This document shows positions 1 to 64,000 of a DNA stretch of 64,000 nucleotides, piece by piece. Within the stretch, counting starts at the first letter, position 1. Each line of letters starts with the position of its first letter. The notes under the pieces were generated by a model. It was not told where the DNA came from, did no database searches, and saw nothing but the letters and a program-made list of their open reading frames with translations. This DNA comes from Holothuria scabra (taxonomy: Eukaryota > Echinodermata > Holothuroidea > Aspidochirotida > Holothuriidae). A program made the position numbers and the translations under genes. The DNA lies in the NCBI GenBank assembly GCA_037179385.1, contig CM074189.1, positions 26,535,648-26,599,647 on the forward strand. Reading direction: 5' to 3'.

Positions 1-131
1 TCAGGCTTTTCATCAAAAGTGGTGAAAAGGAATTTGTTCTCCCTTTTTAGAAGAAGTACAGTAAGGTAACCTCCCCCCCCCCATTTTCATTTTCATGAAA
101 ACAATTCAGTAGGCTATCTTGGTTTCTTATT

Positions 132-480
132 TAAAGGGAAATGTTGCGTTTAAAATGCTCCAACACATCATTAAAAGTAAATATCTCTAGTCATTTTCAA
201 ATCATTCGGTCTCAACAATAAACCCAAGCAATAGCTTAATATCTCCTCAAAATATTATGCCTAAGAAGAGCAATGGAAGTTACACCTTTTGACATATTGA
301 AAGTTTGGGTGAACAGACTATTCTTTAGCAACAAACAACTGAATTTCTATCTGAGGAAAACTTATTTATGGAAAAAAAAGGCTACCATACTGCCTTATTT
401 GTAATTATTTATCACTCTTTGCCAATTGGTTTTAAAAGAATGAAATTTCCTTGTAAAACAGATTCAATATTTTCTTTTAG
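132..480. repeat. Dispersed repeat A, left copy
   Basis: This stretch closely matches 63421-63765 in the same orientation. Both contain TTTAAAATGCTCCAAC, then CAACAAACAACTGAATTTCTATC, and both end near an AAAACA..CAATATTT block. No coding capacity is conserved between the copies. It is an interspersed repeat of unknown class; no terminal inverted repeats were seen. Confidence 0.75.
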
Positions 481-1281
481 AAGAGAACATCTTTGCATAA
501 ATGTTTTAACTTAATAAATAACCTTTAATGCCTGTAAGATTGCATCTAATATGGGGGCTTGAATTAGCCTTTTGCCCCCTGAACCTACCAATAACTTTAG
601 CCAAAGACAGCATCAATTGACTAGGGGTTTGCAGGGAATGATTTAGTGTTCAAAATTTTTGTAGCAATTTTACTGTTTCTGGGATCCTCCAGGGCTGGAA
701 AAAATGTAAATTTCCCTGCAAGCAAATCAAAATTTCCCAAAGACTTCACATGTTTTCATACAAAAGTAGCCAAATTTCCCTCCAAATACCAAAATTTACC
801 TGCAATGAGCTTCCCAAATTGCTGGTTTTTTCCAGCGGTGGGATCCTCTATCACAGAATCATTAAAAAACCCTATACATTTTATACATTTTACATACTAA
901 ATCTGCTACACAATTTTGCATTTGTGTTGCAATTTGTTCATATTGTGTAGAAAATTGTGGTGCGATACCAGATAAATTATTCTCTGGGTTTTATAGCCGT
1001 AATAAATCCTCCTACTATGAGTTTCTGACATAACACCTGCTTGTTCCATACTGTAAGCTACAGTTTTATTTCTTTTCAAGTTGCAGTATGAAAACCTGTC
1101 CGTAACATTGGGTATGATATGATACAGTAGGTCTGAATGAACATTTTGTGCAAAATTGCAATAAAAGGATGAGAGATGATTTTTTTTTGCTTTATGAGGT
1201 TCCAAAGTCTATCACCTGCAGTATCAGGTAAATTTAGTAATTTACTATGTCACGTCATGTAACTGGGTATGTACACATATA
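481..1281. other. Intergenic DNA, no gene recognised
   Basis: Only short open frames without splice context or family resemblance are present. I see no repeat that recurs elsewhere in the window. Confidence 0.5.
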
Positions 1282-1648
1282 CAGGCCTTGATTTTCAGGA
1301 AAATTTATGGTTGTCTTTTCGGCAACCATTTCACTAGTTTTGGTTGTCTACAATGAAATTTGGTTGTCCGAAACACTTTGCACACAATTACAAAACAGTA
1401 ATTGTGTTCATGTATTATTGGTCTTGAACTGTGAAGAAAAAGCTAGGATGTTTGAGAGACAGAAACACTTCAAGTTTGAAACATGGTACCTAGACAAAAA
1501 AAGTGAAAGAGTTTATCAGTCAGCTTTATAATTCTTCAATCTGAGAGAAAAATGGTTGTCCATTGGACAACCAACCTTAAACTTTTGGTTGTCCGAATGA
1601 AATTTTAGTTGTCCGGGACAATTGGACAACCATGAAAATCGAGCCCTG
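1282..1648. mobile_element. Non-autonomous DNA transposon (MITE), GGTTGTCC-rich
   Basis: The ends are inverted: CAGGCCTTGATTTTCA at the left and TGAAAATCGAGCCCTG at the right. The six bases CATATA occur directly outside both ends, consistent with a target-site duplication. The interior repeats GGTTGTCC and its complement GGACAACC several times. A relative lies at 14732-15178. The CA...TG ends resemble hAT elements, but the eight-base duplication expected of hAT is not clear here. Confidence 0.65.
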
Positions 1649-2227
1649 CATATACTACTGTAAGAGTATAAGACTGTCTCAACACTACGTGTACGTAGTA
1701 ATTTGGTTTTGACATATGAATGAAATAATATAAACCTTTCTTGGTAAGCTCAGTGGAAGTACTGTACTTTATAAGCACAGTCTGTTTATATTGTAAATCC
1801 AGTATGTAGTCTTTATAATAATGAAAGTGTAGAGAGATTACTGTACCAATGATTTTTGGGACCATTTTGACTTAATTCCCTAGGAAGGAAGAGCAAAGTG
1901 CCAGTGCAGTGCCAGTGGTATCAATAGCTGGAGGCGGGGGGGGGGTCAGCTGATGGGGTATATGCCCCACAATAAGGCCTTAGGTTGCCTTTTGTTTCCT
2001 TGTATATTCAAATGGTTGCATCCCTATGTTCTGGCACCCCTATGTTTGTGACATCTCTACAGTATGTACCCCCCAACCCCTATTTTCCGAAACATTCATT
2101 ACTGTATCTTTTGATACCCCTTTGCTCTAGTGCCCTTATGTTCCAACACATCAATCTTTTGACAGCTCAGTCATAGAGGAAAAGAGATGTCAGAACATCT
2201 AGGAGAGTTTGAATGTACAGGTAAAAG

Positions 2228-2425
2228 CAGTGGCATAGCCACGAGGTGGGGCTGATTTGGGTGGTTAGAATCCCTCCATGACGCAACCTTGCAATGTGCA
2301 AAAAACACCTAAAATAGGGTTTTTTCTCTCCGTCCTTAGACTTTTCCCTCATGTCGTGCCCCAACCCCCCCCTTCCCCGTGACACCAAAAAACCCTAGCT
2401 ATGACACAATGCTGGCTATGCACCC
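2228..2425. mobile_element. hAT-like MITE, CAGTGGCATAGCCA family, copy 1
   Basis: It starts CAGTGGCATAGCCA and ends with the inverted TGGCTATGCACCC. The interior matches the element at 42595-42787 (CTCCATGACxCAACCTTG, AAAAAACACCT, TTTTTTCTCTC). The flanks agree only partly, so the target duplication is decayed or the right edge is off by a few bases. Confidence 0.65.
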
Positions 2426-4683
2426 GGTCACAAGTACTGTATAGGAAAGAGTGCAGTAAATCTCATGAAATTATACTGTACCAAAAATTTTGTGGAAAGT
2501 ATGTGAATTCATTTTGACACTTGGTGCTGTGAATCCTGATGGAGATTTTACTCAATGGTAGAAAACATGGTTCACCTGGGATGTTTTTTAATGCTGTGCT
2601 ACAATGGAGAGATAACTTGAGAAAGAGAAAGGAAAAGAAACAACCAAAGGCTTAAGTTTCATTTCAATTCTTCAATAACATGTGAAGGCAAGTTTAGTCT
2701 TTTTGTATTCTAGGATTACCATGTTTGCTTTCTGGAGAGGAGAACATTGATTGCCATCTTGTTGGAGGGGGTTTCCCCTAGATTTTCAAAAGTGTCTAGA
2801 TGCAAAATGTGGCAAAATTAATTGCTTTAACCATCTAGTTTTATTCACCTGAATGAAGTATGTGTTTTCAACTTTTTGGCTTTGGAAGTCAAAATCCTAA
2901 AAATATCTAATATTTGTGTAGAAAATTAGCATTGGCATATTACAGTACTTGGTCTTTCTTACAAGACAACCAGTAAATTTTGAAGTCTGAAAAGCAAGAT
3001 TGAGAAAAACTTGTCAGATTATGTGAGAAATGCATAAATCTAGAGAGTTGTTTACAATCTTTTGAATCTGCTTGGACACCAGGGCAAGCCAGTAAAAAGA
3101 GCCTAAAACTGGACGTCAAGTATAAAACTGTATTTATCCTACTTTTGTCTTATTTCTGGACTTCTTCCTTTATTACTTCTAATTTTGTTTCTTATACTCC
3201 TATGTTGTCCTATTTTACCATATTTTTTTGACTTTCCACAACTCAAAAGAAAAACTGCGTGTCTAGATTAGGATGAGTTTTAAACAGTTGTGAAAGAGGA
3301 TTAAGAAAGTAGGTAAGGAGAATTGGAAGTATTTGGAGTGAGAGGATAGGTCTTTAACTGAAAAAGAAAAGAATGAGGAAATGATTCAATTAGAAATATT
3401 AACACAAAAGCAAGTGTGGGAGTCTTTAACACTATGATCAGAGTTGTAATAACATTACTCAATCATCAATTTTCAATGGCTGGAGGAAATGTATCATAGA
3501 AATATCACATTACATGTCAAGTAGCAAATGACTTGACTGCAACTTACAGTAGTTGACTTCTTAGTTGTTACAGCTCTGAATGTGATTGACTGTATTTAAA
3601 CAAGACGTGAGAACTTTTTTTTCTCTCCATTGTTTATTCATTGTATTTCAATTTCATTAAAATACATTTCTGAATAGTCTGAGAAAATTTTAGTTATAGC
3701 TTTGAGATTCAGATGCATTACAAAAAGAAGAACCTTATAGTACAGAAAAATAGTATCTTTCCAACATACATAAGTAACATACTGAAATATGATGTAAGAT
3801 GAAACATTTCATCCTTAAATCTGTCAAGGTAGTAACTACCATTTTTTCTATCAATATAATATCCAACCAATAAACTAAAGTTAAACTTATGTATAAATTC
3901 AGTAAAATCAGGGGTTGTGTTATTTTGCCTACATGTGTGAATGTAATACTTTGCATGGACTATAAGGAGGTTAACGGGGTGCTTCTTGTCATCGGTATGC
4001 CCAAAACAAGTTGTTTTATAACCTAAGGAGATGTGACTATTCTGAGGGATCATGCTTTGAACCTGGGACCAAAAGTACTTTACGCAGTGGTGTGTGAAAC
4101 TTACTGTATAGGCATTGAGTTTTAAATTTTCCAGGTGTGATATAAATTACACTCCAACAGGAAATGAGGGAGTGTGGAAAGAGTGCTGTTTTATTAAACT
4201 TCAATGAATAGATATGAGATCCCATTTCCCATTCCTCATCTACAGTAAGTGTGAAAAAACTTGCACACCTCACAGTGGTTTTTGGTAAATGATATTGCAC
4301 TTCTACACCTTCAAATTCAAGGCCTTGGATTAGAGGGGTCAGGGGAAGTTTTAGTTGTGGTTTTTATAGTGCAGGAAGTGTACTGTTGAGATCTTGAAAT
4401 GGATTTGAGTGAAAATGTGACATGATATTTATATACCGGTACTTAATTGATATCAGGTATCAACTTTGTATTTATACTGGCTGCTGTGTGGGTACAAAAC
4501 AAGTACAGTACAGTACGGTAGTCAAGCATGCATGCAACTTGATGCAAATAAAATAGGCAGCTGCGACTATTTATACAAGCCATGCATTTGTAGATAAAGA
4601 TAATTGCTTCTGTATCATCTTGGCCTATATGCAGCAGTATGGAAAATTGGAATGCTGCAGTAGTTTTCAGTAGCTCAATTAAA
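2426..4683. other. Intergenic DNA, no gene recognised
   Basis: The stretch is AT-rich with poly-T runs. The longest frame (minus strand, 3718-4053) has no homology I can name and no convincing splice sites. I see no gene here. Confidence 0.5.
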
Positions 4684-5034
4684 GGAGGGGGGGGGGCAGG
4701 GGCCGGGGAACAGGTCCCCCCACCTTTGAAGTCAGTTGGGGATAAAACACTCAGTCGGGGGATTTACGGATTTGAGGAAGAGGAAAAGTTATAAGAGATA
4801 CAGTGGCAGTTCAAACCTTAACCACATGTACACCACGCAGCCCCTGTGGGGGCAGAAAAATGGTTGTCAAAGCGAAAAAAAAAAAAAAAGTCCTCAAAAG
4901 TTCGGATAGCACAAGTATGCTGATTTGAGTCGGTCGCCAACAACTGAAGTGTAGAAAAGCAGAAAAAAAGTCATCAAAATCTGTGCCAGTCAGGGGAAGC
5001 ACAGATTAAGCCTGCCCCCCCCCCCCACCTCCTT
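4684..5034. repeat. Possible element bounded by G-run and C-run inverted ends
   Basis: The left edge reads GGAGGGGGGGGGGCAGG and the right edge reads CCTGCC followed by a long C run, ACCTCC, so the ends are inverted. No target duplication was recognised. It may be a MITE whose low-complexity ends have expanded. Confidence 0.35.
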
Positions 5035-5989
5035 CGAAAGGCTGCACAAGCCACTGGTAGTTTTGTGATGCAGATTGTAAGATATTGGAAATATTGGAAT
5101 AAATATTTCTGAAGTCTATCCATGCATGCATGTTGTTCTGTATGTCTGTTTTACTGTACATAGCCAAATCTGACATCCGATGGATGCTCAAAATGCCAAG
5201 CTATGGACAAGTTGGCATTGGAGCTTTGATTGTACTCATAAATAGTGGTGTACAGTAATTATCGGAATATGAAGCCTTTTGCATAATAAGCATTAGGAAA
5301 AACAGTCATTTGAGACTCTGTTAACCATTGAATTGGGCATTTGGATGGAGACCCTGGATTAGCATGATCTATTATTATACCAAATGTACAGTAGCTGGAT
5401 GTCATCTAGGCATGAGCCAAGATAAGAAAATCAATTGTACTGCTAGCTGAAGCAATAACAATCTTCCAGCTCACTGATTGGAGAAAGGAGAGGATTACAA
5501 GGGACTAGTGTTTGGACTGAGGGTTGTAGGCTAAATTATCCTAATTTTATAAAGTTCAAAGTACTTTCCCATCTAATGGACCCATTACAGTACATAGTAG
5601 AACCAGTGGAGGGTCTGTTCTACATATTCCCTGTCTCGTTGGTTCGTCATTTCATTGGTGCCCCATTTAGCTTTAATTTGTCTCATTAGTCTCCCTCTTT
5701 GGGTCCAGGGTTAGAAATCAAGGGGTCAGGGGTTAAAAGTCAAGGGTCAGGGGTGGGGTAGATGGGGAACCAGTCAGGTGGAAGAGCAATGAAACTGGGG
5801 ACTTTTTAAAGTTTATCACCACAGTAGCATACAGATTTACAGCAATTGTCTTTTACCATCATTGTTCTAAAGCTAAAGTGAGCAGTACCAAACAGGGCGG
5901 CCCAGGAGCACCCCTCATTAGACCCTGGTATGTACTCGGGGTCAAAGGAACTGTCTCCTGTCACAGATTTTCTTCAAACTAAACTTTAA

Positions 5990-6272
5990 GGGCCAAACCT
6001 CTCATCCCAAACTATAATGGGAGTACCAAAATTTTCAGTTGGCTCAGCTCTTTGATTGACAGCTGATTCAAACAATGCAGAGTACCAAAGCTTACACAGT
6101 ATGAATGGTACTGAGAGTGGTTTGATTGTATAAATTGAGTGTTTCTTTTCTCACCTTGAAGCAATAAACTGAGATTGTATCTGGATGAGCATGAATTTCA
6201 GACAATTGTAGGAGGGGCTTAAGTAAGAAGGCTAGGAGAATTGGTACTGTTTGGGGTGAGAGAACTGGGCCT
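5990..6272. mobile_element. TTAA-flanked MITE, copy 1
   Basis: TTAA lies on both sides (5986-5989 and 6273-6276). The inverted ends are GGGCCAAACCTCTCATCCCAAAC and GTTTGGGGTGAGAGAACTGGGCC. Relatives lie at 45184-45485, at 11062-13474 (interrupted) and at 13479-13745 (diverged). TTAA targets are typical of piggyBac-like transposases, so this is probably a short non-autonomous piggyBac-type element; no transposase gene is visible in the window. Confidence 0.75.
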
Positions 6273-6446
6273 TTAAACATGCTGAAAATGTACAATTTTG
6301 AATCAAGACCTTCATAAAGGATAGTATTTTGTCAAACGGGGTGAAAACCTTTTCTCATGACCCCTCTCCGAGAACATTGTTTCATATATGGGTACAGTCG
6401 CTCAACGCTTAATGTATACTCTAGCTGCACCTGTGAACTCAGTGTG

Positions 6447-7861
6447 ATATGGCCTATTCCATGACAAATGAAATTTTTTGCATTTTTTCAGCATTATCAA
6501 AATGAGTTAAGTTATATATCAAATTAAAGCTAAGACATTGAATTTTTAGAAACAACATAAAAAATCATGTTTATACTCATTTACATTAAGTTATGGTTCA
6601 GTGAACATTGGTCTAACTGTTCTTTTTAATCTACAGTATAATATGAAAAAAGTGGATTTTTGTTGTAATTTTTTTCAAAAGCACAAAAAATATGTTCAGA
6701 AAAAATGTTATGGTATTTAAATAAGCATAAGTGGAAAAATTCATATTTGTATGGAAAAGTTTATTTTATCTATGCAAATTAGGTTTTGTGGTTATGTATT
6801 TAGAATTAAGCCCTCTAATTAAGAGTCCGTCACACAAAAACATGGTTTTTTTAGGTTTTCTCAAAAAGTTGAAAAAATGTTACCATTAAGATATACAGTC
6901 CTTTGATTCTATTAGTTTAACATATGATATCATGCTTTTGGTCATTTTCATTCAGCATAAGTGCATTAAAAAACACCCTGAAGATGTAAGAGTCCGTCAC
7001 AATTTTATTTTTGTGTGTGTAGTCTCCTGATGTACCGGTTCTGCTACAAATCAGAGATCACTATAGGTACTACTGCAGGCATATCAGCTTTAATTGTTAA
7101 AAGGGGCTTGGCCTATCTGTGGTAGAATCAGGTAGTTAAAACATACCCTGGAGTTCATATTTTCATCATGAAAGATTAATTCATTGTAGATATCAGCCAA
7201 GATACCACCCTCATTTGGAACACATTTGGCTCTTCTAAGGACTCTGTGTTGATACTTTCAATACTCTACAACCATTAATTGCTAAAACTAAAAGAATATT
7301 CTATATTTAAAAATTGTTTTGAAGATTATACTTATTAAAGCAACTACTCTCTTATTTTCAGCAACATAATACAGCAGCAGCACCAGAAATCTTAAGGGAA
7401 AATCGCCTTGAATGCAATGCATTTGTGTTAGGTTTCAAGCTAAGAGTCCGTCACTAAGAGTCCGTCATGCCGACTTTCTTTATATCATATTCAATATTTT
7501 TCATGAACTTAGCCTAAATTAAAAACCATTTTAGGTTCTTCCTTTCGAACAGTTATGAGCTTAATATAACCATAGAACCAAGTAACTTAGCTGAAAAACG
7601 TCACAGGAATTGAGCAAAATGTAAAATGTGAATTTTGTGCAATTTTTTTTTTAAGATTCCGTCACAGCCAATTAAAAAATTAATAATTCATAATAATAAA
7701 TATTCTTCCTCTATCAAACAATGTTTCATGATGAAATATGTTATCCAGAAGTGTTTCAGGTAGTAATCTGAGAATTTATGTGCTATTAAAATAAATAATA
7801 TTACTTTGAAGGCATAATTTTTCTTTCAATTAAGAGTCCGTCACGGTGGAATGTGCCATAT
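6447..7861. mobile_element. TIR element carrying repeated TAAGAGTCCGTCAC motifs
   Basis: The degenerate inverted ends are ATATGGCCTATTCCATGAC at the left and GTCACGGTGGAATGTGCCATAT at the right. Inside, a 14-base motif TAAGAGTCCGTCAC or a one-base variant occurs at 6820, 6987, 7441, 7455, 7652 and 7831, always in the same orientation; the last copy abuts the right end. The rest is AT-rich and non-coding. The repeated sites could be transposase-binding sites of a non-autonomous element, which is inference. Confidence 0.6.
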
Positions 7862-8430
7862 TTGGTTTGATTATCCTAACAGAGCTTTCCCCTTGCATTG
7901 TTGTTTTCTTGCAAATTCATTCAATAAAACATTTTGAAGTATTTCTAATTCAAGAATAATTTATTCTGGAGTTTTGTTCATCACTTCCTTAACCTGTTGT
8001 ATTCATTGAATCCTGGTTGTGAAATATTTCTTTTGGGGAAATTCCCCAGCTATTCTGGTTTTGTCCAAAGTTGAGAGATCACTTCAGTCCACAATTGATC
8101 CCTGTTGATTAAGGGGTTCCATACTAGTTATCTTCATTGCAAGGCATTCTTTTCCTGTTTCTGCATGTTGTTTCATTTCCACTAATCTTACAGCTGATAA
8201 TACAAAATGAAAGACATTAGATTTGATCAATTACTGTATTTCAGTCCCTTAGCACAGCTGCTGATCTAATTCAAAGGTTTGTGAATTAAATGGACTTTGA
8301 AACGAGTAAAGATTGCCACAAGTCATCCTTGCACTATACAAGGCATAGGTGTTTTCCCATTTGTGGGGTCATTGAATTCTCATGCAGGTCTTTTACATGA
8401 GACCCAGGTATTAGACCTGTGTAGCATAAG

Positions 8431-8515
8431 GTTTGGTCTCAAGTACCCTGCAACACTTTGTGTGAAGTCCATGTTTACAATAAGGCAAAACCACAGGTTA
8501 ACTCCATTTTTAGCT
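8431..8515. repeat. Fragment of TGGTCTCA-type MITE
   Basis: TTTGGTCTCAAGTACCC, TGTTTACAATAAGGCAAAACCACAGGTTAAC and neighbouring bases match the left part of the element at 22652-23035. No right end was found, so it is a truncated copy. Confidence 0.5.
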
Positions 8516-8863
8516 AACACATACTGTGTGAGCTTATAGAGCCAGGCAGAATGTCGTCAACTTTTGCAAAAGTTTTCAGCTTTATCATTTTTCAAGTACT
8601 TTGCTCAAGAATTTGTCCTTACATTGGCAGCCAAAATGGATATTTTGCTTGCTATTTAAAACTAAGCTATATCAAACATATGTGGAATTAGAAGTAATTT
8701 TCTTGAAATATCTATTCCCATTTTTAGTGGCGTCATCAAATGTTCCCAAGCAGTGGCTCACACAGTGATTTGTCACAGTGTTCAGCAAGGCACATAATCA
8801 TAGTATTAGACAGTTGTTTGCACACTTTACTGCAACAAGCAAATCATACATACCACTTAGAGC

Positions 8864-9929
8864 CAGGGTTGGGTTTTTGCCGGAAAAAACCTGTTTTTTC
8901 CGGGACAGCCGTAAAAACTGGTAATAACTGGTAATAAGTGGTTATTACCGGTAAAAACTGGTAGAAACTGGAAAAAACTTCTCCGACAATTAAAAGTGTG
9001 GGGTTGCTCTAGCCCATCACACATGATGAATAATACAAATGAGAGAGAGTTGTTTACATGACTTAAAGATTCTATTTTAACTTAAAAATTAAGCAATAAA
9101 ACTTGCTAAAGCTAGAATGAAAACAAAAAAGCCAATATTACAATGTAAGGTATAAAGCCTTAAAAATTAAAAGTGGTAAAACTTCAACTGCATACTAACA
9201 ATAAAAGACTGAAAGTTAATGTTTTCTGCAAAATTACTGGAATATCAAACAAGGTTTCACAAAATGAGGATAAATGAAATTGTTCATGTTTATTTAAGTG
9301 GTAAGCCTTCTTTAAAATTGTAAAAGGAATGGAAGGCTGTCATTTTGGGGGAAAACAAAGGATATCTATACATGTATAGCCAAAGTGGACAAACGCACAA
9401 TGCAACATATTGCATATAGACTTCTTTACAGTGATACAGTTTGTCTTAGCTCTCTCCTTGCATATATACAGTATCAGTACAGAGCAGTATACAAAGCAGT
9501 TTTGAACAGAAATTTCTTTGCCTTAATGTTTAGCTCAATACAATGTGAAAATTGATATTTATATCACAGGTGAGAAAATAATGACGTACAGTAAGATGTC
9601 AATCTTCATAACTAGATTTATACTTTATGGTACTGTATATGGTGTCAGTGTAAATCTGTACACAAGTAACTAAAAATAATCCATCCAGACCCTTACATGG
9701 TAAATTTAATAGCCTAAAATGGTCAGTCTTGATGTAAAATAATGATTTTCATCCTTTAATCTTGAAAAAAAGGAAGAAAAAGTTGTTACTTACAACATTT
9801 TATTCAATGTAGCAGAATAGGTTTTTTCCGTTTTTTCCATTTTTCGGCAAAAACCTGTTTTTACCGGGACGGTTTTTACCGGTAAAAACCACTGGTAAAA
9901 ACCGCTTGTGGCAAAAACTGCCAACCCTG
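8864..9929. mobile_element. hAT-like non-autonomous transposon, CAGGGTTGG ends
   Basis: It begins CAGGGTTGG and ends CCAACCCTG, with a perfect eight-base target duplication CTTAGAGC at 8856-8863 and 9930-9937. The subterminal regions are inverted and built from repeats of the AAAACTGGTAA / TTTTTACCGG type. No transposase frame is present in its 1066 bases. Eight-base duplications with CA...TG ends are the signature of hAT elements. Confidence 0.88.
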
Positions 9930-9948
9930 CTTAGAGCCTAACAAGTTT

Positions 9949-10741
9949 GCTCCTTTCTGACAAAAAGAAGTAATCCACATTTTTTCAAAATTGATTTTAT
10001 TTCATATTCTTTTTTCTTTTACTGAAACTTAAATTTTCAGATGTTAAATATTCTAACATGTAGTCTACTTCCTGAGATAGTCAGTCAAGAAAAGAAGTGA
10101 CCCACATGGTAAACTACTGTACATTCTTTTCAGACAAAAAGAAGCAATGGCTTGTACTTCTTTCTGTCAGAAGGTACAACAATTATTTTCACTACACTTT
10201 CTGACAAAGAGAAGCAAAGGGCTTTTACTTCTTTCTGTCAGAAAATACAAGTATTATTTTGACGGAACTGTTTCTGACAAAAAGAAGCAGTGGCTTGTAC
10301 TTCTTTCTGTCAGAAATTCTAAGGAATATTTTCACTGTTTTTTTCTTACAAAAAGAAGTATTCTACATTGAAAATCTTGGTAATCAACTTTTACAATATC
10401 TCCTGCATAAAACAAAACAAAAAGAAACATTTTCTCTTAAAAAAATACGAAAGAATATTGAAATTAAACATTAAAGATCATACTTCTATCTGTCAGAAAA
10501 GTGTACATGTTCACATGGATATTGTTTCCTCACAAAAGGAAGTAGACCACATTAGTCTGCTTTTGCAATGAATTTTGGGAAAAAAATATTTTCCAATGTT
10601 TAAGTTATAAGTTGTTCAGTTTCTTATAGCAGGTGTCCTTATGCCATGTAGAAGCATTTCTGTTGGCTTTAAGGTGACGCGTTTTGGTAAATAACTCAAA
10701 ATATTGAAAATGTGGGTTACTTCTTTTTGTCAGAAAGGGGC
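9949..10741. mobile_element. TIR element with internal array of hairpins
   Basis: The ends are inverted: CCTTTCTGACAAAAAGAAGTAATCCACATTTT at the left and AAAATGTGGGTTACTTCTTTTTGTCAGAAAGG at the right. Inside are three self-complementary hairpins near 10127-10172, 10197-10244 and 10271-10316. Each pairs CTGACAAAAAGAAG with CTTCTTTCTGTCAG around a short loop. Further half-sites lie near 10345, 10480 and 10530. Small plus-strand open frames across it are by-products of the repeats. No target duplication was recognised. Confidence 0.65.
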
Positions 10742-11133
10742 TGTGCAGCAGCTATGGCAAAAGAAGTCAAAGAAGGGACGAACAAAAATTTCACCTATAA
10801 AACGGGTTAACCCAAATCAGTCAATCACACTTTCACTTTAACTTATTTTGGAACAGTCACCTATTTATAGGGGGTTGAAATAGTGAACAGCAGTTGATTC
10901 CCAACATGCGCTTTGCGGAGTGGCCATTGCAATGCATATGAATAGCACTAGAATTACCATGATTCCACCACATCTTTCTGTGTTTTCAACTCATAGAATT
11001 AAACTTGACGTGTGAAGAGAACATGCTCAGTGCAGCAATGTCCTTTGCATAGATTGTTTAAAGGACCAATCCTCTCATCCCAAACTACAATTTTTGGTTT
11101 CGATGAAAAGAGAAACCTATGCATTCATGATGG

Positions 11134-11233
11134 CGTGCGTGTGTATGTATGTGTGTATGTGCGTGTGTGTGTGTATGTGTGTGTGTATATGTGTGTATGT
11201 GTGTGTGTATGTGTGTGTGTATGTGTGTGTTTG
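11134..11233. repeat. TG-rich microsatellite
   Basis: This is a run of TG dinucleotides with interspersed TATG. The same arrangement, a TG run followed by the ACGATATCTCAAGA repeat, recurs at 19880-19940, so the microsatellite is part of a larger repeat family. Confidence 0.95.
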
Positions 11234-11239
11234 TGACAC

Positions 11240-12990
11240 TTTGCTTGCTTACACGATATCTTGAGAAGGGAAAATCTGACAATTCTCAAACTTGGTACAC
11301 AGATACCCCATACTGAGAGGAAGAACCCTATTTATTTTGGTGGAGGTCAAAGGTCATCTGGGGTCACAGGGGGTCAAACCCCAAAATCCTTGTTTACACG
11401 ATATCTCAAGATAGGAAACTTGGAGTAATTTCAAACTTGATGTGTGGATGTGTTATGATGTAAGGAAGAACCCTATTGATTTTGGTGGAGGTCAAAGGTC
11501 ATCTGGGGTCACAGGGGGTCAAACCCCGAAATCTTTGTTTACACGATATCTCAAGATAGAAAACTTGGATTAATTTCAAACTTGATGTGTTGATGCTTTA
11601 TGATGTAAGGAAGAACCCTATTGATTTTGGTGGAGGTCAAAGGTCATCTGGGGTCACAGGGGGTCAAACCCCAAAATCCTTGTTTACACGATATCTCAAG
11701 ATACGAAACTTGGAATTATTTCAAACTTGACATGTTGATGTGTTATGATGCAAGGAAGAAACCTATAAATTTTGTTGGCGGTCAGAGGTCATTTGGGGTC
11801 ACATGGGGTCAAACCCCGAAATCCTTGTTTATACAATATCTCATGGTGGGAAACTTGGATTCATTTCAAACTTGATACATAGATGTGTTATGATGCAAGG
11901 AAGAACCCTATTAAATTTTGTTGGCGGTCAGAGGTCATTTGGGGTCACATGGGGTCAAACCCCGAAATCCTTGTTTGCACAATATCTCATGGCAGGAAAC
12001 CTGGATCCCTTTCAAACTTGATATGTTGATGCATTATGATGTGAGGAAGAACCCTATCTATTTTGGTGGAGGTCAGAGGTCATTTGGGATCACATGGGGT
12101 GAAACCCCAAAACCCCTGTTTACACGATATCTCAAGATACAAAACTTGGAATAATTTCAAACTTGACATGTTGATGTGTTTTGATGCAAGGAAGAACCCC
12201 TTTAAATTTTGTTGGCAGTGAGAATTCATTTGGGGTCACATGGGGTCAAACCTCGAAATCCTTGTTTGCAGAACATCTCATGGCAGGAAACATGGATTCA
12301 TTTCTAACTTGATATGTTGATGTGTTATGAGGTGAGGAAGAACCCTATCTGTTTTGGTGAAGGTCAAAGGTCATTCGGGGTCACATTTTGTCAAACCCTG
12401 AAATCCTTGTTTACACAACATCTCAAGGTAGGAAACATGGATTGATTTCAAACTTGATATGTTGATGTGTTATGAGGTGAGGAAGAACCCTATCTGTTTT
12501 GGTGAAGGTCAAAGGTCATTTGGGGTCACATTTTGTCAAACCCCGAAATCCTTGTTTACACGAAATCTCAAGGTAGGAAATTTGGATTGATATCAAACTT
12601 GATATGTTGATGCATTATGATGTAAGGGAGAACCCTGTTGTTTTTGGTGGAGGTCAAAGGTCATCTGAGGTCACAAGGAGTCAAAGTCTGAAAATCTCCT
12701 TAATGTGATATCTCAAGTATGGAAAGTTGGATGAAGTTCATATTTGTTATGTGGATGTGTTATGGTTAGGAGATGGTCCCCATTTCTTTTAGTGGAGGTC
12801 AAAAGTCAGCTGGAGTCACCAATGGTCAAAGTCTGAAAACCTTGTTAACGTGATATCATATGTTTAGGAAGCTTGGATACATCATTTCCTACTTGGGAAA
12901 GTGGATGCATTATGGTCAGGAGATGGTTCCTCTTGTTTTGGGCAGAGATGAAAGGTCATCTGGGGTCTCCAGGGGTAAAAGTTGTAAACC
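11240..12990 (+). repeat. Tandem repeat, about 145-base period
   Basis: Unit starts (GAAGAACCCTAT) fall at 11320, 11465, 11610, 11754 and onward at near-constant spacing. Each unit contains GGTGGAGGTCAAAGGTCAT, GGGGTCACA..GGGGTCAAACCCC, TTGTTTACACGATATCTCAAG and TTTCAAACTTGAT. About ten to twelve units are present and the later ones are increasingly diverged. Related arrays occur at 19950-20570 and 23265-23580. Open frames inside are repeat artefacts. Confidence 0.9.
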
Positions 12991-13478
12991 CATTTAAAAG
13001 TTATTTTTCAAGATAGCTGCCTGTTTGCCTGCCTGTCTGTATGTTGGTCTGTCTATCTATCTATGTATGCCCCTTACGGAGGTCAAAGGTCATCTGAAAT
13101 AACAAAATTATTTTTTGAACATGCTAGTACAGTATAACATTTGAGTGAGAAGAGTAACGGTGCATGATGGCATTATTTGAAATGAAAAATTTATGTATCA
13201 TCGAAACCTCAATGCATTTTTGCATTCTGGTTATAGGGGGTTACCAAAATTCTCAATTGGCTCAGATCTTTGAAGCTTATATTATACAACATGAACTGTA
13301 CTGGTAGTAGTGTTTTGATTATACACACTTACCTTTTTACACTCACCCTCACCCTGAAGCAATAAACTGAGATTGTGTCTGAATGAGGATGAGTTTCATA
13401 TACTCGTCGGAGGGGCCTTAGAAGTAAGAAGGTTAGGAGAATTGGTACTGTTTGGGGTGAGAGAATTAGGCCTTTTAA

Positions 13479-13745
13479 TAAAGGCTGTACTTATTCACTT
13501 TAATATTCATCACTCCAAACTATACTTTTACCAGTAGTACTGTATGTAGAAATTTTCAATTGGTACAGCTCTTTAATTGACATTGGATTAAAAATGCAGA
13601 GTAGCTTATATCACACTGTGTGAACAGACAGTGTTCTGATTATACATTAGGGCCTTGTTTACTCACCAAGGTATGCCTTGAAGCGATAAACTAGGATTGT
13701 GTGTGGCTGAGCATTGACATAAGTTAACTTATACTTTAATTTGAA
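13479..13745. repeat. Diverged TTAA MITE copy
   Basis: CACTCCAAACTATACTTT, AATTTTCAATTGG.ACAGCTCTTTAATTGACA and CCTTGAAGCGATAAACTAGGATTGTGT match the interior of the TTAA MITE family. The ends are degraded. It lies directly after the interrupted copy. Confidence 0.55.
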
Positions 13746-13904
13746 CACCTCTCATTTTAGGATGTGCCTTCAATAAATTAATTATAAATTGTCAGATTTT
13801 GAAGGACTTTTGCTCGCATTAGTCTTTTGGAGTTCAAGTGTACCTCAAGTCTAGAACTTTAAAATATATATACATTTACAGTAAGACGTTGCAAAATGTA
13901 TCTT

Positions 13905-14325
13905 ATTTACAGTATCCAGCTCCCAGTGTCATAGCTTTCTTGTTGTACAACTTAAATTACATGCTTTGTTTCCCTTAGAAAATGAAAATGTTTTTATGAT
14001 TATGACCTTGAACACTTCCTGTTTGCTTGCATCATATCTCACAGAGAGTGCTTAATTAATTTCATCACCCTATAAGAGTATGTGCTATCACATATTGTTA
14101 CAAGTTGCAGTATTTTTCACAAAAACAAAGAAATACAAAGATGATAATTTGAGTATTACAACAATGACATCACAGTTATAAATTGCAAAATGTACCATTT
14201 TAAGTTGAGTGATTTGGTATCTCAACTCAGGAATGTCCAATGGTTGTTGGACTGTTTAATTCATTTTTCATGCTCTGTAATATATTTTTGAAACTTTTGA
14301 ATTGAGATGCACCTTTATCACTTCA
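13905..14325. repeat. Dispersed repeat B, copy 1
   Basis: The sequence matches 58165-58485 over shared blocks such as GTGCTATCACATAT, AATTTGAGTATTACAACAATGACATCACA, TACCATTTTAA and the terminal TTGAGATGCACCTTTA. A shorter related tail lies near 40505-40545. Class unknown. Confidence 0.6.
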
Positions 14326-14731
14326 ACCTCTAACCTTAGAACTGGTATGTTGTGACCGTGATTCTTTTTTGCAGTTGTGTAGTACTGGATCATTTTCTCC
14401 AGCTCGTTTACTTCATGATGCAGAGTACTGCCATTTTGCATAGCTTTACAATTTATCAAAGTCTCTGGTCTGACTTGGTTTGTAAACTAATCAAAGCCAG
14501 ACTTCTTGGGTGAGAGGTGATTATAATACCACTGGAATGAGCACCCAATGATTGACTTTGGTATTAGAAACAGGGATACTCATTGAAATTAACTTCAACA
14601 GACCCTCCAATGGGTTGAATTAAAATCAGTTTTGTTTCAAATATCCTTGAGGATAAAATTATGGCATTTGTGGTCTTGCATGGTAAGTATAAGCAATGGC
14701 ATTTCCCTGATATATCATAGCACTGTATATA

Positions 14732-15178
14732 CCAGGACTTGATTTATGTGGTTGTCCCATTGTCTAGAAGAACTAAAATTTCTCATGGACAATGAAAAGT
14801 TAAAAGTTGGTTGTTCGATACACAAAAATTTTTTTGGTAGTAAGAATAAGAATTAATCAGAATCTTGCTTTCATTTGATTCAAGACCAAATATTGCTAAT
14901 TGAAGGTCTTTCAACATTTATCATTGCAGACTTTAGTTTGAATTGAGTTTTTTCTCAAATATCACAAATATTTATTCAGTAATAATTAAGAAAGATACAG
15001 ATAATTCATGAAAACACACACTTTACTGAATTCAAGCTACAAAACATAACAATAAGTATTCACAAAGTAGTTGTGCAAAAAAGTTTTGGACAACCAATTG
15101 TCCACGTGGACAACTGAAAGTATGAAAACAGCTAGTTGCCCAAATGACAATTATGAAATTTTCTTAAATTGAGGCCTG
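14732..15178. mobile_element. GGTTGTCC-family MITE, copy 2
   Basis: The ends CAGGACTTGATTTATG and AAATTGAGGCCTG are inverted, and the interior carries GGTTGTCC and GGACAACC blocks like the element at 1282-1648. The flanks TGTATATA and TGTAAACA agree at six of eight positions, consistent with a decayed target duplication. Confidence 0.55.
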
Positions 15179-15266
15179 TGTAAACATCCTAAAGATATGT
15201 ACTATTAGCCACCAAAATATGTATAAAGAGTAGGGTAACATACTCCATCATAGATTGGGATAATGT

Positions 15267-15417
15267 CTATAGTCCCCTGTCTTATTAGTCCCCTGTATCA
15301 TTACCTGTAGTCCCCTGTCTCATTAGTCCTCCGTCTCATTGGTCCCCTAACCCAAAACCCTAATGTAACCTGTGGGACTAATGAGACAGGGGACCAATAC
15401 GAGATGGGGGACTATAG
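15267..15417. repeat. Palindromic element with AGTCCCCTGTCTCATTAG arms
   Basis: The left arm (CTATAGTCCCCTGTCTTATTAGTCCCC, repeated) is complementary to the right arm (GGGACTAATGAGACAGGGGACC ... GGGGGACTATAG). The whole segment can fold on itself. A looser relative with CCCTGTCTCGTTGG and GTCTCATTAGTC lies at about 5625-5700. Probably a small foldback MITE. Confidence 0.6.
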
Positions 15418-15555
15418 AGGGGACCCTGATAGATCTGATCAGGATCAGTCTCTTGTCTTCATTATTAGAAGTAAAACACCACAACAAATCCCAGTCTCAT
15501 TTGTGACAGGAAATAAATGCATGTTTTTTCTTTTCACAAAATTCTTATTTTTCAG

Positions 15556-15720
15556 GTTGGACTGCTGTATTGGTAGAAATAACCACTTTTCTTTCATTAT
15601 CTGCCTTGTGGTCTTTATTGTTGGGTGTCTCTGGGGGTCTCTCAGGGTGATTGTCATCCTCTTTGGGGACGATGAAGAAGACTTTCTGCCACAATGTTTG
15701 GAGGTGTATGCATCCCGAGT
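15556..15720 (+). CDS. ZDHHC23: ZDHHC23-like palmitoyltransferase, penultimate coding exon
   Basis: This internal exon encodes the end of a DHHC-CR domain: LDCCIGRNNHFSF, matching the family pattern W-x-x-x-CIGxxNHxxF that directly follows the DHHC motif. A hydrophobic segment, IICLVVFIVGCLWGSL, follows as the third transmembrane helix. The acceptor is TTCTTATTTTTCAG|G and the donor is CGAGT|GTAAGT. The first base completes a Trp codon split across the intron, so the previous exon should end in DHHC-V-W minus one base. That exon was not found within the 15.5 kb upstream. DHHC proteins S-acylate cysteines of membrane proteins. Assignment to the ZDHHC23 subgroup rests on similarity of this exon plus the next one, and on the intron position. 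Confidence 0.8.
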
Positions 15721-16574
15721 GTAAGTCATTTATTTTTACACTGTTAATAGGGCATTAGGACAAAAGCTTTAAAGTGTAGAGTAACTGTAAAGAGTCAAAT
15801 TACTTTGAGTGTACTGTACCTTGAGCACTTACCATTAACTGCTGCTGTGCCTGAGTAGATATGTATTGGTAGTAGCATTAAGAGCAGTGAAATCTAGCTG
15901 AGGTTCAGGATCTAATTCCTGACCAGGTCAACGTATGTCAGGTTTTTACATGTAGGAGCAATCTATGTTTCTTTTTTTTTATGTGAACTGGATTTTGAAA
16001 AGAAACCTTGTTGCAAATTTGATACAAAATGTTGAGTTGTTCATGCCACTGGTAAGTGGCATGAACAGTGGTAATTTTCATTAGCTATTTACATATACAG
16101 TAGGCCCCTTCCACTCTCATCAGCACTTTTTGCTTTAATATCAAACAACTTCCCTTCAAGGCCTGAAATGAGGGCATGCTTGCGTCTGATCTGTTTTCTG
16201 TTACCCTTGTATATCAGGGAGCAAATTACTAAGAAACTCTCTCCTAAGCATGTGAATGTTGACAACCAATAAGGGATAAGAAAACCCAATGTGTATGAAT
16301 TTTTGACATGATATGGATGGACTTGAATCCACTAAAGCTGTGCAATTTGTTTCTCGCAGTGATTGAAAGTATACAGTATGTAAAGATTCCAAACATTCAT
16401 GAAATTTGTAGGAGAGTGACAGTCTGCACAGAGGCTACAGTACAGTATAAATGTATACAGTATCTCAGTACTTCCCTTGCCAGTTGCTTGCCTCCTTGTT
16501 CAGTAATATGTACTCATATGGAGTCTGGTTCATCTGTAGCTGTGCATTAGTGACAAAGATCTCAACTTGCCTCT

Positions 16575-17030
16575 GTCTCCAAGTCTGATGTCAAGTTGCA
16601 AGTCAGAGGTGTCAAGTCTCATGTCTTTATGAGCAAGTTTCAAGTTAATCTTCAAGAATTTATGTGAGCAAGTCTCAAGTCTCAGCTAGTGGGCAAGTCT
16701 CAGTCTCTGTGGACAAGTCTCAAGTCTTTGTGGCAAGTCTGTAGTCTTTGTCAGTAAGTCTCAAGTCAAGTTGCATGTCAGGGATATCAAGTGTCAAGTT
16801 TTAAGTCTTTTTGGGCAAGTCTTGAATCAATTGCCAAGACTTCATATGAGCAAATCTCAGGTCTCTGTGGACAAATCTCATGCGAGTCCCTAGTCTTTGT
16901 GAGTAAGTCTCAAGTCAAGTTGCAAGTTTTTACTGGCAAGTCTCAAGTCAATTTTCAAAACTTTATCAGCAAATCTCAATCTCTGTGGGAAACTCTCAAG
17001 TCAAGTCACAAGTCTTTGTGAAAAATATGT
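16575..17030. repeat. Degenerate CAAGTCTC minisatellite (intron of ZDHHC23-like gene)
   Basis: Irregular repeats of CAAGTCTCAAGTC, GTCTTTGTGG and CAAGTTGCAAGTC fill this part of the intron. Spacing varies, so it is an old imperfect array. A 76-codon open frame here is Ser/Lys/Gln-rich only because of the repeat. Confidence 0.7.
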
Positions 17031-17119
17031 TTTGACAAAAGATGTTGTTACAAAATAATCTCTAAATCCATCAAGAGAACAGTGCATGCTCTTTGATGTG
17101 CTGCATTTCATTATACAGT

Positions 17120-17860
17120 ATTCATGGATGATTGACTCCTGTGCAGTATCTAAGCGGAGTGCCACCATGGGTTGGCGCAGAGCATTCAAGAAAATTTTGG
17201 GCACCACAAACCCTCCAGATAGCCGGAAATGACACTTGGCGAGTGTTATAAGCTGCATGTACCCAGCCCTGGAACAGGGATTTCATGTTTGTAATTTTTA
17301 GATTTTTAGAATTTTCAATGTAAAAAATTGTTGAAGGGAAATCTGCCTCCCGGTAACGGCCTCGCACGCCTATGCACAATAAAACTTACAACTGTCAAAC
17401 AGCCTATATAGGCCTGTATCCGTTACCCAATTATGAATCATTCCCCCCTCCCCCATATTCACCTTTTATATCCCAGTTACATCTGCGCGTCGCCACTTGA
17501 GATCAGCACGGGACCAAACCAAGACCAATGCATTCCTCAATAGACGCAAGCCATATGCACACTACAAACCTGACAACTAGTACAATTTTGGCATAGTTTT
17601 TACAATTACAAATTTCCAATAGATATCACTAATGATGGTCCCCAAATTATGATTTCACTATTCAGCATACCATCTTCTCGTTTGCTATTCCTTGTCAAAT
17701 GTCCGCATATTTCACGAGTAAAAACTGACGCTGTGAGTGAAGATATTTTCATGATTTTTAATTTTTTTATATCAATTTTTAATTAATTTTTTCACAAAAT
17801 TGATTTTCCAGGGGGGGGGGCACTTGCCCCCCTTGCCCCCCATCCAGACCCCCATGAACT
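17120..17860. mobile_element. hAT-like MITE, truncated copy of the 43661-44447 element
   Basis: From ATTCATGGATGATTGA to CCAGGGGGGGGGG..CCCCCATCCAGACCCCCATG it matches 43696-44447 along its length. Shared blocks include AAGCGGAG.GCCACCAT.GGTTGGCGC, ACAAACCCTCCAGAT and GGCATAGTTTTTACAATTACAAATTTCC. The left terminal repeat and G run are missing, so the 5' end is lost. It lies in the intron between the two ZDHHC exons. Confidence 0.75.
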
Positions 17861-18489
17861 CTAGTCATTGTTTATGTAGGCCCTCTTACTGCATTTGTTT
17901 GGAGTCCTGTCACATAGCTCTGTACACTTTTTTCCCATTTATGAAGGTGGAGACTATGTACACTGTTGATATCCTTTTTTGACTGTTTTCCTTTTGAGTA
18001 CTTTAGTACAGTTGGATGTAGCTGCACATTGCTGATCATTTATTGTGGGCCAGTTCAAAATATTCCCACCTGTAGCCATACTTGAGTTTCATCTGTCCAC
18101 CATATTAGTAAACATCTGCAAATACTTCTGGAATCCCTGCCCATGTCAGACCTTCTGTCAGGAATGTCCATTTCTACATAAAGTTGCAGTGGTACGGTAT
18201 GCTTTCTAAATTTACTTCTTTATCTGTAGGCAAAGAACATACATTTAAATCTTCATACTTTTGAAGCAGAGCTGTGGTGAGGGAGGAGGTGGGGCTTTAG
18301 GAAATCCAGTCTATGAATGAAAATATCAAAATACTGCGTATTGACAAAGTTGATTATTGTTTCTGTGTGCTTATGAAAACAGTAGATGATTGGATAAAGC
18401 ATTTTTTTTTGTCCATCCAGGCATGACTGAGTAGAGATATTTTGGAAATCTGCAATATATCTGTTGAAAGTCATATACTTTTATTCATG

Positions 18490-18610
18490 TGTAAGCATAT
18501 GGAATAGGGAAAACAAGCCAGTGAGTCACAACTGGAACTTGAAAAATGGCTATGGCCAGCTTGACTTGAACCAGTACTGTAGGTTGGAAAATGGGCAGTA
18601 AAACTCTAAC
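18490..18610. repeat. SINE tail fragment
   Basis: GGCCAGCTTGACTTGAACCAG..TAGGTTGGAAAATGGGCAGTA is shared with 63880-63950. The preceding AACAAGCCAGTGAGTCACAACTGG resembles the body of the tRNA-derived SINE at 41996-42195. The tRNA-like head is absent. Confidence 0.5.
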
Positions 18611-18664
18611 TCCTTCATGCCTACAGTATGTTAACATATAAGTGTAAACTTAAGTGATTTATTA

Positions 18665-19010
18665 AGTTGGTTCCTTAAATTCAACAAATTTTTCCAAACC
18701 TGTGTAGTTTTCTTCAAATAACAATGATAAATGGTCACACTTAGACAATCCCCATATCCTACATACAAACAAATGTTTAATGTGTGAGAAATAAAACTTC
18801 AATTTGGATTCCAAAAATTCTTGACCAGACACTTTTTCAAATTGTGCACAAAACCATTACATGTCAGGACACCAACAAAATCCAAAATTTTAATTTTTTC
18901 TGTACCTATTGGATATGAAACTTGATGTACGATGCTAAGTATTGTCATGTGGTAGTGGCCCTTTAACTCTCATTAAGTTATCCATATCGACTCAATGAGC
19001 CCATTTAAAG
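18665..19010. repeat. Dispersed repeat C, copy 1
   Basis: It matches 52505-52830 over AAATTCAACAAATTTTTCCAAA, CACACTTAGACAATCCCCATA, ACACTTTTTCAAATTGTGCACAAAACC and ACTCAATGAGCCCATTTAA. It sits in the last intron of the ZDHHC23-like gene. Class unknown. Confidence 0.65.
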
Positions 19011-19178
19011 GTGTGGTGACACTTTCAACATTTTTACATCTACTAATGCTTCTATTCAACTATTACAAGCTTACTTGTCTGAATCTCTTTCAACTTTTCT
19101 GGTCTATGTATGAGCTTTAAAAATGAAACCTCAAGTGATGTTAAAATTGATCTCTGTTTTTCTCCATTTCTCTTCTAG

Positions 19179-19392
19179 GAGGGCCATTTTATTTGTGTCT
19201 GCCCTGTATGTTCTTGGTTCAGGAGTAGCTGTCATCTCATTGCTCTTTCATCAACTTTGGCTCATTTCACACAACTGGACTTTCAGAGAAAAGAGGATGG
19301 CCAGGCTTTGTAAGAATGATAGCATGCTGCAGGAACTGAACAAAGGTTTCTTTATAAATTGGAAAAACTTTGTATCTGGTAATCTTGATTAA
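19179..19392 (+). CDS. ZDHHC23: ZDHHC23-like palmitoyltransferase, last coding exon
   Basis: The acceptor TCTCCATTTCTCTTCTAG|GAGGGCC is strong. The first base completes the Val codon left by the previous exon, and the frame then runs to TAA at 19390-19392. The exon encodes a transmembrane helix (AILFVSALYVLGSGVAVISL) and a short cytosolic tail, HNWTFREKRMARL...LNKGFFINWKNFVSG. The tail matches the layout of ZDHHC23 C-termini: a conserved N-x-T-x-R-E segment followed by a G-F-x-x-N-W motif about 35 residues later. With the upstream exon it gives about 125 residues of C-terminal protein. A full-length start cannot be placed in this window. Alternative: another ZDHHC subgroup. Confidence 0.82.
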
Positions 19393-19835
19393 TATGTTGT
19401 TAAAAGGGAGATGCTATGTAGACCTGTATGTCAATGTGGAGAATATGTTACACTTCATCAAGTAAAAATATCCAATAGAGGGCTTTCACTTTTTCACAAG
19501 CCCCACCCCTTTGACAGGCAGAAACTAGTGTAGTACAATAGCTCGAGAAGCAGCTAATACTACCCGTGTGCGACTGTTGCAACGAGGCCCGGTTGATGTT
19601 TGCCCGTCAGAGGGTGTGGCTTACCAGATGTGATGTAATGTTAAAGCATTCTATATGTGTCTAGGCTTATACTTTCTTTGCAGGCTTCAGGTTAGGGTCC
19701 AGCATCAGCATTGGACTCCCTGGAAGCTTGAGGGTTCAGGTGCTTTCAAAAGCTGCCCTAATGAACCTACATGTGCTCCCCTATTAAATGGCATAAGAAT
19801 CTTTTTGTCTGGTGGTAACTATGTGATTTGTTTTT

Positions 19836-19887
19836 GATTCCTTGCCGAAGGCAGGCAAGGAATCTATGCGATGGTGATGTCGTGTGT

Positions 19888-19930
<43 letters not shown>

Positions 19931-20570
19931 TGTGTGACGCCTGCTTGTAAACACGATATCTCAAGAACGGTAACCCCCAGGGATCTCAAACTTGGCATGT
20001 AGATTGTCCATATTGAGTAGATGGTCCCTATTTTTTTTGGTGGAGGTCAAATGTCATTTGGGGTCACCAGAGGTCAAAATGTAAATACCTTGGAAATTGC
20101 TTGTAAACACGATATCTCCAGAAGGAAAAATGTGAGCAATCTCATACTTACCTTGCTGATTGTCCATATTGAGTAGATGGTCCCTATTGTTTTTGATGGA
20201 GGTCAAAGGTCATTTGGGGTCACCAGAGGGAAAAAGGTCAAAACCTTGTAAACACCGTATCTCAAGAAGGGTAAATGTGAGGGATCTCATACATAGCAGG
20301 TGGATTGCCCATATTAAGTAGATGATCGCAATTATTTTTGGTGGAGGTCAAAGGTCATTTGGGGTCATCAGAGATGAAAAGCTCAAAAACTTGTAAACAC
20401 CATATGTCAAGAAAGGTAAGTGCCAGGAATCTCATATTTACTGAGTGGATTGTCCATACTGAGTAGATGACCCCTATTGTTTTTATTGGATGTCAAAGGT
20501 CATTTGGGGTCATCAGAGTTCAAAACATCTAAACCTTGCAAACACTATATCTCAAAAAGAGTATATAACT
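19836..20570. repeat. TG microsatellite plus 145-base tandem repeat, second array
   Basis: A GATTCCTTGCCG...GGCAAGGAATC hairpin at 19836-19864 is followed by a TG run (about 19880-19940). About four units follow, with ACACGATATCTCAAGAA, GGTGGAGGTCAAAGGTCATTTGGGGTCACCAG and TTGTCCATATTGAGTAGATGGTCCC at roughly 147-base spacing. It is the same family as 11134-12990. Confidence 0.85.
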
Positions 20571-22651
20571 GTTGAAGTTAATATCCATGAGCGGTTAGGG
20601 TGAAAGGGTAAGAATCATTTGGCATGTGTAATGTAATAGGCATAGGGTATATAATTTTTGGAACAGTTTATTAACTTCACTGTGTAAATTCTTTAGTGAG
20701 GTAATTTTGAAAATGCATTTGTAAAGTACTGAAGCAAACTCATAGGAAGAAGTTCTAAGGTGCACAAAAAGGCACATCACATGGTAGTTACTGTACAGTA
20801 TATGTTGATTCTGGCATGAAATTGTGCCCTGTTATTACATTAAGTTACAAGTATTAATACATGAAAAAGTGGGCAGAGCAAAATATAAAATCTTAAAAGG
20901 CAAAATCTGCTCGTCAGGCTGGCATACATGCTTCAATGCTCATGGGTATGCTAATTTTGCAGCCACAAGTAAATAGATTTTCATGAAACTGATGTGGAAC
21001 ATGTGAGTTTAAACAGTCTGTATACAAGGGTCATTTAGGGACATAGTCTGAAAATATTAGAAGATGCTTCTATGCACACTAAGTAGATGACTGATATGGA
21101 ACTTCAAAAGTATAAACTTTGAACAGAGAGTACTCTGTGTGATGCACAAGAATCTCTTTTATAACATACCTACATTGCTTTTTCAATAACCTTAAAGAAA
21201 ACCTGAAGAAAACATTAAATTTAGTGGCAAAAGTGCTAATATTTGACAAACCTTGTGCCTACTGTCCTCATGAGGACATGTGCATGCAAGCATGCATTAA
21301 TTGGAAGTGGGAATTGATTAATTAGATATACCACAGTTAGTTAGTTTTACAAAAAAGAACCTAATTTACACTGATCATTTGGTATCAAATACCCTTCAGC
21401 GCACATGAACTGTCATTGCCTAATAGAGTGAATCAAATTGTGACTGACCCATTCTTTGCCATTTGGTCACAGTTATCTTGCCCAATTTTTCACAGTTGAC
21501 TGCCAGTTATCCCCACAGTGTCCTGAAGGATTACCTCATACAAACATACAGCTCAATTGACTTAAGCTTTTTACTGTATAAGTGGTGTTAATTGACTCTT
21601 ATAAACCCTCTGAAGAAAGCTTATTTTTATCTCAGTACATAACCATGACAGCCCATTGTTTGTATATACTCCTGTTTCCTGCCATTCCCTGCAGGCATTC
21701 AGTACTCTTTTTGTGGTCAAAATGTCAGACTTCCATGAAAGTCACACCTCTGCTAAATCCAGCATAAAATAACTGTCCACATTATCTTGTCTCATCTGAC
21801 CACAAATAAAAGTTGTTTGCCTAGCCATTGTCTGGAGATGGAGAAGTTCATGTACACTGATCAAGTTTCTAAACTGAAAGTTATCTTAGAAATACTGTAG
21901 ATTGACACCCTTCAGAAATTAGTGTCCTTTACATAGAAGCTGGTGGAATTGAACAAAAAGTGTGTTTGTATAAGGAATTTTGTTGAACAAACTTTAAACA
22001 TTGGTGTCTGTCTACATTGGTGTTTCTGCTTTACAGTTTCAATATGCTCTACAGTGATTATTTGTCACTTAGTTTCATACTAGAATTTGTTTTAAATTTT
22101 TGATAGCATAAAATGTATCAGCACACTACTTGCCTCATCTCTGCTTATATCTGGATAACTGCACCAAAAAAGTAACCCCTGTGCAAAGGATTATGTAGCT
22201 ATGTCAAATATCATCATCGAGTGGGAATTCTTGTCTGACATTTCATTTTTATCCATGTCACTATCCCCCCCCCCAAAAAAAAAGTGTACCATAAAGCTTA
22301 ATGCATAGAACCATTGCTTCAAGATGACCCTTTATGACACTTTTCAAAAGTATTAAGATTTTATTTTGCATTGCTGCTATCATTTAAAAGTAGTTCAGGT
22401 AATAAGAGCAAGCACAATGTTGTATACTGTGTATCAAACAAGGAAAACTTGTACTGTATGTTATGCTGTACCTACAGTATAAGTAGACAAAAGACGAATT
22501 AAAAGTCTTGTTAAATTATGGATTAATAGGGATATCTGCTTTTGTTAATTTGCAAAGGATACCATAGACAATGGGTGGGGCATTTCCCCCATAAAGCAAA
22601 AATTGCTGTCAGTAATAGCCAAGGTTACACATCTCTATTCAGATGTCTCTT
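20571..22651. other. Intergenic DNA, no gene recognised
   Basis: This is AT-rich sequence with short frames only. A poly-C/poly-A tract lies near 22265-22283. I see no exon with both a conserved motif and splice sites. Confidence 0.5.
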
Positions 22652-23035
22652 TAGGCTTGGTCTCACATACCCCCAACACCCAGTGTTAACTCGTGTTTAC
22701 AATCAGACAAAACCACAGGCTAACCCTGTGTTTTCCAGTCTGTGTTCTCACGTACCCAGTGTTTCGTTGATTGGATAGTGTTACCATAGTAACGAGACCA
22801 AATATTTCACACACCGATTACAGCAAAATGTAAGAAAATACCTGTCATCAGTGCTATAAATACCTGTGACCTTGCTTGATTAAAACAAACACGATGTTTA
22901 AAACTGCTTAACCCTGCGATTTGAGGTGGATTGAAATTTAAACACCGACTCCCGCGTTAACCCACGTTCCCGCATTACTCGAGCGTGTGGTAATACAGTG
23001 TTACCTCGAGCGCAGGGTATGTGAGAACACAGTAT
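22652..23035. mobile_element. MITE with CTTGGTCTCACATACCC inverted ends
   Basis: The left end CTTGGTCTCACATACCC is inverted at the right as GGGTATGTGAGAACACAG. A third internal copy, TGTGTTCTCACGTACCC, lies near 22741. The interior has palindromic GTGTTACCATAGTAACG and CTCGAGCGTGTGGTAATACAGTGTTACCTCGAGCG blocks. A partial copy lies at 8431-8515. No clear target duplication was seen. Confidence 0.55.
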
Positions 23036-23264
23036 TTGATCCAATGCTTGTAGGAGAGTGTGTCGATGAGGGCTTGTTGAAACACTAACCTCAATGCAGA
23101 CTTTTCGAAACATAGAGGCATCGGAACATAGAGACTTCAGAATGGAGAGCTGTCCCCATTGACCAAACTTTTGATAAAAATGGTTTCAAAATACCGCTTT
23201 ATCAAGTAATGAGACAGTTTTCTGGAATATTAAAGCTGTGTGAGAAATTCCTCTTGTGTGTGGA

Positions 23265-23593
23265 GATCAAAGGTTTGAGGTGACAGTCAGGTTAAACTTT
23301 GTAGACATAATATTTTTAGGGGGATAACTGTGAGGGATCTCATACCATGGTGGAAGTACTTCCATACTCATTCTGTACTAAGCTTAATTTTGAATTACTC
23401 ATGTTGATGGACATGTTGGTAAGGTGATCACTATTGTTTTTAAGGGGTCAAAAGGTCATTTTGGGTCACATGAGGTCAAAATGTTTGGACCGTACTAGTA
23501 TTATATCTCATTCAAGTAGGATAATTGTATGGGATCTCATGCATGTCATGTTTGTTTCCATGTTTGCTATGATATATCATACGGCAAGGAATC
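23265..23593. repeat. Diverged 145-base repeat units with CGGCAAGGAATC end
   Basis: GGTGATCACTATTGTTTTTAAGGGGTCAAAAGGTCATTTTGGGTCACATGAGGTCAAA and neighbouring bases are old units of the same array family. The segment ends at CGGCAAGGAATC (23582-23593), the exact complement of GATTCCTTGCCG at 19836-19847. Confidence 0.6.
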
Positions 23594-24622
23594 ACTAAGC
23601 CTGTTGGCTTTCTAGTTGGTCATATGCATCAATTGAATGATTGATGAAATTCCTGGACGAAGGGAAGTTAAACCTTTCCCCTCATTAGACTGTCTTATTT
23701 TTGATTTGTTTCTTTTGAAATGATAATCTCAGATAGGCCTAACCTGTGTTGAAAAATAGTGGAAGTAATCTTTGGCTAATTTGAAATAGTTCTTTAGACA
23801 GGGATATGCCTTGCTGTCTTTAAGTTAGCCAAATCATTAGTTTATTATAGATCGCCAATTTTTCAAGAGACAGCTTCAGAGATGGGCAGTCAAAAACACC
23901 AACTGTGAAAAAAAAACCAGTAAAGGCTTAAAAGGTGCAAGTGACATGCAGGTTAACTACACAAATGCTTCAAAAGAGGTTGTTATCAGTTTGTTTTCAG
24001 TAACAAATGGAGACTCCCAAAACTGAAATTCTGGTTGAAGGAAACCTGATACAGGAAGGCATGGTTACAGGACACACATCAGACTCTACTCAAACAAAAG
24101 AAGGAAATGAATTTTTAATAGGTTAATGTTAAATTTCAGGAGCAATAGGTAAATAACTAATATTCATAAACATAAATCCTTTCCTGAGCAGGTACTCGAC
24201 TTCTGGTTAACATGTATACGTAGAAAGTGCTGGATGTAGAATTTCAAGTGTATGAATTAAAGCTTAAACAACAATGGACTTTGAATGACCACAGGATAAG
24301 GCATGATTGGAGTGCTAATGCAAGTGAAACACAAGAGTGCAGGCTGAGTGCATCCAGCAAGAACATTAACCCCGAGAGATTGCATCTTGTTCTAATGCAG
24401 AGGTCCATTCCTTTAATTGTCCTTGTTCATTTATACACAACTATATTTTGATGTAAAATGATGGAAAAGTAGTAAACTGTAATTTGTAAATACCTTTATT
24501 AAAACAGCACTACCCTTGAGTTAATTGGATTAGTCCAAGGTAATCATGTTACTCATTACAAAGTGATTAACATGAGGATAATAGGATTAATTTATAGAAA
24601 TTGAGGATTAATTACCAAGTAT
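23594..24622. other. Intergenic DNA, no gene recognised
   Basis: No recurring repeat or supported exon was found. A 74-codon plus-strand frame at 24227-24451 has no recognisable motif. Confidence 0.45.
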
Positions 24623-24630
24623 GAATGAAC

Positions 24631-25004
24631 CATGGACTTATATACATGGACAGAGCATGCAATGTGTACGTCCTATTAGTATGTTGTTGCCACCGCCTGA
24701 GACAAAAAAGGTGCACAAAGATGGCCCCTGTAAAGCTACAATTTGTGTGATTTGATGACGACTCTATTATATTTTAAACAAAATTTCAACTAAAATGGGA
24801 CACAATATCATATTCTTGCAATACATGAAGTGATGTTGACCTTACCTTGCCATATTTCAAAAATATTTACTTTCTTGTAAAATCTGGGGATTGACTTGAG
24901 CAAGTTCAAACTCTCACACAAAATCATAGCAGACGGCCATCTTGGTGCGCTTTTTCTCACAATGTACCATGCATTATGCTCTGTCCATGTATAGGAAGTC
25001 CGTG
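24631..25004. mobile_element. hAT-like MITE with long inverted arms
   Basis: It starts CATGGACTTATATACATGGACAGAGCAT and ends with the complement ATGCTCTGTCCATGTATAGGAAGTCCGTG. Pairing continues inward through AAGATGGCC / GGCCATCTT, giving arms of roughly 100 bases. A perfect eight-base target duplication GAATGAAC flanks it at 24623-24630 and 25005-25012. The interior is non-coding. The CA...TG ends and duplication length indicate a hAT-driven element. Confidence 0.88.
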
Positions 25005-25012
25005 GAATGAAC

Positions 25013-26447
25013 ACAGCCTCCATCAAGTACTCTACTTCTGGATAGTATACATATACCATAGTTTATACAACTATTCAACACCAACAATTCCTTATAATAG
25101 GCATATCACTCAAAAATTTCAAATACACATGGTCCACACAAAAGTCTGTTTATTTGAAAGGGTTTCCCAGAAAGAAGTGAAAATGAAAAAAATTCATGTC
25201 AATCGGATAAAGCATCATGAAGTTCAAAGCTGTTCAAAGTTTGTAAAAGACTGTCAAAAACCTGCCTTGAAATGGAATTTTTGGCAAAATTACATATTTT
25301 AGATTTTTTAATCATCCTCACTTTAAGGCACTGTACTTAAAACCTCATCAAAATGGATTTCCTAATACTATTTACCGAGGTTAATCACTTTCAAAACAAA
25401 AAGAAGTCCCTGTACCTTTGATTTTAAACCTACAGGCCTTAAAAAATGCCATTTTGAGCAAAATCTGAAACTGTGATTAAAGTAAAAACAGAAAAAACCG
25501 ATACAACCCAACTAATTAATATGCATAAATGGCATAACTTTAATTTAAATGGTATTATGGGAATGAAGCTTGGCATGGTGGCTACTGGTGTGAAGGTGCA
25601 TCTTTTCAGAAAAAAGAAGCTAATATCTCCTTTTATATGCAAATGAGCTAATTAATCATGCAAATTACAAATATGCTAATTAAGTACATTCCACATGTGC
25701 ATATCAACATAAGTTGATCACTGAAGGTAAGGATTAGGAAACTGACCCCATTTTGCTACCTGTTGAGCCTTCTCTCATTTTGGGCATTCCCAAGGAAGTA
25801 ACTTTCACAGGAATTTTTCACATGACAACTGCATAAATTGTCTACAAATTAAATGTCACCACGGGCCTATCTTTGATTATTTTTTTTTACCCCACCATTA
25901 CATTTACTTTAGTTGAGACATACAGTTAAAGCATTGTTGTTGTGTCCTTAACCTCTGCCTAATTTATTTATTAAATCTGTGTGGGATTTTTAAGCTCAAC
26001 TATATATCAATAATATAGTTTCATACCTTTGGCACAGAATATTTTCAGGATTGCTTATTAAACAGGACTTGGTATTTTACAATATGCTTAGCAAGTTATC
26101 AACCCACTCCTTTTTGAGTGGGCATACAAAAAGCTGTTTATCTGGTGGTTCATTCCTTAAAGTGTAAAACTTTTTAAAAAATGGCTTGTCCTCATCTCCC
26201 TTTAATTCTTTAACATCTTTTGCTGTATTCTCACAAAGAATTTTTCCTTGATATGTTTTTAGGGTACCCTCAAGAGATAATCAGGAGATAAACAGGTATG
26301 CTGTTCTCTCTTAACTATGATATCAGCTGGAAAGGGGTTGTTTTGGACAACTCTGTTTAGTTATGCCAGAAGACTTGCCTTCAGTTCGATATGACTTTTG
26401 TCCTTCAATGAATTTTATGATACAAAGCAAGCAAACAGGAGTTTTCA
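25013..26447. other. Intergenic DNA, no gene recognised
   Basis: AT-rich. A 108-codon plus-strand frame (24976-25302) starts inside the MITE and has no recognisable domain. A high density of TTAATTA-type words is visible near 25510-25690. Confidence 0.45.
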
Positions 26448-27784
26448 CTACATTAATAACTGATTCAAAATTTCCTGAAGGTTTTTTTTTTCTAATTGTG
26501 GTGTAGCTATGGGCTGACCTGCCAATGTACTGAAAAACAAATGCCATCTGACAGCTCCACAATTAACATATTTGAAATATTTGATTTGAGAGAGCAGAGC
26601 CACTCTTCTTCTTGTCTCATCTTTGTGCTCCAGCATAAGCCTATCTACATCATTTAATGTTTTACATATATAACCACAAGTTTGAATTACACCTTTAGTA
26701 TGAGTGACAGTATGGGACACCAAAAGAAGCTCTTTCTGGCTTCTTTAGCTTTCAGTCTGTTCTCCTGAATTGTCGTTTTCTTAATCTGGTACAGTTTAAG
26801 TACCTGTACCTGTTGCCTACTTTGACCTGCTTTTGTCATGAGTTCATCCCGCTTCTCTTGGTCACATGCATTTAAATAACTTGAAGTTTTACTCAAACTT
26901 CATAACAAAATGCATTGCATAGCTAAGGATGAAATGTTGGGGCTTTTCCGCTTAAGGTAGTCCAACCCTGCACATTTACACGCTCTGCTGCCACATTATC
27001 TTTAGGACAAGTTTGTGTTTCCATCCTAAGATTTTCATCAGGGTTGTGATACTTACCTTCAGACAGATGGTGTACAAGCTGCCTGTCAACACAAATACAT
27101 AGGTTATGAAGTATAATGCTAAGTGCCTGTTCAGTATTAAACTGTTCCTCTTCATCAACTTTACCATGCCAAGCTTTATATATATCATTTTTTATAGGAG
27201 GGAAATCATTAATGGAAACAAAACTGCACTGTCATCAAGGAGATCCTTAGATCTGTCATCTATTTGGAGACACTTGTCAGTGAGACATTCATAATAATAC
27301 TTGTCGGTATCCATTACAGAAATGTTACATTCATCTAACATGCACATCAAATGCATTGTAATATGGAAATTGACAATGCCCATAGCATGTATGCCAGTCA
27401 CAACAATCTTATCTAGCAAATCATACAATACTGATCTAACTGGTTCTTTTGCTTGCTCAGTGGAAGGCTTTCATTGACCTTATCAATGTATCCACTGTAA
27501 TAATGATTTTAGACAGCAGCCCCATTGAAGAATGGTACATCAAATCGATTTCCACGATAGGTTGTTAGTCTGTTTTTGTTCCCAATTTCCCTTACGTGAT
27601 TATTAAACTCCATGGGGCACCCTGCTTTCTCATTGGCAGCAGGGCCAAAAGCCTCACATACTGTTCTAATACTTAAGAGGGCAGCAGACGCCTTTCTGTT
27701 CCAAAGGAGATGCTTTTCCCTCCCAATCTTTCCACCGCCTGACTCTACAGTGTCCCAGTCATGCAATGCTGCTCCTGCATATGC
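26448..27784 (-). pseudogene. Coiled-coil/DGT-family gene, 3' exon, frame-broken
   Basis: Read on the minus strand from the acceptor TTATAG|GCATATGC at 27784, this exon encodes HDWDTVESGGGKIGREKHLL, then RGNRFDVPFFNG, then LLDKIVVTG, then a Lys-rich stretch, and ends KKNLQEILNQLLM. From memory of the family, the KxGREK, GNRF-x-x-(L/P)FxNG and DKIVTG blocks occur in this order in an uncharacterised protein family that is multicopy in cnidarians, echinoderms and amphioxus. The reading frame breaks after FNGAAV (stop), near 27210 (frameshift at GTTTTGTTT), near 26975, at a TGA near 26900 and near 26720. It is therefore a pseudogene unless these are assembly errors. Function unknown; the copy number suggests a transposon link, which is inference. 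Confidence 0.7.
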
Positions 27785-27993
27785 CTATAATTATTCTATT
27801 ACAAAAAAAGGTGCGTCAACCTGTGTCTGCACCATGTGTGATCACATGTGGAAAAACAAAGGAAATCACACATATTCTTGGGTGACAAACCTGCATTTTT
27901 GGAACCTTCTACTCCCTGGTTTGACACAGGTTTTGCACACCTCCTTTCCTTGCTTTTAATATCAAGCCACATGTTTTGTGGAAGAATTCTTTG
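27785..27993. repeat. Inverted end-piece of the 2.7 kb unit
   Basis: TTTGACACAGGTTTTGCACACC...CCACATGTTTTGTGGAAGAATTC at about 27920-27990 is the reverse complement of the unit boundary at 30730-30800 and 33405-33475. The array thus ends in an inverted piece rather than a clean unit edge. It lies in what would be the intron before the 3' exon. Confidence 0.7.
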
Positions 27994-28199
27994 TTAACCC
28001 TAGTTTTTATCACCACACGTTTTGCACATAAAACCTGTGTCAAACCCGTGACAAACCTGTGTCAAACCTGTGGCAAATGACCAACCTGTGTCAATGTAAA
28101 GGGAAATCACAGGTTTTCCTGCAAAAACCTGTGATAACCCGTGGAAAAAACCTGTGAAAACCTGTGAATTTGGAACGAATTGCCTCACCTTTTTTTGTA

Positions 28200-28357
28200 T
28201 ATAGATTGAGAACAACATGTTTACCACAGTACAAATCATTGACCACTGACATATTTAATTTTACCTCTGCACTTTACTCATCCCAGTTTTAAACAACTTT
28301 GGGAAGCACTTTTTTTCTCCATTCTTTTAGAAGTTTAACAAATTTTTTGTTAACAAC
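28200..28357 (-). pseudogene. Unit copy 1, second exon (KLLKEW...YCGKH)
   Basis: After a possible acceptor AGGTAG at 28358-28363, the minus strand reads VVNKKFVKLLKEW..KVLPKVV, stop, NWDE, stop, AEVKLNMSVVNDLYCGKHVVLNL. The LLKEWRxKVLP and NDLYCGKH blocks fit the region that precedes the KxGREK exon in this family. The second stop is present in all three copies; the first is absent from copy 3, which reads VIKNWDE. Confidence 0.55.
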
Positions 28358-29569
28358 CTACCTATTGGGACAAGCGGGTTTCAAATGTAACAATTCTTCT
28401 AAGGATTTCCGGGTTCAGTACAACTTGTCAAATTGGACACAAAAGAAAAAATAGCAAAAGTGGATTTATTCGTGTTAGAAAAAAAAAAATATTATACTTA
28501 AATAGAAAAAGAAAAGTATTCAACTAAATGATACAAGTCTTTCTTGATTGACCTCATCTAGATAAACATGCCGTAACTAAGGAAACAACTATAGATATTC
28601 AATACAGAAAAAAAAAGCCAGCCGGTTCAATTACTCCCTAACTCAACTGACACATATCACAATATCAGCTCCTGCTTCACCTTGGGGTCCGTAAACTAAA
28701 AGAGAATTTGTAACTGGGGTTCAGACTGTCACCACTGTACCATGCTTTTGAATAAACGACCAACAGACATTAACTAAACAAACCCCCTATTGTTTTCCCT
28801 TTTCCCAGTTTTGACAGAAGCAACAAACTGTCTGACTTGGACTACTGGTAAAAGTAAAAGTTCAAAAATGCATTCAACGATACAAAGCATAACGTGTCTT
28901 CGCTCCACGTGGTCTGTCACCCGCTTTTGAGTCTTTCCAAATTATGAGACGGAACGCAGGCGTGGAAATCTCCGTGACAATCCCCCAACTCAGGTACAGC
29001 GTAAAATGGTACAGTGAACTTAAATGACTGACTGCCCGCTACTGGCGTTGCCCGAAGGACTCCTTCTCTTTCGCACCATAACATCGGAGCACCTCTCAAA
29101 ATGATGTACAAACTGAATTTCAGCTGCGAAGAAAGCCCCACATAACACCCTGCCTCCAAAGATACTTGGTAGCCTCGGTTATCTAGCCATTGTAGGCCTA
29201 ACTCTTACAAGGCCTACTGACAGCGATGTTAACTTATCAACGACCTGGGCAGCAGTGAGCAAGCCAGTCCACACCCAGCGAAGAGCAGCGCATCCCTGGA
29301 ACGCATTCCTCAAATGTGCTACCTGTTCATATGCAAACTTTTATCGATGCCGTAATGGCTCTGTTACGTAACACGCAGTGTTTGCCTACACTAAGAAGTC
29401 GAGCCGCATCCATCCAATGTTAACAGATTACCCCCTCAAAAAAATATGTGCTCCCCAAAGCTACAGAGTCTGACAAGCAACCTTATCGTCACACCTATCA
29501 TTCATTGTATTTTTAACTTTCAGCAATAATTTACTGACCATGTTTTCTTCAGATGATACAGTATGTTGT

Positions 29570-30729
29570 CAATACCTTCAAACTGTTCCTATAGCACTTA
29601 AAGCTTCCTGCAGGAGTGTTTCAGAATTTTCTTTTTCTTCTTCTGAGAGCCCAATACCATACACTCCTGCATCTGTACCTGCTAACATTGTAACATATGG
29701 CACATGCTTTTTTGAAGTGCCATCTATCAAAAGAGTGACAGGAGTTTGATTGTTGTTGATGGCTTCCTTTGCCACATCTTCCGCAAGCAATGCTTGCTCA
29801 AAAGCCATGTAATGTATGCATGTAGGCTTGGGTAATTTGCGACACTCTAATCCTGCAACACGTTGTAATACAAGAAGAATTATATCTGAAACATTCTTTG
29901 ACCCAACACCTCTAGAAATTAATTCATAACATACAACTTAATATCTTTAGTGTATGTTCCACCATCAAAAGTAGATATTTCATGATTTCCCATCATCTCA
30001 TCCAGCTGACAAATAATGAAGTCATTTTCTTCCTCAAGGTCCTTTAATTTTCTTTTCATATAATGACCTATTCTCATTCTCAAATTTTTCATCGACATTT
30101 GTCAATTTGAGTACATTATAACGAACCTAGCTGTTCTGTTCTATTTTTTCGTGTGCGCCTTATCTCCTCTACAATGGTGTTCAGCTTGGAAACTTCTTTC
30201 GGCACTTGTCGTGTTTTTGCCTTCTCCTTCCTTAACTTAGCATCCCTAATTTTAAGTCATCTCACTACATTTACTTTCTGAAGAGACCAAATTTCTTTTT
30301 TCAACTCTTCATTGTAAGTTCAACTGCTTTCTTTAATTCTCTTTCATACTTAGAGCACGACTGCTTATGCTCTTTGACAATTCTTTTCAGAGTTGCTTCT
30401 CCTTCTTCTCTTGCTGACGTTGCTTCAGCTGCAATGTTTTCTGCAGTTCTGCACTTTGCTTCACTCTCTTTCAATTGTTGTTCCAAGAAAGCTTTATCCT
30501 TTCTTTCTTGCTCTAACAAATCATGCAAGATGACGATTGTATCTCCATGCTTTTTGAGAGGGTAGGGTGAAACACTTGAATCAGTGGTTTCATATTCATC
30601 ATTCGAGTTATCTAAACTACCTTCCTCAAAACTTTCCTCTTATTCTGCAACCACGTCTAAATTTACATTTGCTTTTTTATGAGTTTGCTGAACATACCTC
30701 TGTCTAAGAAACTTCTCTTTTAATTCAGA
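29570..30729 (-). pseudogene. Unit copy 1, coiled-coil and DGT exon
   Basis: The minus strand encodes a Glu/Lys-rich coiled coil starting HDLLEQERKDKAFLEQQL, then LEEENDFI..QLDEMMGNH, then the block TLLIDGTSKKHVPYVTMLAG. DGTSKK is the family's characteristic strand-turn motif; the two later copies have DGPSKK. Insertions near 30120 and 30315 and several base changes break the coil more than in copies 2 and 3. A 76-codon open stretch covering the DGT block survives at 29578-29808. Confidence 0.6.
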
Positions 30730-30899
30730 ATTCTTCCACAAAACATGTGGCTTGATATTAAAAGCAAGGAAAGGTGTGCAAAACCTGTGTCAATGTCAAG
30801 GGAAATCACAGGTTTCCCTGCAAAAACCTGTGATAACCCATGGAAAAAACCTGTGAAATGCTGCGAATGTGGAACCAATTGCCTCATCTTTTTTTGTAT

Positions 30900-31056
30900 A
30901 TAGGTTGAGAACAACATGTTTACCACAGTACAAATCATTGACCACTGACATATTTAATTTTACCTCTGCACTTTACTCATCCCAGTTTTAAACAACTTTG
31001 GGAAGCACTTTTTCTCTCCATTCTTTTAGAAGTTTAACAAATTTTTTGTTAACAAC
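30900..31056 (-). pseudogene. Unit copy 2, second exon (KLLKEW...YCGKH)
   Basis: Same coding blocks as at 28200-28357, with the same two in-frame TAA codons. The exon would end near the sequence encoding VVLNL, where the ATATACAAAAAAAG tract begins. Confidence 0.5.
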
Positions 31057-32237
31057 CTACCTACTGTGACAAGCGGGTTTCAAATGTAACGATTCTTCTA
31101 AGGATTTCCCGGTTCAGTACGACTTGTCAAATTGGACACAAAAGAAAAAATAGCAAAAGTGGATTTATTCGTGTTAGAAAAAAAATATATTATACTTAAA
31201 TAGAAAAAAAAGTATTCATCTAAATGATACAAGTCTTTCTTGATTGACCTCATCTAGATAAACATGCAGTAACTAAGGAAACAACTATAGATATTCAATA
31301 CAGAAAAAAAAAGCCGGCTGGTTCAATTTCTCCTTAACTCAACTGACCCATATCACAATATCGGCTCCTGCTTCACCTTGGGGTCCGTAAACTAAAAAAG
31401 AATTGGTAACGGGGGTTCAGACTGTCACCACTGTACCATGCTTTTGAATAAACGACCAACAGACATTAACTAAACAAACCCCCTATTGTTTTCCCGTTTC
31501 CCAGTTTTGACAGAAGCAACAAACTTTCTGACTTGGACAACTGGTAAAAGTTCAAAAATGCATTCAACGATACAAAGCATAACGTGTCTTCGCTCCACGT
31601 GGTCTGTCACCCGCTCTGGAGTCTTTCCAAATTATGAGACGGAACGCAGGCGTGAAAATCTCCGTGACAATCCCCCAACTCAGGGACAGTGTAAAATGGT
31701 ACAGTGAACTTAAATGACTGACTGCCCGCTACTGGCGTTGCCCGAAGGACTCCTTCTCTTTCGCACCATAACATCGGAGCACCTCTCAAAATGATGTACA
31801 AACTGAAATTCAGCTGTGAAGAAAGCCCCACATAACACCCTGCCACCAGAGATACTTGGTAGCCGCGGTTATCTAGTCATTGTAGGCCTAACTCTTACAA
31901 GGCCTCCTGACAGCGATGTTAACTTATCAACGACCTGGGCAGCAGTGAGCAAGCCAGTCCATACCCAGCGAAGAACAGCGGGTCCCTGGAACGCATTCCT
32001 CAAATGTGCTACCTGTTCATATGCAAACTTTCATTGGTTGCCGTAATGGCTCTGTTACATAACACGCAGTGTTTGCCTACATTAAGAAGTCCTATCCTAT
32101 ATTAACAGATTACCCCCTCAAAAAAATATGTGCTCCCCAAACCTACTGAGTCTGACAAGCAACCTTATCGTCCCACCTATCATTCATTGTATTTTTAACT
32201 TTCAGTAATAATATACTGACAATGTTTTCTTCAGATG

Positions 32238-33404
32238 CTACAGTATGTTGTCAATACCTTCAAACTGTTCCATAGCACTTAAAGCTTCCTGCAGGAGTGT
32301 TTCAGAATTTTCGTTCTCTTCTTCTGAGAGCCCAATACCATACACTCCTGCATCTGTACCTGCTAACATTGTAACATATGGCACATGCTTTTTTGAAGGG
32401 CCATCTATCAAAAGAGTGACAGGAGTTTGATTGTTGTTGATGGCTTCCTTTGCCACATCTTCCGCAAGCAATGCTTGCTCAAAAGTCATGTAACGTATGC
32501 ATGTAGGCTTGGGTAATTTGCCACACTCTAATCCTGCAACACGTTGTAATACAAGACGAATTATATCTGAAACATTCTTTGACCCAACACCTCTAGAAAT
32601 TAATTCATAACATACAACTTAATATAGTTAGTGTATGTTCCACCATCAAATGTAGATATATCATGATTTCCCATCATCTCATCCAGCTGACAAATAATAA
32701 AGTCATTTTCTTCCTCAAGGTCCTTTAATTTTCTTTTCATATAATGACCTATTCTCATTCTCAAATTTTTCATCGACTTTTGTCAATTTGAGTACATTAT
32801 AACGAACCTGTTCTGTTCTATTTTTTCGTGTGCACCTTAGCTCCTCTACAATGGTGTTCAACTTGGAAACTTCTTTCGGCAGTTGTCGTGTTTTTGCCTT
32901 CTCCTTCCTTAACTTAGCATCCCTAATTTTAAGTCTTCTCACTACATTTACTTTCTCAAGAGACCTAATTTCTTTTTTCAACTCTTCATTAAGTTCAACT
33001 GCTTTCTTTAGTTCTCTTTCATACTTAGAGCACGACTGCTTGTGCTCTTTGACAATTCTTTTCAGAGTTGCCTCTCCTTCTTCTCTTGCTGTCGTTGCTC
33101 AGCTGCAATGTTTTCTGCAGTTCTGCACTTTGCTTCACTCTCTTTCAATTGTTGTTCCAAGAAAGCTTTATCCTTTCTTTCTTGCTCTAACAAATCATGC
33201 AAGATGACGATTGTATCTCCATGCTTTTTGAGAGGGTAGGGTGAAACACTTGAATCAGTGGTTTCATATTCATCATTGGAGTTATCTAAACTACCTTACT
33301 CAAAACTTTCCTCTTATTCTGCAACCACCTCTAAATTTACATTTGCTTTTTTATGAGTTTGCTGAACATACCTCTGTCTAAGAAACTTTCTCTTTTAATT
33401 CAGA
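32238..33404 (-). pseudogene. Unit copy 2, coiled-coil and DGT exon
   Basis: It encodes the same coil and the same TLLIDGPSKKHVPYVTMLAG block as copy 3. One base is lost in GCTGTCGTTGCTCAGCTGC near 33090 relative to copy 3 (GCTGACGTTGCTTCAGCTGC), which splits the coil into two frames. The DGT block remains open at 32238-32489. Confidence 0.6.
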
Positions 33405-33575
33405 ATTCTTCCACAAAACATGTGGCTTGATATTAAAAGCAAGGAAAGGTGTGCAAAACCTGTGTCAATGTCATGGGAAATCACAGGTTTCCCTGCAAAA
33501 ACCTGTGATAACCCATGGAAAAAACCTGTGAAAACCTGCGAATGTGGAACCAATTGCCTCATCTTTTTTTGTATA

Positions 33576-33731
33576 TAGGTTGAGAACAACATGTTTACCA
33601 CAGTACAAATCATTGACCACGGACATATTTAATTTTACCTCTGCCTTTTACTCATCCCAGTTTTTAATGACTTTGGGAAGCACTTTTTCTCTCCATTCTT
33701 TGAGAAGTTTAACAAATTTTTTGTCAACAAC
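33576..33731 (-). pseudogene. Unit copy 3, second exon (KLLKEW...YCGKH)
   Basis: Minus-strand reading is as in the other copies, but one stop is absent: PKVIKNWDE replaces PKVV-stop-NWDE. The TAA before KAEVKLNMSVVNDLYCGKH is shared with copies 1 and 2. Flanking acceptor as in copy 1. Confidence 0.5.
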
Positions 33732-34162
33732 CTACCTATTGTGACAAGCCGGTTTCAAATGTAACGATTCTTCTAAGGATTTCTGTGTTCAGTTCGACTT
33801 GTCAAATTGGACACAAAAGAAAAAATAGCAAAAGTGGATTTATTCGTGTTAGAAAAAAAATATATTATACTTAAATAGAAAAAAAAAAGTATTCAACTAA
33901 ATGATACAAGTCTTTCTTGATTGACCTCATCTAGATAAACATGCAGTAACTAAGGAAACAACTATAGATATTCAATACAGAAAAAAAAAGCCGGCCGGTT
34001 CAATTTCTCCTTAACTCAACTGACCCATATCACAATATCGGCTGCTGCTTCACCTTGGGGTCTCTAAACTAAAAAAGAATTCGTAACTGGGGTTCAGACT
34101 GTCACCACTGTACCATGCTTTTGAATAAACGACCAACAGACATTAACTAAACAAACCCCGTA

Positions 34163-34729
34163 TTGTTTTCCCTCTTCCCAGTTTTGACAGAAGCAACAAA
34201 CTGTCTGACTTGGACTTCTGGTAAAAGTAAAAGTTCAAAAATGCATTCAACGATACAAAGCATAACGTGTCTTCGCTCCACGTGGTCTGTCACCCGCTCT
34301 GGAGTCTTTCCAAATTATGAGACGGAAAGCAGGCATGGAAATCTCCGTGACAATCCCCCAACTCAGGTACAGCGTAAAATGGTACAGTGAACTTAAATGA
34401 CTGACTGCCCGCTACCGGCGTTGCCCGAAGGACTCCTTCTCTTTCGCACCATAACATCGGAGCACCTCTCAAAACGATGTACAAACTGAATTTCAGCTGT
34501 GAAGAAAGCCCCACATAACACCCTGCCTCCAGAGATACTTGGTAGCCTCGGTAATCTAGTCATTGTAGGCCTAACTCTTACAAGGCCTCCTGACAGCGAT
34601 GTTAACTTATCAATGACCTGGGCAGCAGTGAGGAAGCCAGTCCACACCCAGCAAAGAACATCGGGTCCCTGGAACGCATTCCTCAAATGTGCTACCTGTT
34701 CATATGCAAACTTTCATTGGTTGCCGTAA
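34163..34729. other. Conserved two-strand open region in each unit (intron-like spacer)
   Basis: Between the two exons of each unit, plus-strand frames (34163-34390 and 34499-34729) and minus-strand frames (34290-34514 and 34393-34686) are open. Most recur in copies 1 and 2 at 28917-29340 and 31486-32046. The base composition is richer in G+C than the surroundings. I do not recognise any product. It may be an unrelated sequence, for example a promoter or an older insertion, captured in the intron. Confidence 0.4.
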
Positions 34730-34920
34730 TGGCTCTGTTACATAACACGCAGTGTTTGCCTACATTAAGAAGTCCTATCCTATATTAACAGATTACCCCC
34801 TCAAAAAAATATGTGCTCCCCAAACCTACTGAGTCTGACAAGCAACCTTATCGTCCCACCTATCATTCATTGTATTTTTAACTTTCAGTAATAATATACT
34901 GACAATGTTTTCTTCAGATG

Positions 34921-36279
34921 CTACGGTATGTTGTCAATACCTTCAAACTGTTCCATAGCACTTAAAGCTTCCTGCAGGAGTGTTTCAGAATTTTCGTTCT
35001 CTTCTTCTGAGAGCCCAATACCATACACTCCTGCATCTGTACCTGCTAACATTGTAACATATGGCACATGCTTTTTTGAAGGGCCATCTATCAAAAGAGT
35101 GACAGGAGTTTGATTGTTGTTGATGGCTTCCTTTGCCACATCTTCCGCAAGCAATGCTTGCTCAAAAGTCATGTAACGTATGCATGTAGGCTTGGGTAAT
35201 TTGCCACACTCTAATCCTGCAACACGTTGTAATACAAGACGAATTATATCTGAAACATTCTTTGACCCAACACCTCTAGAAATTAATTCATAACATACAA
35301 CTTAATATAGTTAGTGTATGTTCCACCATCAAATGTAGATATATCATGATTTCCCATCATCTCATCCAGCTGACAAATAATAAAGTCATTTTCTTCCTCA
35401 AGGTCCTTTAATTTTCTTTTCATATAATGACCTATTCTCATTCTCAAATTTTTCATCGACTTTTGTCAATTTGAGTACATTATAACGAACCTGTTCTGTT
35501 CTATTTTTTCGTGTGCGCCTTAGCTCCTCTACAATGGTGTTCAACTTGGAAACTTCTTTCGGCAGTTGTCGTGTTTTTGCCTTCTCCTTCCTTAACTTAG
35601 CATCCCTAATTTTAAGTCTTCTCACTACATTTACTTTCTCAAGAGACCTAATTTCTTTTTTCAACTCTTCATTAAGTTCAACTGCTTTCTTTAGTTCTCT
35701 TTCATACTTAGAGCACGACTGCTTGTGCTCTTTGACAATTCTTTTCAGAGTTGCCTCTCCTTCTTCTCTTGCTGACGTTGCTTCAGCTGCATTGTTTTCT
35801 GAAGTGCTGCACTTTGCTTCACTCTCTTTCAATTGTTGTTCCAAGAAAGCTTTATCCTTTCTTTCTTGCTCTAACAAATCATGCAAGATGACGATTGTAT
35901 CTCCATGCTTTTTGAGAAGGTAGGGTGAAACACTTGAATCAGTGGTTTCATATTCATCATTCGAGTTATCTAAACTACCTTCCTCAAAACTTTCCTCTTA
36001 TTCTGCAACCACCTCTAAATTTACATTTGCTTTTTTATGAGTTTGCTGAACATACCTCTGTCTATGAAACTTCTCTTTTAATTCAGAAGTAGAATCTCTA
36101 ACAAGGACTTGTGTCCTTTTATCCACACTCTCCCAACTACTCAGAATTGTGCCTGTTGGTGGAATGTCATCACTGGGAAATAATTTTGGCCACCACTTAC
36201 CAGAGACAACTTTCCATGCTACTGAATGCCTTTGTCTATACCAGGCTTCCTCAATTAAATTTGCTAGAGCACCACATTG
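34921..36279 (-). pseudogene. Coiled-coil and DGT exon, copy 3 with true upstream part
   Basis: From the acceptor ATATTTAG|CAATG at 36279, the minus strand reads CGALANLIEEAWYRQRHSV..GKWWPKLFPSDDIPPTGTIL, then a basic region RTQVLVRDSTSELKEKFHRQ, then a stop (GAATAA). A 162-codon coiled coil follows at 35398-35886, and after two frame changes the TLLIDGPSKKHVPYVTMLAG block at 34921-35172. The coil is rich in Glu, Lys and Leu heptads. Frame changes near 35400 and 35290 and the early stop are present in all three units, so they predate the triplication. From memory of the family, WYR..W, TGT(I/V)L and LxxKF blocks precede the coil. The protein's role is unknown; a nucleic-acid-associated or transposon-encoded role is conjecture. 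Confidence 0.65.
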
Positions 36280-36864
36280 CTAAATATCACTGACATAGTG
36301 GGCCACTGGTCGCCATCCTGGGGGAAGGGGTGCCCCCTCACACCCCCTCCCCTTTTGAAAATTTTTGCATTTCAGAAGGGGCTTGCATGAAAAATGGTGC
36401 AAAATTTGTTCAATTTTCCCATCCTAGATTTTTCACAAGCTTTACATTTTTTGCTGATTCACAGGTAAAATCGACAAAGCCCTGACTCTAATAAATGTAG
36501 GCAGTGACGTTGATTTTACTTTCATGGGAAAACAAATAGGACATAATGATATCCTTGTTGGTATGCGGCATCAGTCTGTGGGAAGTATTAGATTTATTTA
36601 CAGTACCTATTTTTGAGACAGAATAATTCTTGTCAATAAGGTTATGAATTAAATTTTTCACTATTATCCCAGTAATTTTTGCGCCACTCCAAACCACATT
36701 GCACGCCATAAGCGGCACACGCGCCGTTGTTTGAGGAAGCCTGGTCTATACTGATAAAGTTTGGCAGTAACAGCATTTGTTAAGACAACATTGTCTGCCA
36801 GGATGCAACCTTCCCTTAACCACTGGGGTGTAATACCTTGCTCACCACAAGCTGGGTCCCACTA

Positions 36865-37147
36865 TTTCTTGATGGTGCTGAGATAGGTCTATCATCTCTT
36901 CAGCCAGTAGATTCAGATTTCCCTTCATTTCAGCACTGGCTGCACGACGTTTGATTTTTGAAATTAATCTAGGGACGTTTGATTTTTGAAATTAATCTAG
37001 CCAAAGCCATCTTTGGTTCTCGAAGACCCATTGCTTTAATAATTGCAGGCAAGTCTTTCCTATATATGAGATGCTCTGAATCTTCCACAGCACATCGAAT
37101 GAGTTCCATTAACCCAAACGTCGGGGTAGGGTTGTCATACCAGTGAT
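36865..37147 (-). pseudogene. Coiled-coil/DGT-family gene, upstream exon with 28-base duplication
   Basis: After the acceptor TTCCATTTAG|AT at 37147 the minus strand encodes DHWYDNPTPTFGLMELIRCA, then EDSEHLIYRKDLPAIIKAMG and ARLISKIKR. A perfect 28-base tandem duplication at 36947-37002 introduces a stop and a frameshift. With one copy the frame would continue into a helix-rich AASAEMKGNLNLLAEEMIDL. I link it to the downstream exons by strand, spacing and style; the initiator exon was not found. Confidence 0.5.
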
Positions 37148-37874
37148 CTAAATGGAATGAAAGAGTGAGGGTAAAGAAATTTGAAGATGTTGTACTGTAT
37201 TGTATATAGCTTGCTCAATATTTATATCAGCACTTTAATTAAAGATCAACAGAACAGAAACTGTTTTTGTTTTTGAATGAAAAGATTATTGCCACAGGTA
37301 AAATAAAGGAGAACATCTTAAACATCTTTTTCTCTCTAAAATACACCCCTGCCCTTTCTTCCTCATAATAATGAATAGTTAAATTGAGAAGTTTAGATTA
37401 GCTAGGCCTAGCTATATGTAGCTACCAGTTTCAAATATGTAGGCCTACCCTGAACTGTGAATGTGAGAGTGACTGTTGTTCATGGGCTAAGCTAATCAAT
37501 CTCATGGTCTCATGAAAGATGTAGATTTGAAATGCTTGCCCAAGAAATAAAAAAAATGAATACCCTATCTGCTACTCTTTTTTGCCAATAACACAATGCT
37601 TCCTCACTAAAACTCCATCGTCTATTTTCCTACTGGTTAGGTTTATCACTTATAACAGCCAAAAAGTTGCATGCATGCGCGTCGTTCACACAAAGATAAA
37701 TAAATGCTGTGCTTTTTTCGTTAGTTTATACTTGTTTATTTTGGTTGTGCCATTTACTGTACATACAACCCTTCACTACTTTTAAAATACCCTCATCTTT
37801 TCTGTAGAAAATTCATCAATTTGAATCAGTTTCCTTCCCAATGCAGCTATTCATGCCCCTTAAAAATTTCTTAG

Positions 37875-38029
37875 GTACGTGAAAGTGCAAAAATTTCTCG
37901 CCAGGACATGTCCGACTTTGCACAAGAACTGATATTTCATCGGCAATCCCTGCTGTCAACCTTCTTATCTGATCAAGCCTGCTCATCATGGCGTAGCAGG
38001 TCTTTTGACCGGTATGCGGGTGCGAAGAA
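37875..38029 (+). CDS. Candidate internal exon, unrecognised
   Basis: Between an acceptor-like TTTCTTAG and a strong donor AGAA|GTAAGG the plus strand is open for 51 codons: VRESAKISRQDMSDFAQELI, then HRQSLLSTFLSD and SWRSRSFDRYAGAK. If the donor is not used the frame stops at TAA 38031-38033. The opposite strand is also open here, which weakens the call. I do not recognise a family; the composition (polar, amphipathic helix) is protein-like. Confidence 0.3.
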
Positions 38030-41000
38030 GTAAGGACTTATTCATGTTCATTTCCTCATTTCCTTGAGTGTTGCACACTATGAATACAAAATCTGATTAA
38101 ACAGTAGTAGAGTATGGGTCTTTTCCTACATTATGATAGTTTCAAATTTTCAAAACGATGAAAAAAAGCAAAATTATAAGGAATTTTCAGCAAGTGTTGT
38201 AAAGTGTGGTAGCTTCTTCATACAGGGGAAGGTCAAAGCTACCTTATATGGTAAGGATGTCTACATATTTGGAGTGTAATACTAATAAGGCCAGCTCATT
38301 TAAAAATGGAGAAATTTCAGTCTGAACAAAATGCTTTGGTCTGGGTTCCTCACAAATGCAGTTAAACCCTCTTCACAGTAAGGCAGTCAAAACTTTGGTT
38401 AAAGATGCTTTTCAAAAAAATACTTCTTGTTTGTATTTCGTAAAAATATTTTACAAGAGTGAAGGGAAAGGTTCAGTCTAAAGGGTGCAGTTTATTCTGT
38501 GATCCTAGTTGGTGTAACTTTCCCACACGAACGTTTCAAAGTTGAATGTGAGGAGTTGTCCGTGCCGTCTTTTCACCTTGCTGTACACACAGCATGTTGC
38601 TTTGTTTAAACTATGCTATGCCTAGTATTGGACCACAAGTACCTTAATTTACATAGCATCTCTCTCAAAACAAGCATGTTCAATTAAGTCATACTTTGTC
38701 CAGTTCATCAATTTCATAGACATTCCATTTGAATCAATTTTATTAATACAGAGTGAATTATTTATAAGTAAAGTAATGTATTATCATTCATTTATCTCTG
38801 ATATTTCAGATTTGTGAAGATGTGGTTTTTTGCTCACAGTTTGGCAAGTGATATAGATAAAATAATGATGAGACAATTTTGTTATTTTTTTTTGTGATTA
38901 AGTTGCAGTAACATACCCAGGCCATTTTACAACAAAAAACCTTGTTTTATGTTGATTTATTCAAACCACACCGACCGGCCTCCATTTTAATGTTTCACTA
39001 TCTTTGTTAAGACAAATCAAATGTTATGAATCTCATATTTTGGTGACTATATCAGCTTGTACATTTAATATTAACATGTTGTAAACAAGAACATCACTGT
39101 AATTTTTTTACTAAAAATTATACAAGAGAACCTTTTCAGTTAGACCTTATACCTTATCCCTTCTATAAAAAGATGTTAATAATTTTTGCATATTCATTTG
39201 CTATTGACCTGTCCTGAATTCTGTTCTGTGCATTTCATACCTAGTCTAAAATCCAACCTGTTGGTAGGAATCAAATTTGATATTTTGCAAATTTGTTTGC
39301 ACCTACAGGCTGCACTGAAACTGCTTTAATGCTCATCAGGTTTTATCATATTTATGTTTAAAATGTAAGGTGTTGGAGTGATGGCATGTTGTGGTTGCAA
39401 ATATGAGGTAATACCTGGACTACGATACGTGGGCAATTTGAGTTATGACTACAAGTGTGTAAAAGGATATAAGGGGCATATCAATTAACAGGCACTGCCA
39501 CCAAATGCTGGATGGCAAACCATGTTAAATTCCTGATTAGTAATTGCTCATTCCATCTTGATATCCACTCAGAGTTTCTCATTGGAAGGGGAACTTCTTG
39601 GGAAATGATAGCAGCATGTTTTAAAATCTCATGTATGAAATATTTTGATATGAAACTCATTCCTTGTACTGTGTATACGGCAGCAATGAGATGCTTGCCA
39701 TTTTTTGATGATATATGCAGCTTCAGTGTATTGTGAAACAAAGGATGAGGTCTCGTGTTCAATACTGTGTTCAAATAAAACTGACAGTTCTCTATACTGG
39801 TCCCTTTCAATTGTTAAAATCTGAAGATATCTTTCATAGAGTTTGACTTTCCTTTAAGGTTTGTTCAGAAATAGATTGTATTAGCATTGCACTGACATAG
39901 CCAAGAATGGCTTTCACAATCAACTGAATCAGATGAAGTCAGTCTTCCCATTTTCCTCTTCTGCTGTTCCCCCTCCCCTTCCCTTAAACAAGTACCCCTA
40001 TCTCAATTATGGTAATTTATGCATTAGTCATTAAATTTATCCTCTTTTAAATGACACATGACTTGGTAGAGATATTTAACTCTTTATTTTTGTCAATACA
40101 AGATAAGAGGAACCCATCTTGCAGTAGGCAAAGTTTTGTTTGTGTGTTTGTGGTAGGGAAAGGGATTATTGGGGTTAGGGGTCCATGTATTCTGCTTGGA
40201 GATGTTTTATTTCAGCAGTTTGTTCAATGCCTTGAATTGAGTTGTAACAGTTACTTCATTTACAAGGTATAGAATCATCTAACTCATAGGATATTTCCTT
40301 CTTTAAGTTATTTATTTTCATTTATGGACAGGGCCGGTTTACTCAATAAAATGTTTTCTAGATCAAAGTAAGTCCAAAGGTTTACAAGATTTAAAGTTCA
40401 CTATGTCGAAGGTGCACTATATGGAAGGTTCTCTAGACCAAACTTATCTCAGACAAGATTGATCACCAATGTATCCATAATTCACTTTTCATATATTCTG
40501 TTTAATGTATAGTTTTGAATTTTTTGACTTGAGGTACACTTTAACGAACCTGTCTGTTGTCAAAAAATTTGATCTAGTAAATTTTTATCAAGTGAACCCT
40601 TTGATGTAGTGAAAATTCTCCTTTCAATATTTCCAGTTGATCAAAGTGTATCATTTACAGTAACATTCTTAATCATTATATCACATATTTATTAAAGATA
40701 AGATAGTTAGGAAAACTTTTTTGCTCCATCACGGAAATCTGAGTACTCTCAGAAGAAAAAATATAAAAATATAAAAGTACAAACATACAAAAATAGACAT
40801 AAGAATATTTTATACATTTAGTTTTCTCAATTTCTTATTATCTTGGGTAAGTGCAGTTTTGTCTGTGGATTGAGACTTATATGACTGGGATATGAAAAAG
40901 TCTGTAACTGCCCTTTTGAGACAAGTATTTTTTTTTTTTTACATCAAGTTAAAAGTTCATCCCAAATTGAAGCAGTGTAGTAGACTGTCCAGTTTCATGA

Positions 41001-41995
41001 TTGGCTGTTGGGAGTCATGTGACAATGTTTTTTCGCTTCAAATGTGAAATTTACTAGAAATAACTGCATGGTTTACCTTGAATATGCAATAGTTAAATCA
41101 TAAAATGTAATGAAAGATAATTTGAAAAGAAGTAAGACAAAATATTATGCTATTTAGCTTTTTCTTCAAAATAAGTTTGGGGGGACCGCTCTTTACCTTT
41201 AAACTGATAATTAGTAGAGTGTTTGTATTACAGAGTTTATACAACTTTTTTCATACATCTTGATTTTTATATTATTCTATAACCAGAAGTATTTGCAGTT
41301 TTGTATTGATTATATGTCCCATTTTGGTACACTGTGCACCCAAATTTTTGTTAACCCTAATATTTGGAAAGAATCTTTATAAAACTGGTGCCATATGCCA
41401 ATGATTTGGCAGGAGGCATGATGAAATCCAGCCTGATGCTCTCCATAAAGCACCTTTACGGTTGCTTTGGTGAAGTGTAAATAATGCTCTTAGCTCCCAC
41501 TGACCACTCTGCTCATTGACTGACTACACTGAGATAACATCACAAAGCTTCCTTATGTAGTCACACCATGTCTTTATGGAGAAGAGTCTTCTGGCACCCT
41601 ATCTGCAATTTCATGGTCCACTGGGCCAGGGAGTCTCTATGTTAATGCGCAATTAATGAAGTGGAAATACCCTGAAAAAGGCCTCAAAATCAGGGTTTTT
41701 GGAGCATCAGAGAGGTTAGCCTAATGGATATGATTATTTTTAATTGTGTAGTGGTGCTTTACATTTGGACACCTTAGAACAGTGTTGTAATCGAGTTACT
41801 AGATTAGTGACTCAAGTCACTGTACTATATCAATGGGGAAAATACTCCTGAATTCTATCAAGTCACTATCATTTTGAGAGGAAGTGACTCGAGTCATGAC
41901 TTGTTAAAACAACTGCATTAGAAACCTCAATGCACTCAGTTCTGGTAAGCATGTCTCTGTTGTACCTATCTATGTAAGCTTTATCATCTGAAACA
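38030..41995. other. Mostly empty intergenic DNA with one long minus-strand frame
   Basis: The stretch is AT-rich without recognisable repeats, apart from a short relative of repeat B near 40505-40545. The only notable frame is the minus-strand one at 39481-39810, listed separately. A poly-T tract lies at 40929-40940. Confidence 0.45.
39481..39810 (-). CDS. Possible coding fragment, 109 codons, unrecognised
   Basis: The frame has a protein-like composition: KGTSIENCQFYLNTVLN, FISKYFIHEILKHAAIISQE, PLPMRNSEWISRWNEQLL and a terminal RNLTWFAIQHLVAVPVN. It has no ATG at its 5' edge, only an upstream TAA. A possible acceptor TATCTTCAG lies just upstream but would place that TAA in frame. It could be a relic of a mobile-element protein or a chance frame. 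The plus strand is also open over part of it. Confidence 0.25.
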   Translation of the reverse strand: MKGTSIENCQFYLNTVLNTRPHPLFHNTLKLHISSKNGKHLIAAVYTVQGMSFISKYFIHEILKHAAIISQEVPLPMRNSEWISRWNEQLLIRNLTWFAIQHLVAVPVN

Positions 41996-42195
41996 GACTT
42001 CATGGTCAAGTGGTTAAAGCTGCTGACTTACAGCGGGGAGGTGCAGTGTTCAAGTCTTGACTTTCTCATATGGAAGACTTCAAAAATGGAATCTACTGCC
42101 ATTGTGCTTGGTGCTCAGCATAGGCAATGGAGTAAGAAAAACAATCCAGTGTGCCACAAGTGGAAAAGGCTGTGACCATCCTGGCTAAATCCAGT
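41996..42195 (+). mobile_element. tRNA-derived SINE
   Basis: The head GGTCAAGTGGTTAAAGCTGCTGACTTACAGCGG...GTGTTCAAGTC looks like a tRNA. It has a D-arm/A-box (TGGTCAAGTGGTTAAAGC), an anticodon-like stem (GCTG/CAGC) and a degenerate B-box (TGTTCAAGTC). The body (CAGTGTGCCACAAGTGGAAAA) resembles the tails at 18490 and 63880. The A-box to B-box spacing suits RNA polymerase III. It is a retroposon rather than a functional tRNA gene, because no closing acceptor stem is visible. Confidence 0.6.
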
Positions 42196-42594
42196 TTGGT
42201 TAGAAAAGGAGCTATAATTTCTCATCTAACTAGCTCGATCATTTGTAAAACTTAACTTTCGTAAAATGTGCCCTGTAATCATACAGAATCTATTAGCAGC
42301 TCAAAACCTTTCCAAGGGTATGCCCAAATTGTGTAAAAAGAAAGAAGCTTTTTACCAGGATTATATGGACAGAGGAAGCAGGGGTCACAAGCTCTGGACA
42401 TCTGTTTCTGAACTCCCCCATCTCAAAGGACTATTAACAAACATCTTGTAACCTTTCTTTGCATGACTGTCTTCTAAGGGGGGAGGGGAATAAATATGCC
42501 ACTGGGTGAAATTACCCTCTCACTAGAGGACAGTTACACAGGTCAACAACTCTACTTACAGTACTAGATCCTCTGGCTTACATTCTTTCTGTAT

Positions 42595-42787
42595 CAGTGG
42601 CATAGCCACGGGGCTGGTTTTGGGAGTTAGAACCCCCCTCCATGACCCAACCTTGTAAGGCAAAAAACACCTGAAACAGCAGTTTTTTCTCTCTACCCTT
42701 AGATTCTTCCATCATTTTGTGTCCCAAACCCCCTCATGACACCAACCCCCAACCCCCTCCTAACACAATCCTGGCTCTATGCTACTG
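42595..42787. mobile_element. hAT-like MITE, CAGTGGCATAGCCA family, copy 2
   Basis: It starts CAGTGGCATAGCCA and ends with TGGCTCTATGCTACTG. A perfect eight-base target duplication TTCTGTAT is present at 42587-42594 and 42788-42795. The interior is C-rich and non-coding. Same family as 2228-2425. Confidence 0.88.
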
Positions 42788-43660
42788 TTCTGTATACTGA
42801 AGTGATGTTTGTGTAAGAAGACTTGAAGTGATGAGCCTTCTCTATGGTTTATTTGCTGGTGTGCCATAGACTAGATTGAATGGTTGGACTTGTAATCAAC
42901 AGTCTTCACACTGATGCAGAAACATAACATTCATGTTCACCAGATGACAGATGTGCCCTGTATGCATATGCAAATTTAAGTCATAGGGAAATTCTCTCCA
43001 AAATTTCAGGACAGATTCTCCCCAGACTATTTATTCTCATGTGTACAGCAGAAGAATGTCCATTCAAGGAATTGTATAGTGATTATAACAAGGAGAATGG
43101 TTTAAACAAAGTAGAGGACAGTATATCTAAACTTATTAGGATCACACACTCGACCTCATATAAAACTCTATTAAGACATTGTTCTTATTCAAGATGTGTA
43201 TCTGCATGCATCAAAGTTTTTTACTCATAATGATGATATATTTTTGCTCAAGTTAGAAGTCAGCATGGAAGCCTTACGCTATAACCAAAAATAACTAATT
43301 TGAAGTCATTTTGTTTGCTGCTTCAAGGGAAGGCAAGGGTTTATCACTGAATGTGATGCTTTTTGAAGACATGCTATGAAATGCCTACAAGCCTACATAC
43401 CTGAGTATATTCCTGCATAGCTTGGAGAAGTCATATTATTGATGGTCAGTAACTTTCACATTCTATGGTTTCAGTCTAGCAAGTTGTATATCACAAGTGT
43501 GCTCACTTCTTCAGGCATGTGATTCTGTATAAGGAGAAGTGTATGTACTAGAAGAACTTATTGAGCACTGCAAATCATTACTGGTTAATAGAGCTAGACA
43601 GTTATTACCATATGTTTTGATGTAAATGAAAAAATGTGTTCAGTTCCTACAACACTTTGG

Positions 43661-44447
43661 CATGGGCGTCCGCAGAAATTTTTACAAGGGGGGGGCAAGG
43701 TCATTCATGGATGATTGAATTGTGTACACTATATAAGCGGAGCGCCACCATAGGTTGGCGCGGAGTGTACAAGAAAATTTTGGGCTTTACAAACCCTCCA
43801 GATGGCCGGAAGCGACACTTGGCGAGTGTTATAAGCTGCATGTACCCAGCCCTGAAACAGGAATTTCATGTCTGTAATTTTTAGATTTTTAGAATTTTCA
43901 ATGTAAAAAATGGTTGAAGGGAAATCTGCCTCTCTGTCACGGCCTGGCACGCCTATGCACGACAAAACTTACGCTGTCAAACAGCCTGTATAGGCCTATA
44001 TCTGTTACCCAATTATGAATCATACCCCCCCCCCCCCCCTCCAATATTCACCTTGTATATCCTATTTAAATCCGCACATTGCCACTTGAGCATGGGACCA
44101 AACCAAGCCAACGCAGTCATCAATAGTCGGATGCCATATGCACACTACATACCTGAAAACCAGTACAATTTTGGCATAGTTTTTACAATTACAAATTTCC
44201 AATAGATGTCACGAATGATGGTCCCCAAATTTCGATTTCACTATTCAGCATACCATCCTCTCTTTTGCTATTCGTGGTCAAATGTCCACATATTTCACGA
44301 GTAGAAAATGACGCTGTGAGTGAAGATATTTTGATGATTTATTTTTAATTTTTTTTATTTAAATTTTTAATTAATTTTTTCACAAGTTTGATTTGTCTGG
44401 GGGGGGGGGGCAAGTGCCTCCCTTGCCCCCCCTTCCGGACGCCCATG
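43661..44447. mobile_element. hAT-like MITE, CATGGGCGTCCG ends, complete copy
   Basis: The left end CATGGGCGTCCG and the right end CGGACGCCCATG are perfect inverted repeats. The eight-base target duplication CACTTTGG is perfect (43653-43660 and 44448-44455). G-run/C-run tracts lie just inside both ends. Its 787 bases encode no transposase. A truncated relative is at 17120-17860. Confidence 0.92.
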
Positions 44448-45183
44448 CACTTTGGGCTAGAAGGACTTATAATGTCATGGAAGTCATCTTTACTGCAGCT
44501 TATAACTTTCTTCCAGATATTTTCATATTTGGTGGATGAGGTAGTATTGATTTTACCAAAATATAATAGAGAGCATACTGTGACGTCGCTTCTTGAAAAA
44601 TTAACATAGACACCCCAGTACATCAAAGGCAGTGTGGGGTGTAACTAATATCTGAGTTTGTTACATGATCTGTGTCCTCAAATAAGCTATGCTTTCATTG
44701 TGTTCATAATGCGTGAAAAGCAATTAACACATGCTGAATGAACTGTTTGCAAATCCCAAATGTTCCGCAACTTTTTTTGTATTGAAACACATCTTTGACT
44801 GTCAATCAATATAAAATCAGATATGAAACTTGACTTACTCAAGTTTGCATGTAGTGGGCTTCTTTTCCTCCCTGAAGTGATGAGAGTTAATCAGGCAGAA
44901 ATGAAAGATGTAACAAAAAGTAAGAGGGAACGTTTCATCATGGGGTGGTAAGACAGGCTCCTCATATAAAGGGTTGTGTGGATATGTGTGTGGAGGGGAG
45001 ATGTATAGTATACCACTCCTCCTTTCCCTTCAGTTTGTATTGACCAATGAAAGAACTTGTCAATGACAGAATACCAAATTAAATCTGCATCTTCCAACTA
45101 AGAAGGTAATTTAAGCTTTATTGTTACAGTTTTCCAGTAGCCAGTGCTTTAGTCGAAATATAACCCTTTGGGTATCAGCTTAA

Positions 45184-45485
45184 AGGCCCTGTTCTCTCAC
45201 CCCAAACAGTACCAATTTTCCTAACCTTCTTACTTAAGCCCCTCCCACAATTGTCTGAAATTCATCCTCATCCAGACACAATCTCAGTTAATTGCTTCAC
45301 GGTGAGTATAGAAAAACTCAATTTATATAATCAAAACACTCCCAGTACCATGTATACATGCTGTGTAATATAAGCTATGGCACTCTGCATTGTTTGGGAT
45401 AGCTGTCAGTCAAAGAGCTGAGCCAATTGAGAATTTAGGTACCTATGTACCAAAATTGTAGTTTGGGGTGAGAGGTTTGGCCCTT
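45184..45485. mobile_element. TTAA-flanked MITE, inverted copy
   Basis: TTAA lies at 45180-45183 and 45486-45489. The inverted ends are AGGCCCTGTTCTCTCACCCCAAAC and GTTTGGGGTGAGAGGTTTGGCCC. It is the reverse orientation of the copy at 5990-6272, sharing CAAAGAGCTGAGCCAATTGAGAAT and ATCTCAGTTAATTGCTTCA. Confidence 0.8.
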
Positions 45486-45489
45486 TTAA

Positions 45490-48400
45490 TTCATGTTGGG
45501 AAAATAAGGCTGAAGTGTTGGAATGATTCTCAGTCTACATAGATGTTTTTTAACTGTATCACCACCAATCATTCTTGGAAACCGCTCTCACACACCTCTT
45601 TACTGGTGCACATATGAGGCTTGAAACTGTTGTGTAGAGATGCCCAGTAGAGGTGAGGGCACCCACAAGTGCCTTTTGAATGTCCTTTGAGTCCTAAGTG
45701 CAATTGAGCTAAAAATGAGGTCCCTGCACTGGCAGGTGTTGAAATGCTTCTGGGCCTTAAAGGGCTAGCTATAGCTTAGGGTTTTGTCATTACTGTACAT
45801 ACTTTATAGTTTGCCAAAGGTAGGCTACTGTTGTGTTCTTCAAAGACTGTGGTTGAAGGGAAAGGACAGAAAAAGTGAAGGGGGAGGGCTCATCTACCAA
45901 ATACTTATCATTAAATGGAAACTAAGGATAAAAATTAATTGAGGTCATGTGAGAAGCATAACTCCTTAACCTGTTATCCAAAATAGGATTATGTATTATG
46001 GTTCAACAAAATCTGATTGCTTGGAAAGTAAAAATAACTAACATCTGAACTTTTCCTTCATATGAAAAGTTTGGGAGATACAATACATATGCAGGTATGG
46101 CTATTATTATAATTATAAACAAAGTGAAATTAAAGGTCACTGGTACAAGTAAAATCAAATTGTACTGAAATTCTGTGTTCTGCCATATGTGAAACATCTT
46201 TGGTTGCATTGATTAATATTTCAGAGTTTTATTTTTTTTGTTTTCATAATAATCTGTATGTGTATATCAGTTCATCAATAACATCCAAAGAAAAGAAAAT
46301 ATGAAAATTTGTACATGACTTCATTTTGTGAAATCCAGAAGTACAATACTTGCAATTTTGTGTGTGTGTTGTTACATTAGTATGTTTTTGGTGTAGGTCA
46401 TGCACTTTCCAAAGATGATGTAATTTTGAAGCATTTTGTCCAACTTTCCCAATGTGGACACCATCTGTTGGTATAGAGGTGTACATATGCCCTTTATACA
46501 CATAAAATCAGCCACACTTACCTATGCCTATTTACTTCACAGGGATTAAAGACCATACTGTATACCCTGTGACTGTGCTGTCACCGTCAGTCACTTTGTT
46601 GTTTACTGTTATGAATACTTCCATATTCGCCAGAAATATTACATCACTGTGCCCCACCTAAAAACTTTGTTTGAACAATTAAGATTCTTCTCTTACTCTT
46701 GGCTTTCTCTAGGAAAGTAAACTTTACAGAAATTTCTGACCTGACTCCTGCCTTGCTATTTTTTTAGTGGAAATTGATCCCCCATTTTTTTCTTACCGTA
46801 ACATTGAAAATGATATCACATTTAAAGAACTTCATACATATAGTAATTAGATATGCTTTATACACATAGTAATAGATATGCTTTATACACATAGTTATTA
46901 GATATGCTTTATACACATAGTAATTAGATATGCTTTGGGTGATTTTTTTTTTTCTAATATTTATAATTTGTGTTTGTGATTTTCATTGGTATTTAGAATT
47001 AATTAGCCAGCATACACCTTATTATGCAGTCTGACAAAAATTTGTTGACATCGTTATTCCGAGTTCAGCCAATACAGGTGCAGGAAAGAGACAAGCCTAC
47101 AAAATGCAGCTTAGGTTTGGTTATACTCCTAATCCTTAATTCAGAACAGCCATTGAAATACTCTGACACATCAAAATTATGTTTTTGTAAATAAAAAATC
47201 ATTTTATTTCTATACATTACACAGAAAGTTCACAAATTCATGCAATATTTATTTTTTCCTTGTGGACATTTCGAGGCAAGGAAATTTACATTATATCCAC
47301 CATTCAAATTATGATGCATTGTGGTCGCTGACCTCAGGCAGCAACACCGATTTTAGAAAGCGGCATGCTTAATTAATTTTACACATTTCATAGTACAATT
47401 TTATTAAAGCTTGTGATAAAAGAAAAATAAACCTGATACCAGGGCATTGACAGTGTCTTCATTGAAAGAAGGAGAAGATAAAAGATAAGAGGTAAGAAAA
47501 AAGAAAAGTAAATAAAAAATATAGATACAACTCTTGCAAACGAAACAAAATAGACCATTTTATCTCCACAATACACAAAACGCTACACACACGTGTACAC
47601 GTGCAAATAGCTATATCCTTCCCAATATGACCTTTGAGGTGCAACATACTTAATTAAGTGCTTTTCAATGTACAAATAAATTCCAATTAGAAAAGCAAAC
47701 CAAACCCATTTTGCTAATTAATGAGCACACTAAAAACTTGTACCAGTGAAAGCAGAAATAATCTATTGCTTGGCTTCATCTACATCAAGTCAGAAATAAC
47801 AAGAGCAGTATTTCCACCCCTCTTCCCTTCTATATTTGTACCCCCTGTCTTTGCCTATAACTAATTAAACCAGCCTATTTATCACCCCAAATTTCTCTGC
47901 CTATTTGTAGAATAACAACACCCCCCCCATTAATGTCCCTAGCACTATAATATCCTAGGAAGTTCTATACATACAGCTAAACAGCATGGCATGATCCCTC
48001 CCTAGACCTCCACACCCTTTCGTGTTTGGTGCACTTAACCCTTGAAACTTTAACCAAATCAACAACACACACTAGCAGGTGTCACCCTGCTCATAACTTA
48101 ACCTGTACAAGGGACAAGCTGGGTTTGCATAGCAATTTGCTACCCAAGAATTGTCAGTTGCTAGGCAATTCTAATTTTGATAAGAATTTGCAGTAGTGGC
48201 TAATACTAATGACTCCATAAAGAACTGTTAAGCGATATTTTGCTAATCAATTCACTTATGCTATTTTGTCCCCTGCTGTATATACTCCATAAACATTTAC
48301 CAAACAAAAATGTACAACATTTTAAACTGCATTAAAAGACGAATACCAATAGAACACACTCAGGATTCAACTGCTTTGGAGAAATGAGACTGGAAACAAC

Positions 48401-49974
48401 AGGAGGTCACTAGAGGTCAAATGCAGATAATATTTCAGCAAAACGACTTTTTTTCCTCAAACACTTTGCTTTTGCATCTTGAAGCAAAAAAAGGATAGTA
48501 CTGTACTTCCTATTGAAATTAAAAGGGGGAAAGTGTGAGTTATCCCTTATTGTTATTTTATGAAAGGCTGTTAGTCATGTGAGTGACCTTTTCCCCACCG
48601 AAATTTTGATTACTCATGATTTAGAAACTTTTTAGCTTACGATTACTGTGTAACAGTTTATACCCTGAAGCCAGTGGTGTAATTCCTTTGCACTTGGACT
48701 GTGCTCAGCTTGAGGCCCTGAGCAATAGGAGGAAATGAAAAGCAGAATTGGTATATACCTTCTTTATATAGGGAGGGGCAATTTTTGCTGGGAAGAAACT
48801 CATGCTAGATTAAACAAGACAATATAAGCTAACACGAAGGTCCCGGACATTCTAGTATGATGCCATTCGGGTCTAGCAGCTGACCGCCTTAGCTCAAGTG
48901 TTACACTGCTTCCTGAAATGGCACTTTTCGAAGTAATGCTACATTTTTGTGATGCCAAAAGCCTATAGACAGGGAACTTCAAGGTTAAAGGTATGAAAAC
49001 TTATTTCTATTATTACAAATTATTATTTTATTGTTTAAGCATGCTTCACAATGAGTGAAATCAAGGTAGCACCATTTTGCAGTTCAAGCCCTCTTCCGAA
49101 ACCAAAACTTTCCAAAGGGTGACACTGCAGTAGGGAAATGCCCTCCAGACCTGGTGCCACCTCTTCTGAAAATTTCTAAATATGCCCCTGCACACATTAA
49201 ATTTTTGTTCTGGTCAACATTCTTAAAATCCTTTAGAAGGCCAAATTTAAAAAAAAAAGATTTAAAGACAAGAAAATTGATGGAAACTGCATTTTTACTT
49301 GGTATGTGAAAATACTCTGTTAACCCTTTATCATTTTAATAGAAGGTCAACAGCCTGGAGGAGACATCTGGTCAACAAAAATTAAAATTTTAAATTGTAA
49401 AATGTACTTCATGAATACTGTTCTTATACTCTAGTCAAGTCTTTATTGCATTTTTATTCTATTTGGTGGGAGTGGATGCAAATGGCCATTTGAGGTCATG
49501 TATTAATTACAATATTGAAGTGTTCCTAGAGTCTCAAATTTCAAAAATATATATTTTTAAAATTTTAGCCCCAATTGAGGGACACTTTAGGCTTTTCACT
49601 GTATGATATGAGGTCCCATTTAAGCACACAGACCATATGCATTCACTTCAATTCAAACAATGTACATATATGTGCCTGGTTACACAAATGTATGAATGGC
49701 TGTTGAAGTGATTTGTATACCTCTTACCATAAAGAGGAAATATTAACTTGCAAATCGTATTGCTTTCCTTTCACCACAAGTTGGCAGAATAAAGGTTTTA
49801 CAAACAGGTCAGCCCTGGGTTAATTTTCCTTCTAGTTTCTTCTTTCTTTCTTCCCTTCTTCTCAGTTTTTGATTCTGAATGAGATCAAACGCATGTACCA
49901 GCATTGTGCTATGCCAGTGCTTGCACTGAATTTAATTCAAGATTAAAAATTCAATCTGTTACAAACTTTTTGAC

Positions 49975-49976
<2 letters not shown>
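45490..49976. other. Intergenic DNA, no gene recognised
   Basis: No supported exon. A small tandem array lies at 46835-46940. A minus-strand frame at 48800-48982 (ISGSSVTLELRRSAAR) was considered as exon or SINE and not accepted. C-rich and A-rich tracts occur near 47920 and 49250. Confidence 0.45.
46835..46940. repeat. Short tandem repeat, about 27-base unit
   Basis: About four units of TAGTAATTAGATATGCTTTATACACA lie end to end, with small indels that make some units shorter. Confidence 0.85.

Positions 49977-50011
<35 letters not shown>
49977..50011. repeat. TA microsatellite, left
   Basis: Pure TA dinucleotide run; the partner run at 50152-50221 brackets a unique 140-base segment. Confidence 0.95.
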
Positions 50012-50013
<2 letters not shown>

Positions 50014-50148
50014 TCGAAAAGAGGTACACATTTCAACAGTGCTCCGCAGCATTTCGACCTTTATGGCCCTTAGGCCTAAGGTCTTCATGCGACTTTTCAA
50101 TACCGTACTGGTTCACTTATTCATATAAGGTCGCTACGTCACTCGACT

Positions 50149-50151
<3 letters not shown>
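50012..50151 (-). other. TA-bracketed segment with decayed hammerhead-like core
   Basis: On the minus strand, GCATGAAGACC (50080-50091) and GGTCGAAAT (50051-50059) bracket a hairpin TTAGGCCTAAGGGCC. The GACC/GGTC pairing followed by GAAA is how stem II and the second core strand of a hammerhead ribozyme look. The first core strand should be CTGATGA but reads CGCATGA, so two core bases differ and self-cleavage is unlikely. A second GTTGAAAT lies near 50030. Hammerhead motifs are known in Penelope-like elements and other small retroposons; that link is inference. Confidence 0.3.

Positions 50152-50221
<70 letters not shown>
50152..50221. repeat. TA microsatellite, right
   Basis: Pure TA run of about 70 bases. 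Confidence 0.95.
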
Positions 50222-50223
<2 letters not shown>

Positions 50224-52504
50224 GCTTATTCCCACCTTAGGGGGAAATTGCTATGTCTGCTTGTACATAGGGCGAAAAATAACAATAAAATACATAAGAA
50301 AAAGAATTCGCCCTAACGTCTAAACATATCACTAACATTATTTCAACGGCCAGCTATCCGTTCGAGTTAACAGCTAGGTGTCCGTAAATTTGACAACTTC
50401 GAAGTAATTGTATCTAGTTTGTTAATCTAGGAGGGCGCCCTTGTCCATTTTCATATTCCTATAGAAAAAAACTGTGTGGAAACATTAAGGCGAAAGTAAT
50501 ATTTCGCCCCCAAATTTTTTTTCCCCCTAGGGTCGACTTTTCAACGACAACTTTTCCCCTAAGTGCGGAATTAGGCAAATTAACAAAAGATTGACCTGTT
50601 TGGCTTAACAACAATTATGGCAACGCAAAAGGTAAAAACAAAAACAAATACGTAATTAATATTTCCCCCCTAAAGTTGTGAGATAAATCTGTATTCTAAT
50701 GGTCCCTAAGTGGTTAGTGTTAACATATACAATATACTGAATTTGTAGGTCAGTCAAGTAATTGCATATCATTTGTGTATGTTAGATAAGACTTGTAGGT
50801 AAAGTTGAATGTTAACAATGAAACAATTTTTTTGCGTATGTATGGGTCCACTTTTCCCTTCTCCATATTATATTTTGCCTGAATACCAAATTATAGAAGT
50901 AATTATAAAGTGCTATGAATACCCAACAATCCTCTTGACCTCTTGTAATCTGTTCCAAGCATATGCATATTTAACACATTATTCATGCATAACCATCATT
51001 TGCATATTTTGAAGCACAATTTTTAATGAATAACACTATTTTAAATATTCAACTGTTACTTGCATAAACTGAAATAAGCATCTAATTTCCATACAAAAAT
51101 ATTGACTATTTACCTCCATTGTGAGTATACACATAAATTTCACAATTTACAATAAATATTTCTATCCAGCATGGTTGTTCACCAATCTCACGACATCAGG
51201 CACAAACATTATTTAGCAATATACTCATGGAGATGGTTAACCTTACCTCCTAAGCCTGAAAAACTATATTACAAAGAACAGGGACTCCAAACAAATTCCA
51301 AATGGGATTACCTACCCCATTTCTACTTTACGTAAAACGAGACTGGCAGCCTTAACTATTTATCTGTGGCAATTTTCTCCCTATGGGTCTTTAGAGGATA
51401 TGTTTCAAGGTCATTTTATTGTGCATTCTTCTACTTTCCCATCTAGGTGTCCATTGTTCAACAATTGTTACTACAGTAAGGTACTGTGGTCTGTATGTAT
51501 CGTTAACTGATCTACTGCGCATGATCAGTACCATCCAGTATGCTAAATTGAATTGCCCTGGTGTCACGTGCATAGCCTCCGCACAACACATTTACTAATA
51601 TTCAGTGCTGTTTAAATGTCTTTCAGATTTAGAGGTTCAACCTATTTTATCCCCACATTTTCATATTTTTTGAGTACTTTTTGAACTTCAAAAAAAAAAA
51701 AAAAAAAAAAAACAATAAAAAGAAAATTAAAGTATTAAAGTATGTAAATGTGGCTGCCTATTTCCCTTCTGTCCCTATCAATTTCTAACAAAGCTTTTAT
51801 TAATAATGAACCACGAATACGAGAAGCAAATGTTATTCAATGAATGCTTTGAACTTGAATGCAAATATCAATACCAACACTATTCTTTGAAAAATTTGTT
51901 CAATTCATTTGGTAAATAAATTTTAGAGTGTTGTTTAATAATTGACCAACTTTTACATATTACAGGTGGAAGACTCAATTTTGATTAATGATGATGATGC
52001 CAGTATTTTAAAGTTCCTTTTATACTGATACCTTAAATCTAATCCTTTCAATGAAATAGCTGCAGTGATTAATTATTTCTGTTTTACGTCGATAAAAGTG
52101 TCTTCTCTAGGAAGTAAATTGAGTTATGAAGAAATTTTGAGTGGCTTATGAGAAAACTTTCCACTTGGCATGTGTTTCAAAACCACAAGGACTAAGAACT
52201 GATAATGCAGTGAATAATTCCCACGGAAGAAAGTTTCAAAAAGGAACTGACTCTAAAAGGAATTTTGTCATGATATTCCTCCTAAAAATAATATGACTGG
52301 ACTGACATTTAAAAGTAGTGAATGACTAGGCCAGACGGCAAAATAAAGTGACTTGTTACAATTTTGAAATGATCAGGGGTATTTTTATGGAGAACATATC
52401 CTTTTGAAATAACAGAATATTTAGTCTGTTAAAAATATGTCCTGTGGTTCCAAACAGATTCTTCCACGGAGTAACACTGACAACTAATTTTAAAGCAGCT
52501 CACT
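50222..52504. other. Intergenic DNA, no gene recognised
   Basis: The segment 50230-50660 is unusual in holding several CCCCCTAAG / GGGGGAAA and TTCGCCC words, but has no coding or inverted-end structure that I can define. The rest is AT-rich with an A run at 51690-51712. Confidence 0.4.
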
Positions 52505-52830
52505 GAGTTGGTTCATGAAATTCAACAAATTTTTTCAAAGCTCTTAAGCTTTCTCCACATACCAATGACAAATGCTCAAACTTAGACAACCTCCATACCG
52601 CTTCACACAAATAACTGTGTTATGAGTGAGTACTTTAAGGTTCAATCGGTTTTCAAGAGTTTGTGACCACACACTTTTTCGAATAATGCACAAAATCGTT
52701 ACAAAACAGGACACCACAAAATTTAAAATTTATGCTTTTCCCGTAATGTTAACTATCAGCATTGCCATGTGGTAAGGACCCTTTACTCCTCTCAGTTTGT
52801 TATCGACATCAACTCAATGAGCCCCTTTAA
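52505..52830. repeat. Dispersed repeat C, copy 2
   Basis: Matches 18665-19010 in the same orientation through AAATTCAACAAATTTTTTCAAA, CTCAAACTTAGACAAC, CACACTTTTTCGAATAATGCACAAAATCG and ACTCAATGAGCCCCTTTAA. Confidence 0.65.
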
Positions 52831-53909
52831 TACTCGTTTACTTCCCCCTCCTGTGAACTTCCCCCAACCAATCCTGTGAACAGTTGAAAAGCAGCATAAA
52901 GCATGGTATATATATATATAATTTTCCATACAATTGGACGGCTATGACAACATGTAGCTGCATGCCTTCAATCTCCTGATAAAAATGTAAAAGTCTTTGG
53001 TTTCTGGTTAAATGCTATAGATATTATTCTAGGGCTCACTCAACTCCAAATTTTTTTTAGAAAAGTTCAGTTGTGGATGTGACAGTGTTGTGTTTTCATG
53101 TATGGGAGTTGTACATGGATTTTCTTAGGGTAGTTAGTTCCATAAACCTGTTCCACTATTTTCTTGACAAGCTGGTTGCTATTTTGTTCATTTTAAGATC
53201 AGGCACCCATATGGTCAGTTGGGTGCGTGACTCGGCCCTTATGTACAAAACATGCATTTGTAGTAACATATTTTCATTGCATTTCTATTTTGCCTTAACA
53301 CTTTTTCCAACACTTTTTTTACAAAACTTGAAACTTTTCCTCAAATCCCATAAACTTTAATTTACTGTATAGTTGACCATTGCCAAGCTTTCCTTTTTTT
53401 GCCACCTGGTAACCAACTTCCTGTTGATCAAATATTCCTCCTTTATCATGCAACTAACTTCAATAATATACATAAATTATTTCAATCATTAATACAATCC
53501 TTACATTTTATATCTCATCATTAAGTTTTATACAACAATTATCTGATATATTTTTGCTTCTTTTCCTCATAATCAGCCATTTCTTACTTACAGCAAGTTA
53601 CATATCTTTACAACTTTACTCATTACCAAGTAACACCTACATATACTTCAGTTTCCATTTTGCCATTAAACATGTCAATTCTGAGTTGTCACTTTTAAAC
53701 AAAACACAACCTCAAACAAAAACTGAACACCAAAAAAAAAAAAAGGAGACAAAATCATGACAATTTCACAAGTTTTTGAACAAAAGTAAAGTTGCATAAT
53801 GTTAGAATATGAGTGCACAAAAAACAGCCTCTAATATACAAATAAATGTGAGTGAATGTTGACAAAGTAAAAGGAAACATTGCGATATAGTTACCATGCC
53901 GATAGAATT

Positions 53910-54122
53910 GAATAGGACGTTCTAGTCAATGTTACCCGAGAAAAAGGCATTTTCTCGGGTGAAGCTTGTCTCTGTAATTGCGGCAGTGAACTGTATCGAG
54001 CAAATAGTCTTAGAAGGGTGCAAACACATTTAATCTTGTTATTTACATTTATCTCAAGATACCTGAACAGGAAGGTTTTCTGATAGATTCTGGATTATTG
54101 GTTGCCAGCTTGAGATGGCTTT
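53910..54122. repeat. Repeat D, left inverted copy
   Basis: About 210 bases from GAATAGGACGTTCTAG to CAGCTTGAGATGGCTTTAA are the reverse complement of 60251-60476. An internal short hairpin ACCCGAGAAAA...TTTTCTCGGGT is conserved in both. It is either an independent small element or one arm of a 6.6 kb inverted pair. Confidence 0.8.
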
Positions 54123-57100
54123 AACTTGCTATTTGCTTTTAGCATCATGGGCAGCAGCCTTGACCACATTATTTTATTTTAGCTTCAGTTATATAAAGCT
54201 ATCAGAAGTACTGAAACATGGAAGAGTGCAGAGTCTGGTTGAAATAATGTTTAAAAATATGCAAATTGGTGAAAAAATATACACAAAATATATTAGCCAG
54301 TACAGAGAGCAATCACCCAGAACAAGACCTGCTCTCCCAGATCAAGAGAGAGTAAGCAGCTATCCCATTGGTGGTTGTTGTCCTCTGATTATTACCTCTA
54401 TCAATTAATTGGTTGAATTAGTAAACATCACACAAGGGTAAATTTGATAGTATGAGTTTTCAGCAAGCAGCAAGATGTTTCTGGATTTTTTTTGCAGTGA
54501 AGGACAGTGACTTCAAACGGAAAGGAGAAATTTAAAAAGAAAAAAAATATTCTGACTTATTTTCAAAATAGAGCTTAGCAATAATGTTTTCAGGATTTTG
54601 AAGGTATGAAATCACACTTTGTCATAGTCTTTAAAAATGTGGTAATTCTTAGAGGTCTTTTATAAAAGAAATATAGAAAATGGCATTAATTGGCTGCCAT
54701 ACAGAATGAAAGAAAACCTCACAAAAATCCATGCAAAATGTAGATAAATAGCTACAATTTACTTCAAAATGAACAGTATGATGGTTTTCTTAAGTCTACA
54801 CCCTATACTGGAAGAATAAGAAAAGGAACACGTACTACCAAAGAAACAGATCTTCCTTAAAAACATATTTACATGAAAGATAAATTGTGTGAAATTTTGT
54901 CCTCTAAAATAAATAAGAAAAATATTCCACTTGGATGACTGAATGGATCAAGTTCAATCAGTCCTTTTGGTCAAGCATCAAGTACAACACAACTGCCTAC
55001 CAGTATTTTGGGGGGGTTATGATAGGCAGAGCTGAAAGTGCCCCCCCCCTTTGTTTTTTGGTTCATGGACCCTCTGAGTGTCTTACAGAGTCAGCGCCTG
55101 GACAGTACAATAAATTAGTACCCTATTAAAGTTTGTCTTTCTATATGGAAGCATGAGTTTGCATATAAAATCTGCAAAGCTTAGTACAGACAGACACTCA
55201 CAGGTGTAAATACAGGTTCATGCATTTAAGCTAAGTATTGAAACATTTATAGAATGCTTAATCAAAGGTTCAAAAATCTACAGGTAAGTGTACTTTATAC
55301 TATACCAAAGGTGAGTATGGAAGAAATTCTTTGAAGTACAGGTATGAGGACAACATGTTAATGGTGATTTTAAAACATGCAACAGGAATAACTAAACCTA
55401 AGGGTGAGTTATACATTAGGAAGAACTCTATACTTATGAAAGAACCTCTAAACATCTACATATGTCTACTTTCTGTACAAGAGGGGCCCATTGTGCCTTA
55501 AAAGATTATATGTAAGAATGACCTATTTGCGTGGAAGATACAACTGGCAGGAAGCCACAGATTTCTATCACTATAATTATGAGACTTAAGAAAAGAAAAA
55601 AAGAAAAAAACTTGATCATAAACAAGTAATACTTGAAACTGAAAAAAAATTGAAAAGTGTAAAATGTAAGATATGATTTCAGGACTTAAGATTATGAACT
55701 TTCAGTATTAGCAAAGCATTCATTATTCTGCATTTTCTGAGAGTTAAAATAACTACAATATTTATAAAACATCGTAGGAGTAGTACATCTGAAAATTGCA
55801 GCTCTCATGACAACACTGCATCAAACTCTAAATAGTCCATGTTACATTAAAAAAAAATACCCCATGTTGCCTCAGAAATACCTCATGTTACCTCAGAAAT
55901 GCCTCATATTACACCAGAAATGCCTACATGGGTGCCAAATGATATTGACTACAGTTTCATGCTCGGAAAATGCAACAAACCTTTATAATGGCAACATACA
56001 GGTTTCTAACACCATAGCAACATTAATGTGAGATTCTGTCACAGACTTTGATTGGACAAAAGGTAAAGGGTGGAATATTACTTTGTTACATATAAAACTA
56101 AAGACATTCCAAATCAGGTTAGGGTCAGAGTTGCAGATTTTGTTTGATTGCAAACCAATATGTAATGAAAATATTGCTTTTTAACTGGACAAAGGGTACC
56201 AATGTCACAAAAAGCCAATTATAATGTTGATTTTTAAGAGAGCAAAATGCCATGAAAGCTTATGGGACATTTGCAAATGGCAACACCCCAAATATCAGAT
56301 GGGAAAACGATTGCTTCAGTTTAAAATAGTATTTTTACCAGAAGAGAATCTGAGCAAAGCTCTTGAAAAATGCTTTCAAATGATACTATTATTTAAATAA
56401 AGTCTGCAGTGAAATAAAGCTCATTTTATTAATAACATTACTCTAAGGTCTTTTACCAGTTCATTGCACTGTTAGCTAGCATAACAAGTTTTACTAAGAA
56501 CTATACATGATTACAAAGTTTATACTTGTGCACCAAAATAGATGAAGAACGATTGTGAAATCTTACATCTAAAACAAAGCATTGCAAACTGTGTAATACT
56601 GTCAGTGGCTGGTTATACACTAATCTTAAGAACAATGTCAAAACCTTTGGCTGCAGCTTAGCTATTTTGACAGGGTCCCTTTAACATCAGATTATCAGAT
56701 TGCAGCCAGTCAGTGAGTTTCTTTGAGTCACATTTCTAACATGAACAAAAGATATTGAGACTTAACAGCTGTGTTAATTAGAAATCAAACCCAAAAGGGG
56801 CAAGAAAAAGTCCCCTGGTAGAGCAACATATTTGTGATACTGTAATACTCTCTGAGAGTCATGCAGCCAGGGAACCAGGAGAACAGGCAAGGGGGTACAC
56901 CAATGAAAGAAGATCCCCCCCCCCCCACACACACACTCATTGAGGAACTAGATATACTTCCACTTCAATATCCTGCAATTTCAAGTGAAGCATTATGTTC
57001 CAGTTTTTCCAGTTTAACTTCACTGATGTTTCATATGTGTTGTATGCTTAAGGTGTTTTCTTTCTTTTTTGAGAGGTGAGGGGAAGAAACGCTCTCCTCT

Positions 57101-57483
57101 TTCATGTCCCAGTGGCTACAAGCTGGATCTCCTGTACCAATAGCCTAATACATGAGCTCTGATAACAAAGAGGATGTATCATAACCCTGGACCAAAGCAA
57201 CAGCAATGAGTACACAACTCACGTAGAGCCTGGTGTATAAATCCTTAAAACTGCATCTCCAGACACCATTGATGTTTCTTAAACCTGACAGATGCCATCA
57301 CCTCTGACTGATTCATCAAGTTCCATAGCCACTTATCAAGACACTGTGCAAAAGTCACCAGCTTTTGTAATGTCACATGACTCATTGTTCCCTCTGTCAT
57401 CACAATGAAGTGTATTGAGCAGTAAATACCTATGGCCTCTAACATCTCATCTCATGAATATTCATGATTGATGCCCCTTCACC
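54123..57483. other. Probable 3' untranslated/downstream and intergenic DNA
   Basis: The part nearest 57483 should be the 3' untranslated region of the minus-strand receptor exon. The nearest minus-strand AATAAA that I noticed is at 56425-56430. The rest is AT-rich. A short repeat of the type CTCAGAAATGCCTCATGTTAC lies at 55865-55930. A 97-codon frame at 54115-54408 starts inside repeat D and is not supported. Confidence 0.4.
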
Positions 57484-57717
57484 TCAAACACACTCCAGAC
57501 CACTCTCAGGGTAACCTGGGGGTTGTTCTATCTGCGTCATAGCATTCATGTTTTTAGTATTCTCCTCATTTTTCCTGTTTTCCTCCTGTATTTCTTCCAT
57601 TTTCTTGAAATCCAGGTCAGCATAGTCCGTCTCCAATTCTGTCCGTATCGGGGGCTGATTTGGAGGGTGGATGGTGTTGTGTCCAATCTCCGCATAAATC
57701 AGACCATTGGAATGATT
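57484..57717 (-). CDS. Last coding exon of a membrane receptor with ITIM/ITSM-like tail
   Basis: The minus strand has an excellent acceptor (TTATTTTTTCTTTTAAATGTCAATAG) at 57718-57719, then 77 codons in phase 0 to TGA at 57484-57486. The peptide has NGLIYAEIGHNTIHPP, then ETDYADLDF, then a charged helical stretch (KKMEEIQEENRKNEEN), a PPGYPESG segment and the C-terminus LECV. LIYAEI fits the ITIM pattern (I/V/L/S)xYxx(I/V/L); TDYADL resembles the ITSM pattern TxYxx(V/I) with a terminal Leu. Such paired tyrosine motifs usually recruit SH2-domain phosphatases or adaptors and sit in cytoplasmic tails of immunoglobulin-type receptors. No transmembrane or extracellular exon was found between here and the window end, so the protein's identity stays open. 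Confidence 0.65.
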   Translation of the reverse strand, partial: NHSNGLIYAEIGHNTIHPPNQPPIRTELETDYADLDFKKMEEIQEENRKNEENTKNMNAMTQIEQPPGYPESGLECV

Positions 57718-58164
57718 CTATTGACATTTAAAAGAAAAAATAATACACAAGTGTATCAAACTTTCAAGATAAAAAAGTATCACAAACTGTATCAAAAGTA
57801 CAGTAGGAACAAACAGTAGCATTTAATATAAAAGGTGGGGCTTCTGTAAACTTTCATTCATTGACTCTCAACAATATGGACAATAGCATTTTGACTCTCT
57901 CAGACATTATTTCTCTAATATTTTGTTAATATTCCACATTTTTGGTTTCTATGACAAGGAAAATTCAACATTGTGTTAAAAAAAGCAAAATAAATAGAAG
58001 TCATTTGTGGACCTGTAGTATACACATTACAGGCAAAAAATCTTGCACGTCCTTTCAAGAATCTTTCAAGGCATTTCTAGACATGAAACCCAACTGCTAA
58101 GGGTAGATCAAGCAATAAAGTGTACGTCAAGTATACAATTTTAAAAAGACATATTTTACACGTT
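57718..58164. other. Intron upstream of receptor exon
   Basis: It begins, on the minus strand, with the polypyrimidine tract and acceptor of the receptor's last exon. No further exon was recognised. Confidence 0.45.
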
Positions 58165-58485
58165 GCAAAGTAAATTTCATTCTGCCAACCCCCGTTGTCA
58201 TAGCTTTTTACATTGTTGAAGAGTAAGAGTGCTATCACATATCCACACAAGGTACAGTATTATTTAGAGAAGAAAGAAACACCAAGACCATAATTTGAGT
58301 AGTATAACAATGACATCACAAACTACTGCAAGCTTTACCATTTTGAACTGAATGAATAAAACTTTAAATTTTATGTCTCAGCTCGCAAATGTCTTATGAA
58401 GATGGGGCTGGGAACGTTTAAATTCAGTTTTCATTTTTTGAAATATATTTCTGAAATTTAAGACTTGAGTTACACTTTAATCCCT
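58165..58485. repeat. Dispersed repeat B, copy 2
   Basis: Same-orientation match to 13905-14325 (GTGCTATCACATAT, ATAATTTGAGTAGTATAACAATGACATCACA, TTGAGTTACACTTTAAT). Confidence 0.6.
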
Positions 58486-58814
58486 TATAAATTTCAAAAT
58501 TGATTGATTGAAAATTTTGTCACATGGTTCTCAAGGGCTGTTCATGTATAGGATTAGTCTACTCGGCTGACTTCATTTTCGTTCAAAAACCCGCTCCTTC
58601 TCTCATGTATTAAAGGGCTCCCACTCTCATATAAGGGACTCAAAGTCAAATTTTAAATTAAGACTTGTCTTTTACATTCTTGGAAGTGTCCAGAAAGTCC
58701 GAACTCCCAAAATAATATATCACGATGGAAAGATTGGTCCAACTCCTAGATGCACATGACATTTCTGTCCTGAAGTATGTGGTGATGTTTACTCATGCAG
58801 CACTAGATCAAACC

Positions 58815-59020
58815 ATAGGCTGCACCTGCCTCGGCTATGCTACAGTTGCCTTGGCTATGCTGCAGCTATTTCAGCTATGCTACCTTGGCTATGCTGCAGC
58901 TGTCTCGGCTATGCTGCAAATACCTCGGCTATGCTGCACCTGCCTTGGTTATGCTACAGCTGCCTTGGCAATGCTGCAGCTGCCTCAGCTAGGCTGCAAT
59001 TGTCTTAGCTATGCATGCTT
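58815..59020. repeat. GC-richer minisatellite, about 20-base unit
   Basis: About ten units of CTCGGCTATGCTGCAGCTGC or close variants lie end to end. The plus strand stays open for 102 codons through it, giving a Cys/Leu/Ala/Gln-rich peptide, but a unit length not divisible by three rotates the frame. I regard the open frame as a repeat artefact. Confidence 0.85.
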
Positions 59021-60250
59021 TACCTCTGTTTAGTGACAACACATGGTTGCAGCTTCTGCAGCTTGTCTGCAGAGTGACAGTCCATCTACTTTGACATGAT
59101 GTCCTAGCCAATGAACATTATAATCATTGAGTTCCTGTATATGAAGTTCTGAACAAATGTTGATCATGAAGAATGATATTCAGAATAATCTGTCACTTTT
59201 CCACCACTGAATTAAAAATATCAGACTCTTTCTCTCTTAAATTTGAATGTAACTGGAGTCTGAATTTTTTAAAATATTTTTTACAAAGCTTAATTGTGAA
59301 ATGAATGCAGGTGAATAAAAATAAAACTCATCTCCACTGTATATTTCTGACTTTAGATGTAAAATTTTGAAACATATACATTCACTTGAAAATGGTACAA
59401 TTTGCAATAATAGCTGATATCATTCTGGCACCACCAGCTCAAATTACATATCTTTGTTTTTTTGGAAAGTTGCAGCACCTTATGCCAAAATGTGATGTCC
59501 TGAATAAGTGTTACAGTTTGACTTGATTGCAAAAGCCTTCTCTGTACAACATGCTACACGCACGAAAACAGGAAGTTTTACAGTGTCACAGGAACATTAA
59601 ATAATGAAAGGAAACAAATGAAGGTTGTGAGTTAAACAGGAAGGACATCCAAATTACTAAGCAATAGACTTTTCCAAGGTATTAAGTGAATAAATTTCCA
59701 TTCAAGGATACTGCCCTTGAACAGTGGACATTTAAACTGTCACCTTAATTTTGCAGTTCAGCAGTGCAGTGTCATATTTTTGAGGTTAACCTCAAGATAC
59801 TGAGCATTTACCTCATAGATTTTAAATGATTGATTTGTATTTTCATGTATTATTGTGACTAGAATCAAATTCAGTCTCTAAATTAGGTACCAAATGAATT
59901 TTGAACCATGAAAATTGGTTCAGATTTTGCAAAGGTATACAAAAATAAAACTAACAAAATGCAGAATAGAAGTAAATACTCTAAACCAACCTGTCAAATT
60001 ATTGACATTTGGGACGAAAAAGATCATTTAGGTACAGTACTTCATATTTCCAAATTAACGAGAAATGAGCTTATCAATTATATATCAATAAAGAAGCATT
60101 ACCCGTAGTTCTTGATACTTCAGAAGGTACACTTAGTCTTTGTTTAAACTGTGAACACCTGGTAGGAATCACAAGGTCAGGTTGTTATATGCAGTTCTCT
60201 ATGTTTAAAAAATTTGCTAAGTCATCATGACGGTAGAAGCGAATACCAAC
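59021..60250. other. Intronic or intergenic DNA, no exon recognised
   Basis: AT-rich sequence. A 66-codon plus-strand Lys-rich frame at 59908-60108 has no splice or family support. Confidence 0.4.
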
Positions 60251-60476
60251 TTTAAGTCATCTCAAGCTGGTAACTAATAATCCAGAATCTATAGAACTTC
60301 CTGTTCAGGTATCTTGAGATCAATAAAGTTAAAGGCGTTCGCCCCCTTCAAACACTATTTGCTCATAAGAGCAACAAGGTTGGCTTAAACACGGTGAACT
60401 GCCCCAAGAACAGAAACATGCTTCACCCAAGAAAACGCCTTTTTCTCGGGTTACATTGGCTAAAATGTCCTATTCA
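60251..60476. repeat. Repeat D, right inverted copy
   Basis: Reverse complement of 53910-54122, including AATCCAGAATCTATAGAACTTCCTGTTCAGGTATCTTGAGAT and the ACCCAAGAAAACGCCTTTTTCTCGGGT hairpin. Confidence 0.8.
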
Positions 60477-61589
60477 AGGGGTAGAATTTCTACTGCAACA
60501 TTTTTCATGTCCAAACAATGGTACAAATTTCCAATGGCACTTGGGTGAATAAGATCTCTAAATGTAAAAGAGTTGACTTCACTCTTTAATGATTGTCTGC
60601 AGTGACCACCATGTATCCAGGGGAAATAGACTAGAATTCCACTCTGCTTCAAGTGATAATCAACTCTACATGAGTAAAAATGTCACTCAAAAAAGAGTGA
60701 AATTTCACCTGAAACAGAGGGTGGTTACTGTAGTCAATTTTTGATAGGTTTTCACTCTTTAACATTAACAGAATTCATTACCAAGTCTTCTTATCATACA
60801 TATTTCCTCATAATTCGAGACTTAACAAACATTTTAAACTTTGACAATTTTTTAAGAGCAACCCAAGTAAACCTTCTTAACAGATATTTTATTGATACTC
60901 ACTGTTGGCGATGGGTTGTTATCTACAGGTACCCCATGGCCATTGGGTTGTTTTGGAGCTGTGATAAAATTGAAGAGAAGGGAAAATTAATTTCTCACAA
61001 GATTGATTAAAATTAATAGCTGCCCATAATTTATATTTGCAGAATAAAGAATCTACTGAAGTTGATAAAATTATACAAATGGATCTAAAAGTTGATAAAA
61101 GAACTAACACTTTTATGACAGGATACATGACTAAGTGTATTAAAGGAATTTTTACAGGATATCAAATTTATAGACGAATCCGATTAGCGCTTGTTTTTAG
61201 TGACTGTGGGCTGCCATTAGTGGGGTCCATCAACCTTAAATCGTCTTTATTCATTGTTTACATGAATTTCAAACCCTCATATTTAGTAAAATTGGAAAAT
61301 TCAAGATACAAATTAGTGTACAACTATCCATGATAGAGGTAAGCAAGGAAATTGAAAGATTTAAAGGTGACGGACTCCAGTTATGTCCGACTGCGATAAG
61401 ACCATCACTTGTGGTCCGGATTCGTGTATATTTTACCTTAAAGACCTTATGCATATAATGTCACATGACAGAAACCATGCCCTTGTTGGGGTTTGGTATG
61501 TAGTGTAAAAGCTTCATCACCACAAGTGCAGACAAATTACTTTGTATAATGGGTAGGGGTAAAGCCTACTTCTATGAGATGAGCGGTTC
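60477..61589. other. Intronic or intergenic DNA, no exon accepted
   Basis: A 98-codon plus-strand frame begins after an acceptor-like TTTATATTTGCAG at 61042 but is very Lys/Ile-rich and unrecognised. GTGACGGACTC near 61368 is the complement of part of the motif of the 6447-7861 element. Confidence 0.4.
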
Positions 61590-61867
61590 ATTTTTTATTG
61601 TCCAGTTTCATTGTTTATTGTTCAGTTACAATGTTTATTGTTCATTTTCATTGTTTATTGTACAGTTTCATCGGTTATTATCCAGTTTAATTATTTAGTG
61701 TCCAGTTTTATTGTTTATTGTCCAGTTTCATGGTTTATTATCTAGTTTTATTGTTTACTGTCTAGTTTTCTTGTCTATTGTCCAGTTTCATTGTTACTGT
61801 ACAATTACCTTGTTTATTATCCATTTTACGTCTTTATTATCCACTTTCATTGTTATTATCCAGTTTT
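61590..61867. repeat. Minisatellite, 20-base unit TTTATTGTCCAGTTTCATTG, left part
   Basis: About thirteen units lie end to end with substitutions (GTTCAG, GTACAG, ATCCAG). The array resumes at 62349 after a retrotransposon insertion. Confidence 0.9.
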
Positions 61868-62342
61868 AATAATAATAAAAAATAATAATATAATAGTTCT
61901 TATATAGCGCCTTACACAAGACGTCTCAAAGCTCTAAAACTATGCAACAGGTGGTCAATAGGATAAAGTAAACAAATGAGTTTTCAAGTTAGTTTTAAAT
62001 TGTTCAACAGTGGAAGAGTCCTAGACAAAAGATGGAAGGTCATTTCACAGTTTCGCTGATTCTGTTGAAAAAGCATGACCACCGTAAGAATGGGTAACAG
62101 ATGAAGGGACATTTAAAAGAGATTGAGAGCTGGAACGTAGTTCACGTGAAGGCTAATTAGATATAAGATCCTTTAGATATAATGGAGCACAACCATGGAT
62201 GCATTTGTATGTAAGAAGAAGGATTTTGTAGTTGAGACCATGCTGCACAGGAAGCCAGTGAAGATTACGAAGAACGGGGGTGATGTGGTCACAAGATTTT
62301 GGTAGTGCAACAAGTCGAGCCGCTGAGTTTTGAATTCGCTGG
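61868..62342 (-). mobile_element. 5'-truncated LINE retrotransposon, 3' end
   Basis: On the minus strand the fragment encodes the C-terminal end of a CR1/L2/RTE-type reverse transcriptase: LQRIQNSAARLVALPKSCDH, then ITPVLRNLHWLPV, then NYKILLLTYKCIHGCAPLYL, then PSRELRSSSQSLL and FKTNLKTHLF. The motifs QNxAARL, HITPVLxxLHWLPV and LLLTYKCxHGxAPxYL are hallmarks of that region. Several stops interrupt it. The 3' end is a hairpin-like GGCGCTATATAAGAAC followed by a TTA-rich tail. AGTTTT at 61862-61867 and 62343-62348 may be the target duplication. Confidence 0.85.
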
Positions 62343-62400
62343 AGTTTTGTTTATTGTTTATCGTCCAGTTTCATTGTTTATTGTCCAGTTTCATTGTTTT
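62343..62400. repeat. 20-base minisatellite, right part
   Basis: Units TTTATCGTCCAGTTTCATTG and TTTATTGTCCAGTTTCATTG continue the array at 61590-61867 on the far side of the LINE. Confidence 0.85.
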
Positions 62401-63420
62401 TTTGCTAAAAAATACTAGTAATCACCAATATTTATGATGTGAAAATTAATGTAAAAATATTCATGATATCATGTCTTTCCTTGAAACAGTAGTCGCGTCC
62501 AACAACTGTTATTTAATCATATAAATGTCATTATATCAGAATTTGAGTGGAAATGTCAATATTACTGTAAGCTCTCAAAATACTAAAGGAATGGTATTCA
62601 GACAATATATAATCTATGACTATGATCCCCAATGTTTTATCCTATTATAATAAGGTGCCCTATTTAAAACTTTCAGGTCATTTTTACAAGGAACAGTTAT
62701 CACAGTGAACTGCATGCTGGGAGAGGTGCCCAGTTTCAAAATGGGTAAAAATAAATCAAAATGTGACATTTTTTCCTTAAGTTTTCCTTGCATTCAGTGC
62801 ATTTAACCTGTAGGGGTTTGTTCAGTGAAAACAGCTGTTTTCAAGATTTATACCAAATTATCAGCTCTTCCTTTACGGATTCCCAATTAGTAACATATTT
62901 CTATCGTTCTACGTGTCTACATGTTGTATCACATGGCCTTATAAACACTCTAAAGCATTTAAAAGTGATTGGCTTATTTTTATCATTTATGACAATTAGT
63001 TCTTAAATTTAAAAATAACATGTGGTTGTTCCATTGGTTCAGTTTAAATTTTCAAATTAATGCTGAAAAATGATGCTTGTTGAAACACTCGCATGGAGTT
63101 ATATGATATGAACTGAGAAATACTGTACTATACTGTATGAACCCTCTAGCAGTAGTAGACTGCTTTTAGACTTGTCTCAAGTATCTGGCATATAATATAC
63201 CTTCCGGGATAAAATGAAACTAAGCCAATCTCACTTATCAATCTACATCTAAGAATTTTATCAAATAAGAGGAAAAAGTTGCAACAGAGAAAAAAGAAAA
63301 ATCATTTTTGCAATTACCATATCTCCATCTCACTGCAAGCTTTCATGACAATCTTATCTCTCAGCATTTGCTGTTTTCAGTTTCATTGCAAAGTCTCATA
63401 ACTAAGTACTGATGATGTTT
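62401..63420. other. Intergenic or intronic DNA, no gene recognised
   Basis: AT-rich with no recurring repeat or supported exon. Confidence 0.45.
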
Positions 63421-63765
63421 TAAAGGGAAGTATTGTGTTTAAAATGCTCCAACGAAGAGTACAAAGAAAATGGCTCAGATGCTATCCAACAATTCAGTCT
63501 TAATCATAAACCCCAGCAACAGCTACATCTCTTTATGTGCAAGAGGAGCCATGGACGTTGCATCATTTGAAATGTTGAAAGTTTGTGTGAACAAATTATT
63601 CTTGAGCAACAAACAACTGAATTTCTATCCGTGGGAAACGTTTTTCTTGAAAAGAAGGCTAACATACTGCCTTATTTTTATATTTGATAATCTATCGCCC
63701 TGTGTCAATAAATAAAAGTTTTAAAAGGATGAATTTTTCTTGCAAAACAAACGCAATATTTCTGT
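63421..63765. repeat. Dispersed repeat A, right copy
   Basis: Same-orientation match to 132-480. The 81-codon plus-strand frame across it (starting MAQMLSNN at 63470) is broken in the other copy, so coding is unlikely. Confidence 0.75.
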
Positions 63766-63879
63766 TTAATACTTTAATTGCCACAGTCCAACATTCCTCA
63801 TTCAATGGGTTTATGCAAAAACTACGCCTTGATATTAGAACTAATATTCCATACTGTTTACCATTCCACTATATCACCA

Positions 63880-63950
63880 CAAGCCAATGAGCCACAACTG
63901 TGGCCAGCTTGACTTGAACCAATAGGTTGGAAACTGGGCAGTATAACTCT
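63880..63950. repeat. SINE tail fragment
   Basis: CACAAGCCAATGAGCCACAACTG and GGCCAGCTTGACTTGAACCAATAGGTTGGAAACTGGGCAGTATAACTC match 18515-18610. Confidence 0.5.
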
Positions 63951-64000
63951 ATCTACCTAACTAACTACATCACCACAAAAAACACAAATAAGTTTGTTTT

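Follow-up and report, generated by a model that had tools for sequence, protein, structure and literature searches.

Transposons of the hAT superfamily, to which the Hermes transposase belongs, usually generate 8-bp target site duplications (TSDs), and their transposases are known by a BED zinc finger and the hAT C-terminal Pfam domain. The P superfamily (P element, Galileo) is marked by a THAP domain. Tandem duplications can be produced by microhomology-mediated template switching (MMBIR/FoSTeS), and a typical error of assemblers in repeat-rich genomes is to multiply an internal block into several divergent copies. In excerpts of one report, the Dada superfamily is described as having TSDs of 6-7 bp and a C/DxxH motif (PMC8869645).

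The locus considered here lies in a stretch of 64,000 nucleotides of Holothuria scabra DNA (contig CM074189.1), which was analysed as a whole and is called the window. We consider, with a probability of about 0.88, that a cut-and-paste transposon of 6.0 kb died here and received nested insertions, and that part of it was then duplicated, most likely by template switching, extended by unequal exchange and homogenised along one tract. The locus is an ordinary one, and the array is genome debris, the repeated middle of a transposon that has decayed, taken up insertions and been rearranged internally; it does not supply a functioning host gene with additional exons.

Structure of the array

The first-pass annotation had described three head-to-tail units of 2.7 kb, with the sequence outside the array being single at both ends, and both observations hold. 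A repeat finder returned three direct copies at spacings of 2674-2699 bases, and in a self-BLAST positions 28083-33405 aligned with 30782-36088 in one alignment of 5,334 columns at 96.6% identity. The array of three units of ~2.68 kb (Table 1), known from the assembly alone, is therefore real and far beyond chance. Its edge is at 36088. At the other end U1 has no distal junction and continues into the unrearranged 401-bp MITE (28199-27799). By self-BLAST no second copy of the flanks (36089-38624 and 27792-25098) was found in the window, barring two small pieces, namely a 70-bp inverted piece of the MITE (27921-27990) and a 28-bp tandem duplication.

Table 1. Positions of the features of the locus within the window
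Feature	Position	Strand	Remarks
Transposon copy	25098..38624	minus	Old hAT-like 6.0-kb DNA transposon; BLAST to L009/L010/L011, pieces of 80-94% identity
U3	33405..36088	minus	Tandem unit, proximal to transposon 5' end; repeat finder and self-BLAST
U2	30730..33404	minus	Tandem unit; repeat finder and self-BLAST
U1	28083..30729 (unit to about 28000)	minus	Tandem unit; homology to U2/U3 ends at ~28083, inside the 401-bp MITE
U3/U2 junction	33402..33468	minus	67 bp of the 401-bp MITE, inverted; joins transposon position 36088
U2/U1 junction	30727..30793	minus	Same 67-bp inverted MITE piece and same fusion to 36088
401-bp MITE	27799..28199	minus	TACAAAAAAAG...CTTTTTTTGTA; unrearranged, at end of U1
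1.1-kb dispersed repeat	U3 33732..34856; U2 about 31057-32173; U1 about 28358-29489	minus	TG...CA ends, ATAGG direct repeat
Near-identical tract	U3 34660..35773; U2 about 31985-33089	minus	Approximate; coordinates hand-converted from alignment columns
28-bp tandem duplication	36946..37000	minus	Lies beyond the array; causes a frameshift in the transposase
502-bp hAT-type MITE	36242..36743	minus	TIR CAGGCTTCCTCAA, exact 8-bp TSD GTATAGAC; inside the supposed 5' exons of the first-pass annotation

The transposon and its young copies

The animal's own genome (1.19 Gb, 31 contigs) was searched at the DNA level with 731 coding bases as query. At least three further places outside the array match this query at 91-92%; as the best 40 of 700 candidates were scored, copy counts are lower bounds. 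These three loci, L009, L010 and L011 (on C16, C7 and C11), measure 6011, 6013 and 6008 bp and have a mutual identity of 99.7, 99.3 and 99.2% over ~6.01 kb. All three end in 11-bp terminal inverted repeats (TIRs; TAGGCATAGCA...TGCTATGCCTA), and each is flanked by an exact 7-bp TSD (CTTGTAT, TTAACAG and ATTCTAG). Terminal inverted repeats, a TSD of constant length and dispersed near-identical copies are the marks of a cut-and-paste (TIR) DNA transposon, and these loci are young copies of one such element of 6.0 kb. The copy in the window aligns end to end with them, except for insertions, the extra units and an unaligned part at 26069-25700. Its 11-bp TIR is intact at 38624, whereas at 25098 a single base deviates. 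Its 7-bp flanks (CCAATAC and TTATAAG) do not match each other, so that no TSD is recognisable and the ends do not by themselves bear out an insertion of this copy.

In L009 two frames, of 532 and 760 codons, overlap, L010 has a 658-aa ATG frame followed by a 418-aa frame, and in L011 the sole frame of more than 300 codons on the strand examined is one of 657. An uninterrupted frame over the whole transposase was found in none of the three in this assembly, and the mobility of the 6-kb copies is thus judged from TSDs and identity only.

Decay of the frame

It had been proposed that the same two exons of a coiled-coil/DGT gene were triplicated. An internal coiled-coil/DGT coding block is indeed present three times, but the exons of a host gene are not, since the young copies lack the supposed introns and carry these blocks as contiguous coding sequence. 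Introns between coding blocks, as a multi-exon host gene has, were accordingly not found there. Judged against the young copies, the supposed exons are pieces of one transposase frame, and the supposed introns are later insertions, namely the 502-bp MITE, the 1.1-kb repeat carried by every unit and the 401-bp MITE.

Every unit carries two nonsense changes, three frameshifts (+4, -1 and +5) and the 1.1-kb insertion, none of which occurs in any of the three young copies; U1 and U2 have additional private frameshifts. Because the same inactivating changes exist in every unit, the frame was dead before the triplication. A transcript running through the array would thus be unable to encode three intact coil/DGT repeats, and the suggestion that a spliced transcript repeats this region three times is not supported. 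When the 1.4-kb coding part of the units was compared with the young copies, leaving out gapped columns and columns variable among the young copies, 123 substitutions were scored. The majority (78) are common to U1, U2 and U3. Private substitutions number 16 in U1, 2 in U2 and 10 in U3. Of those found in just two units, 11 belong to the pair U2-U3, 2 to U1-U2 and 1 to U1-U3; three follow other patterns.

Mosaic history of the units

Overall identity is 97.91% between U3 and U2, 94.79% between U3 and U1 and 95.25% between U2 and U1, the last two values including 38 and 37 mismatches, respectively, from the final complete block of 100 columns, over which U1 lacks homology. In columns 0-315 the pairs U3-U2, U3-U1 and U2-U1 differ at 8/312, 6/313 and 4/312 positions. 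The corresponding counts are 2/1109, 38/1108 and 38/1108 in columns 315-1440, and 46/1191, 59/1199 and 48/1191 in columns 1440-2640. For U3-U2 the two larger ranges differ strongly (2/1109 vs 46/1191; Fisher p 2e-11, with bounds picked after inspection of the data), and for U2-U1 the same ranges give p 0.51 (38/1108 vs 48/1191). The longest U3-U2 run without a substitution is 597 columns, and in a test with no chosen bounds it was matched in none of 10,000 random placements.

The near-identical stretch of ~1.1 kb is thus a recombination or conversion tract along which U2 and U3 were homogenised, and apart from it the divergence of the units is star-like. The first-pass annotation had taken copies 2 and 3 as nearly identical and copy 1 as older. 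Near-identity is seen over ~1.1 kb of the 2.68-kb unit, but not elsewhere, as the 46/1191 differences in columns 1440-2640 indicate. Since the tract is homogenised, a copy 1 that is simply older is too simple a picture.

Junctions and proposed order of events

U2 and U3 both end with the first ~117 bp of the 401-bp MITE, followed by the inverted 67-bp piece with a 12-base overlap, and then by position 36088. The homology, read by eye, is 12 bp at the first switch (TTGACACAGGTT) and 4 bp at the second (TTCT). As both internal junctions share this structure, the first duplication would be a single event and the third unit the product of a misaligned exchange. The short homologies and the short inverted insert resemble those of MMBIR/FoSTeS tandem duplications. 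The present array differs in being old and in lying within a dead transposon, and its mechanism is read from the scar only.

The following order of events probably accounts for these observations. The transposon would have inserted and then decayed, after which the 1.1-kb repeat and the 401-bp MITE would have inserted into it. A tandem copy of the stretch from 36088 to the interior of the MITE would then have been made, most likely when replication switched template twice: it would have moved first to the other strand of this MITE at the 12-bp inverted homology, and then returned to 36088 at the 4-bp microhomology. Misaligned recombination between two units would have given the third, and a later exchange would have homogenised ~1.1 kb of U2 and U3.

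The same junctions could also be explained in two steps, with the MITE interior inverted on one haplotype through the 12-bp inverted repeats, a tandem duplication by the 4-bp microhomology, and an unequal exchange with the uninverted haplotype. The junction piece is the MITE interior reversed, from the 12-bp repeat to the breakpoint, U1 retains the uninverted form, and the scar does not separate template switching from an inversion of the MITE with a microhomology-joined duplication. We nevertheless regard this route as rather unlikely. It requires one more allele and one more exchange, and the inverted form was seen in none of 12 full or near-full elements from 11 fetched loci (L018 holds another, incomplete element that is not included), which like that of U1 are colinear; these elements are other insertions and not alleles. 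An alternative (aberrant) transposition driven by the ends of the MITE or of the transposon is very improbable, for the breakpoint, although within the MITE, is interior to it and away from the terminal repeat, while at the other breakpoint there is nothing but ordinary coding sequence.

Two further explanations were weighed. If repeats or diverged haplotypes had been misassembled, one or two true units might appear as three, and the array would then be an instance of the usual assembler error in a repeat-rich genome. However, the units are 2-5% apart, U1 and U2 carry private indels, both junctions are one complex MITE fusion that is not expected of ordinary misjoining, and the flanks are unduplicated in the window. 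The private indels, the divergence and the complex shared junction make an assembly error improbable. A host gene with two internal exons tandemly triplicated, whose transcript repeats the coil and DGT regions, is hardly tenable. Open stretches (up to 199 aa) are alike between units and coding pieces flank the array on both sides, but 6.0-kb copies with TSDs exist at other loci, the young copies are without introns, identical inactivating changes are found in all three units, and no stop-to-stop frame in the window is longer than 199 aa. We thus favour the dead transposon with template switching. The array shows that an inactive transposon in which insertions lie nested can pass for a multi-exon gene that has amplified its exons, and so mislead gene annotation; its junction cleanly preserves the trace of a duplication routed through an inverted MITE piece.

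Affinity of the transposase

A protein search gave 17 matches (7996 candidates scored), the named ones being from Amphiura filiformis and Lytechinus. Five relatives of 1141-1224 aa were taken further, and in these Pfam gave no family at its cut-off. Eight pieces of the window in Pfam, one piece against PDB sequences and the whole window in Rfam likewise gave nothing above cut-off or convincing, and ARAGORN found no tRNA in the window. The predicted model of one relative has a Hermes-like RNase H core with an all-helical insertion, at a low global TM in Foldseek. D472, D546, C592 and H595 are present in all 15 sequences with letters at these positions, and E863 in 13 of 13. The putative DDE triad and the C/DxxH motif by which the hAT superfamily is recognised are thus in place, and the family appears to be Hermes-like with a predicted Spindlin-like domain.

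The assignment to Hermes is made among the families listed by the fold search. The element differs from hAT in its 7-bp rather than the usual 8-bp TSD, and its transposase in a long N-terminal coiled coil and the predicted Spindlin-like C-terminal domain; BED finger and hAT C-terminal domain were not reported by Pfam in the five relatives. As for the P superfamily, THAP was not reported by Pfam in the same relatives, the N-terminus is poorly modelled, and the fold match is weaker than to Hermes. With Dada elements, as excerpted, the likeness lies in 6-7-bp TSDs and the C/DxxH motif (PMC8869645). The present copies differ, as neither their three target duplications nor their flanks resemble one another. 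Dada elements insert into small RNA genes that are present in many copies; the three 9.9-kb loci gave 0 tRNA and 0 Rfam matches, though this search could overlook an RNA gene that the element had interrupted. A literature search for hAT transposase, target site duplication and spindlin returned no paper, though the lineage may have been described all the same.

It is tentatively suggested that the transposon could represent an undescribed Hermes-like lineage, in which the C-terminal Spindlin-like (Tudor-type) domain may recognise histone marks and direct insertions to certain kinds of chromatin, the array being a by-product of decay. The wider interest of the locus would lie in this transposase lineage and its unusual domain make-up, as it may join a Hermes-like core to a chromatin-reader-like domain.

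Other inserted elements

The 1.1-kb repeat is absent from the three young copies and present at other genomic places. With its TG...CA ends and 5-bp repeat it looks like a solo LTR, but its two halves are ~690-700 bp apart at 6 of the 23 places counted outside the array, and a solo LTR is therefore no more than a candidate class. The 502-bp hAT-type MITE also landed upstream and is given no place in the order of events. It has at least 36 further matches in the genome, among the best 40 of 1259 candidates that were scored.

The transposon and its old copy

The ends of the 6.0-kb DNA transposon could still be recognised in the old, decayed copy on the minus strand of the window (25098-38624), but in its flanks a 7-bp target duplication was not found (TTATAAG at 25091-25097 versus CCAATAC at 38625-38631). 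Five relatives of the transposase gave no Pfam family above the cut-off; in the structural model of one relative, the predicted core is Hermes-like and the predicted C-terminal domain is Spindlin-like.

The 1.1-kb insert, a dispersed repeat carried by each tandem unit (U1, U2 and U3) of the array in the window copy, has relatives at 23 places outside that array. At 6 of these its halves lie about 690-700 bp apart, and at two it is colinear as in the window, on contigs C8 (91%) and C19 (81%) of the same genome.

Features located in the window and in three other loci of the same genome (L009-L011)
Feature	Location	Remarks
145-bp tandem array	window 11318-12990	~10 copies
145-bp tandem array	window 19942-20563	~4 copies
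1.1-kb insert	window 33732-34856	equivalents in U1 and U2
Short tandem array	window 46830-46936	26-bp unit
Short tandem array	window 58819-59014	20-bp unit
Short tandem array	window 61587-61866	20-bp unit
Young 6.0-kb transposon copy	L009 2619-8629	7-bp TSD
Young 6.0-kb transposon copy	L010 2732-8744	7-bp TSD
Young 6.0-kb transposon copy	L011 2588-8595	7-bp TSD

Other repeats

The two 145-bp arrays are alike, and the unit of both contains GGTCAAAGGTCA, which resembles a nuclear-receptor half-site repeat. A further repeat pair of the window (17120-17860 and 43703-44451) shows 87% identity across 756 columns.
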